A DNA stretch of 64,000 nt, from contig CP106741.1 of assembly GCA_030323305.1 (NCBI GenBank), forward strand, positions 3,905,501 through 3,969,500. Direction: 5' to 3'. The notes under the pieces were generated by a model that was not told the DNA's origin, searched no databases, and saw only the letters and a program-made list of their open reading frames with translations. Positions within the stretch are counted from its first letter, which is position 1. Every line of letters begins with the position of its first letter. A program made the position numbers and the translations under genes. Positions 1 to 64,000 of this stretch are shown here, piece by piece. This DNA is from Paenibacillus sp. CC-CFT747 (GTDB lineage: Bacteria > Bacillota > Bacilli > Paenibacillales > NBRC-103111).

Positions 1-3000
1 ATGGGAGCGGCTCGGATGTGGGCTATTACTTCCCGGGAGGGGCGGACTTGAAAGCCCTTCGCGAAGCCCGGACCGGTTCGCCGGCTGAGAACTCGCACTC
101 CGGTGGAGAGGATACGACGGCCTATACTCGTAACTACGCCGCATTCTGGTATGACCACGGCCGCAGCCCAGGGGCAGATGGCAGCCCCGCCGGCAGCTAT
201 GCGTATACGATTCTGCCGAATCGTGCGCCGGACGAGGTGAAAGCGTATGCGGATGCCCCCGACATCGAGGTGGTGGAAAATACGGCAGACGCCCAGGCTG
301 TCCGGGAGACTACCCTGAACCTGCTGGGCATTAACTTCTGGAAAGACCAGATCAAGCAGGTCGGTACGGTGAAAGTTAACCGCAAAGCTTCCGTCATGAT
401 GAAGGAAAACGGCGATCAGACCCTGGAGGTTTCGATCTCCGATCCGACCCAAGCCAACAGCGGGACGATTGACATGGAGATTGCGAAGGCCGCGAACCCG
501 AACAGCGGGTGGCTCTCGGATCCGGCCATTTCCGTGTATCAAACGTCTCCGACGATCCGGTTCCAGGTGAACGTGAACGGAGCGAAAGGGCAGACGTTCA
601 AGGCCAAGTTCAATCTCGGCAGCGACGTATGGCCGCAGCAGCCTCCGGCTCCCGAGCCGCCGAAGGAACCGGCGAGCTTTACGGACGAACTGAACGATTT
701 CTCCCGGGTATTCTCGCTGTCCGATAAAGCCTCTCTGCTGTTCGATACCGGGAACCCGGCGTTTTTTGCCAATGACAGCTCGCGTGTGAAGCGTTTCGGC
801 ACAGATGTGCCGCAATCACTTGTCTACCAAGTGAACGAGCCCGTTACGTTCTCCGCCCGTCTGCATTACCGGAACGGATTCGCGGATAAGATCAAGGCCT
901 ATGCCTCGCCGGATAACCGCACGTGGACCGCGGTCGCCCTAACTCCGGATACGCCCGTCAAGAATACGGACAACGACTGGTACCGCGCCAATTTCTCTCC
1001 AGCGGGACCCCTGCCGAAGGGCACCCGATATATAAAAATCGAGCTGGGCAACGATCCGCTCGTGTATTCACCTCAGCTTGGCGCGGTCACTTTTACGAAA
1101 TCGCCGATATCGTATGTGCTGGCGGATGATCTGAACGATTGGAGCAAAGCCTACAAGCACTCGCTCAGCTGGGATTTCGATTCGGCTCAGGCGGACACCC
1201 GCTTTGAAGGAGACTACTCCAGACTACGCGCTTCAAGCGAAGGGCAATTTATCGAGTACAAGGCCGAGGAAATAATCGGATTCAAGGTCAAAGGATTCGC
1301 TAATGCGTCCTCGCTGGATGGCCTTCTGAACGTGGAGGTCTCGGCGGATGAACAGAACTGGACACCGGTCCCTCTTACCATTGACGAGCCGGTGCCGACG
1401 GAGGACGGGATAAACAAGTTCACAGTCCTTTCCGACGGGATGCTGCCGGAGGGCTCCTTGTTCCTTCGGGTCCGGCTCGCAAAGAGCGACCCCGTCCGAA
1501 CCGTCGAGCTCGGCTCCCTCGCCCTGGAATTTGGAGCGTTCACCGATCCGCTCGACACGTTCGATAATATGCTCTCTCACGGAGCGAATCTCATGTTCGA
1601 GAAGAACTCCTCCGCCTTTGAGGGCGACCTGTCGCTGCTGAAGCGCAGCGGGACGGACGTTCCCGGCGAGCTGGTTTACTACTATCCGAACATCAGCGAT
1701 TTTGCGGTACAAGCATATGCAAGAGACGGTTTTGCCGGCAAGGTGAGTGTTTATGCCTCGCGTGATGGCAAGCAGTGGAAAGCCGTCGCGCTGACGAACG
1801 ATCCGATCACCACGACGTCATCCGGCTGGAACAAGACGACGTTTCGAGGGGGTCAGAAGCTTGATCCGGGGAATGCGTATCTGAAGCTTGTTCTCAGCAA
1901 TGACGCCCGTGTCTACTCGCCGATGATCTCCCGGCTGACGCTGTACCGGACCCTGGATCCCGACGGTCCGCTTCCGGACCCGGTTGTGGGACCGGCCGTG
2001 ATCGTCGATCCGCTTGACGACTGGAGCGAGAGCGATTCGCATACGACAGGCTGGCAGTTCGACAGCTCGAATGCGCCCTTATTCGGAGGCGATACAGGAA
2101 GACTGAAGCGAAGCTCCGATACGGCGCAATCCGTTATCTACCGCGCTCCCAATCTGGTCGACTTCCAGGTGACCGTTTATCCCTGCGTCGAGCCGCCGGC
2201 CCATCCTCTTGAGCTAGACAAACAGGCCGCCCTGTTCATCTCTTCTGACGGCAAGGCGTGGGCACCGGTTGCCTACACGGCCACGGAGCCTGTCGGCACT
2301 TCCTGCTGGAAAAAGATAAACGTAAAGCCCAAGGACGATCTGCCGGTCGGTACCCAGTACGTCAAAATCGAGCTGGATCACGATTCTCGGGTGTATGCTC
2401 CGCAGCTGGCCGAGGTCCAGCTCATGAGCGACGGAGCCATTTCCAAGCGGATTACCGGATTCTCGCTGGGAGAGGCTCAGAACGGAGAAGCCCAGATCGA
2501 CCTCAGCAGCCGCACCGTGACGGTTCACGTCAAGGCCGGAACGGACATGCGGTCGCTTGCCCCGGCCCTCACCACGTCGGAGAAAACGACAGCTGTTCCC
2601 TCCAGCGGCTCAGTACAGGATTTTACGAAGCCGGTGATGTACAAAGTGACGGCAGCCGACAAAACCTCGGTCAACTGGACGGTTCAAGTTATCCTCGACT
2701 CCGATTCGGTACCCCCGGTTACGACGGTCCAGATGACGGGGGAGCGGGGCTCGGACAACTGGTATGTCACTCCGGTCAGCGTTGGCCTCATGGCAAAGGA
2801 TGAGGCTTCGGGTGTGGACTATACGGAATACCGCCTGGATGGATCGGAATGGACGCGATATGAGGATGCGGTGACGGTCGAAGCCGACGGCGCCCATACG
2901 CTCGATTACCGCAGCATAGACAAAGCGGGGAATGTCGAAGCCGAGCGGCAGGAAGCGTTTCGGATGGATAGAACCGCTCCCGTGATCGATCTTGCCTCGG

Positions 3001-3566
3001 TAAAGGACAGCTACAATGAAGGTGAGTCCTTAACCGTAACCCATGCCGCCTATGACGCAGTTTCCGGTTTACAGTCGGTTCTCGTGCAGCTGAACGGCAG
3101 AGACATCATGCAGGATACACCTGTCCTGCTGACGAAGCCCGGCCTAAACGAAATCAGAATCACGGCGGCGGACGCGGCCGGTCATACGATAACCCAAACG
3201 AAATCTTTTGAAGTATGGGTGCTGGGAACGGCTTCGGCAACGCCGGAAACTATCACCATCAACAACGGCGTCTTTACGATCCGGGTCGATCTCCCGGACG
3301 TTTATAAGGGGACCGGTGTGAAGACGGAGGACATACGGGTGAATGGTTCCGTGATTCCCGAATCCGTTAAGGTTAAGGAAGATGCGGATCATCTGGAGCT
3401 CACCTTAAAAATCAGACGCGAGTCCCTAACCCTCCCGGCAGGCCTGCAAAGCCTGGAAGTAACGGGATGGTTCGAGACCGAGGAGCCGGTTCGTTTCCAC
3501 GCTGCCGCCCCTGTGACAATCCAGGTGGATAGGAAGAATATTCCTATAACCGATATGGAGCGCTAA
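1..3566 (+). CDS. PL8-family polysaccharide lyase, C-terminal part (5' end outside window)
   Basis: The reading frame is open to the left edge, so the GTG at 18 is not a real start. The first ~200 residues match the C-terminal beta-sandwich part of PL8 lyases (hyaluronan, chondroitin AC or xanthan lyases): GYYFP, a YDHG segment, then YAYTILPN and an ENTADAQAVRET stretch ending GINFW. Catalytic residues of this family lie upstream, outside the window. Four copies of a ~150-residue module follow (about residues 216-365, 366-510, 512-655, 665-815), each beginning D-x-L-N/D-D/T-W/F and ending near V/YSPQL. After these come an Ig-like domain (~820-895), an OmpL47-like Ser/Asp-rich domain (~900-990) and a C-terminal beta domain. 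No sortase motif or SLH domain is seen. Substrate cannot be fixed from this fragment. The same module reappears in the GH50-like gene at 53710. Confidence 0.8.
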   Translation, partial: GSGSDVGYYFPGGADLKALREARTGSPAENSHSGGEDTTAYTRNYAAFWYDHGRSPGADGSPAGSYAYTILPNRAPDEVKAYADAPDIEVVENTADAQAVRETTLNLLGINFWKDQIKQVGTVKVNRKASVMMKENGDQTLEVSISDPTQANSGTIDMEIAKAANPNSGWLSDPAISVYQTSPTIRFQVNVNGAKGQTFKAKFNLGSDVWPQQPPAPEPPKEPASFTDELNDFSRVFSLSDKASLLFDTGNPAFFANDSSRVKRFGTDVPQSLVYQVNEPVTFSARLHYRNGFADKIKAYASPDNRTWTAVALTPDTPVKNTDNDWYRANFSPAGPLPKGTRYIKIELGNDPLVYSPQLGAVTFTKSPISYVLADDLNDWSKAYKHSLSWDFDSAQADTRFEGDYSRLRASSEGQFIEYKAEEIIGFKVKGFANASSLDGLLNVEVSADEQNWTPVPLTIDEPVPTEDGINKFTVLSDGMLPEGSLFLRVRLAKSDPVRTVELGSLALEFGAFTDPLDTFDNMLSHGANLMFEKNSSAFEGDLSLLKRSGTDVPGELVYYYPNISDFAVQAYARDGFAGKVSVYASRDGKQWKAVALTNDPITTTSSGWNKTTFRGGQKLDPGNAYLKLVLSNDARVYSPMISRLTLYRTLDPDGPLPDPVVGPAVIVDPLDDWSESDSHTTGWQFDSSNAPLFGGDTGRLKRSSDTAQSVIYRAPNLVDFQVTVYPCVEPPAHPLELDKQAALFISSDGKAWAPVAYTATEPVGTSCWKKINVKPKDDLPVGTQYVKIELDHDSRVYAPQLAEVQLMSDGAISKRITGFSLGEAQNGEAQIDLSSRTVTVHVKAGTDMRSLAPALTTSEKTTAVPSSGSVQDFTKPVMYKVTAADKTSVNWTVQVILDSDSVPPVTTVQMTGERGSDNWYVTPVSVGLMAKDEASGVDYTEYRLDGSEWTRYEDAVTVEADGAHTLDYRSIDKAGNVEAERQEAFRMDRTAPVIDLASVKDSYNEGESLTVTHAAYDAVSGLQSVLVQLNGRDIMQDTPVLLTKPGLNEIRITAADAAGHTITQTKSFEVWVLGTASATPETITINNGVFTIRVDLPDVYKGTGVKTEDIRVNGSVIPESVKVKEDADHLELTLKIRRESLTLPAGLQSLEVTGWFETEEPVRFHAAAPVTIQVDRKNIPITDMER

Positions 3567-3572
3567 AATACT

Positions 3573-3610
3573 AAAGCCGTCCCGACGACTGTGTCGTTAG
3601 GACGGCTTTT
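3573..3610. terminator. Bidirectional terminator between convergent genes
   Basis: AAAGCCGTCC at 3573-3582 pairs with GGACGGCTTT at 3600-3609, flanked by A and T runs. It lies between the converging PL8 gene and the GntR-type gene, whose stop is only 2 nt beyond. Confidence 0.85.
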
Positions 3611-3611
3611 C

Positions 3612-5006
3612 TTAGGAATCAGCTTTTCCCTCCCTATAGATCTGGCGGAACAAGGAGTCCAGCTCGGCGGGCTCCTCCAAGCCGAGCCAGAAAAGATCCA
3701 TGTCCGCATCCAGATCAAAGGCTTGGTGGAGATCGGAAAAAAGCTCCGTTTCGAAATAATTTTCCTCCATCTGATGCTCCAAAGCATTCACCTGCGACAA
3801 GTAGTCGGAGGAGTGAATGGCTTCGTTAACCGGCCGGATGACCGACAGGTAAGGAGTTCCTTCCGCTATTTTAGCTTGAACGGCCGGTGACAGGGCGGTT
3901 AGGATAAAGGACCTCGCCAGCTCCTTTTTCCGTGCGGCCTCGGGAATCATGAAGCCGTTGGAGCGCAGGATGGTCGCGTTGATGGGACCGAACGGAAGGG
4001 GAGCATACCCGATGTCGAAGGCCATTTTATCCTGGGTCCAGTGGGACACCTCATAGCCGGTTGCCAGAACCATGGCGGCTTTGCCGTAGAAGAACGGATT
4101 TCGTTCGTGGGCGAGACGGTAGAGCAGAGCCCAGCGCTTCCGGTGAATCAAGTCCTGAAGAAACTCCAGCGAGGACGAAATGGTTCGGGACAGCTCCTCC
4201 TCGTTCCCGACTTGCTTTAATCCGTTCTGGAGAGCAACGACCGGCCAGCGCAGCGTTTTCGGCATAATGGCGAACCCGTATTGACGAATGATCCCTTTAT
4301 CATCTGCGAGGGTGAGCCTTTGGGCGGCATCCAGGAAAACCTCCAGGGACCAGTCCTTTCCCGGAAGGGGAACCCCGGAGCGCTCGAACAATGGCCGGTT
4401 GTAGACCAGATGAACGGTAGTAAACATGATGGGGGCCGCCTTAATGTGCCCGTCTACGGTGAAGCGATCGACTAATTTGGGATAAAGCCGCTCCAAGGAA
4501 GACGACAAGGTAAGGTCAAGATCCTCATAAGCCGAATTATTAGAGATCTCGGGGAAATGCATATCCGACAGCAAGATAAGGTCGGGGATAATCCCCATCT
4601 CCATATACTTCTTGATGGATTGCAAGAAGCTTACATTATAAGGCAAGCTGTATATCTTGACCTCCACATTCGGATAACGGACCTTATATTCCTGGATAAG
4701 CGAAGGGAGGATGGTGTCCACGAACGTGGCCGGAGTAGGCGCAAAGATATGCAGCGTTTGAGACGGGGAGCGGTCGATGACAAGCTCGGGATTGACGATC
4801 GTTCCTTGACCGTTCTTCTTAATGACCAGGTTGTCGTTAACCAATTGCTCCAACGCCTTGCGCACCGAATTGCGGCTTAACTCGTAATGCCGGCACAGGT
4901 CGGATTCCGACATCAAAAAAGAACCGGGTTCGATCAAGCCGGACAGGATTTGCTCTTTCAGGTTGTTATAAAATTTTAAATAAACGAACTCATTCTCTCT
5001 TTTCAT
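3612..5006 (-). CDS. GntR-type regulator fused to a solute-binding-protein domain
   Basis: A 464-residue intact protein. Residues ~1-75 form a GntR winged helix-turn-helix (SESDLCRHYELSRNSVRKAL, then a wing ending GQGTIV). Residues ~84-464 resemble an extracellular type-2 solute-binding protein (SBP_bac_1/8): it contains YPNVEVKIYSL, IPDLILLS, VYNRPLFERSG and a C-terminal helical tail. There is no signal peptide or lipobox, so the binding domain is cytoplasmic and presumably acts as the ligand sensor in place of the usual UTRA or FCD domain. It is divergent from the CBM-propeller gene at 5300, the obvious target. A second protein of the same build and length lies at 60168-61558. DNA-binding role is confident; the ligand is unknown. 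Confidence 0.85.
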   Translation of the reverse strand: MKRENEFVYLKFYNNLKEQILSGLIEPGSFLMSESDLCRHYELSRNSVRKALEQLVNDNLVIKKNGQGTIVNPELVIDRSPSQTLHIFAPTPATFVDTILPSLIQEYKVRYPNVEVKIYSLPYNVSFLQSIKKYMEMGIIPDLILLSDMHFPEISNNSAYEDLDLTLSSSLERLYPKLVDRFTVDGHIKAAPIMFTTVHLVYNRPLFERSGVPLPGKDWSLEVFLDAAQRLTLADDKGIIRQYGFAIMPKTLRWPVVALQNGLKQVGNEEELSRTISSSLEFLQDLIHRKRWALLYRLAHERNPFFYGKAAMVLATGYEVSHWTQDKMAFDIGYAPLPFGPINATILRSNGFMIPEAARKKELARSFILTALSPAVQAKIAEGTPYLSVIRPVNEAIHSSDYLSQVNALEHQMEENYFETELFSDLHQAFDLDADMDLFWLGLEEPAELDSLFRQIYREGKADS

Positions 5007-5071
5007 CCTTGCTTACTCCCCTGATTAATATGATAAAACGGATAAATTAAATGAAAGGTAGGATAAAAGGA

Positions 5072-5100
5072 TTGTCAAGAACCTAACCTCCCTCTATAAT
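5072..5100 (+). promoter_or_regulatory. Sigma-A promoter of the CBM-propeller gene
   Basis: TTGTCA (5072-5077), 17-nt spacer, TATAAT (5095-5100). The arrangement and flanks are almost identical to the promoter at 7984-8012. The leader to the start at 5300 is ~190 nt. Confidence 0.8.
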
Positions 5101-5108
5101 TACGGTAT

Positions 5109-5143
5109 AGGTTAGATACAGCTAAAGAATAGGTGGAGATACA
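5109..5143 (+). promoter_or_regulatory. Paired direct-repeat operator
   Basis: AGGTTAGATACA (5109-5120) and AGGTGGAGATACA (5131-5143) start 22 bp apart, about two helical turns, directly downstream of the -10 box. CTAACCT in the promoter spacer (5083-5089) is the inverse of AGGTTAG. The same pair at the same spacing is found at 8021-8055. Likely sites for the adjacent GntR fusion protein (inference). Confidence 0.6.
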
Positions 5144-5184
5144 TACCTCTTTTATACCTCAAATTATCTAAAGATTCAACATCC

Positions 5185-5198
5185 TGCAAACGCTAACA
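5185..5198 (+). promoter_or_regulatory. Probable CcpA cre site
   Basis: TGCAAACGCTAACA departs from the cre consensus TGWAANCGNTNNCA at one position. It lies ~85 nt after the -10 box, where CcpA would act as a roadblock for catabolite repression. The rest of the 5007-5299 gap holds the divergent promoters and an A/T-rich stretch with GGATAAA-type repeats near 5038-5070. Confidence 0.5.
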
Positions 5199-5299
5199 TT
5201 TCATCCGCGCCCGCTTGTAAGCGGCCCGTCCCATTAAGCATCCAGATTTTACTCTTATAAAGGCAAGTGATTTCTTTATGGAGAGAAGGAGGAGTTTAA

Positions 5300-7846
5300 G
5301 TGAACGGAAACAGCGCAAAGGACAAAAGGAGCTTCCGAAAATGGGCCGTCCCGATAATGTCGGTTCTATTGGCGTTCTCCGGCATGGGGGACAGGGCTTC
5401 CGCATCGGATATCCCTGTCAGCAATTTCGGCTTTGAGCAAGCTCTTGCTGACTGGACCAAGTTTGTGGACAAGGACAATGGAAACGACGTGGACGAGCAG
5501 GGCAGCAGGATCGAAGTGACGGATCGTCAAGCGAGCGAGGGCGAGCACAGTGTTCGAATATACGACGCCAAAAAATCCCGGGCGATCGGATTGGAGAGCG
5601 GGAAGCTGGAGGCTCAAGCGGACACGGCTTATGTTGTCTTTGCCGATGTTCGGGTCGAGAGCGGAGAGGCCGAATTGTCGATCCGGTTTTATGACGGCAG
5701 CGGCCGGATGCTTGTAGAATCGTCTACGACCGCCTCTCCTTCGGAATCCTGGAAAACCATCCAGGTTAATGGGACAGCCCCTGCAGGAGTATCTTATGCG
5801 AAAATCCTGCTGCATTCCAGCAAATCCAATGAGGGAACAGCTTATTGGGACCATGTCCGGTTTACGAAGGATTACACCAATCTTGGCGTACAGGTGGGGA
5901 GCGCGGCACCCCTGGGGGCCACCTTTGGAGCGGGAGCCCATGAGAACCTGATTTATTCGGTTATTACGGGCAATGCAAACGATCGTCCCATCATGCAAGT
6001 GATCGATGCGAATACCGAAAAGGTGACGGCAAGCGAAGCTTTACCGGGTGCGAGCGTGAATCCTACCGGTGCCTGGGCCGCAACGACGGCTACGGACGGA
6101 ACAATTTACCTTGGTACCTATCCCAACGGCAGATTACAAGTACGTGGAGGGAGAGTCGTCCATCGCGGATCTGGGCCAGCCTTTGCCAGGGGAATCTTAC
6201 GTCTTCGATCTCGCGGCGGGTAATAACGGTAAGGTCTATGGCGGTTCTTACGGAAGAGCGGGCTTCTTTGAGTATGATCCGGCTGCAGGGGCCAAACCGA
6301 TAGGAGGCTTTCCCTTCTACCAGCCCCCGGGACAAACGTATAAGTATCTCCGGGCCTTGGCCCATGACAAGGAACGCAACGTTTCTTATTTGGCTATGGG
6401 GCCGAACGCCTCCATCATTCGATACGACCATGCCACCGGCCAAATGGACGATATTTTGCCTGCTAAATACAAATCCATTACGCTGGCCGGTACGGTGGAT
6501 TTCACAGGCGACCGTGTCTTTGTGGCGATCGGCGGGTATATGATGGCTTTGCGGGTGGATGTCGGCCCGGATGGAACCGTCACTTCGACGGAGGAGATGT
6601 CGACGACGGGCACCGCGCCTCGTGTATCGCCGGAGAATAACGGAAGCGTGTACTTCACCAAGGGGAACCAATTGACCCGTTACGATATGGCGTCCAAGCA
6701 AGTAACGGATCTCGGGCTTTCCATTCCGGGGAGGATTCAGCGTTACGGCTGGGTAACGTTACAGGATCAGGCGAATTATCCGGGAAAAACGCTTGTCGCT
6801 CTGTCGGACGGAAATTATGAGACGAACCTCATCAAATACAACCCGCAAAACGGAGCGTTCCATGTTTCGCGCGTTGAAGGTTCCCCGCGTATAGCCGGGG
6901 CGATTAATATGATCGGGGCGGGGCCTGACGGCCAGATCTATACCAGCGCTTACTTGTACGGGGGACTAGGCGTCTACCATCCGTTCGGCGGGGATTCCAA
7001 CGACAACCAGCCAGAGTACATTTATGCACCGATCAGCCAAATTGATAAAATGGAATCCGCGGGCGGCAAGCTATATCTTGGCACCTATCCCGGAGGAGGG
7101 CTGTATGAGTACGATCCTAAGCAGCCTTGGAGTCCGGGGTCAATCCCAAGCTCTTGATCAACTCGGGCGCCTACCAGCAGAACAGGCCGAAAGCGATCGC
7201 TTACGGGGACAATCGGGTATTTATGGGGACGGCCGGTACTACCGGGTCGAGACCGGGAGCCTTGTCGGTCTATGATTACACGACAGGCCACGCTGCCGTC
7301 CATAAGGATATCGTAAAAGACCAGAGTATTATAGCCCTTGCCTACTATAACGGTCTTTTGTACGGCGGATCCACGATCCGGGGCGGCTACTCGAGCACGC
7401 CGTCACAGACAGAAGCCAAGCTGTTCGTGTATGATCCGGTAACCCAGTCGAAGACGGCCGAATACAGCCTGCCGGCCATAGAAGGCGGGAGGAAGCTGAC
7501 CGCGATTACGGAACTGAAGCTCATTGACGGGAAATTGTGGGGCTTCGCGGAAGGCTATCTGTTTGTGTTCGATCCGGAATCCCGTGCGTTCGAGTACTTC
7601 GCTGAGAAGTTTCCGGATGTGTCGCTCCCGGAAGGGAATTATCGGGATGCCGACCTCGTTGCCGTTGAGAAGGACCCGAACTCCCTATATGGAACGATTG
7701 GCAGCAAGTATTTATTTAAAATTAATAAAGCGGATAAAGCGATAACAATTCTGCGGTCCGACGGTGCGGATATGCTGGCGGCCGACCCAATCGGCAACCT
7801 GTATTTTAAACATAACGATACTCAATTGTGGAGATATTCCTTTTGA
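5300..7846 (+). CDS. Secreted CBM + beta-propeller protein (propeller 1)
   Basis: GTG start with AAGGAGGAG 6 nt upstream; ~849 residues if restored. A signal peptide (~residues 1-36, ending near RASA) is followed by a CBM4/9-like jelly roll (~40-190) and a beta-propeller built of blades with the pattern GTYPNG / GGSYGRAGFFEYDP. A conserved late segment reads YDPKQPW, NPK, then QNRP (codons at 7178-7189). Frame breaks: near 6135 (two bases short) and in the G-run at 7136-7139. Sequence continues across both. Three relatives sit in this window (9766, 17966, 61807). Its position behind a dedicated regulator and beside lyase genes suggests an extracellular carbohydrate-binding or lyase role, since known ulvan and oligogalacturonate lyases also use propeller folds; activity is not shown by sequence. 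Confidence 0.7.
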
Positions 7847-7853
7847 TCTGGTT

Positions 7854-7885
7854 GTAAAGGGCTTGCCGGTCGGCAAGCCCTTTAC
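7854..7885 (+). terminator. Rho-independent-type hairpin after propeller 1
   Basis: Perfect 14-bp stem: GTAAAGGGCTTGCC (7854-7867), loop GGTC, GGCAAGCCCTTTAC. It lies 8 nt after the stop. The T-run is weak. It separates the secreted gene from the promoter at 7984. Confidence 0.75.
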
Positions 7886-7983
7886 ATTAGACCAAGGCAA
7901 ACGACCAGAGGCCGCCATCTTATCTGCCATAATCGCGCCTTATCTTTTGGTTGGCGGCGAACCTAAATTTTTTTAAAAAAAGA

Positions 7984-8012
7984 TTGTCAATTGTTAATCC
8001 TCCCCCTATAAT
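7984..8012 (+). promoter_or_regulatory. Sigma-A promoter of the catabolic operon
   Basis: TTGTCA (7984-7989), 17-nt spacer, TATAAT (8007-8012), followed by GCGGTATAGGT. It is a near copy of the promoter at 5072-5100. It likely drives the operon beginning at 8203. Confidence 0.8.
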
Positions 8013-8020
8013 TGCGGTAT

Positions 8021-8055
8021 AGGTAAGATACAGCAGTAGAACAGGTGAAAGTACA
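8021..8055 (+). promoter_or_regulatory. Paired direct-repeat operator (second copy)
   Basis: AGGTAAGATACA (8021-8032) and AGGTGAAAGTACA (8043-8055) again start 22 bp apart, as at 5109-5143. This predicts co-regulation of the secreted propeller and the downstream operon. Confidence 0.6.
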
Positions 8056-8148
8056 TAACCTCCTTTTTATCTCCAACGCTCTTAAGAATCAACTTCTTTC
8101 GAATGCCCCCTGTCCAGTTTGCTTCCAAACTCTCAAAACACACATAAA

Positions 8149-8162
8149 TTAAAGCGCTTACT
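8149..8162 (+). promoter_or_regulatory. Probable CcpA cre site
   Basis: TTAAAGCGCTTACT has the AAAGCGCTTAC core typical of strong cre sites; position 2 and the last base depart from consensus. It lies between the operon promoter and the first gene. Nothing else recognisable is in the 7886-8202 interval. Confidence 0.5.
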
Positions 8163-8202
8163 TTCCTGAATCCACTATGTATTCCAGAAAAGGGGAAGCG
8201 AT

Positions 8203-9689
8203 ATGGCCTCATACCAGCATGTGAATTCGAGCTTCGCCGATGTGAAGCAGTTCGGTGCCGCGGGCAACGGTGCCGTTGACGATACGGAGTCGGTACGACT
8301 AGCCTTGGCCTCCATTCCGGACGGAGGCACGGTCTATTTTCCGCCTGGTACCTATCGGATTACCCGATCCATTGAAATCCTTTCGGACAAGGTATGTCTC
8401 TGCGGTCAGGGCAGCGGCTCCCACCTCCTATACACCTATGAGCAGCAGGATGGCGACATTCCTCTAACGGCAAGCTTGTTCGTCTTTCGGGAAGGAATTC
8501 GTAACGTAACCATTCGAGATCTGCGGCTGGAATATGCAGGGTTCTTCTACTCCGAATGCGGACAAAGCTATCTCGGCAAGGTGGACGCCTTACGATTCCG
8601 GCAATGCTTTGATGTAAGCATCGAGAATATCGAGGCGTCGGGCTTTAATGCCAGCGCCATCACCGTGAGTACGGGAGACGCCTCGAAATATGCCAAGCGG
8701 TTCCACGTTCATAAATGCTACCTTCACCATAATCGGGTCGCCGGGGTGTTATTTGGGAATGTGGAGCGGCTCAGCATCATGGACTGTGATTTGGAGTATC
8801 AGGGCTCTCCGCCCGATGGAGGGACGGGGTATGGTTGCGCGGGTTTCAGCGGGAGCTTCCCCGTCATATCCAAATTATCGGCAACCGGGCTTGCTTCAAT
8901 TACCGAAAAGGCATTGATCTGCATGCAGGAATCGGGGCGATCATCGAAGGGAATATATGTCATGGGAATCGCCTCTATGGAATCTATACGGAGGGAGCGA
9001 GGACGGGCAACGTCATTATCCGGGGCAATCTAATATCCGGCATGAAGGTGGACCGCCTGGACATACCGGACCCGTATACCTGGATCAGCGGCATCGATTT
9101 TGGCCCGTATTCCGCTGCTTTGCTTCCCGAGGAATATCACAATTACCTGATAGAAGGCAACGAAATTGTCGATTTTGGTTTAAATCACGGATCGGCCTAT
9201 CCGATTCGTTGTTATTTTAATTTCAAACGCGGAATGATTCAGATCAAGAACAATAAGATGGCGGCGGGGAGGATTACTCATTTGATCCATCTGCACAATT
9301 CATCGGGCAAGGAGCGGAGGGAAGTCCAATTAGACATCTCCGGCAATCAGGCCTTCATCCGGCAGGCCACCGGGTATTGTTTTAATCTGCCCATGTGCAG
9401 CCAACTCAACATTCACGGCAATCAGATTACTATTGAGCAGAGCGCAAAACGTGAGGGGATCATCGCACTTAGCGAGGAGTGTCTGGAATCCGTCACGATG
9501 ACAAACAACCATTTTACGGTGCCGGATTTGTCAGCCGCCAGTGCTTTGAAGGATTGGACGGAGCCATGGCTTCAAGACAAGATGTATAAAGCGGGCAACT
9601 TCCTGAACGGAAGGCTGGAAGAATCCCACTTGCGATATCCCGGAGCCGGATTAGGCAGTCCTTACAGGCAGGTTTGTGATACAAGTTAA
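8203..9689 (+). CDS. Right-handed beta-helix protein (pectate-lyase-3-like)
   Basis: ~495 residues; ATG after AAAGGGGAAG. The N-terminus has the pectate-lyase-superfamily signature: VKQFGAAGNGAVDDT, then GGTVYFPPGTYRI. Repeating Asn-rich turns (IRDLRLEYAG, IEGNEIVDFG, ISGNQAF, IHGNQITI) continue to the end as expected for a parallel beta-helix. There is no signal peptide, so it should be cytoplasmic and act on imported oligosaccharide. Frame break at the GG of 8833-8834; helix repeats continue on both sides. It is the first gene of the operon driven from 7984. Reaction (lyase, hydrolase or epimerase) cannot be told from the fold. Confidence 0.75.
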
Positions 9690-9765
9690 CCAACCAAGTC
9701 AGCTGTTTTATAGGTTAGGATGCTATCCCATCAGACTGCTCCTAGGAGCAAGAGGAGGAATACCG

Positions 9766-11553
9766 ATGATTTCGCAAACGTCTTACTCGCTTGTTGGCCA
9801 GCCGTGCCGTAATTTTACGATTTTCAACTATTGCTCAATGGTTGATCCCTGGGACGGAAGAGAGAAGCTGGTCTTATCCAATTTTACGCCCGGCGGAATT
9901 GGGCTCTTGGTCTTTATCGACACGCTGACCGGAGCCGGCGAATCGTTCGAGCTTCCGGGAGATTCGGGGGCGTGGGGACTCGTCAATTGGCGCAATGAGA
10001 AGCTGATTGTCGGCACCTGCCCGCAATATGCTTACCTGCACAGCTTTGATTTGCGAACGCGTACGTGGGCGGAGCCGCTGAAGGCGGAAGGCGAGACTTA
10101 CTTCTGGGACATCGTGGAAGGCTCGGACGGAATGATCTATGGAGGAACTTATCCGAACTGCTCCCTTATGAGATACGATCCGCACAATCATGTGCTGGAG
10201 AACCTGGGGCGGGTGTCGGATAACTCCAAGAATCTGTACAGCCGGTATCTGCACGGGGAGCTTCCCGGGTATATCTTGATCACCTACGGCTACGATTCGG
10301 AGGATGTCAAAGCCTTTCACATCGAAAGCGGAACCTTCCGGGAATTCGGAATGCCGGGCTATCGGATCCGGGAAGCGCATGAGGAGCTTCTGGCCCTGGA
10401 GAAGGAGGGGAGCTGGTCTTCTACAATCCGCAGTCCTTCGAACGCCTGGTGGACGCGGACGGGCTTAAGCAGCGGCTCATTCCCGGGAAATTACGCTTCC
10501 GAACGGAAAGCCCATCGGCATCAAGAAGCTGTCCGGAGGACGGATCGCAGGGGTGCGAGGCCAGGATTATTTTATTCTGGATCATCCGGGCCAAGAAGTT
10601 GAGCTGAAGAAGATTCCGACCGACGCGCCCCCTACCGCCATTCACGAATTAATTGTGGATGAGGAAGGAAACATCTGGGGCTGCTGCGGGTTAGGGCAAA
10701 CCATCTTCTCCTACGATCCGGCAAGCGGGGAGTACTGGAACTCCTCCGCGGTAACCGATGTGGGGGAGAGGTGTACGGCATGCGGTTCGCCGGAGGCCGT
10801 CTGTTTCTATCCGCTTATGTGGGCGGGGACCATATCGTCTACGATCCGAAGCTGCCTTGGGATCAATTGTACAATAACAATCCGAAAACCCTTCGCCCGG
10901 TCCGTCCGGCTTTCATACGGCCCGAAGGGCGCAGCGTAATCGGACCCGACGGTGCTTTCTGGACCGGCTGGTCGGCCAAATACGGCACCTACGGAGGAGC
11001 CCTCTCCCGGGTAAATACGGATACGCTGGAAGTGGAGCATTGGGCTGACCCCGTTCCGGAGCAGCAGGTTTGCGGCTTGACCTCGGACGACCGGTATCTC
11101 TACTTCACCACCAACGGAGGAGCAAGCGGGCTCGGCTATAAGAACGAGCCCTGCCATTTCGGCGTCTGGTCTCCGGATAAGGGCTTGGTGCACCTGCACA
11201 CCTTCGAGCCCGATGTTGTGACGGGCAACGCCGTTCTGGCTGATGGGGACCGGGTCTTCGTCGGAGCGGGCCCAAGCGTCCGCCTCTTCGATCCCGCGTC
11301 GATGAGCTTTATCTCCGAGATGGCGATTGATGAGCCCTGCAGCTGGATGATCCGGCTTAACGATGCCCTAATCGGCGTATTCAGCGGAAGCCGCTTGCTT
11401 CTGATGAGCCGGGACGACCTGTCCATCGTGAAGACCATTCCGCTCCCGGGCCGGGTGAGGACGGCCGTTATCGCCGGAAAGGAGCAGTTGTATTTTGCTG
11501 TAGAAGCCACGATTTACCGGTTTGAACTGGAAGAGTTGCTTTCTGGCGGGTGA
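9766..11553 (+). CDS. Cytoplasmic beta-propeller protein (propeller 2)
   Basis: ~596 residues. The ATG at 9766 is chosen because GAGGAGG lies 8 nt upstream; the open frame starts earlier but overlaps the previous gene. There is no signal peptide. Blades include GGTYPNCSLMRYDP and SAYVGGDHIVYDP, then the family segment KLPW...NNPK...RP. Three frame breaks in G/C runs: 10407-10410, ~10511-10513 and 10762-10766; restoring one base at each gives a continuous protein. It is of the same length and order as propeller 3 at 17966, so it is probably a paralogue. Function unknown; likely acts on intracellular oligosaccharide. Confidence 0.65.
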
Positions 11554-11621
11554 AACTTGGGGTAGGCGTAACCAAGCAGGTATGAGGGTTCATTAATCGA
11601 TCGAAACGGGAGGTTCCAGGA

Positions 11622-13257
11622 ATGAAGATGAAGAGGGTTCCGTCAGTCCTGATCACCACTATGGTTATAGGGGCCATGCTATCGGCTTGCACCGGCAATG
11701 GCTCGTCTCCGTCCGCTTCCGACAACGCTCCATCGGCCACATCCAAAGAGAAGCCTAAGCTCACGATGTTCTTCAATAACGCGGGTCTCCAATCTCCGGC
11801 GGATGTGGATCTCAGTAACAATGAATTCATTAACATCGTTAAGGAAACGGCCGGGGTGGATCTCAAGATGGAGACCGTCCCCTACGCCGAGTACCAAACC
11901 AAATTCAATCTGATGCTGTCCTCCGGCGATCTTCCCGACATCCTGCATACCAACTATCCCGAGCCTGCCTACAAAGCCGCGCGCGATGGAGCCTTCATCG
12001 ATCTGAAGCCGTATTACGACAAGTCTCCGATCCTGCAAAAGCTGGTTACCCCCAGATGATGGAGCTGGCGAAGGATCCGGTCAGCGGCAAGAACTGGCGG
12101 ATCCCGATGGTGTACGACAAAGGACCGCAGGGCTCCGGAGTCATGGCCCGGGCCGACCTGCTCGATAAGTACAACGGGGGAAGTGGCCCGAATCCGTTGA
12201 GGAATGGGTAGACGTGCTCCGCAAAATCAAGAAGGCGGAGCCGGATTCGATTCCGATGTCCAACCGGGTTGTCGGGGATTACATGTTCCGGTACGGCGGG
12301 GCGGTGTTCTTCATGCTGTACGGGGCCGACCCCTATGGATACCGCATCCAGGACGGCAAGATCATCCCGAACGTCGTGCTTCCCGAGTATAAGGCTGCCG
12401 TAGAGCTATACCGCCAGCTTTATGCGGAAGGCATTTTTGACAAAGAGTTTGCCACGACGGACGGTGCCAAATGGGCAACCAAATGGAAGGAAAAGAACGT
12501 TCTGTTCCAATGGAATTCGGCCGATCAGCTTATGCCCGGGGCCGCTAGACTGGTAGCCTTGCCGGGTACCGATATTGCCGATAAGAATGCACGGGTTGAA
12601 TTCGCTCCCGCTCTGAAGAAATATCCGTCCGTTCTGAAGGACCCGAAATATGCGCAAAATACCCTTAACGACCCGATTGTCGATCACGGGCTTTACATCT
12701 CGTCGAAGAGCAAAAACCCGGATGCGGCCTTTAAGGTCATTGAAGCCTTTGCGTCCGACAAGCTACGGGAAGCGATCTTCTGGGGCAAGGAAGGCGAAAC
12801 CTACACAATGAAGGACGGCAAGCGCATCCCGATTGCCGAGAAGCTTGGTGCCGATAGCCGCAGATGGGTGAAATCCATGGCCTTCCTGTTCGGCTATACG
12901 GATGGACAGGATGCGCAGCTGGCGACGTACGAGCAGCAAATGGGCCCCGACAAGTACAAGAAAGCCTATGACAGTGTCAAAGCGCTTGGAGAGGAAGCGA
13001 AGGCGAACGGCCTGGGCTCCATTGTCGGCTACTCGACCCCCGATGAAGTGGTCAAGAAGAATTCGGAAATCATGCAGGACATCAACCGGTTCACGTCCGA
13101 AGCCATTATGGGCAAGATCACCATGGACCAGTTCGATGGGGAAGTCAAGAAGTGGGAAGCCAAATACAGAAGCCTCAAATATGACCCGATGCAAAAATAT
13201 ATCGATGCCAACAAAGAGAAGTTGAAAGGGCTGAATGTTAAAAAGGTGACTTGGTAA
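11622..13257 (+). CDS. ABC importer solute-binding lipoprotein (LplA-like)
   Basis: ~545 residues. Signal peptide with lipobox LSAC at residues ~23-26, then a Ser/Pro-rich linker and a family-1 solute-binding domain (the LplA/YtcQ group found with LplB-type permeases). Captures an oligosaccharide at the cell surface for the permeases that follow. Frame breaks: C-run 12050-12054 and G-run 12176-12180. Between them the third frame reads straight through, so all three pieces are one protein. Confidence 0.85.
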
Positions 13258-13278
13258 GGGAACACCAGGGTATCGTCT

Positions 13279-13305
13279 CGGGGTGAGCGGATTCCCGCCG
13301 CCCCG
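13279..13305 (+). promoter_or_regulatory. Intercistronic hairpin after the binding-protein gene
   Basis: CGGGG (13279-13283) pairs with CCCCG (13301-13305) around an inner GCGG/CCGC stem with loop ATTC. There is no T-run. Such hairpins commonly stabilise or partly terminate after the abundant binding-protein mRNA, giving more binding protein than permease. A similar one is at 40683. Confidence 0.5.
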
Positions 13306-13348
13306 GAATGGCCCCTTCGTAACAGGACCCGTACAGGAGGTGACCGGA

Positions 13349-14302
13349 TTGAATGGAGTCGTGGCCGGCGTCGAAAAGCAGGCTGCCGTGAAGAAAGGAA
13401 GACACCGCAAATTCAAGCTCAAAACCATGCTTTCCTTGTATACCTTATTTGCACCGACCGCCATTCTGCTGTTTATCTTTCATTACATTCCCATCTACGG
13501 CATCATTATCGCCTTCAAGAAATATTCGGTATACAAAGGCATCATGGGCAGCGAATGGGTCGGCCTGGCCGAATTCAAGTATTTTCTAACGGATGAAAAG
13601 TTCTGGAATGTGTTTCGCAACACGCTGATACTGAACGTCTACGATATCCTGTTCGGCTTTACAGCCCCTATTGTATTCGCCCTGCTGGCCAATGAATTGT
13701 ACAGCCGCGTCTTCAAGCGCGTCATGCAGACGGTGTCTTACCTGCCGCATTTTTTATCGTGGATCGTCGTTTCGGGTGTGTTTTACAGCTTCCTGTCCCC
13801 GGAAACGGGCCTGTTCAATCAGGTCATCGAATGGTTCGGCTACCAGCCGATTTATTTTATGACGGAGACGGGCCTATTCCGAGGGATTCTCGTTTTTGCG
13901 GATATTTGGAAAGGGGTAGGGTGGTCGGCGATCCTCTATTTCGCGGTGATTGCCGGAATCGACAGCTCCTTGTACGAAGCGGCCTGGATCGACGGGGCAA
14001 GCCGCTGGAGGCAGGCGATCCACATTACCATTCCCCACATGGCCCCGATGATCACGCTCTTGTTTCTTCTGAGATTGTCCAGTATTTTCTCGGTCGGCTT
14101 CGACCGGGTGTTTCTGCTTCAGAATCCGCTGGTCTATAAAGTTTCGGACGTCATCAGCACCTACATTTACCGGATCGGACTGGAGCAATCCCAATATAGT
14201 CTGTCTACGGCGATCGGGCTGACCCAAAGCATACTAGGCTTCGTTCTGCTGGTAACCGCCAATCGGATATCCAAGAAGCTGTCCGGCATGGGACTTTATT
14301 AG
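13349..14302 (+). CDS. ABC permease, LplB type
   Basis: ~317 residues, intact. The TTG at 13349 is chosen because AGGAGGTGA ends 5 nt upstream. About six membrane segments; the EAA loop reads YEAAWIDGASRWRQ followed by IPHMAP. It pairs with the YtcP-type permease that starts 16 nt downstream to form the channel for the lipoprotein-bound sugar. No ATPase is encoded nearby, so a shared MsmX-like ATPase is presumably used. Confidence 0.9.
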   Translation: MNGVVAGVEKQAAVKKGRHRKFKLKTMLSLYTLFAPTAILLFIFHYIPIYGIIIAFKKYSVYKGIMGSEWVGLAEFKYFLTDEKFWNVFRNTLILNVYDILFGFTAPIVFALLANELYSRVFKRVMQTVSYLPHFLSWIVVSGVFYSFLSPETGLFNQVIEWFGYQPIYFMTETGLFRGILVFADIWKGVGWSAILYFAVIAGIDSSLYEAAWIDGASRWRQAIHITIPHMAPMITLLFLLRLSSIFSVGFDRVFLLQNPLVYKVSDVISTYIYRIGLEQSQYSLSTAIGLTQSILGFVLLVTANRISKKLSGMGLY

Positions 14303-14318
14303 AAAGGCGGATCAACCT

Positions 14319-15193
14319 ATGGTTCATTACCGTTCCTTCTCGCGCACCTTATTCCAGATATTCAATTATACGTTCTTCATTGTGTTCAGCATCTCGATTC
14401 TGGTGCCATTTATCAATTCCATCTCCGTTTCCCTCAGCAGCCCCGGTGCCATCACCTCCGGCAAAGTCGGCTTGTGGCCCGTCGGGTTCCAACTGAATGC
14501 TTATATGCAGATCATTGGAAACAGCACCTTTATCCGCTCCTTCCTTAATACGGTCGGCTTGACCGCTATCAATACCGTTCTGGGCGTAGGCATTTCGTTA
14601 TGTACCGCCTATGCGCTGGCTCATAAGTTATTTGTAGGCAGGAGAGTGGCGTTCACTTATATCCTAATCACGATGTTTTTCAGCGGAGGAATGATTCCGA
14701 CTTACCTGCTGGTGAGGGGATTGGGCTTGGGAAACACGTATTGGGCACTCATCCTGCCCGGATTGGTCTCCCCTTTCAAATCATTCTCTACAAAAACATC
14801 ATCGATCAATTGCCCAAAGAGCTTATGGAATCCGCCGAAATGGACGGAGCGGGCGAATTTTCCCTCCTGTTTCGAATCGTGCTTCCCCTTGTGCTTCCGA
14901 TGACGATGGCGTTCGTTATTTTCAGCGCGGTCGGCCACTGGAACACCTGGTTCGATGTGCTGCTTTACATCAAGGATAAATCCATGTGGACGCTGCAGTA
15001 CCAGCTGAGGGAGATCTTGTCGACCTCCGCTTTGCAGGCGGACCCGGCAAACCCTTTCCGGGATTTGGCTGTCCATCCCGAGAATGTCAAGATGGCGGCC
15101 CTGATGATCACCATCCTGCCGATTGTGGTCATTTATCCGTTCGTGCAAAAGTATTTTATTCACGGTCAATTTGTCGGTGCGGTCAAAGGGTAG
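14319..15193 (+). CDS. ABC permease, YtcP/LplC type
   Basis: ~291 residues. N-terminal membrane segment (FIVFSISILVPFINSISVS), the SxPGAI periplasmic motif typical of this group, and the EAA loop MESAEMDGAGEFSLL. Ends GQFVGAVKG, the usual C-terminus. Frame break at the C-run 14770-14773 just before the EAA loop. Second half of the importer with 13349. Confidence 0.85.
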
Positions 15194-15227
15194 CCTAAAC
15201 TATTAAGGTTAGGAAGAAGGGGAAGAG

Positions 15228-16977
15228 ATGAATCCATCCCTACCGAGAATGGCCAAGGTGGGTTTGCTGCTGGACCAAGGGGCGTCTGAGCGCAGGTGGC
15301 GGCACGGGGTCAACGTTTTTGAATTTTATCTGGAGGAAGTGCTGGCTCACGGGGGATTCCTTATGAGGTGCTGACCGGCGTGCAGACCATTGACACCTCC
15401 TACGATGTCATTGTGGCGGCGGTGGCCGGAGAAGACGCGGAGACCGCCGCCATCCTGTGGAGCTATATGGAGCAGGGCGGTACGGTGATAGCCTATGGGA
15501 ACCTTCAGGTCATGGCGCCCAAGCTGTCCGCTTTACCGGTTGGAAACACCGGACCCGGTTACTATCGCCCGGGCGGGGCTTATCCGAAAGCGGAAAGGGT
15601 CCGCTTCCACAATGCCCGGCCTTGGAAGGTGGAATCCGATCCGGACAGCGATGTGATTAGAGAAGGAGTCCTGCTTAAGGGACAGCCGAACGGGGAAGAA
15701 GCCGGCGATGCCCTGCAAAGCTTCCCGGTTGGTTCGGGTTCCCTGGATCGTTGGGCGGTCGACGTCGGGGAGACGATCGTGGCCTTCCAGCAGGGCTCGA
15801 GACCGGTATGGGAAGACGGCTTTCCGGCACCGGACGGGTCGGCCTTGGTCAATGAAGGCATTCTGAAGGCGGACGATCAGATCGAGCTTAGCTGGGAGTG
15901 GGACCGCACCCTCACGGAGACGGGCAACCCGTATTTCGCGAAGCCGTACGGGGATTATTGGCGCGAGATGGTGATCGGCCATCTGTTGAAGAAGGTCGTG
16001 AGCCTGGGGCTGACGCTGCCGTTCATCGGCTATTGGCCGGACGGAGTGGAGCAGGTGGCTTTACTCTCCCACGACAGCGATATCAATGAGGATGAGCACG
16101 CCTGGTCCACCTTGGAGCTCTTGAAGGAATGCGGGGTCAAGAGCACCTGGTGCATGCTGGAGCCCGGATACGGCCCTGACGTCTACTCGAAAGTTAAGGA
16201 AGACGGCCATGAGCTGGGCTTTCATTATAATGCGCTTGCCCTGGACGGAGGGAGATGGGGAGAGGACGAATTCAACCGGCAGCTGGATTGGCTGAAGGAG
16301 GAAGCCAAGCTTGAGAAGGTGACCTCCAACAAAAACCACTATACCCGCTACGAAGGCTGGGGAGAGTTTTACCGGTGGTGCGAGGAGCGGCAGATCGAAG
16401 TCGATCAAACGAGAGGACCGAGTAAGAAAGGGAACGTCGGCTTCCTCTTTGGCACATGCCAGCCTTACTTCCCCATCTCGTGGGCGGACGAGAATAACCG
16501 GCTCTATCCGGTGCTGGAGATCGGCTTTCTGACCCAGGATATGGACTGCCATCCTCTATGGGCCGATTCCAGTATCATTGTTCCTTTCCTGGAAGGGGTC
16601 CGGGAAGTGGAGGGGTCGCCCATTTCCTCTTCCACCAGTTTCATATCCATACGAAAGAGCCGGTTCGCGAAGCGTTCCGCCAGGTGATCTCGGAAGCCAG
16701 AAACCGGGGCTTTGCCTTCTGGACGGCCGAACAGATCAACCGGTGGTACCGCAGCCGCAGGGAGATGTCTGCTAGGATTGGCCAGGATGGGCAGCTTTCC
16801 ACATTCGGCGCTATTCAGCCCGATGCCGTTATTTGGATTCCGTTAGCCCCCGATCAAGCGGCGATTGCGGCCGAACGGGTGTTTTCCCGATTTGGCGTTC
16901 CGTGTTTGAAGAGGGTGGCTGCCGATTTGCCCCAGACGGAAGAATCGCAAACCACGAAAACACAGAATGTCTCCTAA
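15228..16977 (+). CDS. Polysaccharide-deacetylase-like protein
   Basis: ~583 residues, ATG after GGAAGAG. Residues ~45-110 look like a glutamine-amidotransferase-like flavodoxin fold (YDVIVAAVAGED, GGTVIAYGNL). Residues ~270-480 resemble a NodB/CE4 domain: SHDSDINEDEHAWSTL stands where the metal-binding Asp motif is expected, and GHELGFHYNAL where the His motif is expected. No signal peptide is seen, so it would act on imported sugars, for example removing N-acetyl groups before the NagB homologue. Frame breaks at G-runs 15351-15355 and 16612-16615. CE4 membership is likely, activity unproven. Confidence 0.65.
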
Positions 16978-16997
16978 TAAGAAAGGGTAACTTCGCC

Positions 16998-17785
16998 ATG
17001 GTACATATTCATATTCTACCTTTGGAGCTAATAGGCCGCTTTGTCGTCGATCGGCTGGCGGAGCAAGTTAAGAACAAGCCCCATGCGGTGCTCGGCATGA
17101 CGACAGGGAACACCCCGCTTACGGCAGGAATTTACAAGGAGCTGGTCCGGCGGGAGAACAACGGGGAAATCGATTTGTCCCAAGCCGTTCTCATCAATCC
17201 GGACGAGCAGCTGGGGATTCCCAAGGAGCATCCGGAAAGCTATTACACCTATATGCGGAAGCATCTGCTCGACCATCTCCGTCAACCGGCAAGCCGGTGG
17301 CACATTCCGGATGGAGCATCAGAAGACCCTGAGGCCGAATGTGACTTAATGGAAAAAACCATTCGCGAATCGGGTGGAATAGACTGGCAGTTAATGGGCA
17401 TCGGGTTGAACGGCCATATTTGCTTCATCGAGCCTCAACCGGCCATTCCCGCCACCTGCTACGTTACCCCGATAGCCGAGAGCAACCGTCAGCTTTATGC
17501 TCCCTATTTCGGGGGATTGTGGAAGCGGTACCGACCCATGCCATTACCTTTGGCCTGGGAACCGTGCTTCAATCGCGTTCCCTCTGCCTTGTGGCACTTG
17601 GCGAAGGCAAAGCCGCTATCGTGGCCAAGGCCCTGCTTGGCCCGGTTTCGACCGGGCTTCCGGCAACCATTCTGCAGCTGCACGGGAGAGCGGATGTCGT
17701 CCTGGACGCAGCGGCAGCCGCAAACTTGACCGAGCAGCTGAAGGAAAGGCCGCATCGGAACGTTCAAGTAACCCGATACGACTAA
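16998..17785 (+). CDS. nagB: Glucosamine-6-phosphate deaminase homologue
   Basis: ~262 residues. Converts glucosamine-6-P to fructose-6-P plus ammonia in the known family. Motifs: GMTTGNTPL phosphate loop, NPDEQLGIPKEHPESYYTYM (active-site Asp and lid), GIGLNGHICFIEP (catalytic His region; Asn precedes Gly-His where E. coli has Asp), and ITFGLGTVLQSR. Start at 16998 after AAGAAAGGG. Frame break at the G-run 17511-17515. Its presence implies that the polymer handled by this operon contains an amino sugar. Confidence 0.8.
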
Positions 17786-17864
17786 TGCGGCAAAACAATA
17801 GGGAAGAGGAAGGATTCCGCATGAGAATAGCCGTCGGAGCCTGGGCCCTGGTATCGGATTCCTT

Positions 17865-17893
17865 AAGGGCTGCATGTCGTGCAGCCCTTTTTC
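17865..17893 (+). terminator. Terminator after the nagB homologue
   Basis: AAGGGCTGCA (17865-17874), loop TGTCG, TGCAGCCCTT (17880-17889), then T-run. It may act as a partial terminator because the next gene on the same strand begins 73 nt later and no clear new promoter is seen. Confidence 0.75.
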
Positions 17894-17965
17894 CCTATGA
17901 TTTCGTCTGTCCCCTTGCAGGGAGTTTATGGTTTGTTTTCAACAAAAGGGATAGGAGTGGATAGG

Positions 17966-19739
17966 ATGTTCAAGGATTTGGGTGCCCCTGTGAAAGAAGG
18001 AGCTCTGCTTAATCCGGGCTACACCGTGGGCCGGGACGAGAACGGGCAATTAAATTGTATCTACATATCCCTAACTCAGTATGAGTACTCTGTGCTTCTG
18101 TTGAAATATAACGTGGATACGAGAGAAACAACCGCCTATCGGGCGGAGAATGACCCTCATCTCGAGGCTAAGCAGGGGGCCTGGGGGATCGCTTCTGTCG
18201 GCAAACGGGTGTATTTGGGCACCTACTATCAGGGACATTTGCTTCGTTATGACGCGGAGCTGGATGAGATGGTGGATTTGGGTCAGGCGGTGCCGGGGGA
18301 AGAATACATCTGGTCCCTCGCTCACGGGAACGGAAAGCTTTACGGAGGGACCTATCCGGGGGAAAGCTGTTTGCTTTGGATATGAGCACGGAGAAAGTCA
18401 GCGACCTGGGCGCCTTTGATGAAGAGCTGGTCTACTGCCGCCAAGTGAAAGTTCGCCATGACGGCAAGGTGATCGCCTCTCTGGGAACCAAGCAGGTCAA
18501 GGTGGGGATCTACGACCCGGTATCCGGGGAGAAACAGGTTATCCCTGTGCCGGAGACGACGACGGGCTTCGCTGCTATGACGCAGGATGATAACGGAAAT
18601 GTTTATGTAACGTCCCCCAATAGCGGGGCTTGTTATCAGGTGGAGGGCTATGAGAAGGTCCGTGTGGATCAGATCGGACCGATTGGGAAGCCCCGTTTGT
18701 CCGAAGGGCGTACGGTTGTGTCCGTATCGAACACGCAGATCATCATCGAGGATGAGCGGGGCCTTCAGGAGGTTCACGAGCTCACATATGAATCCGGCGG
18801 GTTAATGCTCTGGATGGTGCACAAAGGGCCGGATGACAAAATTTACGGCAGCTCCGCACTTCCCCTGCGCATGTTCCGGTATGATCCCGAAACGGGGAAA
18901 GCGTTAAGCTGGGGAATCCGACCCCCTCCACCGGCGGTGAAATCTATTCCATGGCGAATTGGAACGGGAAGCTGTATGTGGCCAGCTATACGGGCTGCTA
19001 TATTTCGGTATACGACCCGGGCCGACCATGGGATCCGGGGAAAGAGGCGGAGAACAATCCCCGGGAAATCGGGGTCATTGGAGAAAAGCAGAACCGGCCC
19101 ATCAGCATGATCCCTGGAGAGGACGGCAACCTGTATATCGCTTCCGTACCCGATTACGGAGAGGTTTCGGGTGCCTTGACCCGGTTCAATCCCCAGACGG
19201 AGCAGTTCACCGTTTGGAGGGGCATCGTCGATGAACAGTCCGTCTATGTCCTGGACAGCATTCCCGGAACAAGATATCTGTGCGCCGCCACAACGAACGA
19301 AGTGGGGACAGGGGCCGTCACCCCGACAAGAGACGCGAGGTTATTTCTTTGGGACCTGGATCAGGAGAAGAAAGTCCATGAGATCTATCCGGTAGAGGGA
19401 GCCAAGAAAATCGTTTCGATCAAACACAAGGACGGGTTGATTTACGGGCTGACCGGTAACGGAATCTTATTTGCCTACGACTATGTAAAGAAGCAGATGG
19501 TGTGGCAAAAGGACCTTCCGATTCAACACGCCATTTGGCCGGGAATGGATATTACCGACCGGAACATCCTTTATGGCGCGGGAGACAACAAGCTGTTCCG
19601 GTACGACAGGCAAACGGATGATTACTCCGTCGTGGCCGAAACCAAAGGCTGGGTGCTCGGCTTTCATATGGATAAGGAAAACTCGAAAATTTACTGTACG
19701 CCTGCCGCACGCCTCTATTGCTACGATATCGAGGATTAA
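17966..19739 (+). CDS. Cytoplasmic beta-propeller protein (propeller 3)
   Basis: ~591 residues; ATG at 17966 with GGAG 8 nt upstream; no signal peptide. Blade motifs: GTYYQGHLLRYD, GGTYPGGKLFALD (after frame repair), ASYTGCYISVYDP, then the family segment GRPWDPG...NNP...QNRP (codons 19089-19100). Frame breaks at G-runs 18358-18362 and 18911-18914. Same length and layout as propeller 2. It lies between the NagB homologue and the heparinase-like lyase, so it probably takes part in the same intracellular breakdown; reaction not known. Confidence 0.65.
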
Positions 19740-19756
19740 GCGAAAGGGGATTTCCC

Positions 19757-22700
19757 ATGAGTCTTTCAGCATCAGCGGTAATCAAACAGGCCCGGTCCTT
19801 CTACACGGACGAGAAGATCGCCGCTGCCCGAAAAAATATCGAAACGCATCCCTGGGCGAAGGAAGCCTGCCAAGAGGCGGTTGCTGCGGCGGAGTTGTAT
19901 TTACAGGACGGCCATGACGGCCTTTGGGAGCTCGTCACCACCCAAAACCTTCCGCGCAGCTACGGGGTGAACCAAGTAAGGGGCTGTCCGGTGTGCAAGA
20001 AGGACATCGACCGGTTCGGCAATTATCCGTGGCTCACCGATTCGGCGAATGCTCCTTGGAAGGTCACCTGTCCTAGCTGCCGCACGGTTTTCCCTCCAAT
20101 GATTTCGGGGCTTACTACCGGAGCGGAATCGACGAGCATTCCCGCTTCGATCCGGCACGCGCGGACCGAAGCCTGCTGACCAATACCTTGTATCCGGACC
20201 GGGACGAGAACTGGTGCGTCGATGACGGCTACGGCTGGCTGGACCCCGGTCATGATCATCCCGAAACCCGCCGGTACACCTTCATCGCTTATTACAACCA
20301 TTATCATTTATGGTATGGAGGAAGAATTGCGAAGGCCCTCGAAGCATTCAGCCAAGCTTACTTATACACGAACGACTCCCGTTACGCGGCCGCCGGAACC
20401 ATCCTGCTCGATCGGATCGCCGACGTCTACCCGGATATGGATTCTTCCGTTTATCTGTGGAAGGACGGCTTCCGAAATTCACACGGCTTGACGGGCCTTG
20501 GCAAAATAGTGGGGAGCATTTGGGAAACCGGTCTTGCGGCCAGCTTTGTTCTGGCTTACGACGCTCTGTTTCCGGGAATGGATTCCCCCGAAATTACCGC
20601 TTTTCTGAGCTTGAAAACCAAGCAGTACCCGATGCTCGGGGAGAAAGATTCCGTCGAGGCGGTCCGGCGCAATATCGAGCAGGGCATTCTTATGCAGGTA
20701 AAGCCGGCCATCGAGGCCGGACAGATTCTCGGCAATGTCGGCATGCACCAAAGCGCGCTCGCTTTGGCGGCCGTCGTGCTGGACCATCCTACCCTTACGA
20801 AGGAATGGATCGATTTTCTATTTGAAACCCATGAACGAAAGGGAAGACCGTTAGGCAACATTCTGACCATTCTCGTCAACGACGTGGACCGGGACGGACA
20901 TGGCGACGAAGCCTCGCCGGCTTACAACAGCGGCTGGCTGGGGAATTTAAAGCTCGTAGCCGATGCTTTAAGCGGACAGGGAGAAAGGGTTCCTCTCGAT
21001 TTGTACGATTACCCCAAATTCCGAAAGCTGTTTCACATGCTTACCCCGTATGTGATGCTCGGTAAGTACACGCCATCTATCGGGGATACGAAGCGTGCGG
21101 GAGACCCCGGCATTATCGGGAGCGCGGATTTGTATGTCTCGGGCTTCGCCAAAACCGGTGACCCTCTGCTGGCCCGGTTCGCCTACTTCCTGAACGGGAA
21201 CCAATGGGAGGGGTTGCGGGGAGATATCTTCACGGATAATGAGGCGGTCCTGGATGAAATGAAGAAGGCGGTGGACCGGCACGGACCCTTCGAGCCCGGA
21301 AGCTGCAATACGACCGGTTACGGCTTTGCCGCCCTGCGGGACGGAAAAGGAGATTTCGAGCGGGCCTTGACCCTATACTACGGGCGAAACACGGGGCATG
21401 GGCATAAGGACACGTTGAACATCGGAATATACGCCTATGGCATGGATCTGTCTCCCGATCACGGCTATCCGTGCTTTGCGGACGGCAATTATGAGAGAAA
21501 GAGGTGGACGATCAACACCATCTCGCACAATACCGTGGTGGTGGACCGCTCCCCTCAATCCAATCAGGTTGTCGCCGTTCCTCATCATTTCGAAGGAGGG
21601 GCCCAGGTTCAGCTGATCGATGTGGAGGCCCCTCAGGTGTATCCGCATACCCGGCTTTACCGCAGGACGACCGCCATGGTCCGGGTGGATGACGAGGCCT
21701 CGTACTTACTCGATCTTTTCCGGGTGAAGGGCGGATCGGAGCATCTTTACAGCTTTCATGGACCGGAAGGCGAAGCTCTTGCCGAAGGTCTTCAATTAGA
21801 AAAGCAAGCTGCCGGGACCTATGCCGGTGAAATGATTGCTTATGCCGACCCGGAGTATGATATGGCTTCGGAAAGCGGGTTTAACTATCTCTATGACGTG
21901 GAGCGGGACAGCAGCCCGCCTTCCGGTTATTCCGTGGATTGGAAGGCCAAGGATACGTGGGGCGTGAAGTCGGTAAGCGAGGACGTCCATCTGCGCCTGA
22001 CGATGGTGTCGGCGGTCGATGAAGTGATCATAGCCCAGGGCGAGCCTCCCCAGAACAAGCCGGGTAACCCCAAAAGCTATACCTATATGCTCGCCCGGCG
22101 GGAAGGCGAAGCTCTGGAAAGCCAGTTTGTCTCGGTGCTGGAGGCATATAAGGGAGAGAGCCGAATTAAGAGGGTGGAAGCGGTGGCGGTTAAAGCCGAA
22201 GGGGAGCTGTCCGTGGGCTGTGACGCCGCTGCCGTGAAGATAACTTTCGCGAACGGGCGAACGGATTATCTTTTCCAAGCCCTGCATTCCGATAAGCTTT
22301 ACGTCGTCGATGATTTCGTGGAGGTAAAAGGGTTTTTCGGCATGTGCTCGATCGTTAACGGTTCCCCCACATATGGATACGTCTGTGACGGTACCATACT
22401 CCGTGCCGGAGGAAGCACGCTTATCGATAGAAGCTATGCGGCGTTGACGGGCAGCGTAACCGGATTTACCAAGGACTTGTCACTGGAGAATGAGATCAGC
22501 GTGCATCTGGACCAGCCCATAGACGATATCCGGTTGGGGCGCGGCTATATCTATATTCAGAACGATGGAATACGCAATGCGGCTTATGAATTCACAAGCC
22601 TTAAGCCCTATAAGGATGGAGGCCTGGTGGTGGAGATCGGTGACGTCACTACGATCCGGGCCTGGGCGGACAAATACGATTTTTCCCGCGGGTATGAGTA

Positions 22701-22764
22701 CGACCTTCAAGAAGGGGATCCCTTCCGAATTCCTCTTTCCTACGAGTGGAGGGCGGAAGAATGA
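19757..22764 (+). CDS. Heparinase II/III-family lyase-like protein
   Basis: ~1002 residues, no signal peptide. N-terminal part has paired CPVC / CPSC motifs around YPWLTDSANAPWK, then an alpha-toroid rich in Tyr/Trp (YNHYHLWYGGRIAKAL). The C-terminal heparinase II/III beta domain includes GHKDTLNIGIYAYG and TISHNTVVVD, the His region of the family. Such enzymes cleave uronic-acid glycosidic bonds by beta-elimination. Cytoplasmic location suggests exo-action on imported oligosaccharide. Frame break near 20098 (AA where AAA is needed). Its stop overlaps the next start as ATGA, implying translational coupling. Confidence 0.8.
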
Positions 22765-23573
22765 GCAGGATCGTCATCCCGACGAAATATTACCAGCAGT
22801 TCGATGCCGACCGTGAGCTTGAATTCCCTGCGGAGGCCTACGGCGGCTGGAAGAAAGCGGATCTGGAGATCGATCCCGAGAGAACGGCCGTTGTCGTGAT
22901 GCATGCCTGGGACTGCGGAACCTGGGACGATTACCCCGGCTGGCACCGGGTTGTAGATTATATCCCCCGGTCCTATGAGATCAGCAGAACCGTGTTCCCT
23001 CCTCTGCTCGAGGCGGTCCGCCGTTCTCCGCTGAAGCTGTTTCATGTCGTGGCTCCCGGTCACTCCTATTATGAGCCGTACCCCGGCTACCAAAGAGCGG
23101 TCCGGCTTGCGGGTGACGCGGAAGAGAAATACGAGAAAGCAGCGGCGAGTCCCTTAACCGATCAGCTGTGGGCGTTCAGGTCCCGGTCTTGCCACCCGGG
23201 CACCCACAACCTGGAGGATATCCGGCAGGGACACCGCCGCATCGATTTTACTCCGGAAGCAAGGCCTCAGGGAGAGGAAGGGATTGCGCGGAATGCCGAT
23301 CAATTGTTTGCCCTGTGCCAAGCCGATGGTATCAATCATCTGATCTACGTGGGCTTTGCCATTAACGGCTGCTTGCTTCTCTCTCCTGGCGGAATGGCGG
23401 ATATGCAGAAAAGAGGAATGCTTTGTTCGACCGTCCGCCAAGCCGTTACAGCTATCGAGAACAAAGAGACGATCCGGGAGGAACTGGGTAAGGAGATGGC
23501 GCTGTGGTATGTAGCCCTGCTGTTCGGCTTTGTGTATGAGGCGGATGAGTTTATTCAAGCTCTCCGCTCCTGA
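22761..23573 (+). CDS. Isochorismatase-like cysteine hydrolase
   Basis: ~270 residues, intact. ATG overlaps the upstream TGA (ATGA at 22761-22764). The fold signature includes TAVVVMHAWDCGTWDD (family Asp) and YVGFAINGCLLLSPGGMADM (probable catalytic Cys after Gly, then the cis-peptide-type loop). Family members hydrolyse amides or vinyl ethers. Tight coupling to the heparinase-like gene suggests it acts on its product, but the substrate is unknown. Last gene of the operon. Confidence 0.75.
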   Translation: MSRIVIPTKYYQQFDADRELEFPAEAYGGWKKADLEIDPERTAVVVMHAWDCGTWDDYPGWHRVVDYIPRSYEISRTVFPPLLEAVRRSPLKLFHVVAPGHSYYEPYPGYQRAVRLAGDAEEKYEKAAASPLTDQLWAFRSRSCHPGTHNLEDIRQGHRRIDFTPEARPQGEEGIARNADQLFALCQADGINHLIYVGFAINGCLLLSPGGMADMQKRGMLCSTVRQAVTAIENKETIREELGKEMALWYVALLFGFVYEADEFIQALRS

Positions 23574-23619
23574 TGGCCAAGCAAGCGAACGAGCAAGCGA
23601 AGAGTGGGAGCAGCGGGTT

Positions 23620-23658
23620 AAGAAGAAAGCCTGCCGGTTAGGCGGGCTCTCTTCTTCC
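23620..23658 (+). terminator. Operon terminator
   Basis: AAGAAGAAAGCCTGCC, loop GGTTA, GGCGGGCTCTCTTCTT: long imperfect stem followed by a pyrimidine-rich tail, 46 nt after the stop at 23573. Confidence 0.65.
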
Positions 23659-23668
23659 TTCGATTTTC

Positions 23669-23698
23669 TTGACGGAATATAGTTTATGAACTAAACTA
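23669..23698 (+). promoter_or_regulatory. marR-type promoter with overlapping operator
   Basis: -35 TTGACG (23669-23674), 17-nt spacer, -10 TAAACT (23692-23697). The inverted repeat TAGTTTA-N5-TAAACTA (23680-23698) covers the -10 box, as expected for autorepression. The same site occurs twice before the MFS gene. Confidence 0.7.
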
Positions 23699-23737
23699 AA
23701 ATCCGAGTAAGGACATTAAAGCAAAGGAAAGTGGCCT

Positions 23738-24163
23738 ATGACCAAAACAAGCTTCTTGATCGGCAAGCTGATTCACCAGATCAGACGCCGGGAACGGCAG
23801 CCGCGTACCTTCGGTACAGGCGGAGCCTTAACGCCAAGTGAAATGCATACGATCGATGCCATAGGCAGCGGCCATGGCATTTTGATGAGTGAACTGGCTG
23901 ACCGTCTTGGGGTAACCAAAGGGGCGGTAAGTCAGATCGTGGAACGCCTGGAATCGAAGGATCTGGTCCTTCGGACTCCTAACCCTCAGGACTCCAGAAG
24001 TGTGACCGTTGGATTGAAAGAGAAGGGACTTGCTGCCTATCACGCTCATGAAGAGTTGTATGTTAAGCGGTTTGACGACTGGATCACGACCGAATTAAGC
24101 AGGGAAGAACTCCAATCCTTTGAGAAAGGAGTAAAAAAACTTATAGAATTTTTAGAAGAATAA
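23738..24163 (+). CDS. MarR-family transcriptional regulator
   Basis: 141 residues, intact. Winged-helix core: GHGILMSELADRLGVTKGAVSQIVERLESKDLV, then RTPNPQDSRSVTVGLKEKG as the wing. N- and C-terminal helices give the dimer. It lies upstream of an MFS exporter with shared operators, so it is probably an effector-relieved repressor of both genes. Effector unknown. Confidence 0.9.
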   Translation: MTKTSFLIGKLIHQIRRRERQPRTFGTGGALTPSEMHTIDAIGSGHGILMSELADRLGVTKGAVSQIVERLESKDLVLRTPNPQDSRSVTVGLKEKGLAAYHAHEELYVKRFDDWITTELSREELQSFEKGVKKLIEFLEE

Positions 24164-24178
24164 ATTTTTTTACCCTTT

Positions 24179-24197
24179 TAGTTTAGTATATAAACAA
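24179..24197 (+). promoter_or_regulatory. MarR operator, MFS-proximal site 1
   Basis: TAGTTTA-N5-TAAACAA (24179-24197), one mismatch from the repeat over the marR promoter. Confidence 0.7.
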
Positions 24198-24212
24198 AAA
24201 AAATATGCCATT

Positions 24213-24231
24213 TAGTTTAGATTCTAAATTA
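24213..24231 (+). promoter_or_regulatory. MarR operator, MFS-proximal site 2
   Basis: TAGTTTA-N5-TAAATTA (24213-24231), centred 34 bp from site 1, about three helical turns, so two dimers could bind the same face. Confidence 0.65.
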
Positions 24232-24255
24232 ATTATAATTAAGGAGCTCATTCAC

Positions 24256-25745
24256 ATGGAGAAACAAAGCAGGTTAGGCCTAGTCATCGCCGGGTTAATG
24301 TTAGGGGTATTGATGGCGGGTATGGATAATACGATTGTCGCTACAGCCATGGGAACCATTGTATCCGACTTGGGGGATTCGGCCGGTTTGTGTGGGTCAC
24401 CTCCGCCTATATCGTCGCCGAAATGGCGGGCATGCCCCTCTTTGGCAAGCTATCGGATATGTACGGACGCAAACGTTTTTTTCTGTTTGGGCTGATTGTC
24501 TTTTTGATTGGATCCAGTCTAAGCGGGACGGCAGAGTCTATAACCCAGCTCAGCATATACCGGGCGATTCAAGGGTTCGGGGCCGGTGCCCTGATCCCGA
24601 TTGCCCATACGATTGTTTTTGACTTGTTTCCGCCGGAGAAAAGAGGGAAGATGGTCGGGGTGTTCGGAGCCGTCTTTGGTCTGTCCACCGTTTCCGGTCC
24701 CTTATTAGGAGCATATATTGCCGAATATATCGGATGGCCCTGGGTGTTCTATATTAATTTACCGATTGGTCTGGTATCTCTTGTTCTTATTTCATGGTTC
24801 TATCGGGAAGCGAAAGGATATGAGAAGCAGCCAATCGATTGGCTGGGGATCCTTACGCTAATTCCTGCGATTGTATGTCTAATGCTTGGATTGGAATGGG
24901 GAGGAAAGGAGTTCCCTTGGGGATCAAACGTGATAATAGGGTTATTCACCACTTCCCTTCTCCTAATTCTCGGCTTCCTTATCGCCGAAACCAAGGCCAA
25001 GCAGCCCATCATCCCCTTCCCTATGTTCCAAAACCGGTTATTTGCCGCAAGTACGATGACCAGTTTCTTTTACAGCGGGACGTTTATCCTCTGTACGTTA
25101 TACCTGCCTATTTTTGTACAGGGTGTGATGGGAGGAACGGCAACCAATTCGGGATATATTTTGCTGCCACTGATGCTTGGAGCCGTCGCAGCCAGTCTAA
25201 TCGGGGGCCATTTAATCGCTCATTTAAGCTATCGGACGGTAATGATTTTCTCCAGCCTCCTATTTGTTGCGGGCATCGGACTATTAAGTACGTTATCTCC
25301 AGATTCCTCCAAGACCTTCCTTATTCTTTATATGATCGTGACCGGCCTTGGAATGGGCTCTTCCTTTTCGGTGCTGACGATCGCCGCGCTGCATCCCTTT
25401 GAGCACAACCAGCGCGGAGTGGCCAGCTCTACCATTTCCTTTATACGTTCGCTTGGGATGAGCATAGGGATCAGTGTTTTCGGAATCTATCAAAGACAAG
25501 TCTTCGAGCGAAATGCAAATACGGGATTCCTGGAAAATCCTCAAAATCAAGGTGATTTGTTTTCCTCGAAATCAAGAGCCCTCCTTCCGGCGGATGTACT
25601 CGACCAACTGACCGCGGCGCTTTCCCAATCGATCTCCCATATGTTCCTTTGGGCACTGATTCCGGCGGCCTTTACCCTTGTCTTAGCCTTCTCCATGAGC
25701 GGGGAACGACCGGACGGATCGAAGAAGGTTAGTCTTCATCACTAA
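24256..25745 (+). CDS. MFS drug exporter, DHA2 (14-TMS) family
   Basis: ~496 residues. ATG after AAGGAG. Motif A GKLSDMYGRKR in loop 2-3; the motif-C region FGAVFGLSTVSGPLLGAYIAE; MDNTIVATAMGTI in TMS1 is typical of DHA2 exporters such as LmrB/EmrB. Probably expels a toxic compound sensed by the MarR protein. Frame break near 24380 (GG short by one) in the first loop; the rest is intact. Confidence 0.85.
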
Positions 25746-25879
25746 GTCATTGGTTTTCAGCAGGATGGACAAAAGACGGAAGGGAGTTTCGGGGGATTTT
25801 CTGTTAGTCGATGGCGACCGTGGATTGGTACGTGTGGAAAAGGCCTGGTTATCCGGAATCAGGAAGGACTAAATAAGAA

Positions 25880-25909
25880 TTGAGTAGGGTAGGGGGGATG
25901 TTATATTAT
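25880..25909 (+). promoter_or_regulatory. Promoter with CsoR-like G-tract box
   Basis: TTGAGT, then AGGGTAGGGGGGAT, then TATATT/TATTAT (25902-25909). It aligns closely with the copZ promoter at 33451-33479, including the AGGGTAGGGGG tract in the spacer. This places the methyltransferase remnant in the likely copper regulon. Confidence 0.5.
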
Positions 25910-25970
25910 CATTAACCGTTGTGGAATCAGGCGATATTCGCTGCCTGAGGCGATATTTTGGAGGTGTGAG

Positions 25971-26424
25971 ATGGATCAACACCGGTTCAACCCCGATAAT
26001 AAAGATGCTCTGGAAAGTGCAGTAAGAAAGAAATTAATGCCCCCTGACAAATTATTAGGCTTGCTTCCTATTCAGAAAAACCATCAAATCTTGGATCTTG
26101 GAGCGGGAACCGGTTATTTTTCAATTCCAGCAGCGCATATGACGAATGGTCTGGTATAAATCGATAGATATAGTTATTGCTTCCTTGGCGTTACACGCCG
26201 TTCGACCGTTATCTTTGAGTTTAGCCGAAATCAATCGCGTACTGAAACCTGGGGGATCTATCCTTATTTTGGAATGGGAGCCCAAACAAAGCCCGATAGG
26301 CCCACCTGTGGAAATTCGAATTGGCTCTGAGGAAATGGAACAGGCTCTGCAAGCATCAGGTTATATAATCGAGAAGCGAGTTTTTCCAACAGATTATTTG
26401 TATATAATTGTTGCCAGACGTTAG
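25971..26424 (+). pseudogene. Class I SAM methyltransferase remnant with internal deletion
   Basis: The N-terminal part includes motif I, ILDLGAGTGYFSIPAA, and stops at TAA 26157-26159 right after it. The second part resumes at SIDIVIASLALHAV and runs through EINRVLKPGGSILILEWEP to the end. In related methyltransferases ~35-40 residues lie between these blocks (the SAM-ribose acidic residue and motif II); here they are absent as well as out of frame. Unlike the single-base breaks elsewhere, this is a real segment loss, so the product should be inactive. Confidence 0.7.
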
Positions 26425-26467
26425 CTCATGGGGCCGCCAACAGGGGGTCTTCTTTATCCCGGAAAAT

Positions 26468-26484
26468 ATACCCTACAGGGGTAT
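26468..26484 (+). promoter_or_regulatory. CsoR-type copper operator
   Basis: ATACCCTACAGGGGTAT matches the known CsoR box pattern TACCC-TAC-NGGGGTA closely. It lies in the 340-nt gap before the two-component genes, which otherwise holds only short frames. No csoR gene is in the window. Confidence 0.65.
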
Positions 26485-26661
26485 AAAAGACATGAACTCA
26501 GGATCGATTGAACTTGCCGGCTGTACGGGCTAAAGGAAGAAGGAGCGTGGGAAAAGTGGCGTATAAGAAATTTGCCGTTTCACCTTGCTTTCAGGAAGGG
26601 GTTACCTCTTTAAGCCGGAGCAGCTCGCTGTGCCCGGTTCTATCGTAGGGGACGATGCCAA

Positions 26662-26769
26662 ATGGAACTTACGACCTTCAAACAGCTCTATGTGGAGATG
26701 GAGGAAACCCAAATGGGCGCTGTACAAGTCCAAAAAATGGCCATAATTCAAGGAGACGAGCCTAAGTGA
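26662..26769 (+). CDS. Possible small leader ORF (35 residues)
   Basis: ATG at 26662 reads MELTTFKQLYVEMEETQMG and ends in TGA 26767-26769, overlapping the GTG start of the response regulator as GTGA. Such an overlap usually couples translation. It has no recognised domain and may be the tail of a decayed gene. The upstream ribosome site (GTAGGGG) is weak. Confidence 0.35.
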   Translation: MELTTFKQLYVEMEETQMGAVQVQKMAIIQGDEPK

Positions 26770-27458
26770 AAACAATACTGGTAGTAGACGATGAAGAAAA
26801 GATCCGGGATGTGGTGGTTTCCTACTTAAGGAAGGAAGGCTTCCTAACGGTGGAGGCCGCGACGGGGACGGATGCCCTGCGGGAAATGGAGCGTACGTCC
26901 GTCGATCTCATCATCCTTGATCTGATGCTTCCCGATAGGGACGGGGAGCAGCTCTGCCAAACCATCCGAATGCGGAATTCCGTTCCCATTCTTATGCTGA
27001 CGGCGAAGGCCTCGGAGAACAACCGGATCAAAGGGTTATCCCTCGGGGCGGACGATTATTTGATCAAGCCCTTTGATCCACGGGAAGTGGTAGCCCGGGT
27101 GAGGGCGATTCTCCGCCGAACCGATGACCGTGAGCTGCTTGCCGACCGTCTATCCTTCCAGGACGGCCATCTGGTGATCGATTCCCTGAAGCATATGGTG
27201 TTCTGCCATGGGGAGCCGGTGAATGTAACGCCCAATGAATACAAGCTGCTGGTGGCCTTAGCCAAATACCCGCAGCGGCATTTTACAAGGGAAGAGCTGG
27301 TCGACCTGGTGCTGGGCTATACCTTTGACGGGGACAGACGGACCATCGATCAGCATGTGAAGAACATCCGTCACAAGATTGAGCCGGATCCCAAAAATCC
27401 CCGGTACATCGTGACCGTCTACGGCTTAGGCTACCGGTTTGCCGGAGGAGAGACATGA
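26766..27458 (+). CDS. OmpR-family response regulator
   Basis: 230 residues, intact, GTG start. Receiver domain: VVDDEEKI acidic pocket, phospho-acceptor in LIILDLMLPDRDG, conserved LTA(K) and KPFDPREV. C-terminal winged helix with RRTIDQHVKNIRHKI recognition helix and the GLGYRF end. It overlaps the kinase start by ATGA (27455-27458). The CsoR box upstream and the DUF1541 lipoprotein downstream suggest a metal or envelope response. Confidence 0.92.
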   Translation: MKTILVVDDEEKIRDVVVSYLRKEGFLTVEAATGTDALREMERTSVDLIILDLMLPDRDGEQLCQTIRMRNSVPILMLTAKASENNRIKGLSLGADDYLIKPFDPREVVARVRAILRRTDDRELLADRLSFQDGHLVIDSLKHMVFCHGEPVNVTPNEYKLLVALAKYPQRHFTREELVDLVLGYTFDGDRRTIDQHVKNIRHKIEPDPKNPRYIVTVYGLGYRFAGGET

Positions 27459-28559
27459 CCAAACGGCTCCACAGGCGACTAGCATTCCTTATCATCGCCA
27501 CGGCTACCTGTATTTTGCTGATTTCCACGATAAGCGTCAGCCTCGCGGTTCATTATCACCTTTCCATGTTTCAGGACCAGGCGGGGGCATGGACCATGAC
27601 CCGTCCCAATTTAATGTTCACCTGGAGCAGGCCCTTCTTCAGTCCATCGTATGGACGCTGGCCGGATCGATCCTTCTTGCGGTTCTAATCGGATTTTATA
27701 TGGCAAAAAGGATCTCGAGACCGCTGGTGGACATGAAGCAGGCGGCCGAACGGATGTCCGGCGGGCAGCTGAATACCCGGGTCCGGGTCGGGGGCAGCGA
27801 TGAACTCGCGGAGCTGGGAGCCTCTCTGAACGAACTGGCCGCGCAGCTTCATAAACAGGAACAGCTGAGGGTGACCATGACGGAAGATATCGCTCATGAG
27901 CTGAGAACTCCCTTGGCCACGCTAAAAAGCCACATGAGGGCCTTTGAGGATCGGATATGGGAGCCCACCCCGGAACGCATCCGGGCCTGCTACGAAGAAA
28001 TCGAACGTCTCACCAAGCTGGTAGCCGAGCTGGAAGACTTGACGCACCTGGATTCCCCCGCCTTTAAGCTGGAGCGCAAGGAAGAGAGGCTGGATTTGAT
28101 TCTGGAACAGGGAGTGGAGCTTGTTTCCGCGGCTTATCTTGAGAAGAAAGTGACCCTATCGTTTCGCTGCGACCCGGCTATCCATATTCATGCCGACCGC
28201 AGCCGAATGGTCCAGATCCTGGTGAATCTTCTTAGCAATGCACTGAAATTCACGCCGGAGAAAGGAACGGTTAGGGTGGAGGCCATCAAGGAAGCGGAAA
28301 ACGTGCTGATCCGTGTGCAGGACTCGGGCAGCGGGATCCGGCGGGAGGACTTGCCCTTTATCTTTGAACGCTTCTACCGCGGCGACAAGTCGCGCAACCG
28401 GAGAACCGGCGGCAGCGGTCTGGGCTTGGCAATCGTCCATAAGCTGGTCACGGCTCACGGGGGGCCATCTGGGCGGAAAGCTCCCGGGGAACCACGATCA
28501 CGATCCGGCTTCCGCAAAAAAATCGCGACTCTTTGTCCGGGAACGGCCAACCTACATGA
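27455..28559 (+). CDS. Sensor histidine kinase
   Basis: ~368 residues. Two membrane segments (residues ~8-30 and ~70-92) enclose a very short outer loop; HAMP domain ~95-145; H-box DIAHELRTPLATL; N-box LVNLLSNALKFTPEK; G-boxes DSGSGIRRED and GGSGLGLAIVHKL. Frame breaks at G-runs 27581-27585 (outer loop, HDPSQF region) and 28459-28464. After the second repair the end reads AIWAESSRGTTITIRLP, the normal kinase C-terminus, with stop at 28557-28559. Partner of the regulator upstream. Confidence 0.88.
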
Positions 28560-28662
28560 GATCTTCACAAGTGCCGGGTAAACTGATGGTAGCCAGAATT
28601 CCAGGCCGGGTAGAATGGCCGGATTCCGGAAAACCTAATTTTTACCGGCAGGAGGTCAGAAG

Positions 28663-29219
28663 ATGAACAGAAGATGGATGGCTATTGCCGCCGCCGTTAC
28701 GATCAGCTTGTTAGCCGCATGCGGAAACCAAGCTAGCCCGACACCGTCGCCGAGCGCAAGTATGCCCGCCATGGAGCATTCCGGGATGAATCATTCCGGG
28801 TCAGGCGAAGTACCCGCAGGAGTAAAGGCAGCCCAGAACCCCAAATACAAGGTGGGGAGCCAGGCCGTTATCCAGGCGGATCACATGCCGGGGATGAAAG
28901 GGGCGACGGCCACGATTGCCGGAGCTTACGAAACGGTTGTTTATGCGGTGTCCTATACGCCGACCAACGGCGGGCAGCCGGTAAAGAATCATAAGTGGGT
29001 AATCCAGCAGGAGCTCAAGGAGGCCGGCGATGGCGCCCTCAAGCCCGGTGCCCAGGTTACGTTAGAGGCGGACCACATGCCGGGAATGAAAGGGGCGAAG
29101 GCGACGATCGATTCCGCCGAGTCGACCACGGTGTATATGGTCGATTATACGCCGACTACCGGGGAGCCCCAGTGAAGAACCATAAATGGGTGACGGAAAG
29201 TGAGCTCCGCTCCGGTTAA
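28663..29219 (+). CDS. DUF1541 (YdhK-like) lipoprotein
   Basis: ~185 residues. Lipobox LAAC after a short signal; His/Met-rich linker (MEHSGMNHSGSG); then two DUF1541 repeats, each with ADHMPGMKGA and VKNHKW. Family function is not established, though its His/Met content and frequent association with metal resistance suggest copper binding outside the membrane. Frame break at the C-run 29167-29170; the second repeat is completed after it. Confidence 0.75.
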
Positions 29220-29292
29220 ATCCTAGACGATAGAAATGTCGGTCAGGATGGACCGGGAAGGGGCAGCATGCCAACGAAGATGTCCGGAAGGA

Positions 29293-29315
29293 GTCGCGCC
29301 CTGCGCGGCTTTTTT
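29293..29315 (+). terminator. Rho-independent terminator
   Basis: GTCGCGC (29293-29299), loop CCT, GCGCGGC, then six T. Ends the two-component/DUF1541 operon. Confidence 0.75.
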
Positions 29316-29405
29316 GGTTTATCGTAAAAAAATTGGGGTGGGGATGAACAAAACGGAGAAAACCTTAGTCCTTTCTTTTAAAAACACAAGAGAGGAAGAG
29401 ACATC

Positions 29406-30011
29406 ATGACAGGGACACAAATGGATTATGCCATCTTTAAATGGATCAATGACCTGGCGGGAAGTACGCCGTGGCTGGACGGAATCATGCGATTTTTATC
29501 GCAGGATGCCGAATATTTATTTTATTTGGGGATTATCGTGTATTGGTTCACGCGTAAAAGAGAAAATAGAAAAATGGTAGGAGAATCTCTCCTTTCCGCT
29601 TGCCTGGCTTTCGGGATGGGGAATATTTTAAGCCATTGGTTTTACCGGAACCGGCCCTTCGTGACCCATCACGTACACCGTCTTATCGATCATGCGGCCA
29701 ACGCTTCCTTCCCGAGCGACCATTCCATCGGTGCTTTTGTAATCGCCACCTCCATCTGGTTATTCCGGAGAAAGGCCGGTTCGCTCTGGCTGCTGCTTGC
29801 CACCTTCATCTCGTTCTCCCGGATATGGACCGGTGTCCATTATCCGGCAGACGTTATCGCCGGTGCCGTTCTGGGGATATTGTCGGCAGCAGCCGTTCAC
29901 CGGTTGTTTATCCGCCTTCCCATCGCAAGCCGAGCGATGACCGCCGGCCTTCTGGTCTACGAAAGCATCGAGCAGCGAATCCACCCTAAACGCAATAAAG
30001 AGGCAGCATGA
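29406..30011 (+). CDS. bcrC: Undecaprenyl-diphosphatase, BcrC-like PAP2 membrane protein
   Basis: 201 residues, intact. PAP2 phosphatase motifs: YRNRPF, PSDHS and SRIWTGVHYPADV, with several membrane segments. BcrC recycles undecaprenyl pyrophosphate and gives bacitracin resistance. Stop overlaps the next start as ATGA (30008-30011). Lies beside an ECF sigma operon, a usual partner in cell-envelope stress. Confidence 0.8.
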   Translation: MTGTQMDYAIFKWINDLAGSTPWLDGIMRFLSQDAEYLFYLGIIVYWFTRKRENRKMVGESLLSACLAFGMGNILSHWFYRNRPFVTHHVHRLIDHAANASFPSDHSIGAFVIATSIWLFRRKAGSLWLLLATFISFSRIWTGVHYPADVIAGAVLGILSAAAVHRLFIRLPIASRAMTAGLLVYESIEQRIHPKRNKEAA

Positions 30012-30236
30012 GACGGGCAAATGCCTTATTGTCGTTACCCTTCCTGCTGATCGGCGTTTTGGTCTATCTTATTGTCTGCAGCCATCCCTTTTCTGCGTTC
30101 GATTCGATTGCCATGGCCGAGGGGGCTCCGCTTTTCTCTGTGCGGGAGGATATTCCCTTCTCGCCTCTATTCCAGACCGCAACGATTCCGAATAAGGTAC
30201 TGAGATACGCTCAGGCCCTCAATAAGGAGGAGCACC
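30008..30236 (+). CDS. Short membrane protein of unknown function, end uncertain
   Basis: Start is coupled to the BcrC stop (ATGA). It begins MRRANALLSLPFLLIGVLVYL, one membrane segment followed by HPFSAFDSIAM, which resembles the first helix of PAP2 proteins. The frame runs on to 30475, far into the DedA gene, so the true stop has probably been lost by a base error. Possibly a truncated PAP2 protein. Confidence 0.4.
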
Positions 30237-31529
30237 TTGTCGTTTTTAACCGCTTGGCTGGAGCATTACGGATATGGGATCCTCTTTATCGCCCTATTTC
30301 TGGAGATGCTGGCCTTACCTCTTCCGGGAGAAGTCCTTCTGAGCTACGCCGGGCTGCTCGTGTTTCAAGGGAAATTGAGCTTGCCGCTTGCTATCCTCCT
30401 TGCTGGAGCAGGGGCATCGGCAGGGATGACGTTGTCTTATTGGATTGGCTTTCGCCTGGGCAAGCCCTTCTTTGAGAAATACGGGGCCAGGTTCCATATG
30501 GGACCGGACAAGCTCGATAAGGTCTCTCACTGGTTTCAAAAATACGGAAATGTAAGTTTGATGGTGGCCTACTTCATTCCCGGCGTTCGTCATATCACCG
30601 GATACTTCTCGGGAACGACACGGCTTTCCTTTCGCAAGTATGCCGCTTTCGCTTATTCAGGAGCCTTTCTGTGGGTCGGGGTATTCCTTACACTTGGAAA
30701 ATTGCTTGGTCCGAAGTGGGAATTGTATCATCATACCATCAACCGCTATCTGCTGATCGGCGGAATTGGCACAGCCTTCCTTCTTATTATGGTCTATTTT
30801 TACCGGAACCGCCGGGAGGAGTGGCGCGCCAGAGCGACCCTTCTTCTGGAAAAAGGGCTTACCCGCTTCCATACAGCGGGAAACGTCCGCTTTCTACTGA
30901 TTTCCGCTTTTGCCGTTCTGGTGGGGTTTCTTTCGTTAGCCATCGGAATGATTCAGGATTTCCTGGCTCAGGAATTCTCCATGTTTGATGAAATCGCGAC
31001 GTTCCTAATCGGCGAGTTGTTCTCTTCCGGCTGGTCCGTGTGGATGAACCGGTTTGCCATGCTCGGCACTTACTATTTTTGGGGACCTTTGATCCTGGTT
31101 ACGGCTCTATGGATTCTGCTAAAGGGAAAGGAACGGAGACTCGAGCTCTCCTTTCTTGGCTTGGTCGTACTGGGCGGGGAGGCCCTGGATGAGGGACTTC
31201 GCTATTTGTTCCATCGGACCGGTCCTCTTCCGTCCGGATTACGGGATCCCTATACCTTTCCGAGCGAGCAAAGCCTTCTTTCCCTTATTGTGGTGGGGAT
31301 AGCTGTCTACTTAGGGGTTCGGCATTACGGAGGGGTCAAGCTTCGCATGGCCGGTGTTCTGTCGGTCATTCTTATAAGCCTGCTTGTCGGAATCACCCGG
31401 ATCTACTTCGGGATTCAATATCCGAGCGATGTCGCGGCAGGCTTTGCTTTTGGCGGAGTCTGGCTCAGCTTGAATGTCGTTCTGCTGGAGATTTTCCGGC
31501 TGCTGTCGGAGAGAAGCCGGCAAGCATAA
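30237..31529 (+). CDS. DedA-PAP2 two-domain membrane protein
   Basis: 430 residues, intact; TTG start with AAGGAGG 6 nt upstream. Residues ~1-200 are DedA/SNARE-associated (EMLALPLPGEVLLSYAGLL, GKPFFEKYGARFHMGPDKL, FIPGVRHITGYFSG). Residues ~225-425 are PAP2 (FHRTGPLPSG, FPSEQSLLS, GITRIYFGIQYPSDVAAG). DedA proteins are linked to undecaprenyl-phosphate recycling, so the fusion joins a carrier-lipid translocase-type domain to a phosphatase-type domain. Confidence 0.85.
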   Translation: MSFLTAWLEHYGYGILFIALFLEMLALPLPGEVLLSYAGLLVFQGKLSLPLAILLAGAGASAGMTLSYWIGFRLGKPFFEKYGARFHMGPDKLDKVSHWFQKYGNVSLMVAYFIPGVRHITGYFSGTTRLSFRKYAAFAYSGAFLWVGVFLTLGKLLGPKWELYHHTINRYLLIGGIGTAFLLIMVYFYRNRREEWRARATLLLEKGLTRFHTAGNVRFLLISAFAVLVGFLSLAIGMIQDFLAQEFSMFDEIATFLIGELFSSGWSVWMNRFAMLGTYYFWGPLILVTALWILLKGKERRLELSFLGLVVLGGEALDEGLRYLFHRTGPLPSGLRDPYTFPSEQSLLSLIVVGIAVYLGVRHYGGVKLRMAGVLSVILISLLVGITRIYFGIQYPSDVAAGFAFGGVWLSLNVVLLEIFRLLSERSRQA

Positions 31530-31557
31530 GGCGGTGGCGGCAGGGAGATGAACTTGT

Positions 31558-32082
31558 GTGGATGAAGAACTTCACCGTTTAATCGGAGAGGCGAGAAGAG
31601 GAGGAAAGGACGCCTTTGCCCGCCTGGTCACTCTCTATAAAGACCGGGTATACCGCCATGCTTACGGGATGCTTGGAGACCGGATGGAAGCCGAGGATAT
31701 GGCGCAGGAGGCCTTTCTTAAAGCGTATTACGCCCTTCCCGGTCTGGAAAGCGAGTATGCGTTCTCCTCTTGGCTGATGAGGATTGTGACCAATCTGTGC
31801 AAGGACCGTCTCTTGAAGAGGGACAAATTACGCAGGGTGGAAGGCGGCCCCTATGAAGAGGCGGCTTCGGAAGGAAAGCGGGATCAGGAAACTCCCTTAT
31901 ATATTCGGGAAGCTCTGGGGAGGCTTTCGGTCGAGCACCGGGAAGTGATCCTTCTTCATGACCTGCAGGGCTATCGGTACGAAGAAATAGCCGTTCTTCT
32001 GGAGATTCCCGTCGGAACGGTAAAATCGCGGCTGCATGCGGCAAGGGTTTCCTTAAGAAAGGAAATGAGAGGGGGAAGAAGA
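31558..32082 (+). CDS. ECF sigma factor (no stop before the anti-sigma gene)
   Basis: ~175 residues, GTG start. Region 2: YRHAYGMLGDRMEAEDMAQEAFLKAYYAL; region 4: HREVILLHDLQGYRYEEIAVLLEIPVGTVKSRLHAARVSLRKEM. This is the full usual length, yet the frame continues without a stop into the anti-sigma start at 32083. Either the two are fused or two base errors hide the stop. Likely directs envelope-stress genes. Confidence 0.85.
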
Positions 32083-32582
32083 ATGAAGACTCATCCGGAA
32101 GACCAATTGACCGCGTATATCGACAAGGAGCTCGGGGAGGAAGAGCGCAGGGCGGTCGAGAATCATTTGAAGGATTGCCCGGACTGCCGCAGCTTGGTGG
32201 AAGAGCTTCTCGACATGCAGCAGCAGCTTGTCACTTCGTATTCGGGAGTGGGAGCGCCGCGGAATATAGAATGGCAGGTTATGCAGGCAATTCACGGCCA
32301 GGGGAAGCTTCGTCGATCGGCTGGAAAGGGCTTACGGTGTCCCTCGCGGGGCTTCTGGCGCTTTTGGCTTGGGTTATCGCGGGATCTCCTTGGATGACCA
32401 TTCTTCTGATTATGGCAAAAACGGCGGGGGTGCTTGCTTACGGCATCCTTGGCTCGCTCGCCGCCATACCCGCCCTGACGGCATCCATGGCGGTTCTGTG
32501 CCTTATTATCCTGCTTCTGTCCGTTTACTTCCTTCGGCGTTTGCTCCAGACGGCTGCCCTGCAAGGAGGAGGAACCTCATGA
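32083..32582 (+). CDS. Zinc-finger anti-sigma factor
   Basis: ~166 residues. ATG in frame with the sigma factor. N-terminal ZAS domain: AYIDKELGEEERRAVENHLKDCPDC (H-x3-C-x2-C). After the frame break at the G-run 32300-32303 the frame carries two to three hydrophobic segments (LLALLAWVIAG, ILGSLAAIPAL, VLCLIILLLSVYFL), giving the membrane anchor. Holds the sigma factor inactive at the membrane. Confidence 0.75.
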
Positions 32583-33390
32583 GAAAACGAATGCCTCTTG
32601 TTCTGCTGTTCTTTCTTATCGTACTGCTGGTTCCCCAGACGGCCTTGGCCAGAACCCTCCTGGAGCATCAAAGCATTACCGTACCGGAGAATGAGACGGT
32701 GGATGATGTGTTGGTGGTTGGCGGGGATGCCGGCATTCGGGGAACGGTAAAGGGCTCCGTTGTGGTCTTGAACGGCAGCGCCCGGCTTTCTTCTACCGCT
32801 CAGATCGAGGGGATGGTTCTGGTGATAGGCGGAAAGCTGGTTCAGGACCCGGGTGCCCGCGTAGCCGACGATGTCATCCAAGTGGCGTTCGACGATGCTA
32901 CGCGAAGCAGCCTTCTTGTGGGCGGGGGACTGGCCCTTGGAATATGGATCCTTCAGCTGGGGGGAGTTTGGTCTTGATGCTTGTTCCCATTCTCCTAACC
33001 TTGCTTGGAAAGCAGCGGCTGCAAGCATTCGTCGAAACCCATAAGAGAAGTTCTCCGGGGCGAATGCTCTCCACCGGTTTGCTTACCGGGCTAATTCTTG
33101 GAACAGCCTCCTTGCTTCTTCTGCTGACGGTAGTGGGAATTCCGTTTATTCTGGTTCTCGGCATTTATCCTCTGGTATCGTTTGCCTTGGGTTTTACCGT
33201 GCTCAGCCATTGGCTCGGGGAACAGATCCGGGCCGCTTCCTACCGGAGCAGCTGGATAAGGGCCGCTGCGGGGGCTTTGATTCTGACTTCTGCCTTAAAT
33301 CTGCCTCTGCTTGGCGGGGTTCTGCTGGTAGGGATCCTTCTATTTTCCCTGGGAATCACAACGGTTTGGATCCTGTCACACCGAAAATAA
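32579..33390 (+). CDS. Secreted bactofilin-like / membrane protein
   Basis: ~270 residues. ATGA overlap with the anti-sigma stop. Signal peptide (~1-24), a polymer-forming (bactofilin-like) beta-helix stretch (VDDVLVVGGDAGIRGTVKGS, GGKLVQDPGARV), then four hydrophobic segments. The frame break at the G-run 32958-32963 falls between the two halves. Likely effector or target of the sigma operon at the cell envelope. Confidence 0.6.
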
Positions 33391-33450
33391 CGGATAACCA
33401 AAAACCAATGGAGGATCGGACGGAGAAATCGGCCGGGTCCTTTTTTCTGC

Positions 33451-33479
33451 TTGACATAGGGTAGGGGGTATTGTATTAT
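33451..33479 (+). promoter_or_regulatory. copZA promoter with CsoR-like box
   Basis: TTGACA (33451-33456), 17-nt spacer, TATTAT (33474-33479). ATAGGGTAGGGGGTAT (33456-33471), the reverse of the TACCC-type CsoR box, fills the spacer, so bound repressor would block polymerase. Confidence 0.7.
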
Positions 33480-33548
33480 GAATTTGCAAAGAAAAATAAG
33501 CCATTTTAAGTTACAAAACCATTTTATTATTACCAGGAGGGAATTCTT

Positions 33549-33752
33549 ATGACAAAGGTAGTGTTGAACGTCAAGGGCATGAGCTGCGGGCATTGCGTAA
33601 ATTCGGTGGAAGGTGCCGTCAAGAACCTTGGAGCTGCAGCCAAGGTAGACCTGGCAGCAGGCTCGGTAGCCGTTGAATTTGATGAGAATGCCGTGACCTT
33701 GGACACCATTAAAGAAGCGATCGAAGATCAAGGCTACGACGTGGTATCGTAA
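33549..33752 (+). CDS. copZ: Copper chaperone CopZ
   Basis: 67 residues, intact. A single heavy-metal-associated domain with GMSCGHC near the N-terminus and the final IKEAIEDQGYDV helix/strand. It passes Cu(I) to CopA, whose gene begins 43 nt downstream. Confidence 0.95.
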   Translation: MTKVVLNVKGMSCGHCVNSVEGAVKNLGAAAKVDLAAGSVAVEFDENAVTLDTIKEAIEDQGYDVVS

Positions 33753-33795
33753 GGTATCGTAAGACAAGGATTTCTTGCAAAAGAAGGTGAGAGCA

Positions 33796-36223
33796 ATGAG
33801 CGAGGCTTCCGCAGCAACCGGCCGGCAGGCGGTTCTTCCCATCACGGGGATGACCTGCGCGGCCTGTGCTAACCGGATCGAGAAGGGATTGAACAAGCTT
33901 AACGGCGTCTCCTCCGCGAATGTGAATTTTGCGCTGGAGCAGGCATCGGTCCAATTCGACCCTTCCCAAGTGAGGCTGTCCCAGGTGGAGCAGAAGATCA
34001 AAGACTTGGGCTACGGCACCGTGAGGGAAGCGGCTGATTTTGACATTGTGGGCATGACCTGCGCCGCCTGCGCCACCCGAATTGAGAAAGGGCTCAACAA
34101 GCTGGAGGGAGTCGAGGCCAGCGTGAATTTGGCGCTGGAGACCGCTCACGTGGAGTATAACCCGTCGGTTGTAACGGCAGCCGATATGATCCGAAAAGTG
34201 GAGCAGCTGGGGTATAGGGCCATCCCCAAAACCGAAGCCAAGCCGGACGGGGATCGCCGCAAGAAAGAAATACGCCGTCAGCAGATCATGCTGATCCTAT
34301 CGGCTCTTCTATCTCTGCCCCTGCTGTGGGCGATGGTCGGGCACTTCTCTTTTACCTCCTGGATCTGGGTCCCGGAGCTGTTCATGAAGCCGTGGTTCCA
34401 ATTCGCTTTGGCCACACCGGTGCAATTTCTCATCGGGGCCCGGTTCTACATAGGGGCTTACAAGGCACTGCGTAACGGAAGTGCCAACATGGATGTGCTG
34501 GTCGCACTGGGGACATCGGCCGCGTATTTTTACAGCCTCTATGTCACTATCCGGGGAATCCCGGAGGCTCTGTATTATGAGACCGGAGCCGTCTTAATCA
34601 CTCTGATTCTGCTCGGCAAGCTGTTCGAAGCGTTAGCCAAAGGGCGGTCCTCCGAGGCCATTAAGTCCTTGATGGGCCTGCAAGCGAAGACGGCCACCGT
34701 TATTCGCGAGGGTCAGGAAAGGAATATTCCGGTGGAAGAGGTTGTGGTTGGCGATCTCTTCCTGGTGAAGCCGGGGAGAAGATCCCGGTCGATGGAGTGG
34801 TGATGGAAGGCGTGTCGGCGGTCGACGAATCGATGCTGACAGGCGAAAGCATTCCCGTCGAGAAACGAGCCGGTGAACCGGTGATCGGAGCCACCCTGAA
34901 CAAGAACGGCGTCCTTCAGGTCAAGGCGACCAAGGTCGGCAAAGAAACCGCGCTGTCGCAAATCATCAAAGTTGTGGAAGAAGCCCAAGGCTCCAAAGCT
35001 CCTATCCAGCGGGTGGCGGATGTGATCTCGGGGATCTTCGTACCGATCGTAGTGGGCATTGCAGTCATTACCTTTCTGATCTGGTATTTTGCCGTTGAAC
35101 CGGGTGAGGTGGCAGCGGCCCTGGAGAAAGCGATTGCCGTTCTCGTCATTGCCTGCCCGTGCGCCTTGGGTTTGGCTACCCCTACGTCCATCATGGCGGG
35201 ATCCGGACGCGCGGCGGAACTTGGCATTTTATTTAAGGGCGGGGAACACCTGGAGAATACCCACCGGGTCGACACCGTCGTACTGGACAAAACAGGGACG
35301 GTCACCAAAGGGAAGCCCGAGCTGACCGATGTTAGGGCAGAACCGGACTACAGCGAAGCCGAGCTGCTGGCTTGGGTCGCCGCGGCGGAGAAAAACTCCG
35401 AGCATCCGCTGGCGGAGGCTATCGTGGCGGGTGCTCGCAGCAAAGGAATAGAGCTGCCGCCCACCGATTCCTTCCAGGCGATTCCCGGTTACGGCATCAT
35501 GGCCGTTGTCGAAGGCAGAGGTATCTTGATCGGAACCAAGAAGCTCATGGCGCAATACAGCGTCAAGGCCGAGAAGGCGTTCGAGGCCATGGGCGAGCTG
35601 GAGGCCCAGGGGAAAACGGCAATGCTGATCGCCGTCGACGGCCGGTATGCGGGAATGGTAGCCGTAGCGGATACGATTAAAGAAACCTCCGCCGCTGCGG
35701 TGGAACGCATGAAAGCGCTAGGGCTCGAAGTGGTCATGATCACCGGCGACAACGAACGCACGGCCCGGGCTATTGCCGGCCAAGTCGGTATCGATCATGT
35801 GCTGGCGGAAGTGCTGCCGGACGGGAAAGCGAACGAGGTCAAGAAGCTGCAGGAGTCGGGGAAAACCGTCGCGATGGTTGGAGACGGGATCAACGACGCC
35901 CCGGCCTTAGCCACGGCCGATATCGGAATGGCCATCGGGACGGGGACGGATGTGGCGATGGAAGCCGCCGATGTTACGTTAATGCGGGGGACTTGACCAG
36001 CATTCCGGACGCCATCTCGATGAGCAAGAAGACGATGCGGAACATCAAACAGAATTTGTTCTGGGCTCTTGCTTATAATGTGATCGGCATTCCGGTAGCC
36101 GCACTGGGCTACCTGGAACCGTGGCTGGCGGGCGCCGCCATGGCCCTCAGCTCGGTTTCCGTTGTGCTGAATGCCTTGCGTCTGCAGAATGTGGATCGAA
36201 AGCCAGAGGAGAGAACCAAGCCG
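33796..36223 (+). CDS. copA: Copper-exporting P1B-type ATPase CopA
   Basis: ~809 residues to the next start. ATG at 33796 after GAAGGTGAGAG. Two N-terminal HMA domains (two GMTCAAC motifs), eight membrane segments with the CPC metal site ([12 protein letters not shown]), phosphatase TGES, phosphorylation [15 protein letters not shown] and [13 protein letters not shown]. Frame breaks at G-runs 34773-34776 and 35986-35990. No stop separates it from the following His-rich protein: the frame runs on in phase to 37099. Confidence 0.93.
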
Positions 36224-37099
36224 ATGAATGGAAAGCTGCAGTTTATTTTGGTGGTCTTATTGGCCGTGATGTCCTTCTTCGCCGGTTATGGCTTCGGTAG
36301 ACAAGACCGGCAATCGGCACCGGCTGCCGAACAAGGGACCGCCGGCAATCCGGAATCTTCCGCCCATGGACACGGCGGAGCGAATGCGCAAGAAAGCTCC
36401 AATGAGAAAGCCAGCCTGGTCACCATAGCGGAGTGGAAGACGGACCATGCGCTAGCCGGTGAAGACACTACCATTCGAATCCACATTAAAGATAAGGATG
36501 GGAACCCGGTCGACAAGTTCGACATCGAGCATGAGAAGCTTCTGCACCTGATTGTCGTCAGCAAGGACATGTCCTACTTTAATCACATCCATCCGGAGTA
36601 TAAGGGGAAAGGGGAATTTGTCATCACGAATTCCTTCCCGTCCGGCGGAGAGTACAAAGTAATTGCCGATTATGTCCCCACCGGGGGAACCAAAACGACC
36701 CAGATGGAATGGATCACCGTTGAAGGAACGGGCAAGGCACCGGTTGCTTTACAGCCTGACCCGTCTCATTCCAAGGTGGTGGACGGGGTGGAGGTCGAGC
36801 TTCTGAACAACCATCCCGAAGCGGGCAAGGAGTTCGCCTTGAATTTCAAGCTTACGGATGCCGCAACCAAGCAGCCCATCACCGATTTGGAGCCTTACTT
36901 GGGGGCTGTGGGTCATGTCGTGATCCTAAGCCAGGATACGGAGCAGTATCTGCACGTTCATCCCGTCGAGGAGAAGGCCAAAGGGCCGGATGCCCAATTC
37001 GTCACCAGCTTCCCGGATAAAGGCCTTTATAAAATCTGGGGTCAATTTCAGCGAAACGGCAAAGTCTTCACCGTTCCGTTCGTCGTCGAAGTGAAATAA
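36224..37099 (+). CDS. His-rich secreted/membrane-anchored copper-associated protein
   Basis: ~291 residues from ATG 36224, in phase with copA. One membrane anchor ([21 protein letters not shown]), a His/Ser linker (SSAHGHGG), then two similar beta domains: [24 protein letters not shown] and [19 protein letters not shown]. Paired His and Met residues suggest Cu binding outside the membrane. Similar proteins accompany copper genes in Bacilli. Whether it is really fused to CopA is unsettled. Confidence 0.65.
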
Positions 37100-37111
37100 C
37101 AAAATGAAAAA

Positions 37112-37156
37112 GAGGTGTCCCTTACCATTGTCATGGCTTTTGGGACACCCTTTTTT
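37112..37156 (+). terminator. Terminator of the copper operon
   Basis: GGTGTCCC (37114-37121) and GGGACACC (37142-37149) followed by six T, with an A-rich 5' side that could also serve the converging gene at 37184. Confidence 0.85.
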
Positions 37157-37183
37157 GTGTTGGGGCGGAGGCAATAACTTTAC

Positions 37184-37669
37184 TTATAACCCACCAAGCT
37201 CGGGGACCGTTGGCTTACCAATCATTCCCTCTTCATACTCGTTAGCAAGCACGGTTACCGAATAATCGCCTTGCGGGGTACGAATCGTTACAGGGTCGCC
37301 GCATTTGGCGAGCAGAAGCCCTCTTCCCAAGGGGGACAGGCAGGAGATGCGATTCTCCTCCATGCCCAGCTCATCAGGCAGCACGATCTTATAGATCTCC
37401 GAAGTCGACTCTCCCTCAAACTGAAGCACCACCGTGGAGCCGATCAGAATCCTCGACTGCAGGAGATCCTCCTCGAAGCCGGCAACCAGCTTCTCGATCC
37501 GCTTCTCATATTCCAGCAGCAGCGACCTAAGCTCCTTCTTCTCTCCGTGAGTATAGGTGGCAAGGGGATCGATCAAGCTATGGCGGTTCTCATCAAAATA
37601 GACCAGCTGCCGGATCAGAGCTTCTTTAAAGGCCGGGGTCAGCAGACTATGGCTCATAGTAGATTTCAC
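37184..37669 (-). CDS. GreA/GreB-like transcription factor
   Basis: Up to 161 residues, intact. N-terminal helical coiled-coil (~20-75), then the GreA C-terminal FKBP-like fold: GSTVVLQFEGESTSEIYKIV, ISCLSPLGRGLL, GDPVTIRTPQGDYSVTVL. The acidic coiled-coil tip that acts in polymerase is not clear here, so it may be a GreA paralogue with another role. Start is GTG 37669 or ATG 37657; no strong ribosome site decides between them. Confidence 0.75.
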   Translation of the reverse strand: MKSTMSHSLLTPAFKEALIRQLVYFDENRHSLIDPLATYTHGEKKELRSLLLEYEKRIEKLVAGFEEDLLQSRILIGSTVVLQFEGESTSEIYKIVLPDELGMEENRISCLSPLGRGLLLAKCGDPVTIRTPQGDYSVTVLANEYEEGMIGKPTVPELGGL

Positions 37670-37833
37670 CCACTCTACCTGACAATCGGTTTGGCCGCAC
37701 TTCGATAAATCGGAAAACCATACCGCAATCCTCCTCTATGGAAAAATAGACCCTTACCAGGGTCTTGAGTGTAGCATAGCACAACGGCGGGAATTGTCTA
37801 CCACGAAAATGGAAAGATGGGGGTTGCTTTACT

Positions 37834-37862
37834 TTGACATTTCCAGGCCATCATGATATGGT
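37834..37862 (+). promoter_or_regulatory. Promoter of the small membrane peptide
   Basis: TTGACA (37834-37839), 17-nt spacer, TATGGT (37857-37862). Confidence 0.6.
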
Positions 37863-37871
37863 GGGGCCAAC

Positions 37872-37901
37872 AGGCATTCCGTCTTGAAAGACGGGGTGCC
37901 T
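37872..37901 (+). promoter_or_regulatory. 5'-leader hairpin
   Basis: AGGCA / TGCCT enclosing CCGTCT, loop TGAA, AGACGG. It starts about 10 nt after the -10 box, so near the 5' end of the transcript. It matches no riboswitch class I can name and may be a stabilising stem. Confidence 0.4.
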
Positions 37902-37955
37902 CGGTCTATTTATAGGGGGATTTTACATTAAAAGGGATCAAGGGAAGGAGGAAAA

Positions 37956-38090
37956 ATGGCTTTGAAGAAGAGGTACGATTCGGAAAAAACGTATGACTCC
38001 TTGTTTCGTTGGCTTTCTGTTCTGTCCACCGCTGTCATCGTCATAGGAGCTCTTCTGTACACCCTGTACTACGGGTTGGCCGCATTCTAA
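37956..38090 (+). CDS. Small single-pass membrane peptide (44 residues)
   Basis: ATG after GGAAGGAGG. Basic/polar N-terminus (MALKKRYDSEKTYDSLFRW) and one membrane segment (LSVLSTAVIVIGALLYTLYY), ending GLAAF. It has its own promoter and strong ribosome site. No known family recognised. Confidence 0.6.
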   Translation: MALKKRYDSEKTYDSLFRWLSVLSTAVIVIGALLYTLYYGLAAF

Positions 38091-38109
38091 AAAAACCAAT
38101 AAGGGAGAG

Positions 38110-38190
38110 ATGACTTTGAGAACCAATACGAATCCGTTCTATTCTTATCTTTGCTTCTCGGAGCCTTAGTGCTCCTTATATCCACCCCTG
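38110..38190 (+). CDS. Possible second small membrane peptide, frame broken
   Basis: ATG 38110 after GGGAGAG. If one T is restored in the TTT run just after the start, the frame reads FENQYESVLFLSLLLGALVL, a membrane helix. The 3' end would overlap the converging esterase gene, so the true end is unknown. Confidence 0.25.
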
Positions 38191-38826
38191 TCCCCGGACC
38201 ACAGAAAGCCATTGCTCCGCCATCAGATGGTGGCCGGCCGCCGTCGGATGAACGCCGTCCCAGACCCAGTACTCAGCCGGGGCCCTTCCGCAGGCTTCAT
38301 CGAACGTTTCTTGGAAAGGGACGAAGAGGGCGCCACACCGGTCCGCAAGCTCGCGAACGGTTTGCTGATAAGAAGCCATAAGGCTTCGCCATTCCTCCCA
38401 GCGGTCAGCGGTGGCATCCGTCTTAACGAGGAACGGCTCACAGAGTACAAGGGAGGTATGAGGAAGAACCTCTTTCGTTTCCTCGAGAAGCACCCGGTAG
38501 GCTCGTTCGAACCGGTCGGTTGCGCCGCCCGGCTCGCCTCTTAGGATCCGCGCGGCATCATTGACGCCGATTAGGATGCTGAGCAGGTCGGGTTTGAGGC
38601 TGATGGCGTCTTCGTTCCAGCGAGCATATAAATCGGAAACCCGGTTGCCGCTAATTCCCCTGTTCACGAACAAGGGGGTCTCTTCCGCCAGCTCGCAGCC
38701 AAGCCTGGAGGCCAGAAGAAAGACATAGCCGTGCCCGAGAATATGGTTAAGGTCCTGGCTGCGTCCGCGGTTGCCGTCCGTTATGGAATCGCCCTGGAAC
38801 AAGACGACCTGATTCTTCTTTATCAT
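38176..38826 (-). CDS. SGNH/GDSL-family esterase
   Basis: 216 residues, intact. ATG at 38826 chosen for GGGAGG 8 nt upstream; the open frame extends further without support. Catalytic blocks: FQGDSITDGNR (Ser), NRGISGNRVSDL (Gly), LIGVNDA (Asn), WDGVHPTAAGH (Asp/His). No signal peptide, so it is intracellular. Such enzymes often remove acetyl groups from sugars, which would suit the surrounding loci, but the substrate is not known. Confidence 0.88.
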   Translation of the reverse strand: MIKKNQVVLFQGDSITDGNRGRSQDLNHILGHGYVFLLASRLGCELAEETPLFVNRGISGNRVSDLYARWNEDAISLKPDLLSILIGVNDAARILRGEPGGATDRFERAYRVLLEETKEVLPHTSLVLCEPFLVKTDATADRWEEWRSLMASYQQTVRELADRCGALFVPFQETFDEACGRAPAEYWVWDGVHPTAAGHHLMAEQWLSVVRGQGWI

Positions 38827-38957
38827 TCTCTTTTTCCTCCCTTGTCTTATGAGATCCTTACTTTTTTCACCCTCAGTGTAGCACAATTTCCTGGAACTGG
38901 AATGGTTTCAAGGTCAGGGAGGAGCCGACTGGGGAAGGTCGTTCCCCCGATAATCAG

Positions 38958-38989
38958 GCCAGCCAGAGTCTTCTGGTTGGCGTTTTTTT
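38958..38989 (+). terminator. Orphan terminator, copy 1 of a repeated hairpin
   Basis: GCCAGCCAGA, loop GTCT, TCTGGTTGGC, then G and seven T. No + strand gene ends just upstream. It shares about 33 nearly identical bases with the terminator at 47645. The 38827-39242 gap also holds the promoter below; nothing else is recognised. Confidence 0.75.
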
Positions 38990-39026
38990 ATGGGAAAATG
39001 GAAGGGCGGGCAAAAAAGATCATTTG

Positions 39027-39055
39027 TTTGCAAACGGTTACTTTTAAAATATAGT
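39027..39055 (+). promoter_or_regulatory. Promoter with overlapping cre-like site
   Basis: -35 TTTGCA (39027-39032), 17-nt spacer, -10 TATAGT (39050-39055). TGCAAACGGTTACT (39029-39042), two departures from the cre consensus, overlaps the -35, so CcpA would repress the importer/catabolic operon. Confidence 0.5.
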
Positions 39056-39242
39056 AAAGATTCTACGAAATCGGTTAAATTCCACCTTTTTTATGCCCGA
39101 GCGTAGGGATGTGGCCTGCTTTCGTACAATTTTAACCTTACCGATTCCCGAAGAGGCATGGTACCTTTAAACCCGTAGCGCTACAGGCGCTGGTTTCCGA
39201 ATTGTCGAAGCCGAGTACACAAAAAGGGAGGATAACAACCAA

Positions 39243-40672
39243 ATGACCCATTCGAGCAGGAAGCAGCCTTTCAAAAGAACCTGGGGTCCCCTTCTGCTGG
39301 CCATGACCATGATGGTCTCCATCGTGGGATGCAGCGGCGGGACGAAGTCCGCGAGCAGTTCGCCATCCGCTTCTCCATCTACCTCGTCTTCCGCCAAGCC
39401 GGGGAACTCAACAAGGATGAAAAAGCGGAATTGACCTTGTGGGCAACCCCGAGCGGCACGCTGCCCGGGCAGCAGGCGGGGGACTGGATCAAGAGCGATT
39501 TGATCAAAGAATGGAACAAAGAATACCCGAACGTAAAGGTTAATGTGGAAATTGTTCCATTCGAGGGGATCAACGAGAAGGTAACGACGGCAATTGCTTC
39601 CAAAACCACGCCGGATATCCTGCTTGATTATCCGGGCCGGACGCTGGCTTACGGCCAAATGGGAGCCTTGGCCTCCCTGGATGACGTTATTCCTCCCGCC
39701 GACTTGGAGAAAATCAAGAAGAATCCCGACGTGATGAAGATGGTGTCGGTGAAAGGCAATATCGTCACCATGCCTTATTCCACCACTTTGGTTGCCTTGA
39801 TCCTGAACAAATCCCTATGGAAAGAGGCGGGAGCGGAGAATCTGCTGCCGAAGGATGAATTCCGGACCTGGACGCCGGAGGAATTCAAGGCTGCCCTCAA
39901 GGCGGTGGCCAACAAAGATAAAGGGGTTTACGGACTGACGGCGTTTGCCCTCAACGAGCAGGGAGACCAGCTGTATTACAACACGATGACGGCCTTCGGC
40001 GCCAAATTGTATAACGACGATTATACGAAATACACGGCGGCGGATTCACCGGAAGGCGAGCAGGCCTTGGCCTTTTTCCAGTCGCTGTTGGATGAAGGCC
40101 TGATTACTCCCCACCCCGAAACCATTTCGTCGGTAAACGCTCTCGATTACTACAAGCAGAAGAAGAACGGCATGGTGGTAGGGGCGGCCGCCCACGCGGA
40201 AATCGTAAAGAGCGGACTCAAGGATGGAAGCGTAGTGGGACCGCATGAATATATGTTTGTTAACTATCCGTCTCCCAAGAAAGGGCAGTCCGCGCTGAAG
40301 ATGGAGACCGGCTTCGGGGTCGTGTTCAAGAAGAACGATGCGCAGAAGGAAAAATGGGCGAAACGCTTCCTCTATTGGATGCAGGTCGAGAATCCGCTCT
40401 ACTCCAACGCTCTAAAGACCTTCAACCCATTCGGAAAGGCACCGGCCTGGACCGAGGGAGATCCGGAGCTGCAATTCCTGGCTAAGCTGTCCACCAAGGC
40501 CAAAGATTGGCCGATCGTCGATCCGGGCTTTGGGATTAAGGGTTATCCCGAGATGAGGGCAGCCATGTTCCCGGAAATGCAAAAAATGTTTATCAAGAAT
40601 GCGACTCCTAAGCAGACCATCGACAACATCTCGAAAAAGTTCAACGATGTCATTAAGAAATACAACAAGTAA
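39243..40672 (+). CDS. ABC importer solute-binding lipoprotein
   Basis: ~476 residues, ATG preceded by GGGAGG. Signal peptide with lipobox IVGC, Ser/Pro linker, then a family-1 (maltose-binding type) domain: YPNVKVNVEIVPFEG, KTTPDILLDYPGR, YSTTLVALILNKSLW. Frame break at the G-run 39401-39404, inside the linker. Supplies the permeases at 40733 and 41637. Confidence 0.88.
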
Positions 40673-40682
40673 GGGAACGCGG

Positions 40683-40708
40683 CGGGTTATGGGGCAGCCT
40701 ATGACCCG
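40683..40708 (+). promoter_or_regulatory. Intercistronic hairpin after the binding-protein gene
   Basis: CGGGTTAT (40683-40690) and ATGACCCG (40701-40708), no T-run. Same position relative to its genes as the hairpin at 13279. Confidence 0.5.
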
Positions 40709-40732
40709 TCCATTCCCGAAAGGAGAACAAGG

Positions 40733-41619
40733 ATGAGCTCCAAAAGTTAGGGCGCTTGCAGCTTCAAAGGGAACTAAACGGATGGCTTTTTGTGCTTCCC
40801 ATGCTTGTTTTCTTTATTGCTTTTGTCGTCTATCCGATCCTGTCTTCCATTAAATCCAGCTTGTACGGATTTGATTACACGGAGTACTACTGGGCGGGGC
40901 TGGACAATTACCGAACCATCCTCCAGGACGAACTGTTCCGAAAATCGGTTTCCAACACTCTGCTCTTCGTCGTCCTGCTGGTTCCGGCGGTCACGGTGCT
41001 TTCCCTCTTTTTGTCGGTTCTGATCAATACCCATTCGAACAAAATGCAGTCCTTTCTTAAAGCGACCTTCTATATTCCCGGCGTCACTTCCCTCGTCAGT
41101 TTGGCGATGGTTTGGGAGTATATCTATAACAATCAATTCGGACTTGCCAATTACGCGCTGAAAACCCTGGGCATGGCCCCCGTCAATTTTCTCGGGGCGG
41201 ACTGGGCTTATTTCTCCCTGACTCTTATTCTGCTTACCACCTCGATCGGCAGCTCCATCGTCATTTTCACGGCGGCCTTGAACGGCATTCCGGCGGAGCT
41301 GTACGAATCCGCTTCCCTGGACGGGGCCAAGCCGGTCCGGACCTTTGTATCGATTACGCTGCCCATGCTGAAGCCGACGCTGCTCTACGTGGTCGTGACC
41401 AGCACGATCGGGGCTTTTCAGATCTTCGCCATTATCCTTCTGATGACCGGCGGAGGGCCGGCGTATAAGACGACTACCATCCTGATGCTTATCTACCGGG
41501 AAGCCTTTATCAATATGAATTTTGGAATAGCGAATGCCATGGGAATCGTGCTGTGCGTCATCATTTGTTTGATCGCGTTCCTCCAATTCAAAGTGTTGAA
41601 ATCGGACGTGGAATACTAA
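40733..41619 (+). CDS. ABC permease (MalF/UgpA type)
   Basis: ~295 residues. The natural ATG 40733, after AAGGAGAACAAGG, meets a stop five codons on. Restoring one A in the run 40742-40745 gives MSSKKLGRLQLQRELNGW and joins the long frame. Six membrane segments; EAA loop YESASLDGAKPVRTF then ITLPMLKP. Ends VLKSDVEY. Confidence 0.85.
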
Positions 41620-41636
41620 GAAAGGAGACGAAACGT

Positions 41637-42466
41637 ATGTTGCTAAGGAAGATGCCTTTATATGCGGGAAATGCGATCCTGGGCGTATTCGTCCTTTTCT
41701 TTCTGTGGCCGTTCTATTGGATGCTTATCGGTTCCGTCAAGAACTTGAAGGTCGCCCTGCAGATCCCGCCGGAATGGTTTCCGCTGAAGCCTACCTGGGA
41801 AAATTACACCACCCTGTTCCAAAAGTTCCCCGTCGTTCATTGGCTTTACAACAGCTTGTTCATTTCCGTGGTCGCCACCCTTCTGGTCGTGGCGACGAGC
41901 TCGATGGCGGCTTATGCTTTTTCCAAAATATCCTTCAAAGGATCGAAGTGGTTGTTTGCCGCTATGGTGGCCTCCATGACGATTCCGCATACCGTGCTTC
42001 TGATTCCGCTGTTTCAAATGATGAACTCGCTGAATCTGATCAATACGCTCTGGGGGTGCTGCTTCCGCTAGTCGGCTGGCCGTTCGGGGTGTTTCTCCTC
42101 AAGCAGTTCATGCAGACGCTCCCCGGAGAACTGATTGAGGCAGCTAAGATCGACGGCTGCAGCGAATGGCAGACGTTCGTAAAGGTCATCCTTCCTTTGT
42201 CGAAGCCCGGTCTCGGCGTTCTGGCGATCTTCACGTTCGTCAACTCGTGGAACGATTTTGTCTGGCAGATGATCGTCTTGAAGGATATGCCCAACTTTAC
42301 GCTTCCTGTAGGGGTCAAGGTGGCCCAGAAGGTATCGGAGCTCGAGATCAATTACGGTGTGGCGATGGCCGGTGCGCTTCTGGCTACGCTTCCCGTGCTG
42401 GCCCTGTTTCTGTATTTCCAGAAGTATTTTACGAAAGGCATTACGATGGGGGCTTTGAAGGGGTAG
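41637..42466 (+). CDS. ABC permease (MalG/UgpE type)
   Basis: ~276 residues, ATG after GGAGACG. EAA loop IEAAKIDGCSEWQTF, C-terminus FTKGITMGALKG as usual for the family. Frame break at the G-run 42052-42056. With 39243 and 40733 it forms the second importer; again no ATPase gene. Confidence 0.87.
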
Positions 42467-42519
42467 CCTTCCCGCCTTCCTTGTTGTGATTATCCTCGGG
42501 CAGAAAGGATCTTGATGTG

Positions 42520-43485
42520 ATGACAGCTTTTCCTATTGCCGAACGGGAGCCTATCCGGATCGCCATGCTGGGCATGGTGGATGGAAACGGCCATCCCTAT
42601 TCCTGGAGCGCCATGTTTAACGGCTACGATCCCGAGGAGATGGCGGCTTGTCCTTATCCGGCCATTCCCGCTTACCTAAATAAGGAGCCTAAGGAAACGC
42701 TGCAGATCAGCGGAGCGAGAGTTACCCATATTTGGACGGACGACCCGGAGGATGCGGTTCGTGTTTCGCGCGCTTCTCTTATTCCTCATGTGGTGGAAAG
42801 GCCGGAGGAGGTCTTAGGTCAAGTCGACGCGGTTATCGTGGCGACCGATAAGGGGCACGAGCATGTCGCCCGCTGCCGGCCTTTCGTCGAGGCGGGACTG
42901 CCGGTATTCGTCGATAAGCCCCTTGTGGATAAGGAAGAGGATCTGCAGACGTTCTCCCGCTGGGTGGCCGAAGGCCGGCCGATCCTCTCCTCGAGCTCGA
43001 TGCGGTACTGCAAAGAGTACCTCCCGTATCAGCTGTCAACGAACAATCTTGGCTCCATCCGCTTCGCCACGATTACCACCCCGAAAAGCTGGGAGCGATA
43101 CGGCATTCATGCGCTGGAAGGGATCTATCCTATCCTTGGCCCGGGTTTCCTTTCGGCGCGGAATACAGGGAGCCAGGACCGAAATATCGTTCATTTCAAG
43201 CATGCAAGCGGCGCGGATGTCGTAGTGGCGGCGGTCAGCGACATGTACGGGTCGTTCGGCGTTCTGCAATTATGCGGAACGCAGGATCACGCCACGGTAG
43301 CCATCAAGGATTCCTTCTACTCGTTCAAGGCTCAGCTTCAGGCATTCGTGAATTACTTGCGGACCGGGAACCGCCCGTTTCCATTCTCGGAAACAACAGA
43401 GCTGATGAAGATGGTGATTGCGGGCATCCGCAGCCGGGAAGAGGGAGGCCGGGAAGTGAGGCTGGACGAAATCAGCGCGCTTTAG
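42520..43485 (+). CDS. Gfo/Idh/MocA-family oxidoreductase
   Basis: ~321 residues, intact. N-terminal Rossmann part (RIAMLGMVDGNGH; DAVIVATDKGHEHVARCRPFVEAGLPVFVDKPLV, where the EKP-type Lys is in DKP) and a C-terminal alpha/beta sheet domain. Members oxidise or reduce sugars or cyclitols with NAD(P). First enzyme after the importer, so it likely acts on the imported sugar. Start ATG 42520; GTG 42517 is also possible. Confidence 0.85.
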   Translation: MTAFPIAEREPIRIAMLGMVDGNGHPYSWSAMFNGYDPEEMAACPYPAIPAYLNKEPKETLQISGARVTHIWTDDPEDAVRVSRASLIPHVVERPEEVLGQVDAVIVATDKGHEHVARCRPFVEAGLPVFVDKPLVDKEEDLQTFSRWVAEGRPILSSSSMRYCKEYLPYQLSTNNLGSIRFATITTPKSWERYGIHALEGIYPILGPGFLSARNTGSQDRNIVHFKHASGADVVVAAVSDMYGSFGVLQLCGTQDHATVAIKDSFYSFKAQLQAFVNYLRTGNRPFPFSETTELMKMVIAGIRSREEGGREVRLDEISAL

Positions 43486-43521
43486 GAAGAAATAGGCTCG
43501 CATTCAAGGAGGAGAGCAGGG

Positions 43522-44340
43522 ATGAAGGAAACGAAATGGGCGATGAGACCGAGCCGCGTGCTGGAGAAAATGCGCGGAGGGGGTGGCGCTCTGTACCAAG
43601 CTGAATCTGGGAGATTCCCGGGTGGCCGAAATGGCGGCCATGTCGGGCTTCGACTGCATCTGGACGGATATGGAGCATGTTCCGAATGATTGGTCCGCTG
43701 TCGAGAAACAGATTCTGGCCGCCAAAGCATATAACGTCGACATCGTCGTCCGGGTGGCCCGGGGAGCTACAGCGATCTGGTTAAGCCGCTTGAGATGGAT
43801 GCGACAGGCATCATGGTCCCCCATATCATGAGCCTGGCCGACGCCCAGTCGGTCGTGCGCCAAACCAAATTCCATCCGCTCGGCCGAAGGCCGGTCGACG
43901 GGGGCAACGCGGACGGTGCTTTTTGCAAGATCGATTTTCTGGATTATTTGCAGCAGGCCAACGAGCAGCGGTTCAATATTCTGCAGATCGAGGACCCCGA
44001 ACCAATGGACGAATTGGAGGAGATTCTGGCCCTTCCCGGGCTGGATATGATCTTCTTCGGTCCCGGTGATTTCAGCCAAGGAATCGGAGCCCCGGGCCGG
44101 TTCGATCATCCCGCCCTTCTGGAAGCACGCAGACGCATTGCCGAGCGGGCCGCCGTTCACGGCAAATTCGCCGGAACCGTAGGCGGGACGGGCAATTGGG
44201 ACGAACTGGTCGATCTCGGCTACAGCTTCATCAGCGTGGGAGCGGATGTCGTGGGGCTTGGCCAGTATTTCAGCCAATTGGTAGGCGATATTTCCCATAA
44301 TAAGCAGAAGCGGCCGGGTGGCCTTTATGAAGGGCGGTAA
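43522..44340 (+). CDS. HpcH/HpaI-family aldolase
   Basis: ~272 residues. Family blocks: FDCIWTDMEHV, DATGIMVPHIMS, RRPVDGGNADG, LQIEDPEPM (metal Glu/Asp) and GPGDFSQGIGAPG. Such class II aldolases split 2-keto-3-deoxy acids into pyruvate and an aldehyde. Frame breaks near 43577-43583 (one base extra or two missing) and at the G-run 43761-43764. Its presence suggests that the operon oxidises a sugar to a keto-deoxy acid. Confidence 0.85.
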
Positions 44341-44343
44341 ACG

Positions 44344-45126
44344 ATGAGTATCTTCAACAGCTTCTCCTTGGAAGGCAAGGTAGCGCTTGTAACAGGCGGC
44401 GCCGGCAAGTACGGCCGCCAGATCACGAAGGCGTTGGTGGAAGCGGGGGCCCGAACGTATATCTCGAGCCGGCGAAGAGATCAACTCTCCGCTATCGAGA
44501 ACGAGTTCCATTCGGAGGGCTGCTCGATTCGCGCTCTCTATATGGAGCAGGAGGACGAAGCCTCCATTCTCGCCATGCGCGACGAAATCGTCTCCACCGA
44601 AGGACGCTTTGATATTCTGGTCAACAATGCGGTGGCCCGGACGATGTCCGGCTGGGACGATTCGGCGGAATCCTTCGCGAGAAGCATGACGGCCAATGCG
44701 ACGGGCCTGTTCCTGATTACGCGGGCCTTCGGCGATGTCATGGCGGAACAGGGGAGCGGGTCGATTATCAACATAGGCTCCATCCAAGGAATGATCGGCC
44801 CGGACGGCCAGTTGTATGAAGGGCTGGACTTCCATGGTTTTGTGCCCGATTACTTTTTTCATAAGGGCGGTATGATCAACTTTACCCGGTTTGCGGCGGC
44901 TTATTACGGTCCTCGTCAGGTGCGGTGCAACTGCATCAGCCCCGGCGGCTTCTGGACGGAGCGAACTCCGGAGGAATTCGTGAAACGATACAGCGCCCGC
45001 ACTTTTCTGAACCGGATGGCAGGAGAATCCGATCTGATGGGAGCCGTTATCTTCCTGGCTTCCGACGCTTCCCTGTACATAACCGGAACGAACCTTCCGG
45101 TGGACGGCGGCTACACAGCGAAGTAA
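44344..45126 (+). CDS. Short-chain dehydrogenase/reductase 1
   Basis: 260 residues, intact; starts 3 nt after the aldolase stop. TGGAGKYG dinucleotide motif, NNAV, and the C-terminal NLPVDGGY. The catalytic Tyr/Lys position reads YFFHKGGM where YxxxK is usual, with Tyr 4 before Lys (YFFHK). Likely a sugar or sugar-acid dehydrogenase in this operon. Confidence 0.85.
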   Translation: MSIFNSFSLEGKVALVTGGAGKYGRQITKALVEAGARTYISSRRRDQLSAIENEFHSEGCSIRALYMEQEDEASILAMRDEIVSTEGRFDILVNNAVARTMSGWDDSAESFARSMTANATGLFLITRAFGDVMAEQGSGSIINIGSIQGMIGPDGQLYEGLDFHGFVPDYFFHKGGMINFTRFAAAYYGPRQVRCNCISPGGFWTERTPEEFVKRYSARTFLNRMAGESDLMGAVIFLASDASLYITGTNLPVDGGYTAK

Positions 45127-45142
45127 AAGAGGAGGCAAGCGG

Positions 45143-45918
45143 ATGGAGCCATTCTTTTCATTGGACGACAAGGTCGTCATCCTCACAGGGGAAGCGGGTT
45201 TCTTGGCACTCCCTTGACGGAAGCGATAGCGGCCTGCGGGGCAACCGCAGTGGTAGCCGATCGGGCTGAGTTTCGGGGGCAAACGGCGGATCCCGAACGC
45301 ATTCAGTTTCGGGAATGCGACGTCTCGGACACCGAGTCCATCCGACGGACCTTTCGGGCGGTCAAAGAACAATACGGCCATATTGACGTGCTGATCAACG
45401 CGGCCACCTACGGAGCCGGCTACGGCAAGCAGGGGACCGTGGATGCCATGTCGGACGAAGACTGGTTCAAGGGTATGGATGGAGCGGTCGGTACCGCCTT
45501 TCGCTGTATCCGTGAGGTGATTCCGTATCTTGAGGAGAATGGCGGCGGAAGCATCGTCAACTTCGCCTCGATGTATGGAATGGTTTCCCCCGATCCCCAC
45601 ATCTACGGAGACAGCGGAGCGAACAATCCGGTCAATTACGGCGCAGGGAAAGCGGCGGTCATCCAGTTGACCAAGTACTGCGCAGGGCATCTGGCGCCCA
45701 AGAAGATTCGGGTCAACTGCATTTCGCCCGGTCCGTTTCCGAATACGGCGGTCCAGCAGGATTCGGCGTTTCTTCGTCAGTTGAGCGAGAAGACGATGCT
45801 CGGGCGCACCGGAAGAGCGGAGGAGCTAATCGGCCCAGTGCTTTTGCTGGCGTCTTCCGCCTCCAGCTTCATGACCGGGGCGAATCTCGTGGTGGACGGC
45901 GGCTGGACCGCCTGGTAA
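45143..45918 (+). CDS. Short-chain dehydrogenase/reductase 2
   Basis: ~258 residues, ATG after GAGGAGG. Restoring one G in the run 45188-45191 gives TGGSGFLGTP, the dinucleotide motif. Then INAATYG, NFASMYGM and YGAGKAA (catalytic Tyr-x3-Lys), ending NLVVDGGW. Paralogue of the preceding SDR; the two may act in sequence. Confidence 0.85.
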
Positions 45919-45960
45919 CGGGTGCCGGCTTCCGAATCTTATGGCCTAGGAGGGAAAGAG

Positions 45961-46746
45961 ATGAAATTAACCGAGGAGCAAATCGGTTTTTACCGGGAAA
46001 ACGGTTATTTAACCGGTCTGCCTCCCGTCTTCACGGGAGACAAATTAACCGAGCTGCAGCAAGGATACAAGCGGATAGCCGGTCTGCTGCAGGAAGACGA
46101 GAACCCGTCGGATATTATGCAATGGCACCGAACGAGCCGATGGCTTTACGATGTGGCAGTCGAGCCTCAGCTGCTTGACTACGTCGAAAGCTTGCTGGGC
46201 CCTAATTTCTATTTGTGGGGCAGTGAATTTATTGTGAAGGCTCCCCACTCACCGAAAATCGTCCCTTGGCACCAGGATGCTTACTATTGGCCGCTTTCTC
46301 CGCATAATACGGTAACCGTCTGGATAGCGTTATGGGATGTGGATGAAGAGAACGGCGCGATGCAGGTCATTCCGAAATCCCATAAAGCGGGCATCATCAA
46401 GCACCGGCTGGCCGGTGACGATTCCGTATTGTCCTTCGAGCTGGAGCAGGGCCGCTTCAGCACGGAGGATGCCGTAACGATGAGCATCCCGGCCGGCGGG
46501 TGCTCCCTGCATGACGACGCGATCGTGCATGGCTCGTCCGGCAACGATTCGGACCGCTGGCGGGTGGGCTACATCCTGCGCTACTCGGCAACCGAAGTCC
46601 GCTGCGACCTGGAGCGCAACCCGGCCTTTTTGAGCTATCTGGTCCGGGGAGTTGACGAGTTCGGGCATAATCCGCAGGGCGTGATTCCGGTAGAGCCGTT
46701 CGGCCGCCCCGCGTTTTCCAAACGGATACGCCAAACATCGGAGTAG
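45961..46746 (+). CDS. Phytanoyl-CoA dioxygenase (PhyH) family protein
   Basis: ~261 residues, intact; ATG at 45961 after AGGAGGG. Fe(II)/2-oxoglutarate fold: PWHQDAYYW gives His-x-Asp, and LHDDAIVHGSSGN gives the distal His; WIALWDVDEENGAMQVIPKSH is typical of the family. It presumably hydroxylates or oxidatively removes a substituent from the sugar handled by this operon (inference). Confidence 0.85.
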   Translation: MKLTEEQIGFYRENGYLTGLPPVFTGDKLTELQQGYKRIAGLLQEDENPSDIMQWHRTSRWLYDVAVEPQLLDYVESLLGPNFYLWGSEFIVKAPHSPKIVPWHQDAYYWPLSPHNTVTVWIALWDVDEENGAMQVIPKSHKAGIIKHRLAGDDSVLSFELEQGRFSTEDAVTMSIPAGGCSLHDDAIVHGSSGNDSDRWRVGYILRYSATEVRCDLERNPAFLSYLVRGVDEFGHNPQGVIPVEPFGRPAFSKRIRQTSE

Positions 46747-46758
46747 GAGGGACGTTCC

Positions 46759-47609
46759 ATGAAAGTGATGACCATTTATGCCCATCCCGCGGACACGATT
46801 ACGAACTGCGGAGGCACCCTGGCGCTTCATGCCAAGCGGGGGACGAAGTCGTCGCCCTTATCCTGACGCACGGCGGGCGGCTCCATCCGAACAAGTACGC
46901 GGAGGAGTGGAGAAAAGAAAATCCCGATGAAGCTCTCGTACAGGCGGGCTTGGAAGAAATCGCGCTCAACAAACGGCGGGAGCTGGAGCGCGCGGCCGAG
47001 CACATCGGCATTTCGAAGCTGATCCTACTCGATTACGACGACAATTACTCCACCGTGCAGGAAGACATTGTCAACCGGATTGCCGAGGAGCTTTCCAAGG
47101 AACGGCCGGATATAGTGATCTGCGATTATCCGATGAACCCGGCGTTTCATAATCCCCATACCCTGGCGACCCAAATGGCGTTTGCCGCCCTAAGCAAAGT
47201 GTCGCTCTATTTGAGAAATCTGGACGGTCACGAAGAATTTCAAGTGAAACAGATTTTTCTTACTACCCTTCCGGTAAGTCCGATGGACGGGTTAAGCTTG
47301 AACGGCCTGCGCAACGACGTGTTCGTGGACATCACTCCGGTCGTGGGAGAGAAGGTCAGGGCCATGGATGAGTTCAAAAGCCAGGGCTACAGCGGTCTTT
47401 TTGCCAGGAAATTAATCGAATCCTTCAACGGCGAATACGGCCGGGCGGCGGGAGTCAATTATGCCGAAGGCTTCTACCGGGTGTACAACGAGACGCACGA
47501 TCATCTCCCGCTTACGGAAGCGGCCAAGCGCAGCGACCTTCTGACCCGGCACTTGACGTACTCGACGATGAACCTGCGCGCCATGTACCCGGTGGCGGAG
47601 GAGAGTTGA
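46759..47609 (+). CDS. PIG-L/LmbE-type deacetylase-like protein with altered motif
   Basis: ~283 residues. The N-terminal zinc motif reads AHPAD instead of AHPDD: the metal His and second Asp remain, but the first Asp, the catalytic base in MshB-type enzymes, is Ala. FHNPHTL provides the later His pair. Frame break at the G-run 46838-46842. Family enzymes deacetylate N-acetylglucosaminyl groups; this one may be inactive or act otherwise. Last gene of the operon. Confidence 0.75.
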
Positions 47610-47644
47610 GAAATCATCATACCGACGAATTTCCAATAAATCAG

Positions 47645-47674
47645 GTCAACCAGAGTCTTCTGGTTGGCTTTTTT
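47645..47674 (+). terminator. Operon terminator, copy 2 of a repeated hairpin
   Basis: GTCAACCAGA, loop GTCT, TCTGGTTGGC (47659-47668), then six T. Near-identical to 38958-38989, including the preceding AATCAGG. Confidence 0.85.
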
Positions 47675-47857
47675 GTGTGGATAAATCGGTCTTCGATCAA
47701 AAATGGTGGGCATTCACAAAAAAGAAGACGGCCAAAAACCGCTAATGTATATCGAAGCAAGCCTTGTAGATTTCCCTGGGCAGCCCCTCGTGCTACATTG
47801 AAGGCCGAAAGTTCATCTCATTTAAACGGAGGGATCAAATGAAGAAAGGAGGTACCC

Positions 47858-48774
47858 ATGCATTCAAGAGCGCAGCGGTGGCGCAAGCATTGGGAACGGG
47901 ACAAATATTTATATCTGCTTCTCGTCCCGGTCGTCTTGTACTTTGTAATTTTTAAATATTTGCCGATGCTGGGCGAGGTCATGGCTTTTAAAAATTACCG
48001 GTTATCGGAAGGAATATGGGGAAGTCCCTGGGTAGGACTGGATCAGTTCCGAAAGCTTTTCACCAGCCGGGACTTTGTTCAGATCTTGAGGAACACGCTT
48101 CTGTTGAATGTGTACAGTCTTGTTTTTGCCTTTCCGGTTCCGATCCTGCTCGCTCTCATGCTGAACGAAGTCCGGTCGGAAATGTACAAAAGGGTCCTGC
48201 AAAATTTTCTTTACATTCCTCACTTCATGTCATGGATTGTACTCGGCGGGATCGTGATTGCGCTCTTGTCGCCGAGTACGGGTGTCATCAACGCGATTCT
48301 GAAGGGGTTCGGGCTCGAACCGGTCTACTTCATGGCGAGCACCTTCTGGTGGCCGATTACGTTCGTCGGCTCCAGCATATGGCGGGAGGCCGGCTTCGGA
48401 ACCATCCTGTTCCTGGCGGCCATGGCTGCGATCAATCCGCAGCTGTATGAAGCGGCGGCCATAGACGGAGCGGGCAAGCTGCGGCAGGTATGGCATGTGA
48501 CGCTTCCGGGAATCCGGAGCACCATAGCCATTCTGCTTGTCCTCCAGGTAGGACGGATGATGGATGTCGGCTTCGAGCAGGTCTACTCCCTGCAAAATTC
48601 AACGGTGGCCAGCGTGGCTGAGGTCATCAGCACCTATGTGTACAAGCGGGGGATCGTAGGCCTGCAGTACAGCTATACGACGGCGCTCGGCTTGTTCCAA
48701 TCGGTCGTATCGTTACTTCTTGTCATTTCGGTCAATCGCTTAATCCGGGCGATGGGGGAGAGGGGTTGTGGTAG
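47858..48774 (+). CDS. ABC permease, LplB type
   Basis: ~305 residues; ATG after AAAGGAGG. EAA loop YEAAAIDGAGKLRQVWHVTLPGI; six membrane segments. As written the frame runs on into the next permease, but one G restored in the run 48762-48765 gives the normal end RGLW and a TAG at 48772-48774, one base before the next ATG. Confidence 0.87.
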
Positions 48775-48775
48775 C

Positions 48776-49644
48776 ATGGTTCAATCATCCGGATGGTTCC
48801 GGGCGCTGAATGCGATCCTGCTGGCGTGCTTCGCCTGCGCCACCTTGTTTCCTTTTCTTAACATCATGGCCGTATCCTTCAGCAGCAGCCGCGCCATCAA
48901 CGCCGGTGAGGTGTCGGTATGGCCCATTGAGCTGAGCTTCGATGCCTATCACAACCTGATTGCCGACGGACAGCTTCTTGTGGCGATGAAGAACACGGTC
49001 CTTCTTACCGTTGTCGGTACGGCCCTTAATATGCTCTTCACCGTTCTAGCGGCATATCCCCTCTCGAAGAGGCGCCTGAAGGGGCGTAACTTCCTGCTGA
49101 TGGCGATCCTGTTTACGATGCTTTTCGGCGGCGGGCTGATTCCGAATTTTCTGCTGGTCAGCACGTTGGGCTTGCTCAATTCCTATTGGGGGCTTTGGCT
49201 TCCCGCGCTGATCAGCGCGTATAACATGTTTGTTCTGAAATCTTTTTTGAAGGACTGCCCGAAGAGCTGGAGGAATCCGCCGCCATCGACGGAGCCAGGG
49301 ATTTATCGATTCTGTGGAAAATTATCCTCCCCTTTCCCTGCCGGTTATGGCCGCCTTGACATTGTTTTACGCGGTTGGCTGGTGGAACTCGTATATGAAT
49401 GTGCTCATTTACATCAAAAGCACGGATAAACTATCCCTTATGGTTAAGCTGTATCAAATGATGCAGAACATCGGACCCGAGCTGCTCAGCACCACGAACG
49501 GCGAGGGGTCTCGCAGGCTACCATCACGCCGGAAGGTGTCCGGGCCGCTTCGATCGTCTTATCCATTCTTCCGATTCTGTGTGTGTATCCGTTCCTGCAG
49601 AAGCATTTTGTCAAGGGGTTCTGATGGGCTCCGTAAAAGGATGA
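48776..49644 (+). CDS. ABC permease, YtcP/LplC type
   Basis: ~290 residues. Four base losses: T-run 49243-49248, C-run 49329-49332, G-runs 49505-49508 and 49615-49618. Repaired, it reads FFEGLPEELEESAAIDGARDL, then ILPLSLPVMAALTLFYAVGW, and ends VKGVLMGSVKG, the usual C-terminus. The densest cluster of breaks in the window. Confidence 0.83.
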
Positions 49645-49704
49645 TTTTCCAGACGCTTGCAGCCACATGGTAAAAAAGTATGTTGGATAACAAGGAGGAG
49701 TCAA

Positions 49705-51309
49705 ATGAACATGTCAGTCAAAAAATGGACCCTGGCGGCCCTGCCCGTCTGCCTTGCCGCCGCGGTCGTGGTGTCCGGATGCTCCAAAGGCACCGATTCA
49801 TCGGGCGCCGCCGGCGGTCCATCCCCGGCGGACGGCAGGCAGGAAGAAAAATACGACAAGCTGCCGAAGGACGTCAGCATCTCGATGTTTGACCGGGGAC
49901 AGGTGTCGAGCGACGAAGGAACCTACGAGGAGAACCGCTGGGTCAAGTGGATCCGGGAGCAGTCCGGCATCCAATTGAAAGTCGTGCCGGTTCCGCGGAA
50001 TCAGGCGCAAGACAAGCTGAACGTCCTGATTGCCTCCAACCAGGCCCCCGATCTGATTTGGGAATACGACCGCAACTATATCGGCAACCTGGTGACCCAA
50101 GGGGTTATTCAGCCCATCGACGAATATATTGACAAATACAGCACGTCCTATAAAAAATATTTGCAGGAAAACCCAGAGTTGAAGCCGTATATTACCTTTG
50201 ATGGGAAAATATATGCGGTTACGACGAAGAGGACCATCAGCACGGTAGCCAACCATGGAATATGGATTCGTAAGGATTGGCTGGATAAGCTGGGGCTGAA
50301 GGCGCCAAAGACAATGGAGGAATTTATCGCGGTCGCCCAGGCGTTCAAGGACCGGGATCCGGACGGCAACGGCAAAGCGGATACCGTGCCGATTATCGGC
50401 TACACAACCGGCGATGTGTATGCGGCCATGTTCGGCGTAGACTGGGTGGATTGGTATCTGGAAGACGGGAAGATGAAATACGGCCCGACGCTTGACCGGT
50501 ACGGCGACGCCCTTGCGGCGGAGAAAACCATCTATGATCTCGGACTAGCGGACAAAGAATACTTCACGGACAAAGACAATTCCAGAGCCAAGCAGCTGTG
50601 GACGACGGGCAAGGCCGGCATTTGCTTGTGCCAATGGGGCGGGACGACCACGACGATGAACCGGGATCTGCTCGCGAACAACCCGAATGCCGAGCCGGTT
50701 CCGCTGGAGCCTGTCGCAACCAAATACGGAAAGTACGGTTTATACCAGGAAACCCCCGCTTATATTTACGTGACGTTTAACAAGAACATGAAAAACCCGA
50801 AAGCCGCCGTTCAATATTTGGATTGGCTGATGGACAAAGGCTGGTTTACGTTATCGAACGGCAATGAAGGGGTTCATTATAAGCTTGTGAATGGCATTCC
50901 ACAGAAAACCGATGCCGATAAATTCAAGAAGGAAGTTCAGTACGCGAACGAATATGCGGTGCTGCGGCCGATGACAGAGAAGCCGGAGGATCTGCTGATT
51001 AAGGCGGCTCAGGATCCTCTGTCCCAAAAGCTCGCCAAATTGGAATCGGAGTCGCTGACGATCGCGACCAAGAACAAGTTCAGGCGGGACATTCCCTATC
51101 AGCCTAATATTATAGAAATCAACGAGCTGAAAGCCTCCTTCCAGAAGACGATCGATGAGATCCGGGCGAAGTCGGTTACCCAAGGGAAGAACTATTCGGC
51201 CGAGAAGGCGATCGAGGATATCCGCAAGGAGTGGAAGCGTTTGGGCGGAGATAAGGCGGAGCAGCAGGCTCAGGATTGGTACGAGAAGAACAAAACCAAT
51301 TTTAAATAA
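49705..51309 (+). CDS. ABC importer solute-binding lipoprotein (LplA-like)
   Basis: 534 residues, intact. ATG at 49705 after AAGGAGGAG. Lipobox VSGC; mature domain with WVKWIREQSGIQLKVVPVP, NQAPDLIWEYD and DPDGNGKADTVPI, typical of the LplA/YtcQ group. Placed after, not before, its permeases. Confidence 0.9.
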   Translation: MNMSVKKWTLAALPVCLAAAVVVSGCSKGTDSSGAAGGPSPADGRQEEKYDKLPKDVSISMFDRGQVSSDEGTYEENRWVKWIREQSGIQLKVVPVPRNQAQDKLNVLIASNQAPDLIWEYDRNYIGNLVTQGVIQPIDEYIDKYSTSYKKYLQENPELKPYITFDGKIYAVTTKRTISTVANHGIWIRKDWLDKLGLKAPKTMEEFIAVAQAFKDRDPDGNGKADTVPIIGYTTGDVYAAMFGVDWVDWYLEDGKMKYGPTLDRYGDALAAEKTIYDLGLADKEYFTDKDNSRAKQLWTTGKAGICLCQWGGTTTTMNRDLLANNPNAEPVPLEPVATKYGKYGLYQETPAYIYVTFNKNMKNPKAAVQYLDWLMDKGWFTLSNGNEGVHYKLVNGIPQKTDADKFKKEVQYANEYAVLRPMTEKPEDLLIKAAQDPLSQKLAKLESESLTIATKNKFRRDIPYQPNIIEINELKASFQKTIDEIRAKSVTQGKNYSAEKAIEDIRKEWKRLGGDKAEQQAQDWYEKNKTNFK

Positions 51310-51335
51310 GACAGAGCGATAAGGGGGAACAGGAG

Positions 51336-53687
51336 ATGAGCATCTTTCAATACCGGTCGACGAAGAGAACGGTTGCGGTGCTGCTTATTCTTCTGTTCCT
51401 CGTCGTTTCGGCCATCTCCTTCCTGTCCTATTGGGTGGCCACAAGCCGGTTGAAGTATGAATCGACGAATACGCATATCGCCATGCTGAGCCAGATCGAT
51501 CATAAGATCGAACTGATGCTGCAGGCGATTGACAAAGAAACGATCCAGATGCTGGCGAACGAGGAGGTCAATAAATTTTTCGATCACACCATGACCGAAG
51601 CGGAGAGCAGGGACAACGCTTACCGCCTAAGCGGTTATTTCACTCGATTCGTTAACGCCGGCGAGTATGTGTACTCCGTGGATCTGTATTCCTATGACCG
51701 GGGCCAGCTGTTTTCCGGTGGAGCGATCAAGGAGGAGCAGACCCCGGAGGATTCCAGCTGGATCAGCCAATTTGCCAAGTACGACGGCTATTCGAATTGG
51801 CTGCCGACCCGCCGGGTTCCCTTGAGCGCCTCGAACTTTCCGATTTACCGCAATGTCGTCACGCTCGTACGAACCTATCCGCTTATCCACTCCCCGGGCT
51901 TCCGGCGGGGAGCCGTTGCCGTAAATATTAAGGAAGAAGCCTTGTATCAGCTGCTGAGCGATGCCAAAAGCCGGATGATGGGCGACATCTTCATTCTGGG
52001 GCCTAACGGAAGCTTGATGTCGGGTGCGGACAAAAGCAAGCTCGGGGAGGATATGAGCCAAGTCCCTGTCCTTTCTGAAGTTATGAAAGGCGGGGAGGAA
52101 GGGTTTTTCAAAGCATCACCGCAAGATGTGGCTAGCTCCGTCTTTTACGTGACCTCACCCTACACGGGCTGGAAGATCGTCAATATCGTGCCGGAAATTC
52201 AACTGAACCAGCCGCTCATCAAAATCCGCAATGCCCTCATCATCATTGCCCTGCTTCTGTTCCTTACGGCGGGCGTCCTTGCGGTCCTCCTGGGGCTGTG
52301 GACGTTCCATCCGCTTAACCGTTTCCTTATGAATCTGAGCAAGAAGCTGAATGCCCATCCGCTTTATGAAGGGGCGGACTGGGGAAAGGGGAACGAATTC
52401 GCCCGCTTCGAGAATGCCGTCCAGAACATCCTGACGGACAGCGAATCGCTCCAGGCTCAAATCAAGGAAAGCAAGCCGATTATGAAGTGGCGGCTCCTGA
52501 TGGACCTTCTCACCAACTTTCCCCGGCCCTATGGGAATATCGAGAAGTACATGGAGGTGGTGGGCGTGCATTTGCATTCGAAGCACTTCATCGTCATGAG
52601 CGCCGAGTACGACCGGAAAGCGGATGTGGCTTCGAAGCGTGATCTACACTTGTATGCCTATGCCCTCTGCAACGTGGCGGAGGAGCTCATCAATGCCGAA
52701 GGCAAAGGAGCCGCCATCGAATGGGAAGACGGTCAGTGCGCGATTATCCTCAGCTTCGATGATGAGGATCCCGTGAAGCATGCTCTTCGCGCCGTTGCCA
52801 TTGCCGATATGCTGAAGAATTACCTGCAGGACCAGTTCAGGAGAACCATCTCCATCGGAATCGGCTGCGAGGTTCATCGGATGCAGGACATTCATTTGTC
52901 CCACAAGCAGTCCATGGAAGCTCTCAAATACAAGCTGGTGATGGGGGATAACACCATCATCGCGGCGGACGATATTCAGGACTACGGCTTCGGAGCCTTC
53001 CATCGGTTGTTTGCTCTGACGGAGGGTATGATCGATTCCGTCAAGGTGCTGGACGAAGAGAGAATGAGCCAGCAGCTGAAGGATTGGTTCGACAAGCTTG
53101 CCTCGTCCAAAATCCCACCCGATACCATCAAGCAGCTGATCGTGCAGCTGCTTATGAAAGCAGCGGTGGTAGCCGGGGAAATCGGCGTGGCCCATGAGGA
53201 GCTCGTCCCGGCCGAGAGCATGTCCGAAACGCTGGAGCAGTACGAAAGCCTCGAGCAGATCCGGGAGTTTGCCGCACGCATCCTGTCGGGCTACATCGAG
53301 GGCATCCGCCTCAAGCGGAACAGCCGGGAGAAAAGCGAATCCGTCGACAAGATCATCAAGTATATCCAGTCCCATTATAGGCACAGCGACTTGTCGCTGA
53401 ATTATTTGTCGGATCATTTTCGGGTGAGTGTGTCGCACCTGAGCAAAATGTTCAAGGAGTATACGGGAAGCAATTTTATCGACTACCTGATGGAAATCCG
53501 AATAGAAAAAGCGAAGGAGCTGCTCGCGGGCAGCCAGGAGAAAATCCGGGACATCGCCGAAGCGGTAGGCTATACCAATGTAAACAGCTTTACGCGCATT
53601 TTCAAAAAAATAACGGGCTTGACGCCCAGTGAATTCAGAGAACGGGAATGGGCCAAGAAGGAAGAGGAGCAAGCAGGCTCGGCCTAA
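51336..53687 (+). CDS. Membrane-bound AraC-family sensor-regulator
   Basis: 783 residues, intact. N-terminal membrane helix (~12-34), outside dCache-like sensor (~35-300), second helix (~302-328), cytoplasmic linker, and a C-terminal AraC double helix-turn-helix (~680-775: DLSLNYLSDHFRVSVSHLSKMF; EKIRDIAEAVGYTNVNSFTRIF). This design, common in Paenibacillus beside LplABC importers, senses extracellular sugar or the binding protein and activates the neighbouring operon. Confidence 0.9.
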   Translation: MSIFQYRSTKRTVAVLLILLFLVVSAISFLSYWVATSRLKYESTNTHIAMLSQIDHKIELMLQAIDKETIQMLANEEVNKFFDHTMTEAESRDNAYRLSGYFTRFVNAGEYVYSVDLYSYDRGQLFSGGAIKEEQTPEDSSWISQFAKYDGYSNWLPTRRVPLSASNFPIYRNVVTLVRTYPLIHSPGFRRGAVAVNIKEEALYQLLSDAKSRMMGDIFILGPNGSLMSGADKSKLGEDMSQVPVLSEVMKGGEEGFFKASPQDVASSVFYVTSPYTGWKIVNIVPEIQLNQPLIKIRNALIIIALLLFLTAGVLAVLLGLWTFHPLNRFLMNLSKKLNAHPLYEGADWGKGNEFARFENAVQNILTDSESLQAQIKESKPIMKWRLLMDLLTNFPRPYGNIEKYMEVVGVHLHSKHFIVMSAEYDRKADVASKRDLHLYAYALCNVAEELINAEGKGAAIEWEDGQCAIILSFDDEDPVKHALRAVAIADMLKNYLQDQFRRTISIGIGCEVHRMQDIHLSHKQSMEALKYKLVMGDNTIIAADDIQDYGFGAFHRLFALTEGMIDSVKVLDEERMSQQLKDWFDKLASSKIPPDTIKQLIVQLLMKAAVVAGEIGVAHEELVPAESMSETLEQYESLEQIREFAARILSGYIEGIRLKRNSREKSESVDKIIKYIQSHYRHSDLSLNYLSDHFRVSVSHLSKMFKEYTGSNFIDYLMEIRIEKAKELLAGSQEKIRDIAEAVGYTNVNSFTRIFKKITGLTPSEFREREWAKKEEEQAGSA

Positions 53688-53709
53688 GCCGGAAAATAGG
53701 GAGGATCCC

Positions 53710-56700
53710 ATGTTATCTGCCAAAAGCATCATCCGTCTCTTGATTGTGCTGTGTATCTTCATGCCGCTGCTTTCGCCAATAGCCGGCAGAGCGAATGCCG
53801 CAAGTGATGGGCTTATCGATGAATTGAACGATTATACCAAAATGTACAGCCATTCCGCCAACGTGGTCTTCGATACCTCGAACCCGCAATATTTGGGAGG
53901 GGACACGAAGCGGGTCACCCGGAACAGTACGGCGGACGGCACGTTCGTGTATAAAACGTCCTATGACATGGAATCGTTCACGGTTCCCGCCTATTACTGG
54001 ACGGGAACGCCTCTGGTCGATTTGAAGTTCTTCACCTCGGCCGACGGCACGGACTATGTGCCGGTTGTGGCGGATGTGTATATGTCCGGGCCGGCCGCTT
54101 CCAGCTGGCAAATGTATGCCTATGAAGCCATTGGCCTGCCGGCCGGCACCCGGTATTTAAAGATTGTCATCAGCGGCAATGACAAGTTCTGGACCCCTCA
54201 AGTGTCCCGGGTCATCCTGAACCTAAACACCGGTTCCCCTATGCCGAATATTCCGTCAGGTACGGCGTTGGAGGGGCGGCGGAGATAACCCTTACAAGCG
54301 CCACCCCCGGTGCCCAAATCTTTTACAAGAAATCGGGAGAGACGGCGTATCAGCTCTACCAAGGGCCTATCCCCATATCGACCCAAACCTCCTTCGATAC
54401 CTATGCGCAGAAAGATGGGTTGGCTCCGAGTGAGGTGAAAACGCTTCAGTATTACTCCAAGTCCGATTGGGCCATGGACCGCTACGGTCAAGCAGTAAAG
54501 GCCAGCTTCCCGGAAAAGGTGACCGAGGATGCCCAGCTTCGTCAAGATGTGACGGAGGACCAGCAATATTACAACAGCCTGGCGGTTCCTTCCGGACGTG
54601 ACCGGTTTGGGGGATTGGCCGACAGCGAGGAGCCGTATGGGCTTTCGGCCACCGGTTATTTCAGCATTCAGCAAGCCGACGGGCGTACGGTGATGGTCAC
54701 CCCTGATGGGAATGTGTTTTTCAGTCTCGGCGTTAATGTCATCTCGTCCAATGAAACGTACACGCAGACTGCCGGAAGGGAAAAAGCTTCGAGTGGATTC
54801 CCGGGAAAACCGGAGAATTCGCTACGGCCTTCCGCGGGGGCAGCACGGATCTTTCCTACTATATCGCGAACCGCATCCGTAAATTCGGGGTTCCGTTTGA
54901 AGAAGAGTCCTTTGTCCGGGAAGGCATGAACCGCATTCAAAAATGGGGCTTCAACACCGTCGGAGCCTGGTCCGGAAATTACGCCACGGCCTCCGGCGTT
55001 CCGCATGTGAAAATGCTGCCAACGGCGAATATGGCCTGGGCACAAGTAAGCGGGCTGCATTACTTGGATATTTTCGCCGATAACGCCGAGCAGAACATCG
55101 ATTCGGTTCTGGCCCAGAGCCTGCCCGCCTACCGGGAGGACCCGGCTCTTATCGGATATTTTATGGAGAATGAGATTCACTTCCATAAAATCTCCTCGGT
55201 CATTCCCCAGGCGAAAGCGAGTCAGGTGGCGTCCAAGCGCAAGCTGGTCGACCTGCTCGAGAGCTGGTACAACGGCGATATCGCGGCGTTCAATACCGCC
55301 TGGAACACTTCGTTTACCGGCTTTAACGAGCTGGATGAGGCGGCGTTAACCGTGAAGACGGAGTCGGCGCAGGAAGACATGTATAAGTTTATAAAGGTGT
55401 ACGCTGATACGCTATACGGGACCATCTCCAAAGTCTTCCGCAAGTATGACCCGAATCACCTGCTGCTTGGCGACCGCTGGCTGAATCAAACGGCCCAGAA
55501 TGCCAGACTGCGCGACATTCTCGCCGAGGCTTCCGGGAACTCCTTTGACGTGATCAGCTACAATTACTACGCGAAGGATGCCAGTATCAGCCAACTGAAG
55601 GCGATTCATGACAAATCGGGCGGCAAGCCGATCATGATCACGGAATTTAACTTCGGCACGGCGGAGCAGGGCTTGAATTCCGGCGTGATCCCTGTGGATA
55701 CCCAGGAGGAACGGCAGTTCCGCTACCGGAATTACGTCGAGCTGACGGCATCACTTGGTTACGTCGTCGGCACACACTGGTTCAATTATCTCGACCAGCC
55801 CGCCACCGGCCGCTGGTGGGAAGGCTACACCGGGGAGAGATACAACACCGGTCTGGTCAACGTCGCGGACCGTCCTTACAAGGGTTTCCTTCAAGGGGTG
55901 AAACAGAGCAACGACGATATTTACAGCGTTGTGCTTGGACAGCGGGAACCGTTCCGGTATGATTTCGGCGAGATCGACCGTCCGGCCAACCGTACCTTGA
56001 AGATTGGCCGCACCTCCACTCCTATGCAAATCGACGGAATCCGGGACGACGGATATGATTCCGCCCGCCAGGTGATCCTGAAGTCGGGAGACCGCATTGT
56101 CGGAACCGGCGGCTCCGGAATGAAGGCAGCCTATGACTGGGCATGGGATTCGGAGCATCTGTACCTCTACGCAGATATCACGGACCCTACCCCGATGATG
56201 AATCCTTACCGCGACGGGAACCTATGGAAGGGCGACGGGGTCGAGCTGTTTGTCGGCCCGGAGCAGACGGACGTCCGGCAGGGGCTGCTCGTATCCGACC
56301 GTCAGCTGATCTTGAGCGCCGGTTTAAAGGATAACGGTGAGCCTTATTGGAGATGGTTCAATACGGGAGAACAGCCTCTTATCGACATGACGGTCCGGCG
56401 GCATGCTTCCGGGGATGGGTATGCATTGGAAGCCGCCATTCCCTGGAATCATCTGAACGTAAGTCCGGCGGTGGGGCAGACTATGCGGTTCGATTTCGGC
56501 TTTGACGACAGTGAGGACGGGGTCCGCCGGCTGCGGCAGTGGCTGTGGAACGGACTGGACGGAAATGCCAGCAACCGGGGGAACTGGGGGATGGCCACGC
56601 TGGGAGGAGCCGCCGATACATCACCGCCGGAGATCATTGTGACAGGAGCGGAAGACGGACAAAGCTATGACAAGGAGACCACGCCGGTCATTTCGGTAGA

Positions 56701-57860
56701 AGATGCCGGGAGCGGGGTTAAAGAAACGGTCGTGCAAGTAGACGGTCTCCCTTGGACCGCCGGATCGCCGGTCACGGCCAAGGGACCTCACGTCTTGAAG
56801 GTGACGGCAACGGACAACGCCGGAAATAGTGCCGTTTACACGAGCCGCTTTACCATTTATGGCGCCACAAGCTTGACTGCCGGCCGGGCGGAAGGAGAAT
56901 ACAGTGACATCGTTTCTTTGGAGGCTTGGCTGAAAGAGGAAGGGGGGCGGCGATCTCCGGGGCGGAGGTCCATTTCATGGCGGGCGAAACGCTCGTAGGC
57001 ACGGCCATGACGGATGCGGACGGTTATGCCGCGCTGGCTTATCCGATCGGTCTTAGGGTAACGGGAGAGACAGCTAGCACCACTTATCCGGTCACCGCTT
57101 CCGTTTATCAGAACGACACCCATTATTATCGCGGCAGCGTCGCATCCGGCAGCCTGACCGTTGCTCGGGAGAAATCATCCCTTCTCTATACTGGACCTGA
57201 CAAGGCAAGCCAAGACGGGGATCAGATCCTCTCCGTGCAGGTAGTTCAGGAGCAGGACGGAAGCGCAGGTTCTCTAACCGGACTTCCGGTTCGGTTTACG
57301 ATTTCGGCCATCCGTCCCGACGGGACCCTGTCGGAGATCGATTCGTCGGTTACGGAGCACGTCTACCGGACGGACAGCGAAGGGAATGTTCGGGCCCTTG
57401 TTCATCTGCCGAGCGGACTCTATCAGGTGGAAGCCCAGCTTCTGCCCAATCCATACTACGAATCGGTTCATACGGTCTCCCAGCTGGCCGTGTTCGATCC
57501 TGCCATGAGCCCGCTTCAAGCTTCCGGCTTCATCGAGCTGGAGGGCGACGGCTTCTTCGGGGAAAAAGCCAAGAGGCTCCACCTCAACATCGGACCGGGG
57601 AAGGGTAAGCTTCATGCGGAGCCGCAAGGGAAGGAGTTCATCGTCGAAGCCGTCAACTGGTTTCTGGTCTCCGGGAATGCCATGTATTGGCAGGGGAGGC
57701 GACAAGGGACGGAGCCCGGTATGTCATTCGCCTCATGTTCCAGAATGACGGGGACGGGAAAGGGCCATACAAGACGCTTTCGCTTATCCTATGGGAGGAG
57801 AATGCCACGGAACCTGTTTATCAGGTGTACGGCGCCGGCTTCCAAGGAGAAGCAGGATAA
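53710..57860 (+). CDS. Secreted GH50-like multidomain glycoside hydrolase
   Basis: ~1384 residues. Signal peptide; one copy of the module repeated in the PL8 gene (~35-180); an OmpL47/chitobiase-like linker; then a GH50 (beta-agarase-type) TIM barrel: VTPDGNVFFSLGVNVI, acid/base region GYFMENE, nucleophile region ITEFNFG, THWFNYLDQPATGRW. Next come a CBM9-like domain (IDGIRDDGYDSA; WKGDGVELFVG), an Ig-like domain and beta domains. Breaks near 54262 and 54791 (T lost), G-run 56941-56946 and 57693-57696. Likely cleaves a galactan-type or related polymer outside the cell; exact linkage unknown. Confidence 0.75.
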
Positions 57861-57888
57861 AGAGGCAAGACGCTTTCCCGGGTCGATT

Positions 57889-57910
57889 AGTCCCCGTTGA
57901 AGCGGGGACT
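57889..57910. repeat. Perfect inverted repeat at a gene junction
   Basis: AGTCCCCG, 6-nt loop, CGGGGACT, without T-run. It sits exactly where the truncated SDR begins. Confidence 0.55.
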
Positions 57911-58388
57911 CCACAATGCGGATATTTTGGGTGATATCCACGCCAAGGTGACGGATCCGCTGGATATGGAAGAAATCCAGAAGGTTTACAACGTCAACGC
58001 TTTGGGTGCCCTGCGGGTCACGAATGCCTTGGTTTCCTTGGTGATGGGGAGCAACACAAAGCTCATAGTCAACATCTCCTCGGAGGCCGGGAGCATCGGC
58101 ACCTGCTGGAGGGAAAGCTGGTTCGCCTACTGCATGTCCAAGGCGGCTCTCAACATGCAGTCGGCCTTGATTCACAATGAGCTCAAGAAAGAGGGAGGCC
58201 AGGTCATGGTGTTTCATCCCGGCCATGTCCGCAGCTACATGCGGGGGACGCTGGATGAAAGCGGCCGCCTGACGCCTGCCGAAGCCGCCGGCTCCATTCT
58301 GGGCTGGGCCGCCCGGCATGAGGAATACAAGGGGGAACAGCCCGTTTTCCTAACCTACCAGGGGAGAAGATGGAATGGTAATGCTTAG
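57897..58388 (+). pseudogene. 5'-truncated short-chain dehydrogenase
   Basis: ~163 residues of readable SDR C-terminal part: HNADILGDI, YNVNALGALRVTNAL, NISSEAGSIGTC, YCMSKAALNMQ (catalytic Tyr-x3-Lys), FHPGHVRSYM. The first ~80 residues with the TG-x3-G-x-G cofactor motif are missing in all frames, since the GH50-like gene ends only ~40 nt upstream. The TTG start has no ribosome site. Truncated gene or collapsed assembly. Confidence 0.7.
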
Positions 58389-58403
58389 AGGAGGGAAGAG
58401 CGG

Positions 58404-59049
58404 ATGAACGCACCTAAACGCGTATTGCTTATGGGGGACAACGAGAGGGCTCCTTATCATCCCATGAACCGGATCGAAGAGGAGCTTCGTGGTATTCTTG
58501 AAGACGAGTTTGCCTTGGAAAGCCGCACCGATTACAACCAGCTGGACGAGGGGATGCTTAAGGCTTACGATCTCTGTTTGTCCTATACCGACTGCTGGGG
58601 GAAACGGTAAGCGGCTCGCTGGCCGAAGGGTTGACCGCCTATGTCGAGCAGGGGGAGCGGTGCTGGTGATTCATAACGGCATTTCCCTTCAAGCGCATGA
58701 GAGTCTGTACAAGCTGCTCGGGGCCCGCTTCACCGGCCATCCGCCTTATCAGGCTCTAAGCTTCCAGGTGAGGGAGTCGGATCATCCCCTCTTGCAGGGA
58801 ATCTCCTCCTTTATTCTGGAGGAGGAGCCCTATCAGTATGAGGTTCATCCCGAGACAGAGCGAGATGTGGTGCTGACCTATGAGGCACAGGGACAAGTCT
58901 GGCCGGCCGCATGGGTGACGCGGCACGGGGCGGGACGGCTCGTCTATGTCATGCCCGGCCATCATGCTCCGACCTTCCTTCACCCGGAGGTCCGGCGGCT
59001 GTTGCGGAATGCGGCGGACTGGCTCTGCGGCTCGGGCGGAAGGGCCTGA
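58404..59049 (+). CDS. ThuA-like protein
   Basis: ~215 residues, ATG after GGAGGG. ThuA/GATase-1-like fold: VLLMGDNERAPYH, YDLCLSYTDCWG, GGAVLVIHNGIS, HPLLQGISSF, VTRHGAGRLVYVMPGHHAPTF. Frame breaks at G-runs 58597-58601 and 58651-58655. ThuA-type proteins accompany sugar catabolism, often with Gfo/Idh oxidoreductases; activity unknown. Confidence 0.78.
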
Positions 59050-59079
59050 CACTACCTGCAGCAAGGGCCTTCCCTATAA

Positions 59080-59117
59080 GAAAAGAGATGGAGCCGGTGG
59101 AGGCTCCATCTCTTTTC
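59080..59117. terminator. Bidirectional terminator
   Basis: Perfect 16-bp stem GAAAAGAGATGGAGCC / GGCTCCATCTCTTTTC with loop GGTGGA, serving the converging ThuA-like and IclR genes. Confidence 0.9.
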
Positions 59118-59168
59118 GTAAGCTTCCCTTCGACAGACGTCGAAGGGCTTTTTACGGAGGGACAGCAC

Positions 59169-59938
59169 TTAATACTGACGGTAGACCTTATAGCTCAGCT
59201 CCTCGCAGGAGCGGCGGATCCAGTCATGGACGTTGTCCCAGACTTCGCCGGTTATGCGAACGACGGGGATGGATATGCTGACGGAAGCCGCCGCCCGGCC
59301 TTCCGCATCCCGTACGGCACCGGCCACACAGTGGACGCCGTCCACGGTCTCGCCCATGTTGTATCCAAATTCCTGTTCCCTTACCTTCTCCAATTCTTTA
59401 AGCAGATCCGAGTAGGTGGGGATGGTATTGTTCGTCACCTTCTCGAGCTGCTCGGACGGGTAGATGGCGCGGAGCTCATCGGGGGTCAGATCCGCGAGCA
59501 GGATTTTGCCGGAGGCTGTTGCATGCAGGGGCAGGGTTCCGCCCAGGTTAGGATTGAACCGGAGGGCATGCGTGCTCACCTTCTCTCCAATATAAAGCAG
59601 CTGATCCTCCGTTCGGATAGCCAGGCAGACCGTTTCGTTCAAATCGTCTATTATTCTCTCGGCGATCTGGTTGAATTCACCGGTCAGGCTCGTGTTGCGC
59701 ATGTAGCCGGAGCGGATGGTAAACAGCTTGAACCCGATACGGAACTGCTTGCCCGACCGGTCGGTTTCCAAATACCCCCGATTCAACATGTTTTGCAGAA
59801 TCAGGTACGTGCTGCTTGGAGGCATGTTCAAGCTTTTGGCAATCTCGGTCAGGCTGTAGGATTCCTTCTCCCCGGTGAAAAGCTCGAAGATATCCAATAC
59901 CCGATCCGCCGATTTGACTTTGGGGGTTGCTGGGTCAT
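59169..59938 (-). CDS. IclR-family transcriptional regulator
   Basis: ~256 residues. ATG at 59938 lies behind AAAGGAGGG but in another frame; restoring one C (minus strand) in the run 59922-59926 gives MTQQPPKVKSADRVLDIFE. Winged helix SLTEIAKSLNMPPSSTYLILQNML, then the IclR effector domain (LRFNPNLGGTLPLHATASGKILLA; AGAVRDAEGRAAASVSISIP). Likely regulates the ThuA/GH50 or neighbouring operon. Confidence 0.88.
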
Positions 59939-60068
59939 GATCGCCCTCCTTTCGAGGAAAAAGTTTCACAAATATGAAACCTAGCATGATTTTAGCTTAT
60001 TTCATCGAAAATGTCGATAGGTGAAAAGGGCCGCGTCGTCCCTACGTTTAAGCGGCGCCCGGCATGCC

Positions 60069-60113
60069 AAAACGGCCACAGGAGACCCTGTCAGGATCTC
60101 CTGTGGCCGTTTT
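60069..60113. terminator. Bidirectional-type terminator
   Basis: Perfect 17-bp stem AAAACGGCCACAGGAGA / TCTCCTGTGGCCGTTTT (60069-60085 with 60097-60113), downstream of the second GntR fusion gene on the minus strand. Confidence 0.88.
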
Positions 60114-60167
60114 AGTTGCTCGTGCCTTATCCGTTCCGTTACGCCAACAAAGCTGCCGGGTAAGGCA

Positions 60168-61558
60168 CTAGCTCAGCAGCGCTTCCAGCCGTTCGCTGGC
60201 TTCGGCTTCATCCTCCAGCCGGGACCAGTAGGCCTTCAATTCCTCCCGGACAGCCTCCAGAACACCGGTGCTGAGATTCAAGTCCGAATACAGCCGGCAG
60301 CGGTCCCACAGCTCCCGATAGACGGATTCCCCTTGAGGGCGGTTTCCCGCTAACCCGTTCTTCAGGCTCAACGCTTCCCGATGGGCAGGCAAGGTAAGCG
60401 TGTGGCGACGGACATCGGCCTGGACCTCCGCCGAGCAAAGGTAGCGGACCAGCTTCCGCGCTTCCTCCTGGTGGGGCGTCAGCCGGTTGACGGCCAAGCC
60501 TGTCGTCAGAAGAAGGGTGTCGTCCGAACGGAGAGCGGGAAGGGGAGCCACGCCGTAATCCAGCTCCGTATCGAGAAACCGGTTCAAGCCGAAATAGGTC
60601 GTCAGGATCATGGCGGCTTTCCCTTCCTTAAACCAGCGCTCCACATCCTCATCGCTTTCCGTCCAGAGAACCGGCCCGCCTTGCTGGTGAATCAAGTCGC
60701 GGGAAATGCGCAGGCTGTCCCAGAAGGCCGGATCCTCGGCTGCCCGCTGGCCTTCCCCGTGCTGAAAGCGGAAGCTGTTCTGCAGAAGAAACACGGGCCA
60801 GCGGTTGACGGACTGAATATGAGCGCCGAAGCCGCGCACCTCCAGCTGCCGGTGAAGGGTTCGGGCGGTTTTGAGAAGCGTATACCAGGTCCAGCCCGCA
60901 TGCGGGGCTTCCATCCGGCACTGCTCGAAATGCTTCCGGTTGTAGCACAGCACCACGGGGGAGAAGACAAAAGGGGACGCTTTCGATCCTCCGCCTTCCT
61001 CCAGGAAGGGCTTGGCGAGAAGGGGATGGGCATATTCGGTTTCCGGGGCTTCCGACAAAAGCGAGAGCGAGGCATCCTTCTCTTTCTGTTTAAGGGCATC
61101 CCACCCCGTTACGGTTACGACATCCGCCATCCCAAGATCGGCATAATCGAGTGGGAAAGGGGCGGGAAGCAGCTCGATTGTCGTGCCCGGGTGCTGCCTT
61201 TCGTATTCGGACACGGCATGCTGCAGCCTTCCTTCCTTGATCAGGGAGGGTAGCAGGCGAGCCGCAAGACAAGGTCTTCCTTCCTGCCGTCAGAAGAAGT
61301 CTCCGGACTTCCGGACGATGGGGCTGACAGCCGGACTTTGTTGCCCACCCGCCGGATTTTGACGATCAGCCCTTCCTCCACCAGAACATCCAGCGCCTTA
61401 CGGACCGATTCCTTGCTCAAGGAAAAAATCCGGCCCAGTTCCACCTCCGAAGGAAGATAATCCCCCTCTTTGCGTGAGCCGCTCCGGATCTCTTCTTTTA
61501 TGTAGGCGATTAACTGCTGGGTCCGGGCCATATATTCGCTTCGGTTGGGACGCGGCAT
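60168..61558 (-). CDS. GntR-type regulator fused to a solute-binding-protein domain (second copy)
   Basis: ~463 residues once a single base is restored near 61248-61250, matching the 464 of the copy at 3612. N-terminal winged helix: YLPSEVELGRIFSLSKESVRKAL, wing to GNKVRLS. The C-terminal domain is solute-binding-like: IKEGRLQHAVSEYERQHPGT, ADVVTVTGWDAL, VVLCYNRKHFEQ, EGKAAMILTTYFG. No signal peptide. Divergent from the CBM-propeller gene at 61807, just as the first copy is divergent from propeller 1. Confidence 0.8.
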
Positions 61559-61631
61559 GGTTATTCCTCGATTCCTTAATAAAATTTACTAGCATTATAT
61601 CACAAAAATGGGGTTGCAGAAAAAGATGATG

Positions 61632-61791
61632 TAGGCGATAAAAACCTTTGATGCCATGAGAAGGAGACAATTCCTTCTCATTGACAGCGTATACAAAGCG
61701 TTGTAGGCTATAAATATACCATTATATGCCCAAGTCCTTGAAGGGTGATAAGCTTATTTTATCATTCTTCAAAAGTCTAGGCGATAAAACA
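61632..61791 (+). promoter_or_regulatory. Operator region of the second CBM-propeller gene
   Basis: Three direct repeats: TAGGCGATAAAAAC (61632), TAGGCTATAAATA (61704) and TAGGCGATAAAAC (61779), about 72-75 bp apart. The inverted repeats TACAA-AGCG-TTGTA (61692-61705) and TGATAAGCTTATTTTATCA (61746-61764) lie between. TTGACA at 61681 is a possible -35, with the middle repeat at -10 distance. Likely bound by the divergent GntR fusion. Confidence 0.5.
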
Positions 61792-61806
61792 AGAGGAGGA
61801 ATTCAT

Positions 61807-64000
61807 TTGAACGGAAATCGTCTGCTGGCGATTGCGCTCAGCGCCGCTCTGGTTTTCCCTGCTTTTACTCCAAAGGCCCAGGCGGCTTCGGATCCCGGCT
61901 ATGTGCCGGTCCCTGTCGCCAACGGGGATTTTGAAGCGGCCGTTCCGGGAGACGGCAGCATCCCGGGCTGGACCACTACCCCGGCGGGAAGCACCTTCAA
62001 CGACAATTTGAAGGCGGAAGTTTCGAAGGAAAGGAGTTATTCCGGAGCCCAAAGCCTGCGAATGATCGATAACGACTCCAAAGCGTCTCTTCAAGTATTC
62101 AGCTCGATGCTTCCGGTGACGGAAGGCAAAACCTACCGATTTCAAACCCAAGCTTATGTTCAAGCGAAGAGCGTGCGCCTTTATGTGCACTTTAAAACCA
62201 AGGGCAGCAATACCATGACCGAGGGGTTCAATTATTTGGCCAACACGGTCGGATCCTGGACCAAAGTGGAGCAGGAGCTGGTAGCTCCTCCGGGGGCGGA
62301 ATATGCCCAAGTTTCCTTTTATTATGGGGCTTCGGGAACGGGGACGGTCGCCTTCTTGGATGATGTGAAGCTGGAGGAGAAGACGGCGACGAGCACGCTC
62401 ACACTGCCTTATTCGGATACAAGTATTGATCTCGGTGAGCCGGTTCAGATCGGCATTTCCCAGCGCGCGGTGATCGGAGTAGGTGCCGATGGGAAAGAAG
62501 AGCAGTACATAACGACCACCGGTTCGCCGGCCGGCTTCACTGTAGTGGACCTGCTGACGGGCAAGCAGAAATTCTCGCAGCGGGTAGAGGGCGCCACGGA
62601 CACGATCTGGGGGATGGACCGCGGGTCGGACGGGAACATCTATTTTGCTTCGACGGGCAAGCTGTACCGTTATGTGGTCGCCACGCAGAAGATTGAGAAC
62701 CTGGGAACCAACCCGACGGGGACCACGACGATGTACGATGTCAAAGCCAGCCCGGACGGCAAAATTTACGGAGGCACCTTCCACACGACCGATAACGGAA
62801 GAGTGTACGAATACGACATTGCCACCGGGCAGTTCCGGAATCTGGGAATCGCCAAGGAAGGCGAAGCCTACGCTATCGGCCTCGGGGTGACGGATAAGTA
62901 TCTGTATGTGGGAACAGGCAGCCATAGCGGCTTGGTCCGTTACGACCGGAAGACCTTGGCCAAAGAAGATTTGACCATTCCCGGCGTAACGGGGGAGAAG
63001 GACAGGAAGCTCGGTGAGGTGGAAAGCTACAACGGCTTCTTGTTTATTTACGGCGGGGATAGATTCCATGTGGTAAAGGAAGATACGCTCGAGTTGATCC
63101 AGACGCTTCCTTTCCAAGCCAAGATCTCTGCCCCGAATCCAGACCATCCGGATACGATCTATTACAAGCTGAACGATGAACTTTATTCTTATAACATGAC
63201 CACCAACACGGCGGCCAAGGTGGAAAGCATTCACGAGCCCCTGCCGGATACCGCCTTTAAAGTATCCCAATGGGTGAAGGCGGACAGCGGCCGGTTCGCG
63301 GGTAAATGGGCGCTGTACAGCATGGCGGCGTTCGGCGAAACCTTCGTCTTCGAGCCGGAAAGCGGCGAATACGAGACGATCTTCGATGAGCTCGCGGCGA
63401 TCGGGACCAGCGTCAATGTGCTGGAGTACAACAAGGGCCTTCTCTACATGAGCGGATTCCAGCGCGGCATGAGCGTGATGGACACCTCAACGGACAAGCT
63501 CATTTACAACGTTCCCGCGTTCCATCAGTCCGAAGGGGTCGGTTTCTATGGGGATGCCGCGTATTTCGGAGCCTACCCGGGTGCGAAAATGTACCGCCTC
63601 GATATGTCCAAACCGCTGAACTATAACGAATTCGGCTGGAGCAATCCGGGCCTTGCCCTCGACATCGCGGATAACCAGAATCGCCCTTATATCATCAAAA
63701 GCGGCGGGGGCAAACTGTTCACCGGAACGTTCCCGGCAAGCGGCTTTGAAGGAGCATTGTCCATTCTAGAGGAGCAGAAGGATGCCGGCGGAACCGTAAC
63801 CGGGGTTACCTACAAGACGTATCCGAACCTGATCCCGAACCAAACCATTATCGGCCTTCAATATTATGAGCCAAGCGGGAAGCTGTTCGGCAGCACGACC
63901 GTGTACGGCTATTTGGGCTCGGTAAGCCCTACCCCTCCCACGACGGAAGGAAAGGTATTCGTGTTCAACCCTTCGACGGGGGCGGTGGAGCATTCGTTTA
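61807..64000 (+). CDS. Secreted CBM + beta-propeller protein (propeller 4), 3' end outside window
   Basis: Open from TTG 61807 (after AAGAGGAGGA) to the right edge, 731 residues seen, no break. Signal peptide ~1-28 (ends KAQA); CBM4/9-like jelly roll ~35-190 (VANGDFEAAVPG, WTKVEQELVAPPGAEYA); then propeller blades: YGGTFHTTDNGRVYEYD, AYFGAYPGAKMYRLD, and the family end segment KPLNYNEFGWSNPG...NQNRP. Begins LNGNR, like the LNGNS-type start of propeller 1. Same layout and same divergent GntR partner as propeller 1, so a duplicated regulator-effector pair. Confidence 0.8.
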   Translation, partial: MNGNRLLAIALSAALVFPAFTPKAQAASDPGYVPVPVANGDFEAAVPGDGSIPGWTTTPAGSTFNDNLKAEVSKERSYSGAQSLRMIDNDSKASLQVFSSMLPVTEGKTYRFQTQAYVQAKSVRLYVHFKTKGSNTMTEGFNYLANTVGSWTKVEQELVAPPGAEYAQVSFYYGASGTGTVAFLDDVKLEEKTATSTLTLPYSDTSIDLGEPVQIGISQRAVIGVGADGKEEQYITTTGSPAGFTVVDLLTGKQKFSQRVEGATDTIWGMDRGSDGNIYFASTGKLYRYVVATQKIENLGTNPTGTTTMYDVKASPDGKIYGGTFHTTDNGRVYEYDIATGQFRNLGIAKEGEAYAIGLGVTDKYLYVGTGSHSGLVRYDRKTLAKEDLTIPGVTGEKDRKLGEVESYNGFLFIYGGDRFHVVKEDTLELIQTLPFQAKISAPNPDHPDTIYYKLNDELYSYNMTTNTAAKVESIHEPLPDTAFKVSQWVKADSGRFAGKWALYSMAAFGETFVFEPESGEYETIFDELAAIGTSVNVLEYNKGLLYMSGFQRGMSVMDTSTDKLIYNVPAFHQSEGVGFYGDAAYFGAYPGAKMYRLDMSKPLNYNEFGWSNPGLALDIADNQNRPYIIKSGGGKLFTGTFPASGFEGALSILEEQKDAGGTVTGVTYKTYPNLIPNQTIIGLQYYEPSGKLFGSTTVYGYLGSVSPTPPTTEGKVFVFNPSTGAVEHSF

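Follow-up and report, generated by a model that had tools for sequence, protein, structure and literature searches.

The gene at positions 3612 to 5006 of the 64,000-nucleotide stretch of Paenibacillus sp. CC-CFT747 analysed here (the window) encodes a GntR-type winged helix fused to a solute-binding protein (SBP) domain, and its product is probably a cytoplasmic one-component repressor of a divergent propeller gene and of an importer operon, induced by an imported oligosaccharide. The idea of such a sensor is already known from AraR, SgrR, and the LysR-type regulators; the local regulon is the main addition and is well supported, and the predicted operator, with the core GGTATAGGTWAGATACA, is new here. 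The predicted operators, which were absent from the first-pass annotation of this DNA, constitute the strongest functional evidence.

The regulator protein

The regulator and its two domains were assigned as follows.

3612..5006, minus strand: GntR-SBP one-component regulator, 464 aa, intact, ATG start (open reading frame list, Pfam, AlphaFold2, pN/pS)
4794..4979, minus strand: GntR winged-helix domain, aa 10-71 (PF00392, E 7e-13)
3873..4709, minus strand: SBP_bac_1 (type-2 solute-binding) sensor, aa 100-378 (PF01547, E 8e-15)

The first-pass annotation had proposed a winged helix joined to a type-2 solute-binding fold, and both halves of this description were confirmed. The winged helix, at the N-terminus as in the GntR superfamily, matched PF00392 at 48.4 bits (cut-off 27), and the sensor matched PF01547 at 56.1 bits (cut-off 26); a second SBP family, SBP_bac_8, was also found (E 2e-10), all three matches exceeding their Pfam gathering scores. 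The best NCBIfam matches of the winged helix were regulators of the TreR/HutC type, and matches to HutC and MocR families were confined to this domain. Neither UTRA, FCD, an aminotransferase domain, nor a LacI-type (type-1) sensor was found on the regulator by Pfam at E <= 0.001, and the LysR family and the SgrR_N and SBP_bac_5 pair gave no Pfam match.

An AlphaFold2 model of the regulator, built from 54 fusions (pLDDT 93.2, pTM 0.86), recovered the SBP fold, which in the model extends past residue 378 to the C-terminus, and the claim was thus not refuted by structure prediction. Foldseek comparison of the model with the PDB returned SBPs, such as 5f7v, 6rjy, and 1eu8, at TM-scores (target) of 0.73-0.77. 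All 50 of the 50 PDB matches listed were importer-type binding proteins, the majority for oligosaccharides; they include the cycloalternan-binding Lmo0181, the arabino-oligosaccharide-binding AbnE, and binders of trehalose/maltose and of maltose, and some bind glycerophosphodiesters or dinucleotides. A profile search with the sensor agreed with Foldseek, finding 5f7v at E 1.5e-40.

The absence of a signal peptide, also claimed earlier, held: neither a signal peptide, a membrane segment, nor a long hydrophobic stretch was found in the regulator, and a lipobox was missing from the first 60 residues of all 114 fusion open reading frames examined, against its presence in 54 of 67 comparison SBPs from the same genomes. 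Intracellular sensing by the SBP domain was judged plausible.

The gene neighbourhood

Most of the genes around the regulator are split in the window, and their full lengths were taken from G001, a nearly complete conspecific genome.

5300..7846, plus strand: secreted CBM/propeller-type gene, divergent from the regulator; one 849-aa open reading frame in G001, split by frameshift in the window
8203..9689, plus strand: right-handed beta-helix (pectate-lyase-like) gene (PF12708 and PF13229); 495 aa in G001
9676..11553, plus strand: second propeller (SGL-like) gene; 626 aa in G001
11630..13257, plus strand: importer SBP lipoprotein (PF01547, synteny); 545 aa in G001, start in the window approximate
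13283..14302, plus strand: ABC permease (BPD_transp_1), followed by a second permease of 291 aa in G001
15368..16687, plus strand: last gene of the predicted operon, of the 'cluster 15' family; 583 aa in G001, weak Polysacc_deac_1 match

The order of the predicted operon in G001 is beta-helix protein, second propeller, SBP, two permeases, and the 583-aa gene. The regulator had been described as divergent from a CBM-propeller gene; the divergent propeller gene was upheld, but the CBM match fell below threshold (CBM_4_9, E 0.008). Convergent to the regulator in G001 is a gene for a PL8 polysaccharide lyase of 1935 aa, the C-terminal part of which occupies positions 18-3566 of the window, and farther away are genes for a GH88 protein, a GH130 protein, a GDSL esterase, and another importer. 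A heparinase II/III-like protein is encoded at 20188-22764; with the PL8 lyase it marks a larger polysaccharide-use region. The protein encoded at 51336-53687, considered as a possible AraC-siderophore-SBP fusion, proved to be a Cache-AraC protein.

Over the aligned part, the window differs from G001 by 113 indels, 101 of them single-base. These look like assembly errors, since the single-base indels that split the genes are absent from G001; that the neighbours are true pseudogenes is unlikely, given that they are intact in G001 and that most of the indels are single-base.

Promoters and predicted operators

Two promoters on the plus strand, each followed by a predicted operator, lie in the intergenic regions.

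5072..5100, plus strand: promoter 1, TTGTCA-N17-TATAAT, before the divergent propeller gene; 11 of 12 consensus bases
5104..5120, plus strand: predicted operator 1, GGTATAGGTTAGATACA, 3 bp past the -10 box, from the motif over subfamily-A upstream regions
5126..5144, plus strand: possible secondary half-site, AGGTGGAGATACATACCTC, from comparison of the two intergenic regions
7984..8012, plus strand: promoter 2, TTGTCA-N17-TATAAT, before the beta-helix, propeller, SBP, and permease genes; 11 of 12 consensus bases
8016..8032, plus strand: predicted operator 2, GGTATAGGTAAGATACA, 3 bp past the -10 box, the second exact match in the window

The shared element was first seen by side-by-side reading of the regions upstream of regulators of subfamily A, the branch of the fusion family to which this regulator belongs (see below). 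Gibbs sampling of 18 such regions gave a 22-bp motif with a score of 265, compared to 178-190 in eight dinucleotide shuffles, and nearly all of its credible sites shared the divergent operon's strand. The motif presumably resembles the GTAT-type sites of TreR and NagR/YvoA. It forms an imperfect, approximately 11-bp direct repeat and not a clean palindrome, and a repeat search of the intergenic regions found no long inverted repeat; direct-repeat sites have been described for some GntR proteins (PMC4494728).

When each locus was scored by a PWM built without that locus and its near relatives, predicted operator 1, the sequence of which is unchanged in G001, was matched at 21.0 bits (position 5102), and 13 of 16 subfamily-A loci had a match in the roughly 200 bp that precede the regulator; the subfamily-B loci had eight matches in 1.0 Mb. 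No operator site was found in locus L100 by this scoring, and the match lies before a different gene in two loci, one for a sugar-isomerase-like protein in L035 and one of 'cluster 15' in L039. Operator 1 had been used to define the search pattern, and operator 2, which precedes the importer operon, is an independent prediction not used in its design. Across the 6.3 Mb of G001, the core pattern is matched perfectly at exactly two positions, both in the regulator's locus, and a narrower pattern matched the window exactly twice, at 5104-5120 and 8016-8032; 0.06 window matches would be expected at up to three mismatches. Sites with one mismatch in G001 lie before a 'cluster 15' gene and before another CBM/propeller gene. 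This arrangement of promoter and operator recurs in three other loci (L032, L034, and L040), where the first genes behind it are unrelated, and a counterpart of the possible half-site AGGTGGAGATACATACCTC is present behind predicted operator 2.

The 'cluster 15' family itself is recurrent and has no confident Pfam match (L030:6064-7767, L039:14783-16492, and a member in L179); in each of these three loci its gene lies directly behind a subfamily-A operator match. With subfamily B, Gibbs sampling of 69 upstream regions revealed no credible common site; where so many paralogues differ in specificity, this is unsurprising. Counting of dyads upstream of all 99 fusions was set aside, as the only motifs it recovered were common to near-identical species. 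Separately, the dyad ATAAACT-N11-AGTTTAT was observed near the regulator start in six subfamily-B loci (L076, L088, L090, L091, L095, and L097) and is possibly the operator of these relatives, the species being closely related.

Proposed mechanism and alternatives

Presumably acting as a dimer, the regulator would bind with its GntR winged helix to the GGTATAGGTWAGATACA sites directly behind the two -10 boxes and so block both the divergent propeller gene and the operon of beta-helix, propeller, SBP, and permease genes. Secreted enzymes would release an oligosaccharide, to be taken up whole by the CUT1-type importer of the operon; the regulator's own SBP domain would then close on it, and the resulting change in helix geometry would release the operator. 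Given an importer operon coupled with an importer-type sensor, we infer that the inducer is the imported, uncleaved oligosaccharide, and the nearby genes for the PL8 lyase and the GH88 protein suggest that this ligand contains uronic acid.

Repression is proposed because the sites overlap the expected transcription start, where a protein on the DNA would stand in the way of RNA polymerase. A ligand-dependent activator, which when liganded would instead recruit the polymerase, would show the same sites and the same regulon, and some regulators with a type-2 fold, those of the LysR family, are generally known to activate. However, a position downstream of the -35 and -10 boxes is typical of repression, and promoters this near to consensus need little help, which makes an activator unlikely.

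For the oligosaccharide-induced repressor, the sensor should still bind a solute. It could instead have lost this function and serve only in dimerization or in contact with a part of the transporter; residues fixed in the fusions and rare in other SBPs, among them R253, Y175, F182, F195, and W440, include four (R253, Y175, F182, and W440) that might serve subunit contacts. R253 is present in 54 of 54 fusions and in 1% of other SBPs. Against this, the full SBP fold has been kept at high confidence, and the sensor columns that align with the ligand contacts of MalE, in a mapping that rests on a distant alignment, tend to vary more than the median sensor column between paralogues, as expected for differing ligands, with the invariant R253 adjacent to them. 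The gene is, moreover, under strong purifying selection in the comparison with G001 (pN 0.0028, pS 0.085, pN/pS approximately 0.03), and loss of solute binding is considered quite unlikely. Finally, the pairing of motif and regulator is itself a prediction and the genome encodes other GntR proteins, but it is very improbable that the regulator acts on nothing beyond its own gene and that the motif is that of a different regulator, as the motif follows subfamily-A regulators through differing operon contexts and its exact genome matches flank the regulator.

Distribution and origin of the fusions

The 6.22-Mb host genome contains approximately 10 GntR-SBP fusions, several of them frameshifted in the assembly. 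In G001, there are 35 GntR and 113 SBP_bac_1 matches, and pairing of the domains by coordinates identified 11 proteins that carry both; four of the 113 SBP_bac_1 matches sit in open frames that are about 1000 aa long. A second copy, implied by the first-pass annotation, is real: located at 60168-61510 on the minus strand and assigned to subfamily B, it is frameshifted in the window and intact in G001 as a GntR and SBP_bac_1 protein of 467 aa. There it is divergent from a 1262-aa open reading frame, the window counterpart of which starts as a CBM/propeller-type protein.

The proposed search for the same two-domain build elsewhere found fusions in many other genomes. A single peptide pattern, run against species genomes, picked out 170 related stretches, the bulk of them in Paenibacillus and Cohnella, with further matches in Thermoactinomycetaceae, Heyndrickxia, Hydrogenibacillus, and metagenome-assembled genomes of Clostridia. 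About 100 full-length fusion open reading frames were recovered, the window species' own copies included; one search added some 85 to the 11 of G001, the majority from relatives of Paenibacillus. Under a strict threshold, a fusion is present in 93 of the 298 genomes sampled from the order and in 4 of the 398 sampled from the phylum, all four in the same class; with four to five candidates scored in each genome, the counts for single genomes are minimum values. A homologue on a Mesobacillus plasmid lies directly behind SBP and permease genes.

In a tree of the SBP parts (60 rows), quickly built and with the root not inferred, 31 fusions were separated from 29 ordinary SBPs by a branch with SH-aLRT support of 99, and within the fusion clade were distinguished subfamily A, which holds the regulator (support 100), and subfamily B (support 91). 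All tested fusions thus form one clade apart from the lipoprotein SBPs, so that a single capture of the SBP domain followed by expansion is likely and is the simplest reading, with a second capture conceivable. That the sensor arose when the SBP of the operon was recently duplicated was rejected, given that this SBP is not the nearest relative of the sensor and groups with other SBPs.

Comparison with known regulators

In LysR-type regulators, a winged helix is likewise combined with a sensor of the type-2 periplasmic-binding fold, but theirs is another HTH family and a much smaller sensor. SgrR of Escherichia coli also joins a cytoplasmic HTH to an importer-type SBP domain (SgrR_N and SBP_bac_5); it differs in both HTH and SBP family, and profile comparison with the fusions shows no useful similarity. 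Homology was rejected, only a 34-column HTH stretch having aligned, at 1% probability. AraR of Bacillus subtilis pairs a GntR winged helix with a periplasmic-binding-protein-like sugar sensor and serves carbohydrate use in Firmicutes, but that sensor is of the LacI/GalR type (type-1) (PMC4494728), unlike the type-2 SBP_bac_1 domain described here. The annotation's view of how unusual a captured sensor of this kind is was not supported, in light of these precedents and of the frequency of the build itself, which is common in Paenibacillales and accounts for 11 of the 35 GntR matches in G001.

The HutC/UTRA regulators TreR and NagR/YvoA are closest in the winged helix, but their sensor is UTRA, of the chorismate-lyase fold, and not an SBP. 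The CUT1 importer SBPs (Lmo0181, 5f7v; AbnE, 6rjy; MalE) share both fold and sequence family with the sensor, whereas they are exported as lipoproteins or to the periplasm and the fusions form a separate clade without export signals. None of the recognized GntR subfamilies, FadR, HutC, MocR, YtrA, AraR, and PlmA, has an SBP_bac_1 sensor (PMC4494728), and no characterized GntR-SBP fusion was found in the open-licence literature; the GntR-SBP_bac_1 regulators are apparently a large, unstudied family. We lean toward regarding them as a distinct, undescribed GntR subfamily, in which a single capture of an oligosaccharide-importer binding domain would have given rise to intracellular oligosaccharide sensors that expanded to about 10 in a Paenibacillales genome, every one paired with an operator and a polysaccharide locus of its own.

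Significance

At least one fusion is misnamed: the homologue on the Mesobacillus plasmid, L183:3196-4614 (WP_121614118.1), is called an extracellular solute-binding protein in RefSeq despite its GntR helix, and others may be as well. Should the proposal be correct, Paenibacillus-type soil bacteria would sense whole imported oligosaccharides inside the cell, not phosphorylated monosaccharides, with the same fold catching the oligosaccharide outside the cell and sensing it within. The fusions would then lend themselves readily to testing how a winged helix can be driven by a two-lobed binding protein, and would supply natural biosensor scaffolds for oligosaccharides, and the regulons of many uncharacterized polysaccharide loci would become predictable.
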